A stretch of DNA of 64,000 nt from Diacronema lutheri. Taxonomy: Eukaryota; Haptophyta; Pavlovophyceae; Pavlovales; Pavlovaceae. The position numbers and the translations under genes are program-made. The stretch is taken from contig JAGTXO010000010.1 of assembly GCA_019448385.1 (NCBI GenBank), positions 558,001-622,000 on the forward strand. The letters are read 5' to 3'. The first letter of the stretch is position 1, and each line of letters begins with the position of its first letter. Of this stretch, positions 1-64,000 are shown piece by piece. A model generated the notes under the pieces. The model was not told the DNA's origin. It ran no database searches and was given only the letters and a program-made list of their open reading frames with translations.

Positions 1-540
1 GGCGAGTGGGCGAAGCTGCCGCGCAGCCTCGGCGACGGCGCCTTTCCCGCGGCGGTGCCGCCTGCGGGGGCCATGCCCGGCGCATTCCCGCTCGATCCCG
101 TGCAGCTGACCGAGGCGTCTCGGCCTACCCGGCGGAGCTCGTAGCCACTCGCCTCCTCTCGCTCGGCGAGGGGCTGTGCAGCGGCACGCGGCTGGTCGTG
201 CGCGGCGTGCGCGCCGGCGGCCGGCTGCTCGAGTGCGCGCGACCCGGCGCGGCCGCCGGGCGCGACAGCACAGTGCTCATCGCGCGCATCGACCACCACT
301 CGCCCGACGAGGGCACGTTCGCGTTTGCATGGCTGCACCGCCAGTTCCCGGTGCGGCCGGCGTAACAAGGCGCAGGGTCAAGCGCTCGGGTGCGCGGGCG
401 TGTGGCTCGCCGAGCCGTGCTTCACGCACGGCCAGCTCTACGTGGCCGCTTCGCGCGTCGGGCACGCGTCGCGCATCCGCTTTGCGCTTGGCCCGGACCA
501 TGTGACGCGCACCGTCGTCTTCAAAGAGGTGCTCCGCGCG
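1..540 (+). pseudogene. C-terminal end of a Helitron/PIF1-type helicase, decayed
   Basis: Three stretches read like consecutive parts of the Helitron helicase C-terminus. First comes a WAKLPRSLGDG-like segment near the window start. Then LCSGTRLVVRGV with a following RQFPVR near 170-360. Last is NKAQGQALG...FTHGQLYVAASRV, ending in VVFKEVLR at about 365-540. In intact Helitron helicases these form one continuous frame (GLCNGTRL, FPVRLAFAMTINKSQGQ, HGQLYVALSRV, VVYKEVL). Here they lie in different frames and linking residues are missing, so this copy of the helicase is probably not functional unless unseen introns join the pieces. The Rep part would lie upstream of the window. The helicase identity is clear; Helitron rather than a cellular PIF1 is likely because of the GLCSGTRL and KEVL motifs. 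Confidence 0.75.
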
Positions 541-2339
541 GTCAGCGGTGGCGAGGCGGCGGCGGCGGCGGCGGCATTCGCCGCGGCCGCCGTCGCCGCC
601 GCGCGCGAATGCGCGGCGGCGGCGCGCGGTGGCGGCGGGCGCGGCGGGCGCGGCTCGGACGGCGCGCGCGGCGCCGGCGGCGGGCGGCGCGCTGGCGGCG
701 GGCGCGACGCCGGCGCGCGGTGCTGCCCAGCACCCGCCGGCGCGACGCCCGTCGCGCCGCTCGCGGCCGACGCGCAGCCGGCGGGTGCTCGCCAACACCG
801 CGCGCCGCGCGACTGGCCCGCGTACCTGCGCGCCCTTCTAGGGCGCGCAGGGGCCTCAAGCCGGCGCGCTGCCCGCCGCCGCGTGGGTCGCCGCCGCGCG
901 CGTGCCGTCGGCGCTGCCGCCGTCCGGCGTCGCGCTCGCGCCGCTGCCGCAACCGCAGCCGCCGCCGCCGCCGCCGCCTGCCGGCAAGCTGGGCAAGCGC
1001 GCAGCGGCGGCGACGGCGGTGCGCGGCCCGGCGAGCAAGCGGTAGCGGTGCCGCCGAGCCGGGGGCGGGCTCCGTGGGCGACGCGGCTTGGCCCGCCACT
1101 CGCACCACTCGCGCCGGGCGCGCACAACGCGCCGTGGTCCGCTGCGCGGCCGGGCGAAAATGCGGTCCTGGCTGCGGGGCGGATCCGACACGCCGTGGCC
1201 GTACAGCGCGTTCGGCATGGATTTGTTACTCATGCCATGGCGTCGCGCCACGATGACGCCCGTGGCCCCGGCGGCCAGCCTCGCGCCGCTACGCCGTGTC
1301 GTCGCGGCCGGCGCACACAGCGAACTGTGTGTCCGCGGCACATGCCCGGCTGCTCGCGCGCTGCAAGCTTGCCGAACTGCTCGCGCTGGAATGGCGCGCT
1401 GCGGGCGTGCCCGCGCACCGCGCGTGTGCCATGCGCGTTCCGGGAGCGCCGCGCCGCGCGCCGAAGCGGCGCGCGGCGCACGTGCGGCCTCGGGCCGAAG
1501 AGGGGCCGGCGCGACCGGCCGCGAGGCGGGCGCAGACGCTCGGCGTGCCGGTCGATGCGTCGTCCAAATCCGCGTCGGGCGGGTGCGCGCCTGGGCCGGC
1601 GCTGCGTGCAGTCGGCGGGGCCCGGCCACGCGCTCGGGCGTAACGTTCGCGCCTGTTCGGCCGAGGCGCACTCGCCGTCCCCTCGCGCCGGCAACGTGCG
1701 TGCGGGCCAGCACGCAGGCAGCGTACGATGCCACGGCAGCGGCGAGCGCGTCCCCGCCGGTGTGCCGCTCGGCGCCCCGTCACGCGCAACGTGCGCGCCG
1801 CCCGCTGCATGCGCACGCATACGCGCGCTGGCAGCGTGCGCACAATTGCCCGGGCAAGATCGTCCCGCGCTCGCGCCGCCGACGCATCATTCCATGTGTC
1901 CGTTTCGGCATCTGCCACCATCCACCAGCCCTCGAAAGCCGGCTTGCGCGTGGGCGCCCGTCCGGTGCGAGAAGCGGCTCGCGTCCTCGCGCGGGGCGCC
2001 TCCGCGCCAGGCGCCCGGCGCGCGCTCGTCTTGCCGCGCCACCACGCTGATCTGCGCCCAACCCTCGCTCGCCAATTCCCCCGTCGTCCCTGCTGCGCAG
2101 CCCGCAACAGCGCGCGCATGGCGCGCGCACGGCGCAGCGCCCTTGAGCAAGTTTTACGTCGTCGGTCGGCAGCCTGTGGAAGACGCGTTTGACGGCCCGA
2201 TGTGGCCGGTGAGAGTGCCCGGCGTGCCGCGTGGTGAGCGCCTGCACGGCTTGCCGGGCTCGGCGCGCGCCCAGCCAGCCTCCCTCCACCCCGCCGCAAA
2301 CCGTGCGTGCGCACCCCGCACACCCGGCGCTGCGCGGCG
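541..2339 (+). other. Low-complexity Ala/Gly/Arg-rich stretch, no recognised gene
   Basis: After the helicase end the + frame stays open to about 2409 but encodes almost only Ala, Gly, Arg and Pro. That is what random sequence of this composition gives. It may be linker sequence of the element's protein or noncoding; I see no domain on either strand. Confidence 0.4.
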
Positions 2340-3513
2340 CGGCGCAGGCGCGAAGAACGAGGGCAACGCGTGCTACACGACGTCCTTATGCAATCGCTCT
2401 TCGCCCTGAACGTGCTCCGTGCGATGCTTCGCTCCGCTTCGCGCCGTGCCAACAGCGTCGAGAGGGCGCGTTTTCGGGACTTTGGCACGCTGATCGAGGA
2501 CACCAAGGCGCCGACACGGCTGTGTCTTGTGTCCGTCATCGACGTCATCTCGGGCCGTGGCGCGCGAAGGACGCCGCAGGATGCCGCTGAGTTCTTCCGG
2601 TTGCTACTCGGCCGAGTGCCCGGGCTCGCTGCGGCCTTCGGAGCCGACACACGCGTCGGGCCAGTGCTCGAGCAGATCGCCGTGCCTTCAGAGTCCGGCG
2701 AGGGCATCGCCGTACTCGTCAGCGTCGGCGGCGATGCGGCGCGCGCGCTTGCACACGCTCTGGGGTGCGCCGCTGGGCCGCCGCGGGATCGCCACACGAA
2801 CGCGGGCCACTCGGGCGTGCTCACGCCAGCCAGCATCGCTGTCGAGGCGCCGCGCACGACGCGCGGCAATGGCCCGCAGTGCAAGAACAACCGCGCGCTC
2901 GTGTGCGCGCCGCGGCTGCTACTCGGCGGGCGCGACCACCTCCTCGTCGCCGGCGTGGTGCACGTGGGCGAGGGGCCGATGAGCGGGCACCTTGTCGCCA
3001 TCGTGCTCCGCAACGAGGCTTGGCTTCCGTGCGACGACTACAACGTGCGGCGGCGCGCACGGTCGCTCGGTGCCGCGACCGGCGGTCGAGCGCAGCCGCA
3101 ACCGCCCCGTCCTCCCGCGCGGCACGCGCGCGTGGCCTGAAAGCTCGCGCGCGCGCCTGCCGCACGCACGCGCGTTGCCCGCGCAGATCTACAACGTGCC
3201 TGAGTCCGACGCGCTGGCGTGGGCAAGTGGTGCGAGCATGCTCGTTCACAGCCGGCTCGACGTGGAGCCGTTGGACCCGGCGCCGGGCTCAGCGTCACCG
3301 CCGTCGGCCGCATCGCCTGCGTGGCCGAGCTCGGAGCCCGACGCGCCGACCTTGCCGGCAGCCTGGCCGCGGGTGCGGCAGATGGCAGCGGTGCCAACAG
3401 ATGCGACGATCGGCATCGCGGAGACGGCTGCAGACATCTCTACGGCGGCGATCGGCCCAGCTGCGCGCGAGGCCCGCCAAGTTGTCTCCGTGACGCGCGC
3501 ATTGCCAACAGCG
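2340..3513 (+). pseudogene. Ubiquitin-specific-protease-like (C19) domain of the element
   Basis: The USP signature boxes are present in order. The Cys box reads GNACYTTS (Cys codon at about 2371) and is followed by MQSLFALNVLRAML. A QDAAEFFRLLL box lies near 2572. A His box, GHLVAIV, has its His codon at about 2988 and is followed by a WLPCDDYNV segment matching the family's W-Y-x-FDD end. Family knowledge: such enzymes remove ubiquitin from proteins, with Cys and His as catalytic residues. The Cys box and the rest lie in different frames, so the copy is either interrupted or spliced in a way I cannot see. Downstream the frame continues to an exact GTGAGT splice-donor sequence at 3514, followed by a C homopolymer, suggesting the transcript continues past it. 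USP identity is good; that it is element cargo rather than a captured host gene is inference from position and strand. Confidence 0.6.
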
Positions 3514-3541
3514 GTGAGTGCGTCCTCGTCTCCGGCGGCCG

Positions 3542-3574
<33 letters not shown>

Positions 3575-6500
3575 ACACACACACACCACTCTCCCTACCT
3601 TCTTCCTCCTTTCGCACCTCGCACGCGCACGCCGTCCGCTGCCCGCTGTCCGCGGCCCAAATTGCCTTGCGGAAGCCGAGCAGGCAGAGCCCTGCTTGGA
3701 TGGCTCCAGCGCGCATCTTGTGGATGGCGACGCTGTGGGCGAGCACGGACGCTTAAATGTGACCAGTGGCGCGCTAACTGGACGTCGAGCGTGTGCGCCT
3801 TGTCCGCACGTGTGCACTTACGTGCGTCTGCGGCGATCTGCCCGGCGTAGTAGTCCGCGCGCGCGGGAACCGCGTCGGCAGTAGGAGCAGGATAACGTAC
3901 TTGCGCCTGACGAGGACGGCGAGAAGTGCGGCTTTTCGCTCGGGGCCTACCATGCCGCAGAGGTTGGCGCTGGCGCGCGTGAGGCAGTCGGAGCGCGCTG
4001 GGCCCGGGTTGAAGGCCTCACCCCAGGGGACGGGAGGATTCAAGGCGCCGAGCCGCTGCGGGTGCGGCGGGAGGCCCCGGGCGGGTGTGCTAATGCGGCT
4101 CGATGGCCGCCTGCCGGGGGGGGGGGGGGGGGGGGGGGGTGGGGGGTGGGGGGGGGGGGGGGGGGCGCGTTGGGCCGCCCGCGGAAACGGAGGTGAGCGT
4201 GTGGGAGCGGCGCGCGTCGGCGCGCGCGGCTGGCGTGCAGCACGGATAAGTCTTGTGTGGACTTCGCGGGGCGGATCCCGGTGCAGGGATTGCCGACGTA
4301 GGCCGCGAGCGCGAGCAGGGCGGGGATGAAGACGGATGATGGGGTTGGGGCCAAGGCCGCCGCACCCGCAGCTACCACGGTGGCAGCGACCGCCACGGTC
4401 AGTGCGAGGCTCGCGTGGCCGCTGCGCGGGCAGCTCGCCCGCCAGGTCCAGGAGGGCTGGCCTGCGGCCTCAGTGCCCAGCGTTGGGCATGTCAGCGTCT
4501 GCGTCTGCGGGCCCGCCACTGCGATGGCGCTTTGAGCCTGGCGCACCAAAACGCAATCGGTCCGCCGATCGGGGGGGGGGGGGGGGGGGGGGGGGGGGGC
4601 GAGGCGTGCGGGCTTGGGGTGGGCTCCGGGTGCCGGCGCTGTGCCAGCGGCGGGCTTGGTTGACGCCGTCTCGCCGGGGCCCTTGCGCCTTGCGGCGCGA
4701 GCGTCGCGGAGGGGCGTCGGCTGCGCTGGCTCCGCGTCGGCGGTGGCGTGGGGCAGGCTCTTGTGGAGGGCGGAGCGCTCGCGCACGAGTCGGTTGCCAA
4801 GGCGGGCTGTCTGCGTGCCGTTGGGCTGCGCTTGGGCAGGTAGGACCTGCGGCCTCGGGGGCGGGCGCGTTTTCGTGTTGGGCCAGGCGGCAGCGCGCAC
4901 CGGCCGTGTTCGCGGCCGGCAGGCGGACGTCCGCAGCGGGGCGGAGAATGCGGGCGAAGCGCCTGCATGAACGCGGTTCGCACCTGGCGGCCAGGCGATC
5001 ACGAACCGTTGGGTCGCCCGGCTGTTTGGTGGAGCCGAGGGCAGCAAGGATAGCAAGCTTGGCCGCCTCATCGGTGACGAGCGGCACTGTTGCCCAGCTC
5101 TGTACCTCGAAGCCCTGGATGTGCAGGCGTCGGGGAAGTTCCCGGCAGCGTCGCCTGCGTCCGTCGAGAGGCGGACCGAACTCGCGCCCGTGCCCCCGTT
5201 GGCGACACCGAGCTCTCGCTCGTTCACACCGGCCCGCCGACGCGGGCGCGTGGTGCGCGCGCGTTGGGTGCGTGTCTGCCTCGAGCAGCGTGCCCAGTCG
5301 CAGTGTGGGCGCGTGTCCGTCTGCCTCAAAACGCCACGTGGAGGGGAAGGCGCGGGGCGGGCTCGCCGAGGAGGTGCCGCCGCTCGCTGCCACCCGGCGC
5401 GGGCTCGGGGCAGCCGTCTTCGGGTGCCGCGCTCTTCGCGCCATGCACGAACGTTCCGCCGCGCTCGCAGCGCGCGAGCGCACACACAGAGCGCGCGGCG
5501 ACCCCGGCGGGGGCAGTGCGTCCCGGTGGCACTCGCGGGCGCGCGCCTGGTCTGGGCGCAGCTTGGCGCGTTGCCGCCCGCGCAGCGAGCCGCCCGCGCG
5601 CCTCGCCGCGCGCGCGCTTCGTCGCACGCGTGCGCCCTGCATGCACGCGCACAGCGCGCGGCGGCTCGGCGCAGTGCAAGGCAGAGCGTGCTGCAACGGT
5701 TGCGAGGGCGCGCACGCGCGGCGCGGCGCGCCCCTGTGTGGTCGCCTGCGCGCGGCGCGTGGTCCGGACGCAGCTCGGTGGCGTGATGCCGTTCGTGCAA
5801 CACAGTGCGCGTGAGAGCCGCACGTGCACATCTGCAGTGCAACGCGGCATTGCGCGCGTTGCGTGCGCGGAGCGCGGCTGGATGTGCCTGAGGTCGCGCA
5901 GCATGCCGCGCGCCGCGCGCTGTGCGGCGCAGCGAGTCGGCCATGCCCCTGGTCCTCGTCTCCGGGGGGGGGGGGGGGGGTTTGGTGGTGGTGGCAACCA
6001 GGATCCGCCAGCGCGTGGTGGGCGCCGTCCAACTCCCAACCAGGATGCGCCCCGTTCTTCCCCGACACTCTCCGTCCAAACCCGCCGCCCAGCCTGCCGC
6101 CGCACCCGCCGCCAACGCCGCCGCGCACCCATCCGCCGAGCTCACCGCGCGCGCGCTCGCGCTCACGCTGCGCGACGAGGCTGCGCAGGCCGGCGCGCGG
6201 CCGTGCAGAGCAGCGCAGGCCGGCGCGCGGCCGCGCGCGCGCGCTCACGTTGCGGCCGCGCAGCGAGCTTTCGCCGCGTCGCAGCCCCTCCGAGCAGCCA
6301 CGATGCACGCCCCCGGAGGACGTTGGCCGCGCTCGGAGGCCGCGCTCGGGCGCGCAAAGAGAGGCGGCGCGGGCAAACGAGTAGGCTCGGCGCGCTGGCG
6401 GGTCCTGGTTGTGGGAGAGCGGGGCATTCTCCAGGGCATCATGTAAATTCTCCCAAGTATCATCCGGGCCGCCATCCGGACACTGACGTGCCCACAGTCT

Positions 6501-6611
6501 GCAGATGGAGGACTCCGTGAAGGACGCTTTGCCCGGCGGGCGGGGCGGCTCGGACAGTTTCTCGCTGGCCCTCAGCACCATTCTGTCGCCGGGAGATACC
6601 CACACCCCCAC
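3514..6611. other. Unassigned interior of the element with C/G homopolymers
   Basis: This 3.1 kb stretch begins at a good splice donor. It holds a 28-base C run (3547-3574) followed by CA repeats, and G runs at about 4116-4165, 4571-4599 and 5964-5980. Long frames exist on the minus strand, but their composition is as expected by chance. A minus-strand segment at about 3900-4040 (GMVGPERKAALLAVLVRR) faintly resembles the start of a LINE endonuclease domain, too weak to call. No gene is assigned. It could be a long intron, a nested insertion, or both. Confidence 0.35.
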
Positions 6612-7110
6612 GTGGTCCCATCCACTTGCCTCATCGCCCTGCTGCGTTACGCGGATTTCGGCACGAGCAGGGTTAGGGTGGGCGACACGGGGTGCTCGCA
6701 GCATGCGCTCAAGGTGGCGCTGCGCAACCTGCGCAAAGCATGCGCGGATGCGGACCGGTTTGGGCAGGTGCTCGTGGTCGTGCTACCGTTCTGCCTCCGC
6801 GCGTCCAGCGGCCTCGCGCACTGGACGGCGGCGTACCTGCTCCTCGCGCCGCCCGCGCAGCGCGGCGCGCCGCCCGGCGCCGCGCTCGCCCTGCTCGCCG
6901 ATTCGCGCACCTTGGGCAACGGCGAATCGGCGTACGCCACGGCGGCCGGCGTGCTCATCAAGAAGCTTGCGCAGCGCATCGGCAGAACAGCGCCGCCCAT
7001 CGATGCCTTCAAGGCGCCCCCGCAGAGTGGGGCCGCGTGTTGCTTCGCCGCGGCAACAGTCGCGGCCGAGGTCGCGGCGAGCGCATCGACGCTCTACGGC
7101 CGCCGCGCGA
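6612..7110 (+). other. C48/Ulp1-like protease signature A in the giant protein
   Basis: The segment shows the His-Asp-(Gln)-Cys order of Ulp1/adenain-type cysteine proteases. AHWTAAYLLL has its His codon at 6819; LLADSRT has its Asp codon at 6900; PPQSGAACCF follows, with Cys codons at 7038 and 7041. Family knowledge: such enzymes cleave SUMO/ubiquitin-like conjugates or viral and transposon polyproteins. In a large transposon protein, self-processing is a possible role; that is inference. The similarity is pattern-level only, so a different papain-like fold cannot be excluded. Confidence 0.45.
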
Positions 7111-10100
7111 GTGTCCTTGTCGACATCAAGAAGGCTTTGGACGCGCGCCTCGCGCGCCTCACGACGGCCGCGTACGAGGAGACCCGCGCGCGCACGCTCC
7201 GCGCCGCCATCGGCGCTCTGCTCGGCGACCGCGCCAGGCGCTTCGGCCCGTTCACCCGCGAGGCCGCGCGGCTCGCCGAGGCCGCGCGGCTCGCCGAGGC
7301 GTGCGATGCCAGTGTCGGCGGATCCGCGCCCGACGGGCTGCTGCAGGCCGTCGAGGCGGCGCTGCGCGCGCCCGACGACCGCATCGCACGCACGGCCGCG
7401 CTCGACGCGCTCACGGGCGCTGCAGGCCGCGCGCTGTCGACGGCGGCCAGGCCGCGCGGCGCGGCGGCGCCAAGGCCGCCGTCGCGAGCGCCACCGCCGC
7501 GTGCGCCGCAGCGGCGCGCCGCCTCGGCGTGGGGGCCCCGACCATTCAGCCTCCTCGGCGGGGGCGAGGGCGACGGGGACGATGGCGACGCCACCACCGC
7601 TGACGACGGGGAGGGCGCGGAGGACGGGGACGACGACCTCGCGGGCGCGGCGGCTGCGGCGGTGGCGACGGGCACGGCGGCGACGAGCGCGGTGGCGGCG
7701 GGCGCGGCGCCAACCTCGCCGGCGGCGGCGGACGGCGGTGGCTCGGCGCCGCTCGAACGCCGCTGCGTCTACACTGCGCCTGATGAGGGCGACGCGGACG
7801 CGCGCGTGTACGACGCCAAGGACCCCGAGCAGCTAAAAGCGGGTAGGGCGCGGCTGCGGGCGAACAGCGGGCGCGCGCCCGCCGTGGTCGACACGCTTTT
7901 CGCGCACGCGACGGGCACGATCGTCACGCGGCAGCGCACGGAGGGCGTGACCGGCGCGGGCATGCACCACCTCGCCGCCCCGACGCAGGGCGCGGGGTAC
8001 GGTACCGTCGTGCGGGCCGAGCTGGGCGAGCCCGGCTTCGCGGGGACGACACGGCACATGACGTCGGGCGTGGAGAACCAGCCGCGCGCGGTACGAGCGG
8101 CCGCGCGCGCGTACGCGCACGACGGCTGGGGCGGCGTGTACAATGCGCACGAGGACTTTGCCGCCTTCGAGGGCTTGCCGCGGCTCGCCGCGCCCGAATC
8201 GCTCGCGGCCATCGCCGGCGGGTCGGCGGACGCGGTGTTCTGCTGGCGGTCCGGCCGGTCCGTCAACGGCGAGGTGACGACGGTTCACTTCAATGGCGAC
8301 CGCGCCGCCGCCATCGACCACGCGCGGGCGCTGCGCGTCAGGCCCGATTGGCGCTCGCAGCCCAGGATCTACGAGGCGGCGTGCGGCGCGGAGGGCACGG
8401 TGCTGCTCGTGTGGGTCGTGCCCGACCGTCACAAGAACCCGCGGCTGGACTGGGCGCCGATTCTCGTCGTGATCCACCTGCCCGCCGACCCCGACTGGCT
8501 CGCGCGCGCCACGCCGGCGATCGCGAAGGCGCGGCGCGAGGTCGAGGACGGACGCGCGCGCGCGGAGGCGCGCGGCGTGCCGCAGCACCTCGCCTACACG
8601 CTGAGCCCACGCTTCCGAGGCACCGCGCCGCGCGGCGCCGCGCGCGTGCCGCCGCGCCTCGGCGCGAGCGACGCGCGCGAGGCGCGCGCGCTCGCGGCGC
8701 TCGAGTCGGCGCTCATGTTCGCGCCGGCCTGGCGGCGCGCGGTGCGCGCGGCGAGCCGCGCCCCCGGCAGTGGCGCCGCGGCCGTCGAGCGCGCGCTCGC
8801 GCGCCTGCACAACGCGCCCGAGCCCGATGACGAGAGCGCGCCCGAGTCGGCGCGCGTCGCGCCGCTCGCCGCCGCGCTCGAGCAGTCGGCGGGCTGGCCG
8901 GCGGGCACGGCGCGCATGGCGGCAAGCGTGACCAAGGGCCCCGGCGTCGGAGATGGCGCAGGTGGCGACGAAGCGATCAAGGTGGAGGAAACGGCGAAGA
9001 CGAGCGGCGACGGCTGCACCGGCACGCCTCCTCTGCGCCCGGCCGCGCGCGCGGCCGGCGCGGCGGACGACGGAGGGGCGGCGGTCGTGGCGGGCGTCGA
9101 GGGCGAGCGCGACGCACTCGCCAAGACGGGTGCCGGCGGCTGCGACGACGACGCTCGCGAGCCGCTGTCGGCCGGCAAGCCCGGCGCACTCGCCGCCGCG
9201 GCGACCGTCGGGGGTTTCGGCGAGCTCGTCGGCAGCCTATGCGCGTGGCTGGCGCACGGCGCGGCTGGCGGCGCCATCGCGGCCATCTCCCCCGGGACGG
9301 CCGCGCGCGGAGCATACGGCACGCCGCAGCGCGCCGAGCCGCCGGCCGCCGGCGATCCCGTCGCTCCGCACGCGCGCGTCGCCGCTGCGGCGCCCTTGGC
9401 GGGCAGCGCGGCGGCGCCGTCGTCGGACGCGCGCGACGCGCAGCGCGGCGTCGCGGGATTCGACGCGGCCGCGCACGCGCACGCGCGCGACGGCAGGCGG
9501 GCGGCACGGCGGATGCGCGAGCAAGAGGGGGCGGTGCACAGGGCCTTCCGCATGTCCCTCTGGCGCGACGCGACGTTTGCCGAGTTCGTTGAGAAGCTGC
9601 GCCCCGACGGCGGCGCGCAGCTGCTCGCGCGCGAGCCCACGCGGCGCGCGGCGGCGGTGCTGTGCGAGCTCGCGCGCGGCCGCGACGGCGCGAGCGGCGC
9701 GGCCGGGCTGCTGCACGAGATGAGAGCCGCCGATGCGCGCGCGCGCGAGGCCGCCAAAGCGGCGGCGGAGGCAGCGCGGCCTGCGCACGGGACGCTGCGC
9801 ATCGTGGCAACCGTGGCGCTGGGCGGTGCGGTCTTCGCCGGCGTGTCAGCGCTGGTCGTTGCTTGCGCGGCGCGCACGGCGACCGGTGCGCTCTTTGGGG
9901 CCCGCCGCCCGCGGGCGGCCGCGCGCGGAGCCGACGACGCGCTCGGCGCGCCGCAGCGCGCCGAGCCGCCGCCCGCCGACAAGGGCAAGCGCAGGCGCGC
10001 CAGAGCCAACGACGACCCCGTCGACGCGGCGCGCAAGGCCGTGGGCAAGGCGGAGGGCAACTGCCGCAAGGCAGCCCGCCGGCTGCACCTCGCTGCACTG

Positions 10101-13100
10101 GGCGAGGAGGAGGCGCAGCAGCGCGTGCTCGACGCCGAGGCGGCGGAGCAGCTGGCGCGCTCGCGCGAGCCGGCCGGCGGCTGGGTAGGCAGCGCGCGCG
10201 CGCGCGCGCGCGCGCGCCCCGCCGCGCGCGCGCCCGTCGATTGGCGTGCGCGCAGCGCAGAACGGCGCGCCAGCTCCGTCACCCGCGCGCCGCCGCGCCC
10301 GTGCCCCTCGCGCGCAGGGGCGCCCTGCGGACCTGCGGCTGCAACAGGCGCACTTTGGCATGCGCGAAGATGCCGACGCGGATGTGCGCCGCGCGCACGA
10401 GGCGCTGCGCCGGGCGAGACAGGGTGTGGCGTGCGCCAAGGCCAACGTGCGGCAGATGGAGGCGGCGTTGCTCAACGCGACGCGCTGCGCCACCGCGGTG
10501 CTCGCGCCGCGTGGCGTGCCGGAGGGTGACGAGCAGGCCGCGGCGAGAGAGCAGGCGGCGCTGGACCGGGAGGCGCCGCCGGCCGCGCAACGCGCGGCGC
10601 CGACGGCGCGCTCGCCCTCGGAGCCGCCGTCCGAGTGGGGCCCGCCAGCGGTCGGCCGGCGCCCGACGCCGCGTGCACTGTCGCACGCCGCGGGGCGCGG
10701 GGACGACAACCCGTTTGCGCCGCTCGCAACCGTCAGCGGCGATTGGTCGCCCACGCCGAGCTCGCGCTCGCCATCCTCGCCGCCGCGGCAGCCGCCGTCC
10801 GACCGCCGCAGCGCGCAGCGTCGCAGCGCGCGCGCGCGGCCGCCGAGGCCGACCGTTTCGCCCGAGGACGCGCTCGCAGCCGAGCGCCAGGCGCGCGCGC
10901 TGTCGGAGCAGGCGGAGCAGAGGCGCGCCAAAAAGGCCGCCGCCAAGGCCGCGCGCCGCGCCGCGCGCGCCGCCGACAAGCGGACGGCGCGCGTCGTCCA
11001 CGCGTGCGTAAGCGCCGCCTTGCGGCGCGTCTGCACGAGCGTCGCCACGGGCACGCCGCTCGCCGTGCTCCGCGAGCGCGCCGAGGGGCCGCGCGCGCCG
11101 AAGGCGGCGCCCGCGCCGCCACGCCGCGCAGCGGACGGCGGCCGCGCGCTCCGCCACGCGCGTACGGCGGCCGCCGCGGCGGCGGAGCGCGAGGCGGCGG
11201 TGGCGGCCGACGCCGACGAGCGGTTCGAGCGGCAGCCCTCCGCCGCCCGGTTCGACGGCGGCGATGGCGGCGGAGGCGGCCACGTCGAGGCGAGCGCGCG
11301 ACCGCGCGCCGGCGAGGCCGGCGAGGCTGGCGCGCACGGCGCGCCTGGCGCAGCGGGGACCCCGGCGGCGTCGCTCGCGTCGCGCAGCCCGTGTGATGCG
11401 CGCCGCACGGCACGCCTCCCGCACGCACGCGCCGCAGCCACCTGCGCACGCAACGGCGGCTGGGGTGGCAACGTCGGCGGCGACGTGTGCGGCGATTGTT
11501 TCGGCGGCGGCGGCGTCCGTCGCGACGCCTGCGGCGGCGGCGACGCCACCTGCGGCTGCGGCGATGGCGGCGTCGGTGCTGGCGCTGGCGAGGCCCCTGC
11601 ACACGGTGCGCCGGCGCGCGCGACGGCGTCGCGCTTGCTGCGCTTGCTCGGCGCGCCACGCGCCGTGCTCGGTGCGATGGCGCACGCCGCGGCCGTGTTG
11701 GCGCGCGGCGTGGCCGCAGCCGTCGCTGGCGTGCGCGCCGCCGCGCGCGCCGTGCGGCGCGCGCGCCGCCGAGCGCCTCGCGCGCGCCGCACGGCTGCGC
11801 GGCGGGCTCGCGGCCCGCCGATGCGCGACGTCGACGGCGCCCTGCGGCCCTCGCCGTCCTGGTTGCGCACACGCCTCGTCTGCGGCCGGCGCCTCGCGCC
11901 TCTGCGCCGCGCGGGCGCGCGCCCGCCGCCCGCACACGCCGCGCCGAGTTCCCGCGCGCGCGCTGCGCAACCCGACAGCGACGCGCCGGCGTGCGCGCCG
12001 CGGCGCTCGGCGCCTGTCGGTGCGCCGCCGCGCGCGCGTGGCCTACGCGCGGCGCGCGCACGGCGCTTCCTCGACGTCGCCGGCCGCGCGGCGCGGAGCG
12101 CGCGCCTCGGCGCGCGCATCACGCGCCAGCGCACGCCGGGTTCGCCATCGGAGCCCTGCACGGCCGAGAGCGGCGACGGCGCGGGCGCCGGCGGCGTCGG
12201 CGCGGCGGCGCCTGGCGCGGCGACGATGCGCGCCACCGGCGCGCGCGCAGCGCGCGCTGCGGCGGCGGCGGTCGGTGGCGCCTCGCGTCTCGCGCGCCGC
12301 GCGATGGCAAGCGCCGCCGCCGCTGCCACCTCCATCGCCGGCGCTGCCGCCTCGACCGTCGCCGCCGCCGCCGTTGCCATCGGCGCGGCCGTCACGTCAC
12401 CGGCGTTCGCCGCGGCGCGCGGCATGGCGGCCGCATGCGTCGCTGCCTGCGCCCGCCCCACCGCCGCGCAGGCGGCCGCGTCGCGCGCGCTCGGCGCGCT
12501 CTTCGTGCTCGTCGACGCGGCCGACGCGGCGGGCGACAGCGACGCCGCGCTCGGCGCGCTCGCGGCCGCGGTCGACGCGACGGAGCTGCGCCCGCCGCCG
12601 GCCTTTTGGCGCGCGGGCCGCGCCGCGGCGTACGCACCGCGTCCGCCGCCCCTCGACTCGGCGCGGCCGCGCTACAACCGGCGCGCGCGCGCACCTAGCC
12701 CTCCCGTCGCGGCCGCGCGGCGCAATCTCGCGCGCGCGGTGCGCGAGCTCACGCGCGCCGCGCGCGCTGAGCGCGATCGCGCGCCGGCGCCGCGCGGCGC
12801 GCGCGGCGGCGTGCTCCACGCGCTGCGCGCGTCGCTCCCCGTGCACGCGCGTGCCGCGCTCGGCACGGACGCGGAGCTGCGCGCGGACATCGCCGCGTTC
12901 GCGCGCGCGCGCCGCGAGCTGCACAGCCTCACCGACGCCGAGGTGGCGGCGCTCGCGCGCCCGGACGGGCCGCCGCTGCCCGTGCGGCTCGCGTGCACGG
13001 CGGTCGCGCGCGCGCGCGGCGTGACCGTGCTGCTCGACATCGTGCCACGCGGCGGCGGCGCGCCCGAGCGGCTCGTGTGCCGCGCCCGTCGCCGCGGCGC

Positions 13101-14765
13101 CGCCACGCGCACGCCACGGCCGACAGCCGCCGTTATCGCGCGCGCGCCTTGCATAGCGGCGCGCGTTGGCCACACTGAGCCGGCGCGCGCGTGCGCGGGC
13201 GGATCGATCGGGGTCGCGCGCCTCCGTTCAGCGCGCCGCCGCTCTTGGCGTGGGGCGCGGCTCGACGTGCACACCCGCGAGCGGCTGGCCACACCGGTGC
13301 CAGGCCACGTCGTGGCCTGCGCCGCCGCCTCGGCCATCGGCGCGTGCGTCGCTCGCGCGCGGCTTGGGCTTGCACGGCTGGCGCGCGCGTGGCCCTGCGC
13401 CTCCGCTCCACTGGCCACTGCTGCTGTCGCCTTCGCGCCTGCCGCCGACGGTGTTTTCTGCGCCCCGCTGGGCGCTCCTGCACCCGCCTTCGCGCCTGCC
13501 GCCGACGGTGTTTTCCCCGCCGCACTAGCCGCTGCTGCATCCGCCTTCGCGCCTGCCGCCGATTTTCCCGCCCCACTAGTTGCTCCTGCACTCGCCTCCG
13601 CGCCAGCCACCGACGGCGTTTTCCCCGCCCCACTAGTCGCTGCCGCTGTCGCGTCCGCGCCTGCCGCCGCGGGCGTGTCTTCCGCCCCACCAGCCATCGC
13701 CGCCGCGCCCGCCGCCAACGTGCGCACCGCCAACGTGCCCGTTGCCAACGAGGCTACCGCCACCGAACCAGCCGCCCTTGAGCTTCCCCTCCAACCCGCC
13801 AACTCGGCGCTGCTGGCGTGGGCGGGCGACGCGGCTGCGCGCCGGCTGGCCTCCGCCGCCGCGAGCGCCGGCCTCCCGCAGGCAGAGGTGGAGCGCATCG
13901 CCAGCGGCGACATGCTCGCCTCAACCGTCGACGCGTGCTGCGAGGTCGTGCTGCGCGTGCACGGGCAGGCCGGCGGCGGGCATGTCTGCCACGTGCCGCT
14001 CGCCGCGCAACCCGCGGTGTTCCAGGACGGCGCCGAGCGCGCCGCGCTGCTGCACCGCCTGCGCAGCGAGGCGACAACGCAGGCTGTCATCGGCGTGTGG
14101 AGCCCGTCGGACGAGCGCGGCGGCGCGGGCGGTGACGACGGCGCGCAGCTCGCCTCCGGCCATTTCACCGCGTTGCGCCTTGTGCGCGTCGCGCGCGCGG
14201 GCGAGCATCGCTACGACGCGGTGCTCGTCGACACGCTCGCGTCGCCCTGCAGGCAGGCGCTCATGCTCGCCAAGGCGATAACTGCCACGCTGCACGCGGC
14301 GGGTCTCGACATTTCGCGCGTGCGCCGCGCGCTGCTGCTCAACGAGGCGGCGCAGCGTGGCGCGACGTGCGGCCTCGCGATAGTGGGCGCGCTCAACGAC
14401 GCGCTCGCCGCGGCGGGCTGCTCGTCCGCGCCGCGCACGTTCAGCGTGGCGGACATGTACGCTGTCGGCGAGCGCCTCCGCGTCGCGCTGACCGGCGCGG
14501 CCAGCGATCGTGCGCCGGGCGGCGTCTGCGCGGTCACGAGCGCGGTGCGTGGCGGGGGCAGCCCCGATCGCGCCGAAACGCCGCCGCAGACGCGCGGCGC
14601 CAAGGCCGCCGCTGGCGTCACCGCCGCCGCCACCGCCGCCGCCACGCCGCCGCCGCCCGCGCTGGGCGCCGCCGCCGCCGCCACCGCCGCCGCCGCCGCT
14701 GCTGCCGCCGCCGTGGCCGCGCCGCCACCGCCGCCACCGCCGCCGCCGGCCGGCGACGAGGGCGA

Positions 14766-14810
<45 letters not shown>

Positions 14811-17800
14811 GCGCACGTTCTTGAAGCTCGCGCCCAGGGCGCGCGCGGCCGCCTCGGCGCGTGAGGCGTTGCGCGCCGCGTGTGCGCGCGCGGACGCGGC
14901 GGCGTCGTCACACGCGTCGGCGCCGCACGCGCCCGCCGGTGCGCGCCGCCGGCGGCGCGCGGGCGCAGGCGAGCTGGCGCTCGCGGCTGCGCGCGCGCTC
15001 GCCTCGACGGAGCACGGCGATTTGACGGACGACGCGCTCGAGGCCGCCATCGAGCAGGAGCTGGGCGACGAGCGCGGCCAACTGCTGCTGTGCACGCGGG
15101 GCGCAGCGGCGCAAAGGCCCGCGCTTTGCCGGCTCCTGAAGCACGCGTGCGCGTCGGCGCGCGCGGCGAAGCGCGCGCAATTCACGGTGTTCGTCGTGTG
15201 CGCGGCCACGCGCGGCGAGCGGGGGGGCGCCGCCGCGAGGCGCGTGGACTCGGTGGTCGAGCTGTCGTGCGCGCTGCACGAGAAGGCGGGCGCGCTCGGC
15301 GGCCTCCAGAGCGTCTGTGTGCGTGGCTTCGCCCTCGAGCGCCGCCGGACACTCGACGCTGGCGCCGAGGCCGGCGCGTCCGCCATCGGCCAGGACGAGC
15401 AGGTCGAGGCAGAGGCGGGCGAGGCGTGCGTCGCCGGCGTGACGATGGCCAAGCAGCTGCGTCAGTTTGCCGAGCAAGCTGCCCGCGACGACGTGCTCTT
15501 CCACGTCGCCGTGTCCGAGGCCGACGCCCACGCCCGGCTGGCGCGCGTTGCGGGTGACGATGTCGGCGCGTACAGCGTCGTGCTCGCAGTCGCCGGGCTC
15601 GTCTGGCTGGCCAAGGCCGACGAGGTTGCGCCGGCGGCCGCCCAGTCCGCCGCCGCGCCGCCCGCCGCCTCGCCTGCTGCCGCCACGTCCGCCGACGCCG
15701 AGCGCGACGCCTCGCCTTCCGACCGCCTGCGCGCGCTGACGCTCGCCGTGCGAGTCGCGCTCGCGCGCGGCGTGCTGCGCCACCTCCTCGCCGACGCGTC
15801 GCCGGGCGCGTCCGCGACCGCTGGCGGTAGTTGCGCGACGCCCGTCGAGGCGGCCGCGTCCGCCGCCGCGCCGCCCGCCACGGGCGTCGTGACGAGTGGC
15901 GTTGCGGCGGGCGCTGTGGCGGCCGCACCGGCTGCTGCGGGCGGGGCGACGGCGGGTGCATCGCCCATCACGCGGCCGGCGAAGCGCGCGCGGCGCACGC
16001 TCACCGCCGCTCCAGCCGCCTCGGCCGTTGCGGCCGCTGGAGGCGCACGCGCTGGCGCACGCGGCGCGGCCGGCGCGCCTCGCGCGCGCGCCGCGCGCGC
16101 GCCGGCCGAGTACGTCTGGCTTGCCATCGCGCGCCGGATGCTGGCGGCGCGACACGCGGCGGCCGCGGGCGGCGACTTTGTCGCGTCGTGCGTCGCCGCG
16201 ATGCAGGCCGAGTACGGCGACGGCTGTGCCGTCGTCGTCGGCGACGCGCCTGGTGACGCCTTGGTCGAGGCTGCGGCGGCGGCGCTGCTCGAGGGCAAGC
16301 ACGCGGCGGTGAGCCTCCGCTGCGTCGACCGGCCGGCGGTGCTCGTCGTGCAGCGCGCCGTGGACGCGCCCACGTCGCGCGTGCACGGGTGGTGCGCGCA
16401 CGCGGCGGGCGCCGCCGAGTTTGACGAGGGCGCCGCGCACGGCGTGTTCAACGCGATCGTCGAGCGCGCGTGGGCGCTGCGTCCGGACCCGGCCGACGGC
16501 AGCCCGCCGCCCACGCGCACGTGGGAGGTCGAGCGCATCGCTGACGACGCGCCCGACCAGGCGGGCGTGGCCGCGCTGCGCGTGCTCTACGCGCTCGTCG
16601 CGGCGCACGGCCGCTACCGCTCGGCCGCCGCGCTCTCTGGCGCGCTCGCGCAGCTGCACGCGCCCGACGCCGCCGGCGCGCGCGCGGAGGTCGTCGCGGC
16701 GGCGTGCGCGGTGCCGCCCGGCGCGCGGCCGGGCGCCGCGCCGGCGGCCGCGCGGGACGACGCGAGGGAGCGCGCATGGGAGGGCGCTCGGATCGCCGCG
16801 CTCGCCGTCGGCGCGGACGCTGCGCGCAGGCGTGTCGCGCCCGTGCGCGCGCTCGTCGACGCGCTCGGCACGCCACCGACCTCGGCGATCACGGGCGGGC
16901 CGGCGGTGCGGCTCGCGGGCGCGGGCGACGGCGGCCACGGTGCACGGTGGGTGGGCGGGCAGGCGGCGACGCCCGCCGAGCAGCTGCCGAGGGAGCTGCT
17001 GCGCGCCTACCACGAGGCGGTGCTGTGCGTCACGCCCGGCAGCCTCCAGCTCGACTCGGCGGCGCTCGACGCGGTCACGCGGCCGCGCGAAGACGACACG
17101 CTGGAAGGCCTCCTCGCGCGCGTCAGCTGGCAGTGCGGCGCGAGGGCGAGCACGTGCGCCATGCTCGCCACGTTTTCCGAGCAGGCGGGCACCGGCTCGC
17201 GCGTCGCGCTCAAGGCCCTCCGCACGAGCTCCGACCTGGCCGGGCTGACGGCGGCTGCGGTCGGGCAGCAGGCGCCGCAGACGCCGCCGCCGCCGCTGCT
17301 CGTGATGCTCGGCCGCTGCCCCAGCCCGCTCGTCGGCGGCGGCCTCTTCCCGCCCGACCGCGCGACGGGCGAGCCGGCGGTGCACGCGGCGACGTCCGAG
17401 CTCGCCGTCGAGCTGCTGCGCGACGCGCGCGCGCTGGCCGGCACGGACGGGCGGCTCGTCGTGCTGTGCCTCGAGGCGTCCAACCCGCTCTGGTTCTGCC
17501 CCAAGGTGCGCGAGCTCGAGCTGCCGCGGACGCGGTCGGACGGCGTGCGCGCGTCCGGCTGCACCTGCCCTGCGACGTGCAGCGATGCGCGCGGCGCGGC
17601 GGGTGGCGCTGCCCGCGGCGCATCGACGCGGCCGGCGGCGCGCGCGATCAACAAGGCGGTGCTCGACCACTTCGTCGCGCTTTTCGGCCGCGAGGGCTTC
17701 GCGACCTTTGAGTTTGCGGGCGGCGGCGAGGCGAGCTGGCTGTGCGACAGCGCGGCCGGCAAGACGACCGTCGCGGCGTGCGCGTCGCTCCCGCCGCGCA

Positions 17801-20800
17801 TGGGCGATGGGCAGCTGGCCATCCGGCGGCACACGCTCGGCACGGGCGCCGACGCGCCGGCGCACGCCGTCGTCTCGCTCCGCGTCGCGCACGTGAGCCA
17901 CGCCATCCGCCGCGCGGCGGACGACGGCGGCGCGCGCGCCGAGCGGATGGCGCGCGCCGCGCGCGCGTTTTGCGATGTGGCGGCCGCGCTGCGCGTCGAC
18001 GCGATCCTGGCGGAGGTGCCCGAGGACCGCCCGACGGGCACGCCCTTCCTTGGCGGGCTGCTCGAGTTTTGGAACAAACGCCACGGGAGCTCGACGGCGC
18101 CAGCCACGCTCGCGCTCGGAGACGTGCGCGAGGTGGCCAAGCGGACGGCCGACGCAGCGGCCGGCCGAGCGGACGAGGTCCCTGCGGCTGGCCGTCCGCA
18201 GGTCGCGGCGCGCGCGTGCGCTGGCGCGATTGGCGGCGGCGCGGGCGCGGCGGGCGCCTCGGACGCTGCGCCCCGTGCACTGGCGGGCGCGTCGGGTGCG
18301 CGCACGGACGGCGGCCCTGCCGACGCACCGCGCCAGCTGGAGAGCCGCTACGGCGAGGCGAGCAAGCTCGACCTACCCCAAGATTCCACTACGGGCTGCG
18401 TCCTCGACGCTCGCGAGGCCCAGGACCGCGCGCGCGTGCCTGCTGCGCCCGACGGCACAGCGCTGCGCCGCGTGCTCGACGCCGTCGGCGCGGGCGCGCC
18501 CGCGCAGCGCAGCCCGCGCTGGCACGACGAGCGATGGGAGGAGGTCACGGGCAGCAAGGTTGGCGACGTCGTGAACGACAACGCCGGCGTCGCGCACGAG
18601 ACGCTCACCGACGAGTACGTGCACCGGCGGCGGCGCGAGGTGCGGACCAAGGCGACGACCGCGGGCATCCTCGGCGAGGCCGTCGCGCTGCGCAAGCTGG
18701 CGGCCGCGTACGGCATCACCGTCGTGTGCAACCTGCCGATGGTGCGTGCGGACCCGCACGACAAGAGCGCGCCGTTCGCCTTCTCGCCGGACGGGCTCGC
18801 CATCCTCCCCGAAGACAACGAGCAGGTCCTCGTCGAGGTGAAGACGCTCACCAAGGCGGACGCCAAGGCGCACGAGGACGGGCCGCCGCAGCCGCACCGC
18901 GATCAGCTGCAGCTCGGCATGCACGTCCTCGGCGTGCGCAAAGCGCTCTACGTGCAGTACCTCAGGCACGAGGACCGGATCGTCGTGCACGTCGTGACGC
19001 GCGGCGTCGGCTGGCTTGCATTCGCGCAGCCGAGGGTGCAGGCCTTCTGGGCGCGCGTCGTCGAGCGGCGCGCGCGGCTCGAGCGCGCGCGCGCCGACCA
19101 CCCGGCTGCGAGCCGGCGGCACCGGCGGCAGCAGACGCCGGCCGGGCCGCCGCTCGTGCTCGCGCTGGACGGGCGCATCCCCGCCGCGCGCGCCGCCGCG
19201 CTGCACGCCGTCGCGCACGGCACCGCGAGCGCGGCGGCGGTGGCGGCGACGGCGGCGACGGGCGACGCGACGGCGTTGCAAGACGCGATCGCGGCGCTGC
19301 GCGCGCCCGTCGGCAATGCGGCGATCGACAGCGCAGCGCGTGCGGAGCGCGCGGCCGTCGAGCGGGCGATCGCGTACCTCGGGCAGCCGGCAGGCGACGC
19401 CGCCGCCCGCGGCACGGCCGAGGCGGCCGAGGAGGAGAGGACGGTCGACGCCGACATCTGCGCGTTGCTGCACCAGCTCGGCGCGAGCGTGGCGCACGTG
19501 CACGTCGAGGACGCGGATTGCGTCACGCGTGAGCACTGGGGCGAGGCGGTGCTCGCTGCAGCGGGCGACCCGTCGAGCGCCCCCGCCATTTCGAGCGTCA
19601 TCGTCGCGCACATCGTGCGGCTCGCCGGCTTTGGCGTCGAGCTCCCGCAGTCGATTCGCGTCGCCCCCAGCACGGCCGACTGGCACGAGGGCTGGCTCGA
19701 CGTGCAGTGCGTGCTGCTGCGCACGCGCCGGCGCGGGCGGCGCGACGACGACTTTGTGGCCGTCGTCAGGCGCGGTGGGCGCTGGTTTGCGTGCGAGCCC
19801 GGCCGCGCGCGGCGGCTGCAGTGGCGGTCGGTCCTGCGCCGCGCGCGCGGCGGCGTCGACGGGACCGGCGAGGAGGCGTTCGCGGTCGTCTACGTGCGGC
19901 GCGGCGACGCGGCCGGCGACGCGGCTGGCGACGCGCAGGCCGAACGGGCGCGCGGCGGGCGCGCGCGCAGGCGCACGCGCGGCGGCACGCGCAAGCGCAA
20001 GCGCGGCGCCTCCGCCGGGCTCGAGGCGGCCGCGCCCGCCGGCGCGCCGGCTGCCGCGCCCGCCGGCGCGCCGGCGGGCGCTGCTCACCGCCCGCCCGCC
20101 ATGCGCGCGACGGTCGCCGCGCGCACCACGCGCTCTGTGACCGACGCGCGGCACTCGGCGCCTGCCGCCACGGTTGCACCTGTCTTCGACTGGCGCGCCG
20201 GCCGCCCGCCCCCCGCCGCTCGAGCCCGCCACCCGCGGCCGCGTGGGCGCGCGCCACCGGGCAAGGCCTGGGACAGCGTCTCGGGTGCGTGGGCGGACAA
20301 GCCGACTGGTGCTGCCGTCGCCGGCGCGCCGCCGCCGCTGCCGCCCGCCGCCGCGCCGCCGCCCACCGCCGCGCCGCCGCCCGCCGCCGCGCCGCCGCCC
20401 GCCGCCGCGCCGCCGCCGCCGCCGCCACCGGCGGCGCTCGGCCGCCGGCAGCACGTCGGCGCGGGCGGCAGCGCGGCGGGCCGGCGGCTCGCGGCCATCG
20501 CACGGCGGCAGCGCGGCGTGCGCGCGCCGCCGCCCGCCGCGCGCTTCCTCGCCACGCTGCCGCCACCGCCACGCGACGGCCTCGCGCGCACGAGCAAGCA
20601 GGCGCGCGCGAGGCGCAACGCGGACGGACGGCCGGCGCACGCGCGCGCGGCCAACGCGCGCGCCTTCTACCGCGGCGTGGAGCTCGGCGTGCACGCGACG
20701 CGCGCCATCGTCGACGCGCGCCACGCCGACCTGCCGCAGGCCGTCTTCGTGGCGGAGGCGCGGGCGATCGTCGCGCGCTCCGCCGGCGGCGGCGCGCTGC

Positions 20801-23800
20801 TCGCGCCGGACGACGTGCGCGACCTGTGCGACGCGCAGACGGACGCCGATCGCGCTGCGATCTGGGCGTCGGTGGGCGCGCACGAGGCGACGCGCATCTT
20901 CGCGCTCGTCACGCGCAACGCGAGCTTGGCGGGCGCGGCGCTGCTCGTGCTGCACACGCCGGCGGGCGCGCCGGCGCGCGCGCTCGGGCTCGTGGCGACG
21001 CGCTCGCGCGCGCCGTCGACGGGCGCGCCGCGCGACGCGCACAGGGCGCTGGTGCAGCGGTTGGACGTGCTGATGGACGCGATCGCCGCGGCGCGAGGCG
21101 CGTCGCCGCTCGAGCTCGAGCTCGCGCTCGCGCCCGAGCCGCAGAGCGCGTGCAACGCGCGTGCGGCCGCGCTGCTCTGCCTGCAGGCCGTCGCGGACGC
21201 GAGCGGCCGTCCCGCCGCTGAGGACGCGCTGGCCGCGCTCGACGACGCGCGCGGCATCGACCGGCACTGCCACGCCGTCCGGCAGCAGATCGAGGCGAAG
21301 CTCGCGTGGCGGCGCGCCGACGGCGCCGTCGGCGTTGACGGCGCCGACGGCGCGCCCGCGCTCGCGCCTGCCGCCGCACCGCCGGCGTGCGCGCCGGCGC
21401 ACGCTGCCGGCGAGGCGGCGGTCGACCAGGCGATCGTCACGCGGGTGCGCGACGCGCTGCGCGCGTGGGCGACGACTGGCACCGCGCCCAGCGCGGCGGT
21501 GCTCGACGACGCCTGCGCCGCGTACACGGCGCGCGCACGCGCGCGCAAGGACGCGCGCACGGCGCTGGGCCCGACGCGCGCGGCCGAGCTGCTCGCCGCG
21601 GCCGCGCGCGGCGGAGCCGACGGGGCGGATGCCGCGCGCGCGCTGCTCGGCGGCACGCCGCGCCTGCTCGTCGTGCTCCTCTGCGTGCCCGTCGCCGCGC
21701 CGTCCGGCGAGCCGCCGCGCCCGGTCGGGCTGCTCGTCGCCGACCGGCCGACGGACGACTCGCGCCCGGCCGCGCTCGTGCGCTACGACTTTGCGCCGCT
21801 CGACGCGGACGTGGCCGTCGCGGTCGGCGCGCATGCCGTCGCGCTGGCCAGTGCGATCTGGCCGCTGCTCGCGGCCGAGGGGGAGCCGCGGCCATCGCCC
21901 GTCGTGCGCTCGCAGCCGCGCGGCGGCGACGATGGCGCGCGTGCGCTCGCAACGTTCGCGTGCCTCGACGCGCTGATGACCGCCAGCGTCGGCGCGCACG
22001 GCCTCGCGGGCGGCGCGGGCATGCTGCCCGCGCTGGTCGCGCGAGGCGCCGCGGCCGCCCAGCGCGAGCGGCAGCTGCGCGCGGCCGCCGAGAGGCTGGG
22101 CGGCACGGTCGCTGGGTGGCCGGACACGGGCGCGAGCGCGGCGGGCGCGAGCGTCGACGAGGAGGCGCGCACGTACGAGGTCGAGGCGGTCGTCGACGAG
22201 CGCCGCAAGGCGGGCAAGAAGGTGACGTTCCAGTTCCGGATCAGGTGGCGGGGCTACGACGAGAGCGCCGACACGTGGGAGCCTGAGGCCAACGTGAGCA
22301 GCGACCTCGTCGCCCAGTTCCGCAAGACGCGCGACGAGCAGAAGCGGCGCGCGGGCGGATCGGGCAGCGGCAGCGGCGGCGCGGGCGCGGCGTCGGCATT
22401 GGCGTCGGCGCCGCTTCGCGCGCACGGCGAGTCGGGCGCCGCGGGCAAGCGCGCCGCGGCGGGTGCCGCCGCGAGCGCGCGCGACGCCGCGGGCGCGCGC
22501 GCGCCGAGCGTTCTCCGCGCGCGCGGCGTCGAGCGCGCGCGCGTGGACGAGCCCGCTGCGCCGAGCGCGCGCGCCGCCGGCGGCGCGACGGCGCGCACGC
22601 GCGGCAGCGTGCTCCCGGGCTTCGTGGTCAAGCGCTCGACGCTCAACGCGGGGCCGCAGGCGGTGACGGCGCAGCCCGGTGCGCGGAAGGAGCTGCGGCG
22701 CATCGCGGCGGCCGTGCACAGGCTCACGACACAGGCGTACCGCGTCATCAACAAGGTGGTGCGCGACGAGGCTGCGGTGGCGAGCGCGCAGGCCGTCGGC
22801 GCGGCGTCGGGCGGCCCGTCGACCAGCGTGCACACGTCGACCACGATGGACAAGGGAACCGTCCGTGCGATCTTCTCGGCCATCGGCTGGCACAAGGACG
22901 AGAGCACGTACGGTGCAGCGCCCCGAGGCAAGCCCGCCGAGCAAGCCGCCGCGCAGACCAAGGCGGCGACGGCGCGCGCCGTCGGCGAGATGGCCGAGGG
23001 CGTCCAGCCCGTCTGCGCGGTGGGCCTCACGGAGATCCTCGAGGCGGAGGCGACGCAGGTGTCCACCGCGTGCCTGATGCACCCATCGCGCGTCGTGAAC
23101 GGGCTGCTCCGCGACGTCGTCCGCGCGGCAGTCGAGCGCGACGAGGCGCTCGTCGCGCTGCCCGAGATGCAGCGAAACGCGCGCGTGCGCGAGCTGTGCG
23201 AGCGGCTGCTGCGCGGCGACGTGGAGGGCGCGCGCGTCGGCTGCCCCGCCGCGCTCGACCGCCACCTGCCCGACATGGTCCTCCACAAGATCGACTACAA
23301 GTGCACGCCCACGAAAAGGTGGAACTACGACCGGCACACGACGCGCTACTTCCTCGTGCAGATCCGCAACCTGCAGCACGTGGCCGAGGGGCAGGCGCTG
23401 CTCTGCCGGCTCGCGCACATCCACACGCAGCTGACCGGACGGCCGCCGCGGTACAATGTGGCGCCACTGCGCACGCACAATGTGCGCGCGAGGCGCGGCT
23501 GCCGCTGCCGCCGCCGAGCGCCCAAGCGCGCGCGCCGCCGCCGTGCGCGCCGCCCCGCGGCCAGGTTGGTCACGCGCCCGCGCGCTCGCATGCCGCGCGC
23601 TGCGCGCAGGTGCCGCGCAACGTGCGCCTCACCGCGAACGCCATCTGGGAGACGCTCCCGGACGACGAGCGCAAGGAGCTGCGCGCGCGGCTCAAGGCGC
23701 TGGACCTGCGCGACCACGATGGTGAGCCGATCAGGTGGACAGGCACAAACGGCAACACCCCGCCGATGTCGGACGTGCGCGTCAGGTACGCGGTCTTTGC

Positions 23801-25114
23801 GACGCGCTTCGACATCTCCAACCGCGTCTTCGACTACGCCGGGCGCGAGCGGCCGCCGGCCGATCTGCCGTGGCACGCGCGGCGCTCGTGGGTTGGCCTC
23901 GCGCCGCTGCCGCGCGTGCCGCTCCCGGGCCGGCAGCCCGTCACGTCGGTGGTGACGGACGGCGTCGCCGTGCACGCCGTCGGGACCGTCCTCGTGCCGA
24001 AAGCGCAGGCGCCGGCCGGCGGCTCGGGCGTCCTGCACCGCTGGCGCCGGCCGGACGGGCGCATCGCCGTCGCGCTCGGCTCCGAGCTGCGGCGGGCGAT
24101 CGACGTCGAGGCGGCGGTCGTCGTCGCGGCCGACCCGAACATGGGCAACATCACCACCTACTCTGCGCACGTCGGGCGGGCGGCCGTCTGGCGGCAGTTC
24201 ACGCAGCGCGCGCGCGCGCGCGCCGCGGGCTTTGCGCGCGAGACGGCCAAGACCAACGCGGCGCGGCGGCGCGTGCGCAAGGACGGGCGCGGCGAGGAGT
24301 TCAGCGTGGAGGCGGACGAGGCGCGGCTTGGCGAGGCGCACAGCGCCAAGGTGCTCGACGCGGGCAAATACATCGCCTTCCACCGCGAGAGCGCGCGGGT
24401 GCGCGAGCGCGCCGCCGAGCACGTGTACGACGCGCCGGCGCGCCGCAAGGAGCGCTGGCGGCGCGACAGCGGCGGGCGGTCCAACGCGGCGTGCGTCGCC
24501 GAGGCGCTCATCGCGGCGCACTGCGTCGACGGCGTGACGCGCGACCGGCTGCTCGTGTGCGTGGGCAAGTGGCTGCGCGACCACAAGGGCGCGCAGCCCA
24601 AGGGCGCGCCGCCCGCCTTCCAGGTGGGGCTGCTGCGCGAGCTGCGGCGGCGCGGCGTCGCGGCCGTCTTCGTGCCCGAGCCGTACACGTCGATGCATTG
24701 CTCGATGCCGCGGCTCGCCAAGGGCGGCAGGCTGCAGCGCTGCGGCGCGGAGCTCGCGCAGAACCCGCGCCTGCCCGTGGCAAAGGGCGGCACGCGCACG
24801 GTGCACGCGCTCGTCATCTGCCCGGCGTGCAACGGCGGCAAGAAGCCCGTGCACCGCGACTACAACGCCGCGCGCAACATCTTCTACGACGTGCACGACA
24901 TGGCGGCGCACGCGGCCGGGCGCGACACCACGTCGACGCCTGAGCGCTTTGCCCTCGTGCTCGCCTGGTGGGCGCGCGGCGAGGTGTGGGAGCGTGAGGA
25001 GCGCATGGTGCACGGCGAGGGCGACGACTGCGACGACGAGTGCGACGGCGACGACGAGGGCGACGACGAGGGCGACGACGACGACGACGACGACGGCAGC
25101 GGCGACGGCGGCGG

Positions 25115-25147
<33 letters not shown>

Positions 25148-25334
25148 AGGCGGCGGCGGCGACGACGACGATGACGGCGGGGGAGGCGGCGGCGGCGACG
25201 GCGGTGGCGACGACGGCGGCGGGCGCGGCGGCGGTGGCGGCGGCGGCTCTCGCGCCCGCACCCCCGCCCGCGGAGCTGCCAGCGCCAGTGCCGGCGGCGG
25301 CAGCGCGCGCGGGCCGAAGCGCGGCCGGCGTTGA
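6612..25334 (+). CDS. Giant multidomain protein: C48-like, C48-like, YqaJ, chromodomain, Fanzor
   Basis: By my reconstruction three exons (6612-10184, 10318-23457, 23610-25334) give about 6,145 codons. The 5' end is undefined because no ATG opens the frame at 6612, so an upstream exon is likely. Intron 1 (10185-10317, GT-AG) joins two halves of an Ala/Arg-rich coiled coil in phase 0. Intron 2 (23458-23609, GT-AG) joins the two halves of the Fanzor module in phase 0. Domains, by approximate residue: C48-like protease signature 70-145; hydrophobic membrane-type segment 1061-1085; second C48-like domain near 2400-2545; PD-(D/E)XK nuclease of the YqaJ type 3923-4111; chromodomain 5143-5202; Fanzor 5313-6145. 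Long Ala/Pro/Gly linkers separate them, with a Lys/Arg-rich, nuclear-localisation-like patch near 19950-20010. A 13 kb frame free of stops is less surprising at this GC content, but recognisable domains all lie in that same frame. It may be one polyprotein or several genes with unseen starts. Confidence 0.6.
13431..13690 (+). repeat. Imperfect tandem repeats coding for Ala/Pro-rich units
   Basis: Four to five imperfect units of roughly 60 bases encode variants of FAPAADGVFPAPLVAAA within the giant frame. Units differ by substitutions and small in-frame length changes, so the reading frame has been kept through expansion. It reads as a flexible linker upstream of the second protease-like domain. 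Confidence 0.7.
13900..14424 (+). other. C48/Ulp1-like protease domain B in the giant protein
   Basis: This is a better match than domain A to the C48 layout. SGHFTALRLV has its His codon at 14161; YDAVLVDTLASPCRQ has its Asp codon at 14230; QRGATCGLAIVGALND has its Cys codon at 14368 and a Gln a few residues before it, as in the Q-x(n)-CG box of Ulp1-like enzymes. All lie in the same frame as the YqaJ, chromodomain and Fanzor parts. Proposed role: cleavage of SUMO/ubiquitin-like modifiers or processing of the giant protein itself (inference). Two such domains, A and B, in one protein suggest internal duplication or separate capture. Confidence 0.55.
14585..14817 (+). repeat. GCC/CCG trinucleotide tract coding poly-Ala and poly-Pro
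   Basis: A dense GCC/CCG-repeat stretch in the giant frame encodes runs of Ala interrupted by a PPPPPPPPP block. A similar CCG/CCC-rich Pro/Ala tract recurs at about 20330-20440. Both behave as disordered linkers and lie in frame. Confidence 0.8.
18511..19077 (+). other. YqaJ-type (lambda exonuclease family) nuclease domain
   Basis: The segment begins SPRWHDERWEEVTGSKVGD and shows the YqaJ-type motifs in order. A GILGEAVALRKLA helix contributes a Glu; FSPDGL contributes the metal-binding Asp; VLVEVKTL gives the E-x-K core; RDQLQLGMHVLG gives the Gln-containing helix after the core; then a YVQYLRHEDRIVVHVV strand. Family knowledge: these PD-(D/E)XK enzymes are 5'-3' exonucleases acting in phage-, virus- and transposon-borne recombination, usually with an annealing protein. 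All core residues expected of an active enzyme are visible. No annealing partner is visible in this window. Confidence 0.8.
22171..22350 (+). other. Chromodomain upstream of the Fanzor module
   Basis: TYEVEAVVDERRKAGKKV is followed by FQFRIRWRGYDESADTWEPE and an SSDLVAQF end. This has the classical chromodomain shape: a YEVE strand, RWRGY, a DTWEPE box and a C-terminal helix. The aromatic positions (Tyr, Trp, Tyr) that hold methyl-lysine are present. Family knowledge: chromodomains bind methylated histone tails and in retroelements steer integration into chromatin. Here it could tether the fused nuclease to chromatin (inference). Confidence 0.85.
22681..25334 (+). CDS. Fanzor module (eukaryotic TnpB-like RNA-guided nuclease)
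   Basis: Roughly 830 residues, joined across an intron at 23458-23609 that links ...RPPRYN to VPRNVRLTAN. The C-terminal half carries the full TnpB/Fanzor RuvC set: VVAADPNMGN (Asp codon 24132), FVPEPYTSMHC (Glu codon 24678), and HRDYNAARNI (Asp codon 24858). Between the last two a zinc ribbon is formed by Cys residues in MHCSM, QRCGAE and CPACNGG. The N-terminal half has basic helical segments expected of the guide-binding part. It ends in a very acidic Asp/Gly tail of about 90 residues and a basic RGPKRGRR end before TGA at 25332. Family knowledge: Fanzors cut DNA guided by an RNA encoded next to or overlapping their 3' end. All catalytic residues are intact. Its in-frame joining to a chromodomain and upstream domains is unusual. 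Confidence 0.88.
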
Positions 25335-25742
25335 CGCACGGCCGAGCCGCGCAGCGGTCGACGCTTTGCGGGCTCTGCCCAGGTCGCGCGCGGCTGGCGA
25401 CGCGTACCGCATTCGGCACGCCCGTGCACGCCGCCACCCGTGGCCGAGCGCGCCGCACCAGCCGGCCCGCTCCAACCGCCGTGCGGATCACGGACGCTCG
25501 CTACGGCTCGTCGGCGCGCGTCACCTGCGCCGGCGGCCACGGCGCCGTCTGCTCCGGCCTCGTCGCGAGCAGCCCGACCGCTGCTCGCCGCCCGCACGCC
25601 GCCGCAGCAACGCTGCGCGTCGTGCTCCCCCGCTCGCCAAACGCGAAGAGCTCCCTCACAAGGACGTCCTTCCGAATGGCCCGCGCTGCACTCGGGGCGC
25701 TCGATCGTGCCCCTGATCGGATTTGGCTTGACCATCTATACC
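25335..25742 (+). ncRNA. Candidate Fanzor guide (omega) RNA region at the element end
   Basis: The 408 bp from the Fanzor stop to the element end encode no recognised protein. They are about 95% conserved in the second copy at 46617-47304, which keeps this part plus only the acidic tail of the ORF. In TnpB and Fanzor systems the guide-RNA scaffold lies at the 3' end of, or just after, the nuclease gene, and the guide is the sequence directly beyond the element end. By that rule the scaffold would end at ...TTGACCATCTATACC and the guide at this site would start ATACGTGACTTGACG, in the RED/IK 5' region. The position matches the rule; structure and expression are not shown here. Confidence 0.5.
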
Positions 25743-25792
25743 ATACGTGACTTGACGAGAGCCGGCGTCAGCCGCCATCGTGGCGAGCGGCG
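25743..25792 (+). promoter_or_regulatory. 50-bp gap between element end and RED/IK start
   Basis: Only about 50 bp separate the element's right end from the RED/IK ATG at 25793. A TATA-like CTATACC straddles the junction at about 25735-25742. Because other promoters in this window fit in 50-110 bp, the RED/IK core promoter must lie partly within the element end, or the gene is driven from inside it (inference). Confidence 0.45.
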
Positions 25793-28390
25793 ATGGACAA
25801 CGCGACATTCAAGAGCTTCCTCGAGGGGAGAGCAAAGGCGGGAGACGGAGAGGGGCCGGGCGCAGACGCTGCGGAGCGTGCCGCCGCGCGCAAGGCCGCC
25901 GCTCGCGCCCGCTTCGAGCGCAAGCAGCTCTACCTTGAGAAGCAGCAGGCCGCGAGGGGCGCGGGCGCTGGGTCGAGCGGCGACGGCAGCGCAGCCGGCG
26001 GGTACAGGGATCGTGCGGCGGAGAGGCGGCGCACGAGCGCCACCGAGCGGCTCGAGGACGCGGTTGCCCTGCCCGACAGCTATGCGTGGGATCTCGGCGC
26101 AGCTGGGGCCGGCGCGCGCGGCGGCGCACCGCCGCTCGCCGTGCCCGCCGCCACCTCGGACGGCACGGCCGCCGACGCGCAGGCCACGCTCGCGTCGGAG
26201 GCTCACCGGCGCGCGATACTCGAGTCCAAGTACCTGGGTGGCGACGTGAGCCGCACGCACCTGGTGAAGGGCCTCGACTTTGCACTGCTCGCACGCGTGC
26301 GCGACGAGGAGCGCGCGACGGGCGGCGTGGCGGGCGGCGCGGCGGGCGGCGCGGCGGGCGCGGCGCGCAAGGCGGCTGGCGCGAGCGGCGCGGCGGCCGA
26401 CAGCGCGGCGCGCGGCTGGACGGACGTCAAGCGAGACAGCGCACAGGACGGCCGCAAGGTGGATGCAAACCCAGGCGCGGGCACGGCGCCGCCCGCCGCG
26501 TGGCTCGGGCAGGGCCGTGCGGCAGGCGGCAGCGAGCTGGGCTCGTGCGGCGCGCACAAATTGCGCGCTCCGGACGGTGACAGCGTCATGCCCGACGCGG
26601 CCGCAGCGGTGACGAACGACCCGTTTTGCGCGCGTATCCTACGAGCCGTCGCCATCGCTGCGACCAACGCCACCGTTTCAACCGTTTCAGCAGAGCGCGG
26701 CGCGAGTGCGAGCGCGCGACGCACCGCCGCGTTCCGCGCGCACGAGACGGTGCTCTCGTACGAGCTGCAGGGCAGCGCGGCGCCTGCCGAGCTCGCCGTG
26801 CACAAGGCGCACGCAGCGCGCGCCACAATGCGAGCTGAGGCGATGGGGCGCCGTGCCGCCGACGCCATCGCTGCCGACGCCATTGCTGCCGACGCCATTG
26901 CTCGCGGGTCGACGGTTGGCGCGGAGGCGGCTGACGAGGAGCTGGAGGAGGAGGAGGAGGCGCGCGCCGCGCTCGCCGCGCTGGGCACGTGGGAGCGCGT
27001 CGGGCCCGACGTGCCGACCGTCGTCGTGTTGGCGGGCCGCGAAGACGTGGCAGAGCGCGCGCGCGTCGCCTTGCGGAGCTCGTGTGGCCTGTGCGCGGGT
27101 GCGAGCGCCGGCGCGGCACGCTCGGTGCAAAGCGGCGAGGACGGACGCGCGCCGGCGCGGCTGCAGGCGGGAATGACGGCCGCGCAGCTCCGTGCGCTCA
27201 TTCTCGCTCTGCGCATCGGCGAGGGGAGCAACGGGATGAACGGCGGTGGATCAGCGGGCTCGGCGCGTCGGTCGGCCGCCGCCGCCGGCACGTCGGGTGG
27301 CGAAGGCGCGGGATGGCCGCCGTGGGCGGGGAGCAAGGTGGCCGTGTTCCGCAAGCCGCCGCCGCGCCGCCGGCGCGAAGCGGCCGAGCGCGACGGCGGC
27401 GGCGACGGCGGTGGTGCGGCTGCGACGGTCGCGCGCGACGCGCACGCCGCCCACGGCTCCGGGGGGCCCGCCGGCGTTGCGACCGGCGTTGCGGCCGTCG
27501 CAGGCGCGGCACCGCCGCCCGTGCCTCCTGCGCCCACGCACGTGGCCGTGGTGGACAAGGCGCCAACGGCCAAGACGCACGCCAAGCCCGCAATCACGAT
27601 GGCGGCCAAGATTTTTGATGACGTGTCCTCGGATGACGACGCGCCAGCGGCCATTGGCGCGGGCGCGCTCGCCGAGCGCGCGCGCGCGCTTGACGCGGCG
27701 CGCGGCAGTGACAGCGACGACGACGACAGCGACGGGGCCGTTGGGGTGGATGCGCCGCCCGCGGGCAAGCACAGCGCGCAGCACAACGCGCAACGCAACG
27801 CGCTCGACCTCGCGTGGCAGTCCCTACCGGATGACGTGCGCGCGCGAGAGGGCGCCAAGCGCGCAGAGGCGGCGGCTGGCCGTGCGGCGCGTTCGGAGCT
27901 CGAGCTGGAGCTCGCGGCTGCCAAGGGGCGGCTGCTCGGCGTGGACGAGGATGACGACGACGACGAAGACGGGGGCGCGCGCGGCTGGCGCGACCGCGGC
28001 GCGGGCGGAGCCGACGCATACGCCGAGTTGCTTCCAGGGGCTGGCGGTTTCGGCTTGGCGGACATGCAGGGCGGATCGGACGACGAGGAGGAGGCGGTGG
28101 CGGAGGCGCGCGGGCGCGTGGTCGGCGCGGACGGCAAGCTCAGCCTCGTCGTCGACGCGTCGCTCGGCGGCGTGGCTTCGGCCGGCGGAGGCGACGGAGG
28201 TGACGGACAGGCGCTCAGTCGGAAGCAACGTCGGGAGCTGCTCAAACGCACGGCGGCGAAACGGCCGCAGGACCCGGACCGGAAGCTTGATCAGGAGCTC
28301 AGCAAGATCGAGAAGCTGCTCGAGGAGAAGGCGCAGAAGGCCGAGCGCGCCGCGAAGCGCGCGCGCTCGGGGCCCGAGCCGTCGCCGTAG
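25793..28390 (+). CDS. IK: RED/IK spliceosomal protein
   Basis: 865 residues, no intron. The RED N-terminal domain is clear: YRDRAAERR near residue 70, then ILESKYLGGDVSRTHLVKG followed by LDFALLARVRDEE near residues 143-175, a near-signature match to animal and plant RED. The middle is acidic and disordered (EEEEE, SDDDDSD). A YAELLPG-type segment followed by acidic residues (near residue 745) corresponds to the YAECYPG part of the RED C-terminal region, and the protein ends in RKLDQELSKIEKLLEEK, like the conserved final helix. Family knowledge: RED is a component of the precatalytic spliceosome (B complex) and acts with SMU1 in the nucleus. It is longer than the ~560-residue human protein because of Ala/Gly-rich inserts. 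The gene lies immediately after the mobile element, which ends about 50 bp before its ATG. Confidence 0.88.
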   Translation: MDNATFKSFLEGRAKAGDGEGPGADAAERAAARKAAARARFERKQLYLEKQQAARGAGAGSSGDGSAAGGYRDRAAERRRTSATERLEDAVALPDSYAWDLGAAGAGARGGAPPLAVPAATSDGTAADAQATLASEAHRRAILESKYLGGDVSRTHLVKGLDFALLARVRDEERATGGVAGGAAGGAAGAARKAAGASGAAADSAARGWTDVKRDSAQDGRKVDANPGAGTAPPAAWLGQGRAAGGSELGSCGAHKLRAPDGDSVMPDAAAAVTNDPFCARILRAVAIAATNATVSTVSAERGASASARRTAAFRAHETVLSYELQGSAAPAELAVHKAHAARATMRAEAMGRRAADAIAADAIAADAIARGSTVGAEAADEELEEEEEARAALAALGTWERVGPDVPTVVVLAGREDVAERARVALRSSCGLCAGASAGAARSVQSGEDGRAPARLQAGMTAAQLRALILALRIGEGSNGMNGGGSAGSARRSAAAAGTSGGEGAGWPPWAGSKVAVFRKPPPRRRREAAERDGGGDGGGAAATVARDAHAAHGSGGPAGVATGVAAVAGAAPPPVPPAPTHVAVVDKAPTAKTHAKPAITMAAKIFDDVSSDDDAPAAIGAGALAERARALDAARGSDSDDDDSDGAVGVDAPPAGKHSAQHNAQRNALDLAWQSLPDDVRAREGAKRAEAAAGRAARSELELELAAAKGRLLGVDEDDDDDEDGGARGWRDRGAGGADAYAELLPGAGGFGLADMQGGSDDEEEAVAEARGRVVGADGKLSLVVDASLGGVASAGGGDGGDGQALSRKQRRELLKRTAAKRPQDPDRKLDQELSKIEKLLEEKAQKAERAAKRARSGPEPSP

Positions 28391-28468
28391 CTATGAGCCT
28401 ACCACTGGCCTTTTGTCACGTGGTCTTTGTCACGCTGTCCCAGTCCCTGTCGCATGCCGCACGGCGCC

Positions 28469-29641
28469 CTACGCTGGCGTGGCCGCGCCGTGCGCGCCCA
28501 CTGCGCACCCTGCCGCCGCGCTGGCCGCTGCGGCTGCCCCCCCCGGCGACGGCGAACGCGGCCGCTGCCGCGACGTGCCATCGGGCGCCTCGAGCCCGAT
28601 CAGGCCAAGGCGGCCATCGCGGAAATCGCGCAGCAGCATCGTCTCGGCGCGCGTCAGGTCGCCCCCGCAGCGCTCCTCGGCAACGCGCTCGAGGAAGGCT
28701 TCGGCACTCTGTTCAGCCAGCCCGTGGCCGTAGCGCGCCTCCAGGGCGTCCGGCGGGATGTAGCCGGATTTGGCGGCGCGCAGCTCTTCGATGAGAGTGA
28801 GCGCGACGGCGCGCGTGTCATACGCGGCGGCGCCAATGTCGTCGCACACGGCGAGCATGTAGGCCGAGCGCTGCCCCACCTGCTTGGCGGGAATGATGCC
28901 CGGTGTGTCGAGGAGCTGCAGCTGGGGCTGCTTGCCACCGGCCGACGCGCGCACGCCCGTCTTCCGCGCGCCGAACGCGGCCCAATTGAAGGAGCGCGTG
29001 ACGCCCGCGCGGTTCTCCGACTTGCACTTCGCGCGGCCGATCAGCCGATTGATCAGCGCCGACTTGCCCACGTTCGGGAAGCCAAGGACGCACGCGCGCA
29101 CGGGCCGTGGGAGCAGGCCCTTTGCGGCGCGGCGCTCGTTCACGCCCTTGCCGGCGTGCATGATGGCGCGCTTGAGCTCGTCGACGCCCTTGCCCTCCTT
29201 TGCGTTCACCCAGTGCGCCTCCACCGCCTCCTCGCGCAGCTGGCGCGCCCAATCCTGCGCGACGGACGTCGGGACCGAGTCGCACCGGTTCATGACGAGG
29301 ATGTGCGCGCGGTTGCCGACCCACGTGCGGATGAGCGGGTGGTTGGTCGACATTGGGATGCGCGAATCGCGGAGCTCGATCACCACGTCGACTAGCTTGA
29401 GCATGTCCAGCAGCTGCCGCTCCGCGCGCGCGATGTGCCCCGGGTACCATGAGATGATCGGCCGCCACCCCCATTGAGGCGTCGCGGGCTCGCGGTCCGA
29501 CATCCGCGCGCGGCCGCTACCGGCGGCGCGCGCGTGCAGCGCGGAGCTGAGCACGGCGGTGGGGCTCCCGGCGCCGCGCACGAGCGGCGATATCCGCGCG
29601 CTCTGCACGACGGCGTGGCAGATCAGCAGGCCGAGCGCCAT
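28469..29641 (-). CDS. RbgA/YlqF-type circularly permuted GTPase, probably plastid
   Basis: 390 residues, no intron. The G motifs occur in permuted order: G4 as MNRCD, an NAKEG G5-like box, G1 as GFPNVGKSAL, G2 in AGVTRSFN, and G3 as LLDTPGI. The family opening ISWYPGHIARAERQL precedes them. The C-terminal part (AICDDIG-like AVCDDIGAAAYD, then a DFRDGRLGLIGLE end) resembles plant plastid RbgA-like GTPases more than mitochondrial MTG1. Role in the family: assembly of the large ribosomal subunit. I start at the ATG at 29641, which adds a hydrophobic then Arg/Ser-rich leader suited to organelle import; an inner ATG at 29503 is possible. It is head-to-head with the next gene (69 bp apart) and ends 78 bp from RED/IK. 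Confidence 0.85.
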   Translation of the reverse strand: MALGLLICHAVVQSARISPLVRGAGSPTAVLSSALHARAAGSGRARMSDREPATPQWGWRPIISWYPGHIARAERQLLDMLKLVDVVIELRDSRIPMSTNHPLIRTWVGNRAHILVMNRCDSVPTSVAQDWARQLREEAVEAHWVNAKEGKGVDELKRAIMHAGKGVNERRAAKGLLPRPVRACVLGFPNVGKSALINRLIGRAKCKSENRAGVTRSFNWAAFGARKTGVRASAGGKQPQLQLLDTPGIIPAKQVGQRSAYMLAVCDDIGAAAYDTRAVALTLIEELRAAKSGYIPPDALEARYGHGLAEQSAEAFLERVAEERCGGDLTRAETMLLRDFRDGRLGLIGLEAPDGTSRQRPRSPSPGGAAAAASAAAGCAVGAHGAATPA

Positions 29642-29710
29642 CCCTTCCCAGGAAGGCGTCCGACCAACCTCCCACGTCGTTTTCTCCTCCAGGGGTTGGT
29701 TACGCTCAGG
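29642..29710. promoter_or_regulatory. 69-bp bidirectional promoter region
   Basis: This is the whole space between two divergent ATGs (29641 minus, 29711 plus). It is pyrimidine-rich on the + strand (CGTTTTCTCCTCC); no TATA box is seen. Its size is typical for head-to-head pairs in this window. Confidence 0.5.
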
Positions 29711-31231
29711 ATGGCGGATGCGGCCGACGAGGCGGCGCGCACCAGACTCAAGCTGGCAGCCGACGACGCCACGCTCGGCGCGAAGCCGATCGACCGCAAC
29801 GTGCATGCTTCCATCCTGCCGCAATACCTCACCTTCCAGGCCGCCAAGGCGGTGATCGCGACGCACTGCATGTTTGTCGTCTATACCTTCCGCTGCGCGC
29901 AGGAGCTCGCGACGGCGCGCACGATCGACCTACACCCGCAATCGTGGCGGCCGCGGCTCGCGCGATACCGCGCGGCGTCGGCGCCACGCACCCACATGTT
30001 TATCAAGCCGCGGGCCGACGCCGCGCCCGCGATGCGGATAGGCTTGATCGGATGCGGCGTTGTCGGCCGCACGATCGTCGAGAGCCTCCTCGACTCGGGG
30101 CTCACGCAGCCGAGCGACCTGGCGATCTCGACGCGGACGACCACGCGCGTGAGCGACCTGTCGCGCCAGGGCGTGATCACCCTCTTTGACAACGTCGCCG
30201 TCGCGTCCGACTCGAATATCCTCTTCGTGTGCGTGCTCTCGCCGCAGCTGAACGCGCTCGCCGCCGAGCTGCGCGACGCGCTCCGGCCGTGCACGCTGAT
30301 CGTCGTCGTCGCCGCGGCGCTGCCCACGGCGAAGATGCGCGCACTCTTTCCGCACAACCACGTCGTGCACGCGAGCAGCGTCAACGTGCCGCGCCTCCGC
30401 GCCGAGTTGAGCGTCGACCGCGCCGTGCGCGCACGCGACCGCGCGCGCGCGCTTGTGATGGCTTCGCTCACGGCCGAGCACGCGCCGCCTGCCGCTGCAG
30501 ACGCGCCGGCCGGCACGGACGTTGAAATTGGCGCCGAAGACGCCGCCGATGCCGAAGACGCCGCCGGTGCCGAGCCCGCAGCACCGGCGGCGTCTTCGGC
30601 GCCGCCGGTGCGGATGTTGAAGTCGACGCGGACGTTGACCGACGATGCGTCCTCGCGCGTGCCCGCAGCGGAGCCGCCGGCCGAAGGCGCGCGCAAGGCC
30701 GGCGATGGCGACGCGGCCGCGCCGGCCGACGACGACGTCGGCTTTGTCGCGCCCGCCGCGATCCACCCGTCCTACTTGATCCGAGGCCCGGAGCACATCG
30801 TCAACCTGGCCGCGTCCCACGCCTCCGAGCTGTGGGTCGGCGCGCTCACGGCGGCACTCGACGTTGCGCTGCTTGGCGCCGAGTTCGATCCAGACGAGCG
30901 CAAGTTGGTCTGCCTCAAGGCGGCGCTCGGGCCGGAGCTGCATGGCGACCGGGTGCTGCAGAGCATTGACGTGCTCGACTCGCAGCGCGCCGTCGTCCCC
31001 GGCAACTTGCCGCCCGCGCAGATGCAGGCCGCGCGGCTCGAGCACGAGGATGCTGCGCGCACGGCGGCGTCTCAGGCGCTCACAGCCAGCGTCCGTGCCA
31101 ACCTGCAGCTCGCCATCTCGCAATTGCACGCCAACTTTGGTGGCAGTGCGCCCGCCGTCGTCGGCGGGGCGCAGGCAGCACCGCCGGCTGAAAGCCGGGC
31201 TGGGGACGCGCTGACTGGTGGCAACGCGTAG
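29711..31231 (+). CDS. NOXRED1-like NADP-binding oxidoreductase (P5C reductase fold)
   Basis: 506 residues, no intron; ATG at 29711. The Rossmann segment MRIGLIGCGVVGRTIVESLL begins near residue 109 and contains the G-x-G-x-x-G loop. It is followed by LAISTRTTTRVSDLSRQGV and NILFVCVLSPQLN, the pattern of the P5C-reductase-like domain in NOXRED1. A variable Ala/Asp-rich insert (about residues 255-350) interrupts the protein. The C-terminal helical part (SYLIRGPEHIVNLAAS, ELWVGALTAALDVALL) is not a classical P5C-reductase dimerisation domain. NOXRED1 substrates are not established, so no reaction is assigned. Confidence 0.65.
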   Translation: MADAADEAARTRLKLAADDATLGAKPIDRNVHASILPQYLTFQAAKAVIATHCMFVVYTFRCAQELATARTIDLHPQSWRPRLARYRAASAPRTHMFIKPRADAAPAMRIGLIGCGVVGRTIVESLLDSGLTQPSDLAISTRTTTRVSDLSRQGVITLFDNVAVASDSNILFVCVLSPQLNALAAELRDALRPCTLIVVVAAALPTAKMRALFPHNHVVHASSVNVPRLRAELSVDRAVRARDRARALVMASLTAEHAPPAAADAPAGTDVEIGAEDAADAEDAAGAEPAAPAASSAPPVRMLKSTRTLTDDASSRVPAAEPPAEGARKAGDGDAAAPADDDVGFVAPAAIHPSYLIRGPEHIVNLAASHASELWVGALTAALDVALLGAEFDPDERKLVCLKAALGPELHGDRVLQSIDVLDSQRAVVPGNLPPAQMQAARLEHEDAARTAASQALTASVRANLQLAISQLHANFGGSAPAVVGGAQAAPPAESRAGDALTGGNA

Positions 31232-31688
31232 TGACGCATTTCGCGCGTCAACGTTGAGTCAACGGCAGAGTGGACTGAGGGGAGGGAGAAGGAGGGATGT
31301 CAAAATCGACCCTCGTACGCTAGGCAGCTGAAACCGCACCAAAAGCGAAGCTCAGTTTTAAAGCGCCTCAACTGGCGTCCCCCTCCCCGTCGCTGCACAG
31401 AGCGCGCCGCCGCCGCCACCGACCCCGAACCCGCGCCGCCACCGCCGGTCCATACTCCCCCCTGCTTTCCATAGTTCTCCCCGCCTCCTTCCCACCCCTC
31501 CCCTGCCCCTCCCGCCCGGCCAATGGCCGGTCGCTCCGCCCTCGCCACCGGGCATGCCCTCGCCGCCCCGCGCCGCCATCGTGCCGCCCCGCGCCGCCAT
31601 CGTGCCGGCGCGCGCGACAAGCGCGCCGCACAGCTCCAAGGCCATGGCGCGGCGTTGTGGCGCTCGCGCGCACGCCCCGTTCGTGCGC
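31232..31688. other. Intergenic, between convergent genes
   Basis: 457 bp between the stop of the NOXRED1-like gene and the stop of importin-beta. It contains a short run of the CGCCGCCATCGTGC motif that also makes up the minisatellite in the adjoining importin-beta intron. No gene is seen. Confidence 0.5.
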
Positions 31689-32300
31689 TCATGCGCCCGG
31701 CCCGCACGCCGCCTTGACCGTCGTCTGCGCCCACGTGGCCACCTGCTTGGTTGCCGGATTGTCCGATTTGCGCGCCTCCCGGACGAGCGCCTTGATCGAT
31801 TCCTGCTGCAGCATGTGCGCCACCTGCGCGAGGCGGCGGCGCGGCGGGCGGCGCGGGGCGGCGGCACGGCGGGCGGCGCACGGCGGGCGGCGCGGCGATG
31901 AGCGCGCGACGCTCGGTGCCATGGTGGCGCCAAACCCTGTCGCCTCGGCTGCGACCGGAAATTGTGACAGCAGCGCAGCCATCGTGCGGCCCAAGCGCCG
32001 CCATCGTGCGGCCCAAGCGCCGCCATCGTGCGGCCCAAGCGCCGCCATCGTGCGGCCCGAGCGCCGCCATCGTGCGGCCCAAGCGCCGCCATCGTGCGGC
32101 CCAAGCGCCGCCATCGTGCGGCCCAAGCGCCACCATCGTGCGGCCCAAGCGCCGCCATCGTGCGGCCCAAGCGCCGCCATCGTGCGGTCCAAGCGCCGCC
32201 ATCGTGCGGCCCAAGCGCCGCCATCGTGCGGCCCAAGCGCCGCCATCGTGCGGCGCGCTGCCCGCGAGGTCGCCACGCGGCGCGCCGCAGCCGCGCTGGT

Positions 32301-32335
<35 letters not shown>

Positions 32336-32665
32336 GTGGGCGGGGGAAGGCGCACCTTGGGGCCGAGGGTGTGCGCGATGTCGCCCACGACTCCGACGGC
32401 GGTGCGCAGCACGGCGTCGTCGCGCTCCGTCGTGATGGAGATCGCGTGGAGGAAGTGGAAGACGGGCTCGACGAAGGGGAGGAAAAGGTCACCCCGACTG
32501 TCCTCCCTCAGACCCTGCAGGATCCCCGTGTACGCCTCGAGGACACCTTCTTGCAGCTGGTTGAGGTAGTCGAGCATGTCGTAGTTGCCCGTGTCCACCT
32601 GAGTCGCGTCGCGTTTCGCGCAAGTCGGTTGGTCGGTTGGTCGGTTGGTTGGTTTGTTTGTTTTC

Positions 32666-32702
<37 letters not shown>

Positions 32703-35700
32703 GGGGGGGGGGGGGGGGGGGGGTGGTGAGAAGGGGGCATCAGGGCGGGAGGGCGCGAGGGGCGGGCGCGTCAGGTGGAGCGCACGGCCCGAACGAGCAC
32801 CCGCGCTGTGTGCCGAGAAGGCGGGTGACAAGTGGGGAAGGAGGGGGGGGGGGGGGGGGGGGCAGGGGGGCAGGGGGGCAGGGGGGCAGGGGGGCAGGGG
32901 GGCAGGGGGGCAGGGGGGCAGGGGGGCAGGGGGGCAGGGGGGCAGGGGGGCAGGGTGGGAGGGTGGGAGGGTGGCAGGTCGCTGACCCGACGCTGCGGCG
33001 TCGCGCACGCCGCGCTGCGCGCGCGGGCCGCCAGCGCGCGCGCCTTGGTCTGCGCTGCCGCGGCGAGCATGTGCATCGACGCGGCGAGGTACTTTTCAAA
33101 GTTGCCCGAGATGGCGAGGGCAATGTCGCCGAAGATGGACAGCATGGGCGGCTTGACGTTGCGGTTTAAATTTGGGTTCTGCGCGCGGCGGGTACGGAGA
33201 GGGGAGGCGGAGGAAGGGGCGGCCGGGCAGATGGAGGTGGGGGGGATGGGGGTTGGGGGGGGAGGGGGGTAAGGGGGGGGGGGGGGTAAGTCATGCTCTG
33301 GCGCGCTGCGGAGCGCGCGTGCGCCGCGCGTGGCGGCTGGAGAGCGGACGCAGCGCGCGCGTCGGGCAGTGGGTGCAAAGGGGGGGGGGGGGGAAGGGAA
33401 GGTGGGCACGACGCGCGTCGGGCAGTGGGTGCAAGGGGGGGGGGGGGGGGTGGGGGTGCCGTGCCTGCAGGTTCTGCATGAGCAACGTGACAAGCTCGTC
33501 GCAGTAGGGGAAGATGGAGGCCTCGAGTGCGCGGCACAGGTCGCCGATCACGCCGACAGCGACGGAGCAGACCTGAAGGGGGGGGGGGGGGGGGGGGGAT
33601 TGGTTGGTTGATTTGTCAGGTTGGGCGAGAGCAGGGGGGAGGGGGGGAGGAGCGTTTGCTGCGCTCACCTGGTGCTGCTCATGGTTCTGCAAGCCGAGGA
33701 TGAGGAAGGGGCGGAAGTGCGGCATGTACCTGAGAGCTCGGGATGCAGGGCGCAGTGGGGGTTGCAAGAGGAAGCGTTTGTGAGTGCACATATCGACCCT
33801 GCTCTGCACGCCTCCTGCCCACCCCCCCCCCCTCCTGCCCCCCCCCCCTCCCCCCCCCCTTGCCCCTCTCCCCCCCCCCCCTTCCCCCCTGCCCCCCCTC
33901 CCCCCCCCCCCCTTTGCCCCTCTCCCCCCCCCCCCCCCTGCCCCCCATCCTCTCCCCCACCCAACCCATCCACCCCCCGCCCCCCCCCCCCCCCCCCTGT
34001 CCCTCCCCCCCCCTCCTTCCCCCCTCCCCCCGTTCCCCCCCGAATCAAAGCTCGCGGCCAGACGCCCAGGCGCGCTGCCGTCACGGCTGCGGCGTAACGG
34101 CGCAACCGCGTAACGGCGTAACGGCGCGTGCTCACTTTTCAAACTGGCGCGCGACGCCGTTGGCGACCGCGCCAACGGCCATCAACGCCTCCTCGTGCAC
34201 CGTCGCGTTCTTCGAGTTGAAGACCTGTTACGCGCACGCGGCGGGTGGAGAATGGGGAGGGGGGGGGGGGGGGGGGTGGGAAGCGGGAAGGGGAGGGGGC
34301 AGCGGATTGATACGGCGCGTCAAGTTGCGAGGAGGGAGCTGGGCGGGAAAGGGGAAAGGGGAAAGGGGAAAGGGGAAAGGGGAAAGGGGAAAGGGGAAAG
34401 GGGAAAGGGGAAAGGGGAAAGGGGAAAGGGGAAAGGGGAAAGGGGAAAGGGGAAAGGGGAAAGGGGAAAGGGGAAAGGGGAAAGGGGAAGGAAGCGCGCG
34501 AGGCGACGCAGGGCTGGAGGGAAGGGGGGAGGCGGGGAGGGAGAAGGGATTGGGGAAGGAAAAGGGAAAGGGGAAGGGAAAGGGGGGGGGGGTGGAGTAG
34601 GAACGCGCTGGGAGACGGGCGGCGGGACAAAAGGCGGCGCCCCCTTTTCAAACGAGGCGAGGGCGCCCACCTCGAGGAAGAGCTGCATCAGCCGGTCGGC
34701 AAAGGCGACCACCTCCGAGCCGAGCTTCTGCACGACGACCTGCAGCGTGCCGCACAGCAAGCCCTGCAGCTCGTTCTGCTCCTCCCTGTCGTCCGCCGAG
34801 ACGATCTGCATCGAGAAGGTGCGCTCGAGCTTGTCGCACAGGTACGGTACGATCTCTCGCAAATTGGCCATCGTGTCCGTCGCCGACTGCGAGAGCACCG
34901 TGTTGAGCGCCTCGAAGGACGACGAGCGCAAGTTGTTCTCCGCCGAGTCCGCCCGCTCCGTCGTCTGGATCAACGAGCGAACCTGCGCGCGCATGGCGCA
35001 CGCGGCGCGTCGGGCGGCGGGAGCGGCGGGGGCGGCGGTGGGGGCGGCGCGGGCGGGGGCGGGGGCCGGGGGCGGCGGTGGGGGCGGCGCGGGCGGGGAT
35101 TGGCCGCGCGCGGCGGCGGGGGCTGCGCAGCTGCGGGGTTGCGGGTGCTCGCGACCCTCCCCCCCCGGACCACCAACCGGACCGCCAACCGGACCGCCAA
35201 CCGGACCGCCACCCGGACCGCCACACGCCCCCCCGGACCGCCACACCCCCCCTCCCCCGGACCGCCAGCCGGACTGACCATCTCGAGGAAGTATGGCGAG
35301 AGCTGCGACGACTGCGCGCCCTCCGCGACCTCAAGGCTCTCGGCGAGGTTGTGGATCGCCCAGCACACGTTGCACGCGACACGCGGCTCGTCGCGCAGCG
35401 CCTCGAGAAGCACGCCACCCGGCTTAAGCAGCTCGTGCGTGTACGTCGTGTGCATGCCCGGCGCAATGGTGCTGAGGGTGCCGGCGTGCAGGTCGCACAC
35501 GCGGCCGATCGTCCACGCCGCCGTGTCACGCACTTGCACGGACGTGTCACGCATCAATGTGACGATCACCGGCACGGCCTGCGTGACAAGCGGCTCGAGC
35601 ACCGCTTTGGACGGGCCCTCGAGCACCGAGCCAAATGCGAGAAGCGATGCCTCGCGGAACCGCCATTCTGCGCGCGTGGCGGAGCGGCGCGGTCGCGGTG

Positions 35701-36273
35701 GGGGCGTGCGCCGCGTGCGACATCGCACGCCGCGCGGGGCACGAGGCGGCGGGGGCGGGAAAGGGGTAAGGGGTAAAGGGGGGGGGGGGGATTGGAGTGG
35801 GTGAGAAGCGGAGAGGGAGAAGGGGGGCTCACGTGCGCAGGGCGGCGCGTGGAAGGGCGCGCGAGGGTCGCCCGCGCCGCGCGTCGCGCGCGTCGCGATG
35901 GCGGCGTAGTGCGGCAGCGCGCACCCGTTGATTGGATGTTCGTCTGGACAAACTCCATCACGTGCTGCACGACGCTGTCCTTGACCGCCATCGCGACGAG
36001 CGCAAGGCACGTGCCCGCGGCCATGGCCACGTTCCACGCGTCCTCCTCCTGGTCCTCCTCCTGCTTTGTGAGTGTGTGGAGCAGCAGCGGCACGAGGTAC
36101 GGCATCGCGCCCTTGACGAAGTGGTGCGAGAGCGCGTCGGGCGACTCGCCCGTGTCGCGCGCCTCCTCCTCCTCCTCCTGCAGCTGGATCTCCTCGTCGC
36201 TCACCTGCCGGGGCCAAGGGGGAAGGGGGAAAGGGGGGGAAGGGGGGTGGGGAGGGAGGAAGGGAAACACACG

Positions 36274-36331
<58 letters not shown>

Positions 36332-38500
36332 GGCCGACATCGCCGTCACATCGATATGTCCGCAACCGCGGGCGTGCACGGGCTGCGGCCGAAGCGAACG
36401 CCGGGGCGTGCCGAGCCCGCGAGGCTCGGACACTCGGACAGGCTATCCGACAATCCCTCCGCCGCCCGCCTCGTCGTCGCCCGGCGCCGCGCGCCGCGCG
36501 CAACGCAGTGCGAGCGGGCGCGGGCAGCGCGGGCAGTGGGGGCAGCGGGGGCTCACCGTCGACCAGAACTCCACGGCCTGCTGCGCCACCTCATCGCGTC
36601 CGGTCTTGATCTCCTCAAAGGTGAGCTGGAAGAGCGCCTGCATGTACGCTGAGAGGTGGTGGTAGTAAAGGGTCGCAATCTTGACGATGCACTCGTACGC
36701 GGCGATCCGGACCGTATGCGACTCGGCGACGCACCCCTCGCACACCGTCTGCATGATATAATCACGCTCCGTCGCGTTGTCAAAGTTGGACTTGACCGAC
36801 TCGAGCGCGTTGTTGAGCGCGACGGTCGCGGCCCGGCGCACGTCGTTGTTCGGCTCCTCCTTGCGCATGCCCTGCACGACCGCGGTCAGGATCTGGTTCG
36901 ACTTGACGGTCAACACCTCGGGCTCCTGCGCGCACCGCCGGCGTCACGGCGCGACGCCGGCGGCGTGCGGCGCGCGGCGCCGGCGCGGACGAAGCACGCA
37001 GTGAGAATCCGTCACTGCGCTTTAAACCTCGGCGGGGGCTCAGGGCGAGCGGGCAGCGTGCTCCCGGTGTGCACCTCGGCCGGCACGGGCGCGGGCTGCA
37101 CGCGCGCGGCGCACAATTTCCTCGCAGATGTAGCCGAGGGTCTCGAGCGCGGCCTGCTTGAGGAGGTCGGACGGGCTGTTCGTCACGTTTGCCGTCAACG
37201 CATCGATCAGGTCAGTCCACTGCCCACGTGGCAGCTCGATCGCAGCGACCTTGGCAACGACCTGCGCGGCGGCTTGCCGCGCCTGCACGGCCGTGCTCGC
37301 GAGCGCCGACGTCACCTGCGCGCGCGAGAGCGAGCCCGACGCGGCGCGGGCAGCGCGCACGCGCGCATCACGTGACGTTGCATGCACGGCGTGACGTTGC
37401 CGTGACGTTGCCGTGACGTTGCCGTGGGGCACACGTCACGCGCGCGGCCCCACGGCGTGCGGTCGCCTGCGGCCACGGCAGAGAGACGTTGCGTGACGTT
37501 GCGTGCCGTGCACGTGCCGTGCGCGCGGGCGGCGCGCGCGGGCGCACGCGCGCGGGCGCTGCGAGCAGGCATGCGCGTGCGCGTTGACGCCGTGCACTGA
37601 CGCGCGGCGCAATGCGCGCGAAAGTGCCCCGCGCATGGCGGCAGAGCTTCGCAGGGGGGCTGGGCTTTTTTCGTGGCGCTGGCTGGTAGCGGCGGGCTGG
37701 CGCCGGTTGCGGTGACGCGTGCACGCGGCAGCAGGGGGCGGCAGAACGGGCAGGCAGCACACGCGTGCGCGCCGCGCGCAGCGCTGGCGCTCGCTCGGGC
37801 CGCGCGACCGCGTGCGGCAGACGGCAGGCCGCGCACGCACGCCCTCGGCGACAGGCGGCGGGCGCGCGCCACGCCGTGGTGACAGCCGGTGGCCGTGCCA
37901 CGCCGCCGAGCACACGCTCGCATGACCGGCTGGCGTGCACGAGAGCTCGCGCCGGCCGCGCGGCTAAGGCGTGGGGCCCCGCGTAGGAGATGCGAGCCAC
38001 GCACCGCAACCTTGATCTGCTGCTTCATCGCCAAGTCCATCTCGAGCCAGGCCTGCGTGAGCTCGTCCTGCTTGCTCGCAACCTGCGCGGCACGCGGCGA
38101 GCAGAGGCAGCAGCCCACGCTCAGACATGCGCCGCGCGCCGCGCGCGGCGCACGCACGCACGCCTCTCGAACCGCCGCCGGCGCGCCGCGCACCTTCGAG
38201 TCGAGGCAGTTCTTCACAATGATGCCGGCGAGGCGGCGGCCCTCGGGCGGCTTCTCCTCGTTGGCGAGCTCCGCTGACAGCGTCACGAGGCAGCCACCCT
38301 GCGCACCGCGCGCGCATACGGGCGCGCGGCGTCAGCGGCGCGACGCAACGTGGCTACGTTCCGCACGCACGCTCGCGCCGCGTGCCGCCGTGGCTGCGGA
38401 CCAGGTTGTTCTGCTTAGCCTGCTCGATCATCGCCTCCGCATGCTGGCGCGTCGCCGCATCCGCGCTCTGCGCGTTTGCGAGGATCTGCGTGATGTCCAT
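31689..38500 (-). CDS. KPNB1: Importin subunit beta-1 (karyopherin beta 1)
   Basis: Fourteen exons reconstruct an 865-residue protein (human: 876). Minus-strand exons: 38402-38500, 38194-38298, 38011-38082, 37115-37315, 36557-36925, 35925-36204, 35279-35667, 34671-34982, 34136-34224, 33669-33729, 33465-33572, 33044-33178, 32356-32598, 31689-31823. All phases agree. It starts [20 protein letters not shown]. Diagnostic HEAT-repeat segments include [64 protein letters not shown] and [20 protein letters not shown]. An acidic EEEEEA stretch lies where other importin-betas have the acidic loop. Family knowledge: it binds importin-alpha/NLS cargo and RanGTP and carries proteins through nuclear pores. 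Eleven introns are GT-AG; two (after 33465 and after 33044) use GC donors. Introns hold homopolymers and minisatellites. Confidence 0.96.
31973..32257. repeat. 22-bp minisatellite, about 13 copies, in the last importin-beta intron
   Basis: Unit GCGGCCCAAGCGCCGCCATC plus GT, repeated about 13 times with one or two substitutions. It lies within the last intron (31824-32355). The long frames through it are an artefact of a unit that lacks stops. Confidence 0.95.
32303..32331. repeat. G homopolymer (about 29)
   Basis: A G run on the + strand (C on the sense strand) about 25 nt into the last importin-beta intron. Confidence 0.9.
32669..32724. repeat. (GA)n followed by a G run
   Basis: About 15 GA units (32669-32699), then a G run (32702-32724), inside the importin-beta intron between exons 12 and 13. 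Confidence 0.95.
32847..32957. repeat. G run and 8-bp repeat CAGGGGGG, about 11 copies
   Basis: A homopurine-rich tandem array in the same importin-beta intron as the GA repeat. The opposite strand is pyrimidine-rich, matching the sense strand of the intron. Confidence 0.9.
33824..34045. repeat. C-rich simple-sequence region
   Basis: Runs of C broken by T, TT and TG fill most of the intron between exons 9 and 10 of importin-beta. Here the sense strand is G-rich, unlike most other introns of the gene. Confidence 0.9.
34345..34489. repeat. 7-bp repeat GGGGAAA, about 20 copies
   Basis: A near-perfect 7-bp array within the intron between exons 8 and 9 of importin-beta. The sense strand reads TTTCCCC. 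It resembles telomere repeats in style, but it is internal and intronic. Confidence 0.95.
36280..36327. repeat. (AC)n microsatellite
   Basis: About 24 AC units in the intron between exons 5 and 6 of importin-beta. Confidence 0.95.
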
Positions 38501-38570
38501 CGCGAGCGGACGTCTGCCTCGCGGAGCGCAGCCGCGGGGCTGTTAGGGGCTCCGCGCGTGGTGCGCCACG
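38501..38570. promoter_or_regulatory. 70-bp bidirectional promoter region
   Basis: The complete space between the divergent ATGs of importin-beta (38500) and the acetyltransferase-gluconokinase (38571). GC-rich; no TATA box is seen. Confidence 0.5.
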
Positions 38571-39842
38571 ATGGAGGTGCGGTTTGAAGGCAGGATGGCG
38601 GACGCCTGCCTCGTGGACGTCGCGCCGTGCGTCGAGGGAGACATCCCGACGCTCATCGCGTTTGAGGAGCAGATGGCGCGCGAGCTCGGGTGCCCGGCGG
38701 ACGACCCGCGCGGCGCGTACGACGCCGAATGGTTCGCCGCGTGCTGCCGCGGCGCCTTCGTGCGCGACAATGGGCACGCATGCCCGGCGAGGACGCACGT
38801 CGCGCGGCAAGGGGCTCGCGTCGTCGGAGGCATCATGTGCTTTCTCGACCGCGCGCGCTTCTCGGCCGCACGCGGCGACGCGGGCGCGAAGCGCGCGCAC
38901 AAGCGCGCGCGCGCCGTTGTGCAGCCGTTCCTTGAGCTCTTCTGGTTGTACGTCACGCCGGCGGCGCGCAAGGCGCGCGTGGGCGCCGCTCTGCTCGCCG
39001 CCGCGCTTTCCGACGCGCGCCGTACGTGGGCGGACATTGAGCGCGTGCGGCTGCATTGCATCACGACGAACGCGACCGGCTTTGCCTTCTGGACGCGCAT
39101 GGGCTTCGCCGCCGGGCGCCAGCTCAAGGACTATCCCGTCGACGGGATGTGCGCGTGGCGTATGGAGCGGCCGATCGGCGAGCAGAGCGTCAACGGCGCG
39201 CGCAGCGGCGCGATCGATGCGCGCGCGCCCGCATCGGCGGCACCTGCGGCCAGCTCGTCGGCCACCGCGCCGCACGCGCGTGACGCGCTGCCGCGGACAA
39301 TCGTCGTGTGCGGCCCGACGGGCTGCGGCAAGTCGACGATTAGCGCTGCGCTCGCACGCAGGCTTCAGCGCGAGTACCTGGACGCCGACGACTGGCACCC
39401 GGAGTCGAACCTGGCCAAGATGGGCCGCGGCGAGCCGCTGACCGACGCCGACCGCGCGCCTTGGCTCGCGCGCTGCGCCGCCGAGCTTGCACGCCGCGCG
39501 GCGGCGCCTGGCCCCGGAACGGTGCTCGCGTGCTCCGCGCTGCGCGCGCAGTATCGGGCCGCACTGCGCGCCCCGCTTCGAGCCAAGGCGGACCTCGGCT
39601 TCGTCCTGCTCATGCCGAGCAAGTCGGTCGTTGTCGAGCGCGTCGCCGCGCGCCGATCTATGGACGCGCACTTCATGCCACCGTCGCTCGTCAAGTCGCA
39701 GTTCGCGCTGCTCGAGCCGTTCACCGAGGCGGACGACCCGTGCCTCACGCTCGCGCCGAGCGCGCAAGCCTCATCGGAGGACATTGTTGACGCGGTGCTC
39801 GCGCGCTGGGCAGACGGGCGCAGCGCGAAGCAAGCTGTCTGA
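38571..39842 (+). CDS. GNAT acetyltransferase fused to gluconokinase
   Basis: 423 residues, no intron, ATG at 38571. Residues ~1-200 form a GNAT domain. LFWLYVTPAARKARVGAALL is the acetyl-CoA-binding motif (R-x-x-x-VGAAL), and the ITTNATGFAFWTRMGFAAGR segment is the typical C-terminal strand-helix (N-x-x-x-x-FW-x-x-x-GF). Residues ~245-420 are a gluconokinase: P-loop VCGPTGCGKSTI, YLDADDWHPESNLAKMGRGE, PLTDADRAPWL, ACSALRAQYR and MPPSLVKSQFALLE. All are hallmark GntK motifs, including the D-x-D-x-x-HP box. Predicted reactions: ATP phosphorylation of D-gluconate to 6-phosphogluconate, and transfer of an acetyl group to an unknown amine. The fusion is uninterrupted, with an Ala/Ser-rich linker near residues 210-235. 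I do not know this architecture from elsewhere. Confidence 0.88.
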   Translation: MEVRFEGRMADACLVDVAPCVEGDIPTLIAFEEQMARELGCPADDPRGAYDAEWFAACCRGAFVRDNGHACPARTHVARQGARVVGGIMCFLDRARFSAARGDAGAKRAHKRARAVVQPFLELFWLYVTPAARKARVGAALLAAALSDARRTWADIERVRLHCITTNATGFAFWTRMGFAAGRQLKDYPVDGMCAWRMERPIGEQSVNGARSGAIDARAPASAAPAASSSATAPHARDALPRTIVVCGPTGCGKSTISAALARRLQREYLDADDWHPESNLAKMGRGEPLTDADRAPWLARCAAELARRAAAPGPGTVLACSALRAQYRAALRAPLRAKADLGFVLLMPSKSVVVERVAARRSMDAHFMPPSLVKSQFALLEPFTEADDPCLTLAPSAQASSEDIVDAVLARWADGRSAKQAV

Positions 39843-40194
39843 CCGCTTGCGGGTGGGGGGAGTGCCACCTGTTTTTTTGCCAAAGTTGGTCCGCAGAGCT
39901 ACGTGTCACTCACTTGGCTTCATCCCCTTCGTTGCATCACTCATTGTCGTCCGCAAGCACCGCACGACGTGTCCTCGGCGCGCGCTCGTGCGCCTGCCGG
40001 GGGGCTGCTGCGGGCATGCCGCAAAGCGCCGCAGCGGCGCGCGCGCCCGGCTGGCGTCACCGTCACGAGACTGACGTCAAGGTGACAGCAGGCCCTCCAG
40101 GGCTGCGCCGCAAGCCCTGCCCCGCCGCTCGCACTTATGTGTGTCGCGGCGCTTGTGCTTCAGCTTGTCCGGGACGCCCGGCCTCTCGCGGCGC
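39843..40194. other. Intergenic, between convergent genes
   Basis: 352 bp. A minus-strand frame continues through 40077-40190 (RERPGVPDKLKHKRRDTHKC) and could be an alternative last exon of the next gene. Otherwise nothing is recognised. Confidence 0.4.
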
Positions 40195-41334
40195 TCAGAG
40201 CAGCTCGCCGCCCGGCGCGTCGTGCGCGCCGCGCAACCGGCGCCGGCGAGCAAGCACGTAGGCAGCCTGCAACCATGCGCGCGACGTGGGTGATGGGAGC
40301 GGAGGGTCGCGCGGCAAGCTCGTGAAGCTGCGCGCGAAGCGGCTGCACCCCGTGCGCTCGTCCAGGTCCAGCTGCGCGCCGGCGGCCCAAAAAAAAAGCC
40401 CCCCCTGAGCCCCACGCACAGAAAGCGTACCACGCGTGCGGGACGAACATCCCTCGGACCCGCAACGCGGAAATGCACGCACCATCGCAATCGAGCTGCC
40501 GACCACGCCGCCGCCAACGAGCAGCGCCGTCGAGCTTGCGCTCGCGCGACTCGCGCCCATGTCGTTCGAGAGCAGCGCGTCGTCCACGGAGCGGAGGAGC
40601 GCAGCCTCGCACTCGCACATCTTGGCCATGCTCTTTTGCGCCGCCTTGACGTTTGCGAGCATGGCGTCGTAGTCGCTCCGCTTGGCGGCGACCGCCGCCT
40701 GCAGGTCGGCGTGCGCGCGCACCGAGTCGGCCAACTTTGCGTTCGCCTTGCTCAGCTGAGCGAGCTGCGACTCCTCGCCGCGCAGCTTGGTCTCGAGCTC
40801 CTTGGCGTGCTGCTCGGCGTGCTTGGCGTGCTCGGTGATCACGTGCTCCTTCTCCTTCCAGTGCTCCTCCGCGGCGTGTAGCCGCTTGGTCGCCGCGTCG
40901 CGCGACACCGTGCCGCCCTTCTCCATCTCCCCAAGCCGCCGGCCCTTGGACGTCGCCGGCTTAGGCGTCGGCTTGGGCGTCGGCTTGGGCGTCGGCTTGG
41001 CCTGCATCGTGGGCTTGCAGCCTTCGTCGCATGATTCGTCGCAGCCGCTCTTGCAGCCTGTCCACGAGCCGTCCGCCTTTTTCCGCGAGCAGTGCCCATC
41101 GCAGCTCGAGTCGCACGACTTGGTGCACACCGTGCTCGACTTCTCCAGCGACTCAGCCGATACGACCTCGCCCAGGGTGAGCTGCTTCTCGATGCTGGCG
41201 TCGACGAGGTGGCCGTAGGCGCTCTCGAGGTCGATGAGTCGCTCCTCACTTACCGCGCACGAGCACGCGCGCCTCGGCGCCGCCGCGCGGCCCGCGGCGA
41301 TGCCGAGGCTCGCGGCCAACAGGAAGGCCCGCAT
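40195..41334 (-). CDS. Secreted or membrane Cys-rich coiled-coil protein, unknown function
   Basis: Starts at ATG 41334 with a signal-peptide-like MRAFLLAASLGIAAGRAAA. A Cys-rich block of about 45 residues follows: CTKSCDSSCDGHC and CKSGCDESCDEGC, two copies of a C-x3-C-x3-C-x3-C pattern. Then come a PTPKPTPKPTPKP spacer, a charged coiled coil of roughly 130 residues (AEEHWKEKEHVITEHAKHAE onward) and a hydrophobic segment ALLVGGGVVGSSIAM that could anchor it in a membrane. A likely GT-AG intron of 111 bp (40372-40482) is a multiple of three, so the frame also reads through it; the C-terminus is therefore uncertain. No family recognised. The layout suggests an extracellular or endomembrane structural protein. 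Confidence 0.6.
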   Translation of the reverse strand: MRAFLLAASLGIAAGRAAAPRRACSCAVSEERLIDLESAYGHLVDASIEKQLTLGEVVSAESLEKSSTVCTKSCDSSCDGHCSRKKADGSWTGCKSGCDESCDEGCKPTMQAKPTPKPTPKPTPKPATSKGRRLGEMEKGGTVSRDAATKRLHAAEEHWKEKEHVITEHAKHAEQHAKELETKLRGEESQLAQLSKANAKLADSVRAHADLQAAVAAKRSDYDAMLANVKAAQKSMAKMCECEAALLRSVDDALLSNDMGASRASASSTALLVGGGVVGSSIAMVRAFPRCGSEGCSSRTRGTLSVRGAQGGLFFWAAGAQLDLDERTGCSRFARSFTSLPRDPPLPSPTSRAWLQAAYVLARRRRLRGAHDAPGGELL

Positions 41335-41670
41335 CCACGACTCGAAAGTTGAGAGCTCCGCTTTCCTCCGCCAACGGATGTCGGGGCGACAAGACGCTTG
41401 GGATGGATGGCGTGGGAACCAGATTTGAAACTCAGTGTGGATACGAGTGGAAGACGAGCGGCATCGGACTCCTCGCAGGCGGACGGACCCCTCGGGCGAG
41501 GAGAGCGCCAAACTCGCACTCTTGCCAGGCAAACGCGTGCCCCATGCGGCAGCACCGGCGGCAAGGGCAAGCGCTGGCCGAGCAAGTGCAACGCTCCGCC
41601 GGCACAGGGGTCGGGACAGGAAGTGCGTGCCGACACTCGCCCGCGCATCTCGCGCAGCGTACCTCACGAC
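41335..41670. promoter_or_regulatory. Upstream region of the Cys-rich protein gene
   Basis: 336 bp between the start at 41334 and the stop of the next minus-strand gene at 41671. It probably holds the promoter of the former. It has somewhat lower GC near 41400-41450 (AACCAGATTTGAAACTCAG). No gene is seen. Confidence 0.35.
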
Positions 41671-42198
41671 TCACACTGGCATGTCGTCCAGGTCCGGATC
41701 GCCCGCCCGCAGCCCAGCGCCCCGTTCCTGTGAAGCGTCCTTTGCGACGAGCATCTGCTCGATCTCGGCACGCTCGATGCACGCGGAGATGTCGAGCTGG
41801 CGGCGCGTCGCCTCCGCCTTGACCTCGGCGATCGACCACGCGACGACAATCTCCTTTGGCAACGCGCGGCGCGTGATCCGCATCCACCACAACCACGCTG
41901 CCATCCATGCCGCCGCGAGCCTCTGGCCATGCGTGGTGCTCAAGAACCGGCGGCGCGCGTCAAGAAAGCGAGCGCATAGCTTCACGCGCGTGCGGTGCGC
42001 CTTGACGCGGATGGCGAAAAGGAGTGGCGAGCGCGCATACTCGCGCTCTTCGGCGAGCGCGGCCTGGTTGTCCCCGTACGTGATGGCGACGTGCTGCACC
42101 ATCGCAGAAAGCGGGACGATGAGACGCGCGACGCGAACATGTGGGTCACACCATTGTCGGCAAGCTGTGGGGGCACCTCGACGAACGTTACGAACCAT
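41671..42198 (-). CDS. Small protein of unknown function
   Basis: 175 residues from ATG 42198; an inner ATG at 42102 is possible. The middle is rich in Trp, Ala and Arg (RLAAAWMAAWLWWMRITRRA). The C-terminal part AWSIAEVKAEATRRQLDI with SACIERAEIEQMLVAKD resembles the small SAP-like/ARMET-type helical motif (x-x-ELK-x-x-x-x-x-x-G-x-x-x-x-CxEKxEL), a weak likeness. Support for coding comes from the tight head-to-head spacing with the methyltransferase start (56 bp) and from the ordered, non-low-complexity sequence. A competing minus-strand frame with plausible sequence (RWFVTFVEVPPQLADNGV) overlaps the first exon region, so the N-terminus may be spliced differently. Confidence 0.45.
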   Translation of the reverse strand: MVRNVRRGAPTACRQWCDPHVRVARLIVPLSAMVQHVAITYGDNQAALAEEREYARSPLLFAIRVKAHRTRVKLCARFLDARRRFLSTTHGQRLAAAWMAAWLWWMRITRRALPKEIVVAWSIAEVKAEATRRQLDISACIERAEIEQMLVAKDASQERGAGLRAGDPDLDDMPV

Positions 42199-42254
42199 CG
42201 ATCGCGCAAGGCGCGCGCGAAAGCGAGTGTGAGCTTGCGATCGCTCGGCGCAAG
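42199..42254. promoter_or_regulatory. 56-bp gap between divergent starts
   Basis: The space between ATG 42198 (minus) and ATG 42255 (plus). No clear box is seen; the spacing matches other head-to-head pairs here. Confidence 0.35.
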
Positions 42255-43097
42255 ATGGCTCTCGTCATCGCCCTACCGCTCGCCCTGCTCACGAGCGTCC
42301 CCATGCGCGCCGGCGCCGCGGCTGGCTGCCAGGCGCGCGCTCTCCGCCCGTCTCGCATCCGCGCGGCCGAGCCGCGCGAGCTCGCCGCGTTTGACACGTC
42401 CGACTTCGAGTCGTGGCCCTACGTCGAGAGCGACTTTCGGCGAATCGACGAGTCGATGGACTACGAGTTTTATCTGCAGCCGCGCTTTGTGACGCACATC
42501 GACGACGGCGCGATCGCCGCGCTCACCGAGTATTATCGGCGCGCGCTCCCGCCGGGCGGCGACATCCTCGACGTTTGCTCAAGCTGGATCTCTCACTTGC
42601 CTCCGGAGTTGCCGTACGGGCGGGTGTGTGCCGTCGGGATGAACGTGCGAGAGCTCGAAGCCAACAAGGCGCTCACCACCTTCGAAGCGCGCGACCTCAA
42701 CACCGACCCTTCGCTTCCATTCGCCGATGCGTCGTTCGACGCCGTGATCAACGCAGTGTCAGTCGATTACATGACCAGGCCGCTCGAGCTCTTCCGCGAG
42801 ATGCACCGCGTCCTTCGCCCAGGAGGCATTGCGATCATGTCCTTTTCAAACCGCTACTTTGCAACCAAGGCCGTGCGCGCGTGGCTCGAGGCCGATGAGC
42901 TCGGCCGGCTCGCGATCGTCGCCAACTACTACCAACACAGTGCACCCTGGGAGGCGATCCGCGCGCTCGACCTGATCCCGCTCAAAGCGGAGGGGATGTT
43001 GAAGATGAAGCGTACCGCGGCGAGCGCCTTGCTCGCCTCGTTCGCATCAATGGACCCGATGTGGGCCGTCGAGGCGCGCAAGCCATTGGACGGCTAG
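42255..43097 (+). CDS. Class I SAM-dependent methyltransferase, probably plastid
   Basis: 280 residues, no intron; ATG at 42255. Residues 1-35 are a hydrophobic-plus-Arg leader (MALVIALPLALLTSVPMRAG), as in proteins entering the plastid of algae with complex plastids. Motif I is degenerate (ILDVCSSWISHLP); then VCAVGMNVRELEANKA, FEARDLNTDPSLPFADASFD, VINAVSVDYMTRP and MHRVLRPGGIAIMSF match motifs II-VI of the methyltransferase fold. Substrate unknown. Its stop codon overlaps the stop of the convergent TauE/SafE gene. Confidence 0.8.
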   Translation: MALVIALPLALLTSVPMRAGAAAGCQARALRPSRIRAAEPRELAAFDTSDFESWPYVESDFRRIDESMDYEFYLQPRFVTHIDDGAIAALTEYYRRALPPGGDILDVCSSWISHLPPELPYGRVCAVGMNVRELEANKALTTFEARDLNTDPSLPFADASFDAVINAVSVDYMTRPLELFREMHRVLRPGGIAIMSFSNRYFATKAVRAWLEADELGRLAIVANYYQHSAPWEAIRALDLIPLKAEGMLKMKRTAASALLASFASMDPMWAVEARKPLDG

Positions 43098-44365
43098 CCA
43101 CCGGTCTCACAAAAAAAACCATCACCTGGGAGACGGACCGCCATGGCGCCATCATCTGGCGCCGGCGGCACGGGCAACATCGCGGTGCATGGCAATGCCG
43201 GTGGCACACGCTTCATGCCCGAGGGCAAGACGGGCTGCTCGAGCTGCACGCCGTCCTCGACGGCGCCAAGCCGCATCGACTGCCCGTGCGCAGGTGTGCC
43301 GCACGCATCCTTGCCGACGCCATGCGATCGAGATGCTCGCCGCGCGCGCCGGCGCCAAAGCAGGCATGCCACGCACGCCTCGCCGGCCGAGACCGCGAGG
43401 CCGGCGGCGAGCGCGCACGCGGTGGCGATGCGCAGAGCGCCCGCGTGGTCGCCAGCGCTGAGCATGACGGCAGACGAGGCGAAGAGCAAGCCGAGCACGC
43501 CTGCCATGACTGCGTGCGCCGAGACCTTTGCGTGCAGCCAGAGGCCGAGCAAACCGCCGCTCGTCAGGCCGATGAGTTGCGCCGCGTACTGCGGCCACAA
43601 CTCGCCATTGACGAGCCCCGCGTGGATCAGCGCGGGCATCGTCGGCACGTTCAGCAGCAGCGCGTGGAAGATGAACGAGGCTCGCATCGCCCCTTTGCTC
43701 GCGTGAAACTGCGTGAAATAGATCATGAAGGGCGGGCCCGCGACCGCAAACCAGCCACCAAAGAGCCCGGAGAGCGCGCCGGCGAGCACGGCGGCGAGCG
43801 CTTGCACGCGCGTGCGCCCGTCTGCCGAGACGCGCGACACGTTGAGGTCGCCCTCCTGCAAGCTTTCATCGTCGAGGTCGTCGTGCGCGCCGCTGACGGC
43901 CGGAGGATCGTTATCAACGTCCGCAATGGGCAGCGCGGAGCCCGGGCTGCTCACGCTCGCGGTGCGTTCGAGCAGGCGCCGCGCGCGCGCCGCGTACGCC
44001 TGCGTGCCACGCATGCCGACGAAGCTCAGGAACAGGAGGCCGAGCGCTCGCTGCACCAACTCAGCCTTGAGCCTGACGAGCAGTTGCGTGCCCACAATGC
44101 CGCACACGAGCATCGGCGCTGCCGCGCGTCGGACGAGCCACCAATCCACGTCGGCCCACCCTGTGGCTGTGAGGTAAACGTTGGAAGCCATGGCCATCGG
44201 CACGAGCAGCGCGATTGTCTCTTTGGGCTCGAACGGCGAGCCGTTCACGCTTGAGACGGCGCGCAATATCACGATGAACACGATCGCCTCGCCAAAGCCG
44301 GAGATGGCCTTGCACACCGACGCGACGAAGCTCGCGAGCAGGCACGCGAGCACCGGCGTGCTCAT
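43094..44365 (-). CDS. TauE/SafE-family sulfite exporter-like permease
   Basis: 423 residues from ATG 44365. Eight or so hydrophobic segments are arranged in two halves. The first half begins VLACLLASFVASVCKAISGF with the family-typical GFGEAIVFI. The second begins ALAAVLAGALSGLFGGWFAV followed by AGPPFMIYF, the repeat of the same motif (GxxxGxFG/AG-GPP). A long hydrophilic loop (about residues 170-235) joins them, and about 75 polar residues follow the last helix, unusually many; an unseen intron there is possible. Family knowledge: transport of sulfite, sulfoacetate or related anions across a membrane. Head-to-head with the acetyl-CoA transporter. Confidence 0.82.
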   Translation of the reverse strand: MSTPVLACLLASFVASVCKAISGFGEAIVFIVILRAVSSVNGSPFEPKETIALLVPMAMASNVYLTATGWADVDWWLVRRAAAPMLVCGIVGTQLLVRLKAELVQRALGLLFLSFVGMRGTQAYAARARRLLERTASVSSPGSALPIADVDNDPPAVSGAHDDLDDESLQEGDLNVSRVSADGRTRVQALAAVLAGALSGLFGGWFAVAGPPFMIYFTQFHASKGAMRASFIFHALLLNVPTMPALIHAGLVNGELWPQYAAQLIGLTSGGLLGLWLHAKVSAHAVMAGVLGLLFASSAVMLSAGDHAGALRIATACALAAGLAVSAGEACVACLLWRRRARRASRSHGVGKDACGTPAHGQSMRLGAVEDGVQLEQPVLPSGMKRVPPALPCTAMLPVPPAPDDGAMAVRLPGDGFFCETGG

Positions 44366-44468
44366 GCCCCATCCGCCATTGGTCTGAAAACAAGAGGAAT
44401 TCCGGAGGAGACACGTGTTTCGCGCGCTGGGCAAGCGGCGCTCCCACCTGTCGGCGCCGGCGGCGGGA
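44366..44468. promoter_or_regulatory. 103-bp bidirectional promoter with a CCAAT-type box
   Basis: The region between ATG 44365 (minus) and ATG 44469 (plus). It carries CCATTGGTC (an inverted CCAAT) near 44376-44384 and a locally A-rich GAAAACAAGAGGAATTCC. Confidence 0.45.
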
Positions 44469-46550
44469 ATGGCTGTGGCGCAGAGCCGTGACGAGGAGGC
44501 GGTTGATGAGTTGACGCCGCTCACGGCGGATCGGAACGGCGCGCGTGCCGCCGAGACGCTCGCCGAGGACCGTTGGTCGGCCGCGCTGCTGTTCGTGCTG
44601 TACACGCTGCAGGGCATCCCGATGGGCCTCTCCGCCTCGATCCCGTTCCTGCTCGCGAACCGCGTCACGTACAAGCAGCAGGCCGTGCTCTCGCTCGTTG
44701 CTCTCCCCTTCTCGCTCAAGCTGCTGTGGGCGCCCGTGATCGACGGCCTCTACTCGGAGCGATTTGGCCGGCGCAAGTCGTGGCTCGTGCCCGTGCAGCT
44801 TCTCTGCGGTTTCGTCATGCTGGCCGGCGCATCGCACCTGCCCGGCTGGATGGGCGAGCTGAGCGGCACCGAGCCCGACGTGCACGCGCTCGCCGCCTTT
44901 TTCGGCTTCCTCTTCTTCTTGATGGCGACGCAGGACATCGCGGTCGACGGCTGGGCGCTCACGATGCTCTCGCCGCCGCGCGTCGCGTGGGCGGGCGCGA
45001 TCAACTCGGTGGGGCAGACGCTCGGCTACTTTGTCGCGTACGTCGGCTTCCTCGCGCTCAACGATGAGGGCACGTGCAACACATTCCTCCGCGCCGCGCC
45101 CGCGGCGGGCGGCCTCGTGTCACTGAGCGGCTTCGTCGCGTTTTGGGGGTGGGCGTTCCTTGGCACAACTGCGGTCGTGTGCGTGGCCAAGTCAGAGAAG
45201 CCGCTCGCCGCGGAGGACGGCGCCGCCGGCGGTGTGATCGCCATGTACCGGTGCGCGCTGCGCGCGCTCGGCCCCCGCCTCCGCCGGATTCCGCGCGCCG
45301 CGCGCTCGCCGCGGCTGTGAGAGAGAGCTGCCGGGCCGACCGACTGCGCCCGTCCGCTGCGCGTGGCGCGCGCGCGCTCGGTGGCACAGCGAGGCGTGGG
45401 AGTGCGCGAAGCTCGGCCCCGTGCGCCAGTACGCGCTCGTGCTGCTCACGGCCAAGCTCGGCTCCGCGGCCGCGGACTCGGCGACGTCGCTCAAGCTGAC
45501 GGAGTACGGGATGCCCAAGGAGGAGCTCGCCTTCCTCTCGCCGCTGCTCGCGGGCGCGGGCATCGTGATCCCGCTCTTCCTCTCGCGCTTCACCACGGGC
45601 CCGCGCCCGCTCTCCGTCTACCTGCTCGGCCTGCCGCTCCGCCTCCTTTTAAACCCGCTGTACATGTTCCTCGTCCCTCTCGCCGCTAGCGTGTACGGGC
45701 CCGACCCGACGATCTCTGCAGCGACATTCCGCGCCGCCGTCTGCGCGGCCGCGCTCGCGAACGTCTTCGCGGTCAACATGATGTTCGTCTCGCAGATGGC
45801 TTTCGCCAACCGCGTCGCCGACCCCGCGATCGGAGGCACGTATATCACGCTGATTAATACGGTCGCGAACCTTGGTTCGCTGCGCCCGGGCCGCCCGCCT
45901 CCACGTCCCCCGTCCCCCGGTCGCCCCGCCTCCACGTCCCCCGTCCCCCGGGCGCCCCGCCTCCACGTCCGCCGTCCCCCGGGCGCCCCGCCTCCACGTC
46001 CGCCGTCCCCCGGGCGCCCCGCCTCCACGTCCCCCGTCCCCCGGGCGCCCCGCCTCCACGTCCGCCGTCCCCCGGGCGCCCCGCCTCCACGTCCGCCGTC
46101 CCCCGGGCGCCCCGCCTCCACGTTCCCCGTCCCCCGGGCGTGCGGCAGAGCGCTGCGCGCGTCACTGCTGCGACGCGCGCCACGCTGACGCGCGCGCTGC
46201 GCTCCGCCGCGCGACACCGCGGCGCAGGCGGCACGTGGACGTCCGGCGTGGCGCTGTACCTGCTCGACGCCCTCACGACGCGCGAGTGCGTGCCGATTAA
46301 GCGCGGCGCCAAGGCGCTCATTGCCAAGCCGGGCGCGCCGGCGCTCTGCGCGACCAAAACGGACGAGGCATGCACGCAACGTCGGGGCAGCTGCCAGCTC
46401 GTCTCAGACGGCTACCAGACCGAGCTGCTCGTGTGCACCGCGCTCGGCGTCGCGTGGTACCTCATCTTCCGCCCGCTCGTGCTCAGGCTGCAGGCACGTC
46501 CGATCAGCGACTGGCGGCTGCGTGCGCAGAACTCCAAGAAAAACGGATGA
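44469..46550 (+). CDS. SLC33A1: Acetyl-CoA transporter, SLC33A1/AT-1 family
   Basis: Three exons (44469-45250, 45390-45874, 46228-46550) give 529 residues; phases agree and joints restore MYREAWE and NLGGTWTSGV. Family hallmarks are FVLYTLQGIPMGLSASIPFL, LKLLWAPVIDGLYSERFGRR followed by KSWLVPVQ, MATQDIAVDGWALTMLS, INSVGQTLGYF, and GGTYITLINTVANLGG. The Cys-rich luminal loop near the C-terminus (CATKTDEACTQRRGSCQLV) is also present. Roughly 11-12 membrane segments. Family knowledge: imports acetyl-CoA into the ER/Golgi lumen for protein or glycan acetylation. The second intron is filled by a 31-bp minisatellite. I use the ATG at 44469; the upstream frame start is not ATG. Confidence 0.93.
45889..46139. 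repeat. 31-bp minisatellite, about 8 copies, in SLC33A1 intron 2
   Basis: Units of the form CGCCCCGCCTCCACGTCC(C/G)CCGTCCCCCGGG repeat about eight times with alternating C/G variants. The array is wholly within the intron 45875-46227. Confidence 0.95.
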
Positions 46551-46584
46551 CCTCGCCTCGCCCGCGCCCCCCTGTGCCGCCCTT

Positions 46585-46616
46585 CAGTCACACCCACACT
46601 GCGAGCAGGGTCATCG
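46585..46616. repeat. Left copy of a 32-bp direct repeat (target-site duplication)
   Basis: CAGTCACACCCACACTGCGA and the next 12 bases match 47305-47336 with one mismatch. It duplicates the last codons and stop of the ZIP transporter gene, which uses the right copy. Confidence 0.9.
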
Positions 46617-47304
46617 GTGTAGATGGTCAAGCCAAATCCGATCAGGGGCGCGGTCGAGCGCCCCGAGTGCAGCGCGGGCCGTTCGGAAGGACGTCCTTCT
46701 GCGGGAGCTCTTCGCTCGGCGAGCGCGGGAGCACGACGCGCAGCGTTGCTGCGGCGGCGTCGGGCGGCGAGCAGCGGTCGGGCTGCTCGAGACGAGGCCG
46801 GAGCAGACGGCGCGGTGGCCGCCGGCGCAGGTGACGCGCGCCGACGAGCCGTAGCGAGCGTCCGTGATCCGCTCGGCGGTTGGAGCGGGCCGGCTGGTGC
46901 GGCGCGCTCGGCCATGGGCGGCGGCGTGCACGGGCGTGCCGAATGCGTTACGCGTCGCCAGCCGCGCGCGACCTGGGCAGAGCCCGCAAAGCGTCGACCG
47001 CTGCGCGGCTCGGCCGTGCGTCAACGCCGGCCGCGCTTCGGCCCGCGCGCGATGCCGCCGCCGGCACTGGCGCCCGCAGCTCCGCGGGCGGGGGTGCGGG
47101 CGCGAGAGCCGCCGCCGCCACCGCCGCCTCGCCCGCCGCCGTCGTCGCCACCGCCATCGCCGCCGCCGCCGCGCCCGCCGTCATCGTCGTCGTCGCCGCC
47201 GCCGCCTCCGTCGCCGTCGCCGTCGCCATCACCGTCGTCGTCGCCGTCGCCCTCGTCGTCGCAGTCGTCGCCCTCGCCGACGGGGGCCGGTGCGTTGCGA
47301 CGCG
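46617..47304 (-). mobile_element. Truncated, inverted copy of the Fanzor element's 3' end
   Basis: 688 bp whose reverse complement matches 25013-25742 at about 95%. It holds the last ~95 codons of the Fanzor ORF (acidic Asp/Gly tail with different repeat numbers, still in frame, ending RGPKRGRR) and the full 3' noncoding part to the element end. Its upstream end is abrupt: about 24 bp of unrelated sequence, then the flanking repeat. It sits between the stops of SLC33A1 and the ZIP gene and is bounded by a 32-bp direct repeat. A 5'-truncated insert with a long target-site duplication is the pattern left by target-primed reverse transcription, yet no poly-A is visible. Alternatively it is a nonautonomous derivative of the element. 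Confidence 0.85.
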
Positions 47305-47336
47305 CAGTCACACCCATACTGCGAGCAGGGTCATCG
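47305..47336. repeat. Right copy of the 32-bp direct repeat, overlapping the ZIP stop
   Basis: Read on the minus strand it encodes the ZIP C-terminal residues MTLLAVWV and the stop. It is taken as the original target sequence; the copy at 46585-46616 is the duplicate. Confidence 0.85.
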
Positions 47337-48330
47337 CGATAAAGCCCAGCCACGTGGCGAGCAAAACGGGCGCCACGTCCGACCGGCTCGTCGCCGGGCT
47401 GATCACCTCGTGCAGCGCCACCCACATGAGCGAGCCGGCGGAGAAGGCACCAACGGGCGCGATGACGACGCACGTTGTCGAGACGAGCAGCGCCGAGCCG
47501 ACGACGATGCCGACGGGCGTGGCGGAGCAGAAAGCGAGGGTCGCGACGCGACGCACTCGCGCCGTTGGCCCGTCCGCGAGCACTGCGCCCAGCGCGAGCG
47601 ACGCGAACGCCTTGTGCACGCCGATCGTCGCACAGATGACCGCAAAGTCCCCAGGGCTCGCGCGCAGGCCGAGCGCGAGGCCCTCGAGGACGGCGTGCAC
47701 GCTGAGCCCGCACGTCGCGACGACCGCGGCGAGTGGCCGCCGGCTGCTCCGCCTGCTGCCCAGTCCGCTGCGGCTCGCGCACGCCGTGTCAGCTTCGCGC
47801 GCGAGAAACGCCGCTGCGTCCGACACGGTGTCGCTGGCACGCGCGCGCTCGACCGGACAGCGCGACGGTGCGCCCGAGGGCGCAGCGCACTCGCTGTCGT
47901 CCTCCTCGCACAGAAGCGCAGCGCGCGCCGTCGCTGCCTGGCTGTGCTGCCGCTTGCCCGCGTGCGTGGGCGGCGCGTGCGCGCTGCACGGGATGAGCGG
48001 CGTCCGGCAGCACGCGAGCGAGTGCATCGCGGACGACTCCGCGATCCTATCGACGATCACTTCGACGGACAGGAGGAACAGATAGCCGCTCGCGAGCATC
48101 GTCGGGCCCCACGGGAAGCTGCTGAGCGCCTCGCACGCGCTAGCATCGGGCAGCATGTGCACGAGCGCGGCCGAGAGGATGACGCCACCGCCGAACGCGG
48201 ACGCGACGGGCAAAAACTCGGAGCCTTGGAGGCGCGCAGGCAGCGACAGGCCGATGAGGGCGATCAGCGCGATCACCGCCGCGAACGCGCACCGATAGAT
48301 CACGTCGAGTTGCCAGATGGCGAGCCCCAT
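47308..48330 (-). CDS. ZIP family zinc/iron transporter (SLC39-like)
   Basis: 340 residues, no intron; ATG at 48330, chosen because it begins just before the first membrane helix and leaves 91 bp to the divergent gene. Upstream ATGs at 48423 and 48432 would overlap that gene's start. Features: FGGGVILSAALVHMLPDA in helix III, a long His-poor hydrophilic loop (about residues 115-190), GLSVHAVLEGLALGLR (the signature HS-x-x-EG-x-A-G helix IV), IGVHKAFASLALG (helix V), and GAFSAGSLMWVALHEVI. Eight helices in the usual layout. Transports divalent metal into the cytosol. Its last codons lie in the 32-bp repeat made by the element insertion, but the protein is unaltered. Confidence 0.9.
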   Translation of the reverse strand: MGLAIWQLDVIYRCAFAAVIALIALIGLSLPARLQGSEFLPVASAFGGGVILSAALVHMLPDASACEALSSFPWGPTMLASGYLFLLSVEVIVDRIAESSAMHSLACCRTPLIPCSAHAPPTHAGKRQHSQAATARAALLCEEDDSECAAPSGAPSRCPVERARASDTVSDAAAFLAREADTACASRSGLGSRRSSRRPLAAVVATCGLSVHAVLEGLALGLRASPGDFAVICATIGVHKAFASLALGAVLADGPTARVRRVATLAFCSATPVGIVVGSALLVSTTCVVIAPVGAFSAGSLMWVALHEVISPATSRSDVAPVLLATWLGFIAMTLLAVWV

Positions 48331-48421
48331 CGCGGGGCCGCCACGGGCGCCCCCGCCCACACGCGACAGGAAGTCGAAAAACGGAAAAAGCCTCCCGCCA
48401 ATAAATACGGGAGACGCCAGC
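48331..48421. promoter_or_regulatory. 91-bp bidirectional promoter with CCAATAAATA
   Basis: The region between ATG 48330 (minus) and ATG 48422 (plus). CCAATAAATACGGG begins at 48398, about 20 bp before the plus-strand ATG. Two A-rich blocks (GAAAAACGGAAAAAG) precede it; both are rare in this GC-rich DNA. Confidence 0.45.
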
Positions 48422-50072
48422 ATGAACGCCATCGACTGCGATCGGTTCACGGTCGCGCACGGGACGCTGTCGACGGTGACGACGCAGCAGCAGGCGTCGG
48501 TCGAGGAGAACTGCCTGCGGCTGTACATGCGCCATCTCGGCCGCACCAACGCCGTTCAGCGCGACGAGGTTCACCTCGCGCGCGAGGAGCATGTGCGCTA
48601 CTTGCTACGCGGCCTTGAGCGGCTCTCGAGCGGCTTCCAGGTGCTCGACTCGAGCCGGCCATGGCTGTGCTATTGGATCCTTCACGGCCTTGATCTGCTT
48701 GGGCATGATCTCGACGCCGAGCTGGGCTCGCGGTGCGCTCGCTCGAGCGCCGCGCCGCGCACACACGCCGCCGCTCACGCCGCGACTTCTCCGTCGCCGC
48801 GCGCGCGTCGCGCAGTATCGTCGGCTTCCTCAAGCGCTGTCAGGATCCCGCGGGCGGCTATTGCGGCGGTCCCTACCCCGGCCAGCTCCCGCATCTCGCG
48901 CCAACGTATGCGGCAGTGAATGCCCTCGTCATCATCGGCACGGACGAAGCGCTTGCGTCAATTGACAGGCCAGCGCTGCACGCCTTCTTGAAGGGGCGTA
49001 AGCACGAGAGCGGATACTACACGATGCACGAGGATGGCGAGATCGACGTCCGGTGCGTCCGCCACGCACCCGACGCGCGTGCCGCCCCTTCACGCCGCCG
49101 CAGCACGCGCGCGGCGCGAGCGCGCGCCCGCGCGCCTCGCAACGTGTCCCGCTCAGCTGTCGGGAGCTCGGTGCGCTGCACGCCGTACGCGCAGGGGCGC
49201 GTACACCGCGATTGCGGTCGCGACGCTGACCAATTTGCTCTCCAACGAGCTCACGGCGCGCACAGCCGAGTGGATCGCAACGTGTCAGACGTACGAAGGC
49301 GGGCTGGGCGGAGAACCTGGCCTCGAGGCTCACGGCGGGTACACCTTCTGCGGTACGGCGGCGCTCTCGCTGCTCGGCCGGCTCGACGCGCTGCGCGCCG
49401 CGCCGCTCCTCGCGTGGCTCGCCAGCTGCCAGAAGCGCCTCGAAGGCGGCTTCCATGGCCGGACGAACAAACTCGTCGACGGCTGTTACTCTTTTTGGCA
49501 GGGTGGTGCGATTGCGGTTGCCGAGCCGCTCTACCGCGACAAGCTTGCACGCGCGCAAGCGGCATCGAGGGCGGGTGCGCCGAGTGGCGAGCGCGAGGCG
49601 GCGGCGCTCTTTGCGGCCGACGGCAGCTGGCTCTTCGACCAGGCCGCGCTGCAGGACTATTTGCTCATTTGCGGGCAGCCAGAATCGGGCGGCATGCGCG
49701 ACAAGCCTGGCAAGGAGCCGGACTTTTACCACACGTGCTATTGCCTGTCCGGACTTGCAGTCGCGGAGCACGGAGCGCTCGACAGCGGCTGCGGCGCTGA
49801 GCCTGTCTGCCCGTACGGCCAGCAGACCCTCCTGGTGCGCGCGCGCGCCAACACCACTCAGCCATTGCACGCGCACGCCTCTGGCGCGTCGCCTTGCTCA
49901 CAGCGCGCGCGGGCGCGCGCGTGCTATGGCGTCTCGTGCGCGGTGCGCGCGCGCAATTGGCGCGCAGAGGAGAATCGATCCGCGCTACAACATCTCGCAG
50001 GCCAAGGTGGAGCGCGCACTCGCCTTTTTCGCGCAGCTTCCGTCGATCGGCGCCGCGGCGGACGAAGGTTGA
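48422..50072 (+). CDS. FNTB: Protein farnesyltransferase beta subunit
   Basis: Four exons (48422-48732, 48816-49052, 49195-49834, 49968-50072) give 430 residues (human: 437). All joints keep phase and restore family sequence (ELGSR-IVGFL, EIDVR-GAYTA, TLL-RRIDPRYNIS). Hallmarks: SRPWLCYWILHGLDLL, GGPYPGQLPHLAPTYAAVNA, EAHGGYTFCGTAALSLL, the zinc-binding DGC in KLVDGCYSFWQGG, and the zinc-binding His in DFYHTCYCLSGL. It catalyses transfer of farnesyl to CaaX-box Cys of Ras-like proteins with the alpha subunit, which is not in the window. Predicted active. Confidence 0.95.
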
Positions 50073-50493
50073 GCGAGCCGCACGCAATGCGTTGGCTGGA
50101 CGCAATGCGTTGGCCGCACGCAATGCGTTGGCTGGACGCAATGCGTTGGCTGGATCCGCCGCCCGTCTGCTGACGGCGAACACACACTCACGCCGGCATT
50201 GATCAGCGCGGCGGCGTCACGTCTTCGCTCGCTCAGACGGGCCGCTGGTCACCACGCACGAACGATCATCTCGACAGAGTCTCTCACACGCGCACGGCCG
50301 GATGCAGCCGCGCACGGCGTCCCGCCGTTTTCGCTTGGCGCAGCGCGACCGCACGCACATCTCGCACCGCGCGCTCGCTGCGCACGCACATGGCGGAGCG
50401 TCAGTGCGCCCTGTGCCCTCGTACGCGGCCGCGCGCGGCGCGCGCATCCGCGTGGTTGTCGCACGGTCCGGCGACGGCCGATCCGGACAGCGC
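50073..50493. other. Intergenic, between convergent genes, with an 18-bp repeat
   Basis: 421 bp between the stops of farnesyltransferase beta and the J-domain protein. It contains four tandem units of GCAATGCGTTGGCTGGAC (50088-50157); the rest has no recognised feature. Confidence 0.6.
50088..50157. repeat. 18-bp tandem repeat, 4 copies
   Basis: Units GCAATGCGTTGG(C/A)TGGAC-like, with one unit reading GGCCGCAC. It lies 16 bp after the farnesyltransferase beta stop, so probably in its 3' untranslated region. Confidence 0.9.
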
Positions 50494-51932
50494 TCAGACG
50501 GACACGCCGTTCGCGGAGAGCTTGAGCCGGCGGATGGTCTGATCGAAGCTCAGCGAGAGCTTGCGCAGCATCTCCTCGTCCTCCGGCCCGCGCGCGTCGG
50601 GCGAGAGGAGGAGCACTTTGTCGAAGAGCTCCCGGCGCACCATCGCGCAGAGCAACTCGTTGTCGACGAGCGCCGCCTCGCGCAGCAGCCGGCCGGAGAG
50701 CGCGTACGGCACGGCGACCTTCTCGGCGTTGGCGCCGTGCGAGACAAAGGCGGTCAGCTCGAGCACGAGGCGCGTCCACTCCGGCACCGACAGCCGCGCG
50801 CCGCAGCCGGCCTCGTACCACTTGCGCGCGAGGCGCGACTCAGCGTCGCCGATCGCCTCGGCGAGGAGCGAGAAGAGCGCCTCCTTCTGCGCCTCGCTGA
50901 CGGCGACGATGAGGCCGGGCGAGGCAGCGAGGAGCGACTTGACCTTGAGCTGCGACTGCACGACCTGCGCGTTCAGCTTGAGCAGCAGCTGCCGGTTCTC
51001 AAGCAGGCGGCGCTCGTCGGCATTCTGCGGAGCAGCCTCGTGATCGGCGCCCGCGTTGGCGCCGGCCGCGTCGGCGCTGTCCTTGTCCTTGCCCTTGCCC
51101 TTGGTGCCGCCGGCGTCCTCGCCGCGCTCCTCGTCGCTGCCGGCCTCGCCCTTCTTCTCCTTGGCGCCGTGGCCCTTGCCGTCGGCGCCACCGTCGGCGC
51201 CATCGTCCGAGTCGCCGCCGTCAGCTCCGCCATTGCCCTTGCCCGCCGCGCCCGCCCTTGACTTTTTGCGCTTGGGCTTTGGCGGCTTGCGCGACGCGCT
51301 GCCTCCGCCCTCGGGCGGCGTGAACACCTTGTCGATCCGGTGCTGCAGGTCGGCGAGCGCCATCGCGGCGGCCATCGCCTGCTCGGCGCAGCGCACCGCG
51401 GCCTTGCCCACCTGCCCGAGCATCTGAGCTGCGAGCGGCCCGGCGACGTTGGCGACCGGGGTGGAGGCGTGCGCGCGCATCAGCGCGAGTGACTCGCGCA
51501 CGTTCTTCCCCGTGCTCAGCTCGAGCTCGGCGACGGCCTCGAGCGACGCCTCGCCCGCCGCGGCCGCGCCGAGCACGACGGCCATGAGCTTACGCACCGC
51601 CTTCTCCTCGCGGCTCGAGAGTTGCGTCGCACAGAGGCCGTGCAGCGTGGGCATCACGGCCGCAGGCGCCGACGCCGCCGCCGAGCCCGCGCGCCGCGCG
51701 TGCGTCGCCGACTTCTCCGCGCAGTCGAGGATGAGGCCGGCGGCGGAGAGTAGGACCGACGAGCCGCCGGTCCCGCCCGCCTTGGACGCCTGCGCGACGG
51801 ACGCGGCGATCTTGGACGAGCGCGTGCACATCGAGGCGTGCTCGGCGGAGAGTTCCGCGTGCTCTGACGCCGCCTCCGTCGGCAAGCTCGCCGGCGCGCG
51901 CACGCCGCCAATGTAAACGCCGTCCGTCGACG

Positions 51933-51963
<31 letters not shown>

Positions 51964-52480
51964 TTCGCCGTCGCCGCCCGCGTCCGCGCCGTCGCCACGC
52001 GCGCCCGCGCGCGCGCGCGCGCGCGCACCGCCGGCGCCGGCGGCGCGTGCGCGCGCGTCGGCGGCCGGCCGCTGCGTACCGTCCGCGCGTCCCGGCAGCT
52101 CCGGATCGGCCGGTTTGGGGCGCGCGCCCTGCCTGCTGGACGCGCGAGAGGCGGCCGCGTCGGCGTCCGCCTTGCCCGCGCGCAGCGTCGCGAGAAGCTC
52201 AGCAAGCGCGGGGTCGTCCGCGAGCGCCGGGTCGATCTCATCGTCGCCTGCGGGCGCGCCTGCGCCCTGCTTGCCCTCGGGCGCGTCCGCCGCCGCCGCC
52301 GTCGCGCCGCCGCCGTTTGGAGGCAAGTTCTGGTCGGCGCCGTCGGCGCCATCGTGCGGCGCGCCGCCGCCGTCCTGGGGACCGCTGTCCTTGGTGCTCT
52401 TGGCCTTCGCGCCATCTTTTGCGCGCTCTTTGTCCGACGGCTTGCCGCCCTCCTTGCCGCCGTTGCCAGCCGCCTCGCCG

Positions 52481-52513
<33 letters not shown>

Positions 52514-53965
52514 TGGCCGCCATCGTCTTCGTCCGAGCCCGAGCCGTCGCCGTCGCCATCGTGCGCAGCTCGTTCCTTCATGATCGTCTCGTATGCCTGT
52601 TGCAGCTCCTGGAAGGCGCGCTTGTCGCCGCCATGCCTGAGCGCGCGCGCGCGCGTACGGTGGGTGCGCCGATGGGCCCGCGCGACGGCGAAGCGCGCGC
52701 GCGCGCCGGTCGGTGGCGTGCGCACGGCGCGCGCGTGGCCCCGCGCGCTCGCACACGCACCGATCAGGATGGAGTCGCTTCGCCTGGTTGCGGTACTGGC
52801 GCGTGAGCTCGGCGGTCGTCGCGGACGGGTCCGCGCCGAGCGTGGCAAACGCGCCCGAGTGCTGCAGCCTGTCCACCTCGTCAGTGAGCTCGTCGCGGAC
52901 AGCGCACAAGTGAGACAAGTACCGCTCGACACGCGCGTTATACTCCTTGACGCTCATGCCGGCCGGCAGGGGCGGGACAAGCGCGCGGGGCACGGGCGGC
53001 GGCGGCGGCGCGCCTGCGCCAGCCGTGCCCGCCGCGGCCGCGGGCGCGCCCGCTGCCGCGCCGGCCGGGCGCGCGAGGAGTTTCGCGTCCGTGAGCTTGA
53101 GGTCGTACTCGAGGCACGTGCGCACGGCCGCCTCGGCGAGCGCGTCGTTGGCGGCCTCGGAGCAGCCGGCGTCGTCGCCGTCCGTGCCGGCGGCCGCGGC
53201 GAGCACGTCGCGCGCCGAGCCCGCGCGCGGCACGGCGTACAGCGCGGGGTGCGAGCTCTCCCAGCAATGGCGGACGAGTTCAAATTGGACGTGCGTCGCC
53301 ACGTGCTCGTGCAGCCGGCCGCCCGGCCGCTTGGGGTGCGAGGCGAGGCACGCGCGCTTGAACTCGAGGTTCGCCTCCTCCGCCGCCAGCGCCGAGAGCG
53401 CCTTGCGCAGCGAGGCGAGCGAGACCGCGCCCGCCGCGGCGGCGCGCTGCTCGTCTGCGTCCGCGCCCGTTACCCACGCGAGCGCCGTGCGCATGGCGAC
53501 CTCGGGCGGGTGCGAGAAGATGGTGGCCCAGAGGCCGGCGGCGACGGGCGGCGATTTGGCCGAGACGGTCAGCGGCGAGAGCGGCACGCCGCCCACCGCC
53601 GCACCCACCGGCCCGCCGAGGACGTCCTCGATCTGCCCGTACAGCCGCACCGCGTCGACGAGCTCGCGCCGCTCGCGGTACTCGGCACCGACGCACGCCT
53701 CGACGGCGTCGAGCACCTCGCGCAATGCGAGCTCACCCGACAGCTCGCCGTGGTACCAGCGCACGATCGGCAGCCGCGATACGCCCGTGCGCGAGAGGCC
53801 GGTTGCGCGCTGCGTGCTCGGCGGGTCGGCGCGCACCGAGCCCTCAAAGTCGTACGTCTTGCGCCCGCCAGTCTGGAGCGCGCCGAGCGGGTTGGCGTTG
53901 CGACGCGCGCCCTCAAAGACAACCACCGACGAGCCGTTCCGGTTGAACGGCGGGGGCGCTGCCAT
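50494..53965 (-). CDS. Large J-domain co-chaperone with disordered middle, unknown client
   Basis: Two exons (52761-53965, 50494-52636 on the minus strand) give 1,115 residues. Exon 1 starts MAAPPPFNRNGSSVVVFEG and holds an unrecognised folded region (about residues 40-250). The J domain spans the splice joint: FATLGADPSATTAELTRQYR and KRLHPDR at the end of exon 1, then HGGDKRAFQELQQAYETI at the start of exon 2. The HPD motif is complete (about residue 398). Then follow Asp/Gly- and Ala-rich disordered stretches, a Lys-rich patch (RKPPKPKRKKSR), and a folded C-terminal region (about residues 945-1115, beginning near ADERRLLENRQLLLKL). Family knowledge: J domains stimulate Hsp70 ATPase. The protein does not match a standard DNAJ class. 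Confidence 0.75.
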
Positions 53966-54073
53966 GCCTGCCGCGTGCGCGCGCGAGGGCCGCCTCTCCC
54001 GCAGGGGAGTTTCAACGGCCTGGCGAGTCAACCCGCCCGCACTCCTTTTCAAAAAAACAACGTGCTCGCGGCG
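53966..54073. promoter_or_regulatory. 108-bp bidirectional promoter region
   Basis: The region between ATG 53965 (minus) and ATG 54074 (plus). It carries ACTCCTTTTCAAAAAAACAA about 20-30 bp before the plus-strand ATG, an A/T-rich patch that stands out. TTTTCAAA-like patches also occur near 34136, 34646 and 58232. Confidence 0.4.
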
Positions 54074-54698
54074 ATGGGGAAGGCGTCCGACAAAGCCGTG
54101 CGCCGCGCGCAGCTGCTGCAGAGTACGCGCATTGGCGCGGCGCGGCGCTTGCGGCGCGCGGCGCTGCGCCTGATGAGCTGTGCGCCGCGCGCGCGGCGCA
54201 TGGCCCGCGCCGCCACGCACAGAGGCGGAGGCCGCGGCGCGCGGTACCGCGACGGCGAAGGGCGCGGGTGTGAAGAAGGCGTCCAAGACGCGGCGCGTGA
54301 AGGAGGTGTCGGGCGCGCTGTCGAGCGTGGCGCGGCTGGCTGACTCGCTTGATGAGGCGCTCGCGCACGCGGGCGCCGCAGCGGGCGCCGACGCCAAGGC
54401 GCCGCGCAAGGGCGCGCTCGGCGCCAAGGCGCGCGCGCGGCTCGTCGTCGCCGAGACGGAGCGCTTCTCCGCCATCCTGGCGCACGCGGCCTTCCAGCAG
54501 AGCCCGTTCGAGGCGATCGAGCGGCACATTGCCAACAGCGTGGCCGCGCAGGCGGTTGAGCGCGCGGCCGCGCAGCCGGTCGCGCCGGTCGCACGCGCGG
54601 CCGGAGCGGCAAGGCGTCGGCCACATAGCAAGCGCGCGGGCAACGCACCCGGCCCGCGCGCGAAGAGCGCGAGCAAGCCCATGCACGGCCAGCGATAA
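54074..54698 (+). CDS. SLX9: SLX9/FAM207-family ribosome biogenesis protein
   Basis: Two exons (54074-54122, 54223-54698) give 174 residues: MGKASDKAVRRAQLLQ, then KAEAAARGTA after the joint. The C-terminal helix RLVVAETERFSAILAHAAFQ with QSPFEAIERHI corresponds to the conserved family end (EERTRFQELLASPAYRASPL in the human protein), and the basic KKASKTRRVKEV region to its nucleolar part. Family knowledge: pre-ribosomal (40S) assembly factor in the nucleolus. The match is short but specific. It ends 31 bp from the stop of the convergent PPPDE gene. Confidence 0.7.
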
Positions 54699-54729
54699 TC
54701 CAGGGGGAAAGGACGCGGGCAATACGGCG

Positions 54730-55788
54730 CTACACACGCTCGGCATCGGCGCCTCCAGCTACGCCGAACGAGCCGCTCGCGGCGGGCGCGGGCGCAGCCG
54801 CCTCGCCCTCCTCGCCCGCTGCATTGAGCGCTGGCCTCGCATTACTACGGCCGTCGCCGCCACGGCGCGCGCCGCGCGCGGCGGCGAGGAACCAGCGCCT
54901 CGTTGCCGGTGCGAGCTTCTTGATGGGCTCGGCCACGGTGTTGGTGTGCGGGCGGAGGGCGGCGACGCGCGGGCTCTTGAGCTGCCCCGCGCGCCGCGAG
55001 AGGCGCAGCTGCACGCGCAGCGGCGCGTTGAACGCGCGTCCGATCCGCGCGACGGACAACGTCGCGCGAGCGAGCGTGCGCGAGACGATGGCGCCCTTGG
55101 CAGCTGCAGCGTTGATCCAGCGCGGCGGTGGCTTGTGCACGAGGCGTTCGCAGAGCTCGGCGGTGAAGTGGTTGCAGTTGCGGTGCAACACCGAGTACTC
55201 CTTGCCCACGAACTCACGCATGCACTCGGCGAGGAGCTGCTGCAGCGCGCGCGCGCTGAGCGTCACAACTCCCATGTCAATAAGCGCGCAGTGCACGGCG
55301 CGGCCGCGCGCAAAGTCGCGCGGGAGCTGGCGCGGGATTTGCTTCCACACGCCCGAGAAGTCGTGCTCGTGGTACCCGAACCCGTACTCTACGCCGCCCA
55401 CCTCCACGCCCGTGTGGTACACGCCGCCGACGCCGACGGACTGGATCAGCCGATTCGTTCGGCTGCTTACGAGCCGGTACACGTGCACGCGCACGCGCCA
55501 GGGGCGCGGCACGTCGACGGCGCCAGCGGCGAGGCGGCGCGGCTCGCGCGGCTTGCGCTGCGCCGGCCGCGCAAGGTTGACCACCGTCGCCGCGAGCCGC
55601 TCCGCCGAGAGCTTCACGCGCGCAAAGAGCGCGTTGCGCGTGCGCTCGCGCTCGCGCCGGTCGGTGCCGATGCCGAAGAAGCGCTTGAGCGCCTCGACTG
55701 CGGCGGCCAGGCGCTGCATGGGCGAAACGGTCGCCCAGCCGAACGGCCGCGCGGGCGGCGAGAGGGCCGCCGGCGGCGCGCCGGCCAT
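54730..55788 (-). CDS. PPPDE/DeSI-type deSUMOylating isopeptidase
   Basis: 352 residues, no intron; ATG at 55788. The PPPDE domain covers about residues 98-235: VRVHVYRLV, GVGGVYHTGVEVGGVEYGFG with the catalytic His in YHTG, a Lys/Glu-rich loop, and VLHRNCNHFTAELCERLV with the catalytic Cys in RNCNHF. Both catalytic residues are present. A basic N-terminal extension (about 95 residues) and an Ala/Arg-rich C-terminal tail flank it. Family knowledge: a papain-like cysteine protease that removes SUMO or ubiquitin, or acts as an S-depalmitoylase. Confidence 0.88.
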   Translation of the reverse strand: MAGAPPAALSPPARPFGWATVSPMQRLAAAVEALKRFFGIGTDRRERERTRNALFARVKLSAERLAATVVNLARPAQRKPREPRRLAAGAVDVPRPWRVRVHVYRLVSSRTNRLIQSVGVGGVYHTGVEVGGVEYGFGYHEHDFSGVWKQIPRQLPRDFARGRAVHCALIDMGVVTLSARALQQLLAECMREFVGKEYSVLHRNCNHFTAELCERLVHKPPPRWINAAAAKGAIVSRTLARATLSVARIGRAFNAPLRVQLRLSRRAGQLKSPRVAALRPHTNTVAEPIKKLAPATRRWFLAAARGARRGGDGRSNARPALNAAGEEGEAAAPAPAASGSFGVAGGADAERV

Positions 55789-56957
55789 CACTCGCCGGCG
55801 GCACGTCCTTGGCTGGGTCCGCTCTTGCGAACCGGGCAGTTGGGCCGTTCACTATGGGCCCATACTGTCACCATACCAAAGAGCTCAGACCGGACGAACG
55901 AAGTACGGCGAGCCCGCGACGGGCTGGGTGGGACGGGGTCTCCTCGTCGCGCGCACGTCAGGTGACTCAGGTCTGTGCCCGCGTAGAGCGAGCGCCGCAG
56001 ACTGGATCTTGAGGAGGGACTGAAGACTGGCGAACGCCGGGGCGAAGGGCAAGACAGGGGCTAGGGTGCAGGAGGGGTTGAGGGTGACCATGTCGTTCTG
56101 CGAGGGCAACGTGAGAAGGCTAGGAAAGTCGGCATGCGGCGTAGAAGCGGCGAACGAGCGCGCCGCCTGCGCGCCTCAGCGCGGCAAAGCTCGGCGCGGG
56201 CTTGTGGCGTAGGATGCGGGGATCAGGAACGAGTGACGTCGGCCAATCGTCCCGCTGGTCGTGCTAGCGGTGGCGGTAGATGGCGGGACGAAGGCGAAAA
56301 GCCTGTGCGACGCCCATTCCCACGACGACGCTGCCGATGATCATCGGCCCGAGGGGAGAGATGGTGCGAGCGGCGCGCGTGTACGCCCATGCCCCCATAT
56401 CTCACCGGTTTCGCGTCCGCCGCCGAAAACGCATTCTCAACTTTCCTCGTCGCCCGCACGTCGTGGGGAAAAGTGAGCGAAGCGAAGGTCCGGGGTAACG
56501 GCCTTTGAAACGCGTCCGTGATGCCGGAACGGTAAGTTCCGACATCGCAATTTCGGATCTCACCGTTCCGGCATCACTGACGCGAGGACAGGTCGCGTGC
56601 GTCGGTCGCTGCGCGTCGCCGTCAAGGCGTCAACCCTCAGGGCGTTTTGTACAGACGGGCGCGAAGGCGGAGCGTCTGATGCCACGCACCGAGCCCACGG
56701 CAACGGCAACTGTCTCCAGCGAGCACGCAGCCGTGCGCGGCTCCCACCCGGGCCACCCCCCTCCCCGCGATCGTCCACGGAGCAGAGCCGCTTGAGGGCC
56801 CGCGCCAGCTCCTTCGCCCCCCCCCCCCCCCCCATTCACGCCCCCCCCCCCCCCCCCCCCCCCCCCGCACCACCGCCGCCACCGCACGCGACCCCAACGA
56901 AAAGCAGCGCGCGCAGCAGCGGCCCGACCGCTCCACGCGCGCGCAGCAGCCGCCCGC
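55789..56957. other. 1.2 kb intergenic with hairpin and C run
   Basis: Lies between the start of the PPPDE gene and the stop of CFAP20, both on the minus strand. It has lower GC than its surroundings near 55850-56450. It contains a strong hairpin (56511-56584) and two C runs (56817-56833, 56841-56866). No protein gene or tRNA recognised. Confidence 0.5.
56511..56584. repeat. Perfect-armed hairpin, 23-bp inverted repeat
   Basis: CGCGTCCGTGATGCCGGAAC continuing to GGT (56511-56533) is mirrored by 56562-56584 with a single mismatch. A second 5-bp stem (TCCGA/TCGGA) lies inside the 28-nt loop. It could be a very short foldback transposon, an RNA hairpin or a transcription-end structure. No flanking duplication is evident. 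Confidence 0.9.
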
Positions 56958-57974
56958 TCATTGCTGCAGCTGCTGGCCGCCCGCCTGCTTCTGCGCTCGC
57001 GAGGAGCGATGGGCGGGCATCGGACGCGCAAAACGTGAGCGCAGAGCGCGCCACGACGAGAGCTCCCGCGTCGCGCACGCTGCCCCGCACGCACGACACG
57101 CGCGAGCCGGGCGGCGCGGCGCCGCGCGCACCTGGATGGGCAGGAAGAGTTTGAACTCGGGCGGGAGCTCCTCCTCTGAGTAGAGGCGGTCGGAGAAGTA
57201 GATGCGGCGGATGCGGCAGTTGGCGTGGATCTGCACGCGCAGCGTTTCGATGTAGTTTGTGCCGTACGCGCGGCGCGTGAAGTCCGACAGGTTGAACTGG
57301 ATCTGGTTCCAGCCCTCGTCGAGGCGCATCGGCATCGTGCAGATGAAGGGCTTGACGCGCGTGGTCGATTGGTAGTTCGAGGCGCGGAAGCGGCGGCGCA
57401 CGTTCTTGTCATCGAGCACGGTCACCTCGAAGGTAAAGTACTTCTTCAGCTGCGCGGTGAGGGGGGCGCGCGCGCGGGCGGCGCGCGCGCGCGCGTTCAG
57501 CAAGGTGCGAGCGCGCGCGGCGGGAGCCGCACGCGGCGGTAACGATGAGCGCGCGCGTTGGCGCATGCTGCGCGCGCGCCGCACGCGGGGCGGCGCGCGC
57601 GCGTCCGTCACGTTTTTGATGATCATGACGAGGAACGGCAGCTTGATCCCGAGCGTCTGTTTCGCGTCCTCAGGGCAGGTGATGTACGTGGTGGAGATGT
57701 TGGTGCCCATGATCTCGATCACCGACGAGCAGATGTCGTTATCCGTGATCCGCTTGATGTGCCCATTCCTCACGTCCTTCTCCCAGATCTGCAGCGGCTT
57801 GCTCCTGCGGCGCGCCACGGCGCGGCGCGGCGGCGCACGCGCTCGCGTGTGAGGGCCGGTACGGCGCGAGCAGCGCGGCGCGGCGGGCAAACGCGGAGGG
57901 TATGTGGCACTGCGCGCGCACCCGATGCTGTAGAGGATGCTCAAGAACCCCGATTGGAACGTGTTCTTGAACAT
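56958..57974 (-). CDS. CFAP20: CFAP20 / BUG22 ciliary protein
   Basis: Four exons (57922-57974, 57612-57804, 57132-57449, 56958-56990, minus strand) give 198 residues (human: 193). The sequence is almost unchanged from other eukaryotes: [92 protein letters not shown]. Only the last exon ([10 protein letters not shown]) is variable. Family knowledge: an inner-junction component of ciliary doublet microtubules, also reported at centrioles and in the nucleus. It implies that the organism builds cilia or flagella at some stage. The whole coding sequence fits in 1 kb with introns of 117-162 bp. Confidence 0.97.
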
Positions 57975-58623
57975 GGCTCCGCCCCTGCGCGCGCGCAGCT
58001 GGAGGAACACGTAAGCGCGCGCGCTGTGAGGCGTAGCCACGGGGCCCGGCGCACCGGCGCGGGCTGCGGCCGACCACGCTCGCGCGCAAGGGTTTGCGTC
58101 AACCGCCCGTCCACGCGCGTGCCTCGCGCGCCCCTCGCCCGCAAGCGGCACTCACGCTCGCCTGCGGTTGGACCCACCAGCTCCTCTTTGAGCGGCGTGA
58201 GGAGCCACCGGCCCGTAACTGAACGCGCACCGCTTTTCAAAATTTGAGTGGAGGAGGCTGGAGTCGTTCACGTAGCCGCGCGCGTCTTGGCCGCCTGGCC
58301 GCAGCGAGCCGCTGCAAAAGCTGAGCCGCACCACGTGCAAGGCCAGGCGCCGCCCGCCGCCCACGCGGCTTGCCGCGCTGCCGGACCTGCCCGGCTGCCC
58401 CTCGAAGCACCGCAAAACCCCCCAAAATGTGGCTCTCGGCCGCCGCCGCGGCGTGTCGAGCCGGCGCGCCGCAGAGCTCAGGTTGCGACGATGGCATCGA
58501 GCTCAGCGGACACGGTTCGAGTGGGACGTGCGAGGGCGACGAGGAACGGTGCGATGAGGACGTGCGAGCCAGAGCCTTGCGAGGGCGCGTAGTGGCGTAG
58601 GTGCAAGGCGCGGCCATCGTGTG
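57975..58623. promoter_or_regulatory. Shared upstream region of CFAP20 and the J/TPR gene
   Basis: 649 bp between divergent ATGs, the longest such gap between host genes here. An A/T-rich CTTTTCAAAATTTGAGTGG lies at about 58232-58250. No convincing exon is seen, though an untranslated first exon of either gene would fit. Confidence 0.4.
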
Positions 58624-59727
58624 ATGGAGGCGGCCGAGTGGGATGCGTTCGTCGTGCCTGCGCTCCCGTTCGAGTCGTCCGATGCGGCGGCGGCGTACCT
58701 CGGCGTTGCGCCGGCGGAGCGTGCGGACCGTGACAAGGTCAAGTCCGCCTTCCGCCGCATGTGCCTTCGCCTCCACCCGGACAAGAACGCCGCGCACGCG
58801 GCGAAGGCGACCGAGGCGTTCCGTGCGGTCACGGCGGCGCTGCACACGCTCACGACGGCCAACTTTGACTACGAGCGCTGGGCGCGCAACTTCACGATCC
58901 CTCCGATGCAGTCGCTTGAGGACGTCCTCCTCCTCGCGCTGCGCGGCGCCGACCCCGACGAGATCGAGGCGATGCTGCGCAAGCGCGGCGACTATCGGCC
59001 GCACCGCGAGTTTGGCATCAACCTCGCGATTCCGTGGAGCGCGGGCGGGCGCGAGGAGCCGTCGTGTGAGTTGCCCGAGCAATCCGAGTTCAACACGACC
59101 AAGCAGCTCGGCCACGCTGGCGCCGGCGGCTCGACGGCGCTCGTGCACGCGGGCGAGGCGCGCGAGAGCATGCTCGCGCGGCTCGGCGAGGACCGTGCAC
59201 TCGGCGCGTCGGCCGAGCGGCCGTGGGAGCGCGTGGGCGGCGTGGGCTTTGGCGACGCGGGCGAAGGCGCGCCGCCATTGCGCTCGCTCGAGCTGCGCAC
59301 CGACCTCGACGCCAACTCGCCCGCCGCGCCGAGCGAGGCCGACCGTTTCAACGACCTGTCCATCGCGAGCTACAGCGCGGCCGATTTTCGCACCGCGCAC
59401 GCGTACGGGCGCGAGGCCGTGCGGCTCGCGCCGCGCTCAGCGATCTACGCGGCCAACTGCTCTGCGGCAGCGCTCAAGGCGGGCAAGCCCGCCGAGGCCG
59501 CAAAGCTCGCCCTGCGCGCGACGGAGCTCGACCCAGCGTACGCCAAGGGCCACCTGCGCGCCGGCCAGGCGCACCTTGAGATTGGCTCGCGCGAGGCGGT
59601 GCGGCTGGCGATCGCCGAGTTTGCCGCGGCGCTCGAACTCGAGCCGGGCAGCGCCGCGGCAAAGCGCGGGAAGAAGGATGCGCTGCTCACGTGGGAGGCG
59701 GATTACGAAGACGAGCCTGAGGACTGA
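58624..59727 (+). CDS. J-domain protein with C-terminal TPR repeats
   Basis: 367 residues, no intron; ATG at 58624. The J domain is at about residues 22-85: AAYLGVAPAERADRDKVKSA, then FRRMCLRLHPDKNAAHAAKA with an intact HPDK. An unassigned middle (about 90-235) follows. Three TPR-like units come next (about 238-350: RFNDLSIASYSAADFRTAHA, AIYAANCSAAALKAGKPAEA, ATELDPAYAKGHLRAGQAHL). The J-then-TPR order is the reverse of DNAJC3/DNAJC7. Predicted co-chaperone that stimulates Hsp70 through the J domain and may bind Hsp70/Hsp90 tails through TPRs; no signal peptide, so cytosolic. Confidence 0.85.
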   Translation: MEAAEWDAFVVPALPFESSDAAAAYLGVAPAERADRDKVKSAFRRMCLRLHPDKNAAHAAKATEAFRAVTAALHTLTTANFDYERWARNFTIPPMQSLEDVLLLALRGADPDEIEAMLRKRGDYRPHREFGINLAIPWSAGGREEPSCELPEQSEFNTTKQLGHAGAGGSTALVHAGEARESMLARLGEDRALGASAERPWERVGGVGFGDAGEGAPPLRSLELRTDLDANSPAAPSEADRFNDLSIASYSAADFRTAHAYGREAVRLAPRSAIYAANCSAAALKAGKPAEAAKLALRATELDPAYAKGHLRAGQAHLEIGSREAVRLAIAEFAAALELEPGSAAAKRGKKDALLTWEADYEDEPED

Positions 59728-59899
59728 ACACGGCCCTCCGGGGGACTGAACACGGTCGATCATGTCGTTGAGCATCGTGTACATCGGACGCGATGATGCC
59801 CGTCCGTGTCCCTCCTCCCAAGTGTGTGAAATCCTAAGTCATCACGCGTCACCCTTTTGAGGCCGTGACAGCTTCACCGCTTGCTCCCCGCAGTGCCCG

Positions 59900-60109
59900 A
59901 TGAGCATGTTGCGCGCGAACCTGCAGTCCTTCCTGATGGGCGCGAGCGTCTCGCTCGGGGCAGGCTACTACTTTTTGCACCAAGACATCTGGCGCTCCGC
60001 CGACTTGCTCGGCGAATCGCTCGGGTCGATGGTCTCCGCGTCGGCGAGCAAAACGACTGCGCTCGAGCAGCGCGTGGCAAAGCTCGAGGGGGAGGTCGCC
60101 GCGCTGAAG
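59900..60109 (+). CDS. Small membrane/coiled-coil protein, first exon only
   Basis: MSMLRANLQSFLMGASVSLG opens a 70-residue exon: a short membrane-type segment (FLMGASVSLGAGYYFL), a DIWRSADLLGESLGSM stretch, and a coiled coil (ALEQRVAKLEGEVAAL). It ends at a GT donor after AAG at 60109. Reading through gives a low-complexity tail, so a second exon is likely, but I could not find it. The layout resembles small organelle-membrane proteins of algae and plants; function unknown. Confidence 0.5.
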
Positions 60110-60580
60110 GTGTGCACGCGCGCCGGCGCGTGGGCGGTGCCCCGCTTCGATGCACTCAATACCATCCACGCGCGCGCTCCCTTCCTCGTCGCAGGCCAAG
60201 CGCTGAGGGCGCTTCGACGGCTAGAAACGATGGCGATCGACGAGCATCGGCACAGACGCGCGCGTGGGCGCTCACGCGACGCACGTCGGATGGGGGGGCA
60301 ACCAACGCGCCGCGCTGGCGCGGCCCCCGTGTGCCATGCGCGCAGCGCCGTATTCGTGGCCGGTTTCAAAACGCATCGACGACCATTGAGCAGCCAATGG
60401 CCATGCCATCTGCAGAGCTGCGAGCAGGCGCGACGACGTGCACCTCTCGCCCCCTGCCCTCTCCACCTTCGCACGCCACGGTCGATGGTCGTCTGGAAGA
60501 CGTCGCCATTCGCCACCCGGCCCACCCCCCGTCACGTCTAGGCCGGGGGGTCGTGAAAGTCACTCCCATCCCCCCCTCAT
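60110..60580. other. Gap after the small gene
   Basis: 471 bp before the stop of the TIR-like gene. It may hold the missing last exon of the small protein; nothing else is recognised. Confidence 0.35.
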
Positions 60581-63055
60581 TCAACCTCTGTGCCAACCCG
60601 CGCGGCGGGCGGCCGTGCGCACGTCCACCGCCGGCTCGCTCGGCTGCCACCTCTGCCCGACGAGCGTGTGTTGCAGTATCGCGACGGGCGGGCGCGCGCG
60701 GCCAGGCCAGAGCGCGCTCGCCTCGCGCACGCGAGCCTGGCGCAGCGTGCCCGGGCTCGACGCACGGCCCGCGAAGCGCGGCGATGGCAGCCACGCGCCA
60801 GAAATGCGCGACGCGCGGAAGAAGCGATCCGCGAGCGCAGGACTCGGCGTGCCGTTGGAGCGCGCGCTCGCGTACGACGGGCGCGCGAAACTTCCGTGCC
60901 CGCCCGCCGCGCCCGCGTCGTCCCACGTCCAGCGCTGCTGCCGCCCGACGTCGAGCATCCGCCACTCCGTGTCCTCCTCGACCTTGCGAATCACGAGCGA
61001 GCGCGTCCACGCGTTGAACTCGTCGAAACCCTCGCCGCTCCCCTCGATCACGGCGAGCAGCCTCGCCTGGTCGTCTGCGAGCGTCGCGCTTGCCTCGCGC
61101 ACGTCGAACTGGCGTGCCGCGCTAAGCACCGTGCAGCGCGTCGCCTCGACCTCGCGCAGCGCGCGGCCGCGCTCGTCGGGCGCGCCGGGCGACGGCGGCG
61201 AGCGCGCGTCGGCGCTCCTGTCGCGCAGCGTGACGAAGTGGGTGCGTCCCTCGGGCGGCTCGGGCAGGTGCGTCTGGTAGAAGACGAAAAGCTCGACCAC
61301 GCACCTGCACAAGGACGCACGGTGTGCGCGTGGGTGCGGAGCGCGCGTGAGGCGGCGGCGCGCGCGGCCCAGGCCGCAGCGGCCCAGGCCATGGCGGGCG
61401 CGTGCGCGACGCGCGCGGCGCGACACTTGCCAGAGGCGCTGCAGGTAGGTCGGGCCGAGCAGCACGAGCAGCGTGTTGCACCCGGCGAGGTAGACTGGCA
61501 GCGACGGTAGCTGCGCGGTTATGTCTGCCTGGTCGATGCAGCAGCGGTCAAACCTTTGCGCAGCGAGATGCGGCGTGGCGCGGCGCGGCGCGGCCGCGTC
61601 AGCGCGCGGCGCGCGCGGCGCGCGCGCGCGCGCGCGATGGCGGAAGGGCGCGCACCAGATGTGCGGCTCGCGCTTGTGCGCGGCCAGGAACTCGGCGCGC
61701 CACGCCTGTAGCGCCTCCCACTTGTCCACAGGGTCATCATGCCACGAGTGCGAGACGAACGCGTCGACGCCGCCCAGCGCGGCGCGCTGCGACGCGATAA
61801 ACGCGCCTGCGCCGAATTCGACGCATGGAGGCACGTCGTCGGCGCTGCCGCTGCCGCTGCCGCAGGAATGCACGGTCGCGGCGCGCAGTCGGCGCGGTGT
61901 GCCCATCGGGCTGCGCGCGCGCGCACACACACCGCTCGCGCTCCAGTTCGAGCGCGCGCCGCTGCGTTCGGTGTCGCCATCGCGCGGCTCGGCCACCGCC
62001 TCGTCGCCCAACGCGGCGTTGCCGAGCTCGACGTCGATGGGCACGACGCGCGCGCGCGCCCTGGCTGTGGGCACGCGCGGGCACGTGCTGCATGGCCCAC
62101 CACCCTTTGGTGGCGCCGCCGGCGCGGGAGACGCGGGCAAAATGTGCTCGAAGAGGAATTCGTCCATCCGGACCGCGCGGAATGAGTTGGCCGCCGCCTG
62201 CAGCACGTCGGTCGCCTTCACGCCGTTGAGGAGCTCGGCGATGCCGGCGGCGGCGGAGATGCCGTCGAGGCGCTTGAAGACGCTGTGCGAGAGGCGCGGG
62301 CGCAACGCAGGCCACGCCGCCGTCAATACGGCGAGCGCGGCGAGCAGCACACCGGACGCGACGTGGTAGGCGTGGACCTCGGTGTCGATCGCAGCGTCGG
62401 CGAGCATCGCCGCGCTGAAGAAGCCAAAGGCGACGGCGGCGGTGTGCCACAATCGAGCGAGCGAGCCGCGCACGAGCACGTGCAACATCACGCCGGCAAA
62501 CGCGCAGCCACCCGCGATCGTGAATGCGCTGATCGCGCCTCGCGCGCACGCGCTCTCGCGGCCGGCCGCGCTCGCCTCAAAGCACGCGCGCGCAACGCGC
62601 CAGTGCCGGAGCTGCAAGGCACGTAGCATCTCGTTCAGCGCGACGGCCAGCAGCATCACGGCGTACAGGCCGGCGCACGCGCGCGTGCCGCGCACGTCGT
62701 GCGGCTGCAGCGCGAGCGAGAGCATTGTCACGCCCGGCAAGACGAGGAGCGTGGCCCAGCGCGGCGGGACGAGGGCGGTGGCGTAAGCGGTGCCAACCCA
62801 AACGATGCTCGCCATGACGAGCAGCGCGCCGCCCGAGATGATCGGCAGCTGCACCCGCCGCCATCGCCGCCTGCGCATCGCGAGCAGCGCCGCGATACGC
62901 GCGTGCACGCTCCGCGCCGACTCGTGCTGCGCGTCGCTGAGGTGCAGGCGACGCGCGTGAGCGCGAAGCGCAGCAGCAACTTGCGCCGATCCGGCCGCGC
63001 CCGGGCGCGCCGCGGGTGCGGCCTGGGCCGGCGGCCGTCGTCTCGCCGGGAGCAT
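60581..63055 (-). CDS. Six-TM protein with a C-terminal TIR-like domain
   Basis: Three exons (61656-63055, 61431-61553, 60581-61304, minus strand) give 748 residues. About six membrane segments lie between residues 75 and 270 (IISGGALLVMASIVWVGTAY, WATLLVLPGVTMLSLAL, AFTIAGGCAFAGVMLHVLV, VASGVLLAALAVLTAAW). The cytosolic part has a TIR-like fold: GGVDAFVSHSWHDDPVDKW, then across splice joints HIW-FDRCCIDQADI, LPSLPVYLAGCNTLLVLLGP and YLQRLW-CVVELFVFYQT. The intron after 61431 uses a GC donor (GCAAGT). This 'SHSWHDD...CID...GxTYxxRLWC' domain is common in many algae and other protists; its enzymatic role is unknown. Both introns are multiples of three, so the frame reads through them. Confidence 0.8.
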   Translation of the reverse strand: MLPARRRPPAQAAPAARPGAAGSAQVAAALRAHARRLHLSDAQHESARSVHARIAALLAMRRRRWRRVQLPIISGGALLVMASIVWVGTAYATALVPPRWATLLVLPGVTMLSLALQPHDVRGTRACAGLYAVMLLAVALNEMLRALQLRHWRVARACFEASAAGRESACARGAISAFTIAGGCAFAGVMLHVLVRGSLARLWHTAAVAFGFFSAAMLADAAIDTEVHAYHVASGVLLAALAVLTAAWPALRPRLSHSVFKRLDGISAAAGIAELLNGVKATDVLQAAANSFRAVRMDEFLFEHILPASPAPAAPPKGGGPCSTCPRVPTARARARVVPIDVELGNAALGDEAVAEPRDGDTERSGARSNWSASGVCARARSPMGTPRRLRAATVHSCGSGSGSADDVPPCVEFGAGAFIASQRAALGGVDAFVSHSWHDDPVDKWEALQAWRAEFLAAHKREPHIWCAPFRHRARARAPRAPRADAAAPRRATPHLAAQRFDRCCIDQADITAQLPSLPVYLAGCNTLLVLLGPTYLQRLWQVSRRARRARARHGLGRCGLGRARRRLTRAPHPRAHRASLCRCVVELFVFYQTHLPEPPEGRTHFVTLRDRSADARSPPSPGAPDERGRALREVEATRCTVLSAARQFDVREASATLADDQARLLAVIEGSGEGFDEFNAWTRSLVIRKVEEDTEWRMLDVGRQQRWTWDDAGAAGGHGSFARPSYASARSNGTPSPALADRFFRASRISGAWLPSPRFAGRASSPGTLRQARVREASALWPGRARPPVAILQHTLVGQRWQPSEPAVDVRTAARRAGWHRG

Positions 63056-63394
63056 TCCGATTCGACCGACGGCAGCGGCGTCGCCACGTCGTGAGTATAT
63101 GCCGGCAAATGTTGTGAGTATCCGCACATAGTCTGGCCCACCGCGGTGAGCGTGTGTTTGGGAAGTGAAGGCTGCCCGGGGGGCAGGCGCCGACGGCAAG
63201 GCTCATGCATGGACAGCCAGCAGCGCATCTCGCGGTCGCAGCGACATGGCCCGCCGAACCCGCCGAGCACTGTTGCTGCGGCCTGTTCACCGCGCCTCGG
63301 TGACCGCTGGCCTTAAGCATACCAACAATCATCTAATCATTCGGCCGGGCCGATTCCCTTAGTCAACATTTCCTTTTGGCCGCGGCTTGGAGTC
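63056..63394. promoter_or_regulatory. Shared upstream region of the TIR-like and PstS-like genes
   Basis: 339 bp between divergent ATGs. The part nearest the PstS-like gene is unusually A/T-rich (CATACCAACAATCATCTAAT, about 63318-63337) and may be its core promoter. Confidence 0.4.
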
Positions 63395-64000
63395 ATGAAT
63401 GTGGCCGCCACGCCAACGGCGAGGGCGCCGCGCCGTCGCGCCGCGCGCGCGGCGGCCGTGCTCGCGCTCGCCTCGCTCGGAGGCGCGACGAACACGTCGC
63501 AGTCGGTCAGCATCTTTGAGCAATGCGCGCGCGCGGACGCCGCCGGCGCGTTTGCCGCACGGCTCGCGAGCGCCGAGCTCATCTGCGCGTGCGGCTCGTC
63601 GCTCGCGACGCCGCTCTTCCAGTTGGTGCCGTTCGCGTACGCTGAGCTCGGCCGCGTCACATACTCGCCCACTGGCTCGACCGTCGGCGTGAATTCCGTC
63701 GCGCGCGCGCTCGTCGACTTTGCGGGAACGGAAGCGCTCGTGAGCGCCAGCGTGTACAACGAGTTTCCGGACCTGCGGCTGCACCCGTTCCTCGCGTCGG
63801 CGGTCGTGCCGATCGTCAATCTGCCCGAGCTCGAGCGCGCCGGGCTGAGCCTCGTCCTTGGCCGCGATGTCTTACCGCGCATCTTCCTGGGCGACGTGCA
63901 CCGGTGGGACGATCCGTCGATTCTTGCGCTGCAGGAGGGCGGCGCCGCCGGGCTGGCGGCGGCGCTGCTCGCCAACCGGACGGGCGACGCGGCGGAGATC
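63395..64000 (+). CDS. PstS-like phosphate-binding-type protein, 5' part
   Basis: The frame opens at ATG 63395 and stays open to the window end (202 codons). It starts with a signal-peptide-like leader (MNVAATPTARAPRRRAARAA, then AVLALASLGGA). The PBP/PstS-like core follows: RVTYSPTGSTVGVNSVARAL (the GS-x-x-G anion-binding turn), VDFAGTEALVSAS, RLHPFLASAVVPIVNL, and VLPRIFLGDVHRWDDPSI (matching the I-x-x-G-x-I-x-x-W-x-DP-x-I motif of PstS). Such eukaryotic PstS-like proteins occur in several marine algae; phosphate or another ligand is possible. The 3' end is outside the window. Confidence 0.8.
   Translation, partial: MNVAATPTARAPRRRAARAAAVLALASLGGATNTSQSVSIFEQCARADAAGAFAARLASAELICACGSSLATPLFQLVPFAYAELGRVTYSPTGSTVGVNSVARALVDFAGTEALVSASVYNEFPDLRLHPFLASAVVPIVNLPELERAGLSLVLGRDVLPRIFLGDVHRWDDPSILALQEGGAAGLAAALLANRTGDAAEI

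Follow-up and report, generated by a model that had tools for sequence, protein, structure and literature searches.

The window, a 64,000-nucleotide stretch of the Diacronema lutheri genome, carries on its plus strand an open frame of 4,588 codons, measured stop to stop, that is unbroken over 13.8 kb (10189..23955). The preliminary description had claimed that one uninterrupted frame holds a YqaJ exonuclease core, a chromodomain and the N-terminal half of a Fanzor protein, and this claim held up, as the frame exceeds every shuffle: the longest ORF was 1,598 codons in 300 dinucleotide shuffles of 6601-25334 and 1,993 codons in 300 off-frame triplet shuffles. G+C at codon positions indicated a single frame in each of three segments (6601-10200, 10201-23400 and 23401-25200), with an exception at 13201-13800. 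A 57-bp (19-codon) tandem repeat (13403..13695, +) lies inside the 4,588-codon frame, and is longer by 57 and 513 bp in a related copy (C4; copies elsewhere in the genome are named by their contigs).

Two presumed introns connect this frame to coding sequence on either side. Upstream, the first long exon of the giant gene (6600..10184, +) reads for 1,246 codons from 6447 to the donor, with a coding signature from about 6600. Intron 1 (10185..10317, +) has phase-0 GT-AG borders and a (GC)n run, and its donor at 10185 is compatible with exon starts at 10261, 10318, 10348 and 10402. Intron 2 (23482..23609, +; 128 bp, also phase-0 GT-AG) leads to the catalytic half of Fanzor. The phase-matched intron to an upstream frame that had been proposed earlier stands as a presumed one, while the start at 6612 finds no support, since there is no in-frame ATG between 6447 and 7000. 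Because of this, and because the match to the window's frame ends at about 6600 in 149 of the 150 listed copies of domain A, the upstream C48-like segment, an exon upstream of 6600 is likely. There is good support for a single giant coding frame that unites a RecE/YqaJ exonuclease, a chromodomain and Fanzor; we infer that, after splicing, the giant gene would yield one polyprotein of about 6,000 residues.

The segment at 18520..18927 (+) is a RecE/YqaJ-type exonuclease core. It matched a RecE-like exonuclease family in PHROGs (phrog_434, E 2e-17), and YqaJ weakly in Pfam (E 0.018 with the full frame; E 2.4e-4 as a segment, 0.2 bits below the cut-off). Its SPDG...VEVK...QLQ translation includes, in SPDG...VEVK, what we take to be the PD-(D/E)XK residues. 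The chromodomain (22174..22326, +) scored 45.9 bits against a cut-off of 25.1 (PF00385, E 5.2e-12) and matched HP1/CDYL structures, with CDYL as its closest solved relative. Chromoviral integrases are likewise mobile-element proteins with a chromodomain, which probably serves targeting; here, in contrast, no integrase was found and the chromodomain precedes Fanzor.

Two C48-like proteases had also been proposed, and both are candidates by motif. A motif of the H-D-Q-C type is present in both segment A (6816..7043, +; H-W...D-S...Q-S...C) and segment B (14158..14373, +; H-F...D-T...Q...C-G), and was found in 0/500 shuffled proteins with a strict pattern and 1/500 with a loose one, the pattern having been drawn from these segments. 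However, neither segment had a C48 family match in Pfam up to E 10, and the structure model of segment B (pLDDT 42) was of no use. The same pattern recovered none of four true C48 loci, and none of the genome's nine PF02902 matches falls in the giant frame. A comparison among ten segments of the giant protein gave nothing linking the protease-like segments; its best internal similarity was between YqaJ and the segment behind it (E 0.009). More degenerate C48-like repeats were noticed by eye, and we make no claim for them.

Fanzor proteins are known RNA-guided nucleases. The N-terminal half (22330..23481, +, start approximate) was placed by position and frame, with no family match of its own in the Pfam scan. 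The catalytic half with its acidic tail (23610..25334, +) matched Cas12f1-like TNB (E 3.6e-6; 27.5 bits against a cut-off of 26.3). It contains D at ADPN (24129), E at PEPYTS (24675), a C-C/C-C zinc finger and D at HRDYNAA (24852), which we judge to be a RuvC/TNB core. The roles of these residues (D, E, D and zinc finger) are assigned after the known motifs of the family, in part as given in PMC3627910. The non-coding 3' end (25335..25741, +) is a candidate guide-RNA region, in which a GGGGCGC...GTGCCCC inverted repeat stands 28 nt from the terminus CATCTATAC. The GGGGC...GCCCC repeat is present in all 16 of the 3' ends compared and in the predicted RNA fold. Folded as RNA, the last 242 nt gave a z of -2.2, and 6 of 200 shuffles were equally stable. 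Folded as DNA, the last 102 nt (z 0.77) did no better than shuffles and lacked the hairpin; the 5' end (z -1.08) likewise did no better than shuffles. Rfam gave no matches in the window.

Two further genes precede the giant frame. The C-terminal part of a PIF1-like helicase occupies about 1..1000 (+), as mapped from the C1 copy, and the N-terminal part is lost in the window copy. PIF1 matches lie just upstream of the window in locus L037 (E 8e-19 and 6.7e-22), with a further PIF1 match at E 4.2e-14 and a fuller reading in the C1 copy; the window ORFs at 145-2406 and 1046-2047 had no Pfam match. The closest solved relative of the helicase is the Helitron transposase Helraiser (E 8.6e-7). Its N-terminus presumably resembles a viral single-strand binding protein, a look that no tool confirmed. 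A ubiquitin-protease-like exon of USP type follows (2348..3049, +; UCH E 4.3e-5, 0.2 bits below the cut-off; best PDB match USP12, E 0.0021). In the region of the Cys box the C1 copy reads GSACYTTVLMQSLF and the window copy RGQRVLHDVLMQSLF; read by eye against the known motifs, the C1 copy has the Cys, QQD and His boxes of USP. Intact copies, as judged from C1, carry a PIF1 helicase and a ubiquitin-protease-like gene besides the giant frame. PDB sequence searches with the YqaJ segment, the Fanzor C-half and the helicase N-terminus gave no meaningful match, and IMG/VR held no close relative of the helicase or the Fanzor C-half, nor a match to a degenerate pattern for the helicase N-terminus.

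The giant frame had been presented as a single odd gene; instead, it is the main gene or cargo of a high-copy mobile element, of which clearly more than 100 near-identical copies exist. The part of this element inside the window spans 1..25741 (+), as judged by alignment to the C75, C96, C1, C12 and C4 copies and by common ends. The window copy measures 29.09 kb; its 5' end, GGCGCGGTCC, falls at about C86:554652, 3,349 bp ahead of the window. Across the 43.5-Mb genome we counted 240 5' ends (at most 3 mismatches) and 216 3' ends (at most 2 mismatches), and backwards-pattern controls for both ends gave none. For pairing we took 98 of the 100 listed 3' ends, omitting the C49 and C50 rows, together with 100 listed 5' ends, and 65 of the 98 3' ends paired with a 5' end within 60 kb. 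The 64 pairs shorter than 40 kb add up to 1.78 Mb (4.1% of the assembly); by length they group at about 31.0 kb (26 pairs, the commonest class and the full form of the element), 29.1-29.5 kb (8), 26 kb (8), 21.5 kb (13) and other sizes (9). At 12 of the 13 sites read, the 5' end follows immediately on TATATA[C/G], and no terminal inverted repeats were detected.

The copies are very similar to one another. Six of them differ from the window copy at 0.3-1.1% of aligned bases, and at 98-100% identity the genome holds at least 101 copies of Fanzor (best 101 of 408 candidates scored) and at least 150 of YqaJ (best 150 of 238); for the helicase and domain A, the best 96 of 236 and the best 150 of 184 candidates were scored. 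A single YqaJ locus, as one genome search had shown because most copies fall below its threshold, was thus rejected, and so was locus L001 as a separate family, being another near-identical copy. We conclude that the element is young and very successful. The genome paper (PMC8379373) gives 22.9% repeats with LTR elements as the largest annotated class, and the word stem "transpos" does not occur in the main text of that paper. The window also contains a 5'-truncated copy with the 3' end only (46617..47278, -). A 32-bp direct repeat, whose two units (47305-47336 and 46585-46616) differ at one position, borders it on either side, which a simple HUH insertion does not predict.

Related copies with the domains apart or reordered would have spoken against a single frame; inside this genome the outcome favours it. 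Among the matches listed, domain A precedes YqaJ in 99 pairs, YqaJ precedes Fanzor in 80, and no pair is reversed. With the window's own domain A start shifted 12 codons to begin where the others do, the spacing from A to YqaJ took 40 values in the 99 listed pairs, 81 in one phase and 18 out of it; 15 of the 80 listed YqaJ-Fanzor pairs were out of the main phase. Domain A and YqaJ share one unbroken frame of 4,864-6,136 codons in 5 pairs, and 113 of the 150 listed YqaJ copies have frames of at least 4,000 codons. The 21.5-kb class, for which the rows of ten contigs were taken in, has a YqaJ frame of 3,762-4,193 codons in 12 of 13 copies and domain A or helicase in 0 of 13, among the matches listed. 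This class seems to be without domain A, so that this domain can be absent.

Between 6602 and 25050, nearly all indels among seven copies have lengths divisible by three, which most of those further upstream do not; many indels fall in repeats with a unit length that is already divisible by three. In one copy there are 1-bp indels at 16038 and at 25179, the latter in the acidic tail. Substitutions in 10530-23600 look neutral at shared sites (91 nonsynonymous, 94.4 expected) and at private sites (90 against 94.6). In the Fanzor C-half, subfamily differences include 5 nonsynonymous changes where 9.1 were expected (P 0.005, in a series of 54 tests of this kind), and private sites there look neutral (8 against 8.6).

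No transposase, the enzyme that would join the ends, was recognised in the element. The Helitron Rep family PF14214 has one match in the genome, on C63, a scan of the C1 copy for HUH motifs gave nothing convincing by eye, and Helitron2-type inverted repeats seen by eye were rejected, their best score being reached by 1,496 of 2,000 shuffles. Of the two Helitron hallmarks, a PIF1-type helicase is present and a Rep (HUH) domain fused to it was not found. The helicase, nearest Helraiser, and the lack of detected inverted repeats are Helitron-like, whereas the ends are not TC...CTRR and the target is TATATA[C/G]. The Chlamydomonas Fanzor1 elements CRe-1, CRe-2 and CRe-3 of the Helitron2 group, as far as the available part of PMC3627910 describes them, are likewise algal, have a short target of fixed sequence preceding the 5' end (TTTT in their case), and show the same pattern of full-length insertions without duplication and 5'-truncated ones with it (7-19 bp there, 32 bp in the one copy seen here). 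In contrast to CRe-1/2/3, described there as non-autonomous, the D. lutheri element has an internal helicase, its Fanzor belongs to a giant frame together with an exonuclease and a chromodomain, its 3' ends are not in excess, and asymmetric inverted repeats are not above chance. IS200/IS605 elements with TnpB (in part after PMC10432273) also have a fixed short target to their left, a right terminus of similar sequence and an RNA-guided nuclease beside the right end; the D. lutheri element differs in being eukaryotic, about 31 kb long and without a TnpA that we could find. ISL2EU transposons are likewise eukaryotic with a YqaJ exonuclease but have, in the accessible portion of PMC4482050, a DDE transposase, inverted repeats, two separate ORFs and a length of about 4.8 kb. 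The ends and target of the D. lutheri element look like those of single-strand (HUH or Helitron2-like) transposition.

Taken together, we favor, with some confidence, a giant Fanzor-carrying, possibly Helitron-like DNA transposon of a haptophyte alga that encodes one polyprotein of about 6,000 residues. The element could be real and its long frame nevertheless yield several separate proteins from internal promoters or starts, never one chain. The missing ATG at 6447-7000 and the neutral look of the substitutions fit that arrangement, as does the 21.5-kb class, which keeps the YqaJ frame (12/13) with domain A and helicase in 0/13 among the matches listed, so that the second frame is heritable without the first. 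Against this, 4,588 codons lack a stop, codon periodicity runs through them, both frame changes have phase-0 GT-AG signals, and the domain order is constant in every pair found; we regard separate proteins as unlikely. A tyrosine-recombinase (Crypton-like) element, with the TATAC common to left flank and right end as crossover core, is quite improbable: recombinase families had no match in the selection of ORFs scanned, even though TATATA[C/G] on the left flank has letters in common with the right terminus, CTATAC, inverted repeats were not detected, target duplication is mostly absent, and the available part of PMC10711439 states an association of Fanzor1 with Cryptons.

The fixed ends and target motif of the copies also weigh against a multiplied remnant of an integrated DNA virus, giant or polinton-like, as do the absence of close helicase or Fanzor relatives from IMG/VR and the lack of major capsid protein or DNA polymerase families in the selection of the element's ORFs scanned. 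In favor of such a remnant, exonucleases and helicases occur in large viruses, and the helicase N-terminus has its presumed viral likeness. Fanzor, too, occurs in large viruses according to the available part of PMC3627910; nonetheless we consider a viral origin very improbable. A retroelement would account for the 5'-shortened copy and its flanking 32-bp repeat, yet both ends are conserved, 5' ends are not fewer than 3' ends (240 vs 216), and the scanned selection of ORFs held no reverse transcriptase, which leaves this explanation hardly credible.

For the transposon with a single polyprotein, we propose the following model. The polyprotein would perhaps be cleaved by its own C48-like or USP-like proteases, and the chromodomain would anchor it on marked chromatin. 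Single strands would arise and be trimmed through the action of helicase and exonuclease. The guide of Fanzor would be an RNA that comprises the element's 3' end and the adjoining host DNA; in line with a suggestion made by analogy with TnpB, Fanzor would then cut the empty site, favouring copying back. In that reading, one chain of about 6,000 residues would be RNA-guided nuclease, RecE-type exonuclease and reader of methylated histones at once. That such a self-contained transposition polyprotein brings guided cutting, resection and chromatin targeting together at one site, and has thereby expanded a 31-kb element to more than 4% of the alga's genome, is a tentative idea that we think somewhat unlikely.

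At least 4% of the assembly, counting the 64 paired copies, consists of one giant element. In it Fanzor appears fused to an exonuclease as well as a chromatin reader, which suggests that natural fusions of an RNA-guided nuclease with a resection enzyme exist. Since the element has precisely defined ends, a short target motif and more than 100 near-identical copies, and its host is a small alga kept in culture, it makes Fanzor's part in transposition testable.

The presumed giant gene at 6612-25334, which encodes domain A (the first C48-like segment), YqaJ, a chromodomain and Fanzor, belongs to a mobile element. In the 43.5-Mb, 103-contig genome, at least 101 copies of the Fanzor catalytic half occur at 98-100% identity, and the window copy aligns with copies on contigs C75, C96, C1, C12 and C4 far past 6612-25334. 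These copies, together with one on C26, differ from the window copy at 0.3-1.1% of aligned bases. The alignments stop sharply on both sides: the 5' end, GGCGCGGTCC, lies 3,349 bp ahead of the window, and the 3' end, CATCTATAC, falls at window position 25741. Across the genome we counted 240 of the 5' ends and 216 of the 3' ends, and reversed-pattern controls gave 0. Among the 98 listed 3' ends, 65 have a 5' end within 60 kb. The 64 pairs closer than 40 kb sum to 1.78 Mb and fall into size classes of about 31.0 kb (26), 29.1-29.5 kb (8), 26 kb (8), 21.5 kb (13) and other (9), with the window copy, at 29.09 kb, having the size of the second class.

Of 13 copies read, 12 have the sequence TATATA followed by C or G immediately ahead of the 5' end; the copy on C75 does not. 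One of the ten copies for which both flanks were read has a flanking repeat (C9, ~15 bp), and none was visible by eye in the other nine. Allowing up to three mismatches, we found no inverted copy of the 3' end in the part of the element that lies in the window, and the rest of the element contains no exact one. The assembly breaks at the element repeat. Six contig ends (the starts of C1, C12 and C26 and the ends of C8, C14 and C32) lie within ~10 bases of the element 3' terminus, pointing outward, and 5' ends ~31 kb inside C5, C6, C10 and C29 suggest that the 3' terminus is likewise at the contig end there. Contig ends at the 5' terminus are rare (the starts of C96 and C32). The D. lutheri genome reads have an N50 of 23.5 kb (PMC8379373), which is shorter than the element. 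Outside the element, the flanking host DNA carries clean tandem arrays of 22 bp (31972-32254), 31 bp (45885-46140) and 7 bp (34345-34489), and the window has a DnaJ-like match on the minus strand (52241-54841; E 2.6e-5, under the cut-off).

The single uninterrupted frame proposed in the preliminary description was borne out, as 10189-23955 comprises 4,588 codons without a stop. The G+C content of the region is 75-82%, at which long frames easily arise by chance, and therefore we tested frame length against shuffled sequences. The longest open reading frame was at most 1,598 codons in dinucleotide shuffles of 6601-25334 (n = 300), compared with 4,588 in the real sequence, and at most 1,993 codons in off-frame triplet shuffles (n = 300). 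G+C by codon position followed a coding pattern, with 86-98% at the third position, in the first frame over ~6601-10200, the second over 10201-23400, and the first again up to 25200. The exception was a 600-bp stretch at 13201-13800, which contains 57-bp repeats; upstream of 6600, the clearest similar coding-like stretch was 2401-3000. Substitutions within 10530-23600 looked neutral at both shared sites (91 nonsynonymous, 94.4 expected) and private sites (90 and 94.6); this counts against selection on the protein, and young, mostly inert copies would also show it. At shared sites the C-terminal half of Fanzor had 5 nonsynonymous changes against 9.1 expected (P = 0.005, among 54 tests of this type), and its private sites showed no deficit (8 against 8.6). 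Because the substitutions look neutral, the coding claim rests on the frame and its periodicity.

Three of the domains named in the preliminary description were recovered by profile searches. The chromodomain (22174-22326, plus strand) matched Pfam with an E of 5.2e-12, and among solved structures its closest relatives are CDYL and HP1 proteins. The YqaJ segment was weak in Pfam (0.018, in the giant-frame ORF) and matched a RecE-like exonuclease in PHROGs at 2e-17. The Cas12f1-like TNB domain of Fanzor was found by Pfam in the frame at 22287-25334 (E 3.6e-6), and the D, E, zinc-finger and D motifs of Fanzor were all found in translation. The two proposed C48-like proteases fared less well. Both segments contain an H-D-Q-C array on the plus strand (6816-7043 and 14158-14373), and a Pfam search that admitted hits up to E 10 gave no C48 family match for either. 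The search pattern for the array had been built from these two segments; its strict form occurred in 0 of 500 shuffled proteins and its loose form in 1 of 500, and it picked up none of the 4 bona fide C48 loci that the genome contains. A single-sequence structure model of the second segment had a pLDDT of 42, which says nothing on fold. Both segments remain putative proteases on the basis of the motif.

Both frame changes of the giant gene fall at phase-0 GT-AG pairs on the plus strand. The first agrees with the phase-matched intron that had been proposed upstream of the 13-kb frame: a donor at 10185 fits four exon starts (10261, 10318, 10348 and 10402). The second gap is 128 bp (23482-23609). 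A (GC)n run inside the first gap may explain why both frames are in phase in some copies. The proposed start at 6612 was not supported. We found no in-frame ATG in 6447-7000, and 149 of 150 listed domain A copies cease matching the window frame at ~6600, where there is also a 2-bp indel between copies. Taken together, these results argue that the protein probably starts in an upstream exon.

A different domain order in related copies would speak for separate genes. Among the matches listed in this genome, 99 pairs have domain A upstream of YqaJ and 80 have YqaJ ahead of Fanzor, and neither order is ever reversed. The spacing between domain A and YqaJ takes 40 values in these listed pairs, yet 81 of the 99 share one phase, with 12 in another and 6 in the third; for YqaJ and Fanzor the phases number 65, 13 and 2. 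In five listed pairs a single uninterrupted frame, between 4,864 and 6,136 codons long, covers both domain A and YqaJ. Across seven aligned copies, indels within 6602-25050 are multiples of three with two exceptions, a single base at 16038 on C75 and a split pair on C26 summing to 33, and C12 has a single-base indel at 25179, in the acidic tail. Indels upstream of 6602 are mostly not multiples of three. Two caveats apply to the phase and indel evidence: much of the length variation comes from repeats with units divisible by three in length, and the copies share descent.

The 5' third of the C1 copy encodes a PIF1 helicase across several frames and has an exon resembling USP-type ubiquitin proteases, with the Cys, QQD and His boxes present; short stretches that look coding also lie on the minus strand. 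Such opposite-strand stretches occupy element positions 779-1861 and 2963-3307 of this copy (loci L038 and L027), one with a membrane-like segment; window-copy ORFs in the first region had no Pfam match. The window copy lacks the helicase N-terminus, reads differently in the protease Cys-box region, and carries in its 5' part a stretch bounded by inverted ends of the CTACACCC type. Inverted stretches with CCTACACCCTACACCC-like ends also occur in the 5' part of the element at L037:5510-6005 and L027:8181-8676, in an arrangement that varies between copies, and look like a smaller inserted element. The best solved relative of the helicase is Helraiser, a Helitron transposase (8.6e-7). A whole-genome search with the PF14214 profile found no Helitron Rep domain in the element, its sole match being on C63 (35738-36019, 8.3e-23). 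Capsid, polymerase, reverse transcriptase and transposase families were absent from the selection of longer ORFs that was scanned. We conclude that the element is a Fanzor transposon and not a proven Helitron. In the open-access literature searched, we found neither Fanzor joined to YqaJ nor a Helitron with YqaJ, and the accessible portions of that literature on Fanzor in haptophytes and on Fanzor with Helitrons showed no such element.

The anatomy of the element resembles that of elements with single-strand transposition, as in IS200/IS605 and Helitron2: terminal inverted repeats were not detected, a short fixed target lies on the left, the right terminus is similar to the target, an inverted repeat stands 28 nt before the 3' terminus, and the helicase is Helitron-like. 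In the diverged truncated copy, a G-T in this inverted repeat is changed, by eye, to G-C; folding the last 102 nt of the element as DNA did not produce this hairpin. In the Chlamydomonas Fanzor elements described by Bao and Jurka (PMC3627910), full-length copies sit behind a fixed tetranucleotide and lack duplications, and 5'-truncated copies carry them. Similarly, a truncated end in the window (46617-47278) has a 32-bp flanking repeat. Unlike in Chlamydomonas, 3' ends are not in excess of 5' ends here, and near-end inverted repeats are not above chance. The last 242 nt gave a better RNA fold than 194 of 200 shuffles and could, by analogy, be the guide RNA. Saito and others suggested that Fanzor has a role like TnpB in cut-and-copy (PMC10432273). 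In the element, Fanzor may be RNA-guided, the chromodomain could target chromatin, the RecE part might carry out resection, and the polyprotein might process itself.

Of the 13 members of the 21.5-kb class, 12 keep a YqaJ frame of 3,762-4,193 codons, and among the matches listed none of the 13 has helicase or domain A. The portion of the element that is always kept may thus comprise the exonuclease, the chromodomain and Fanzor.
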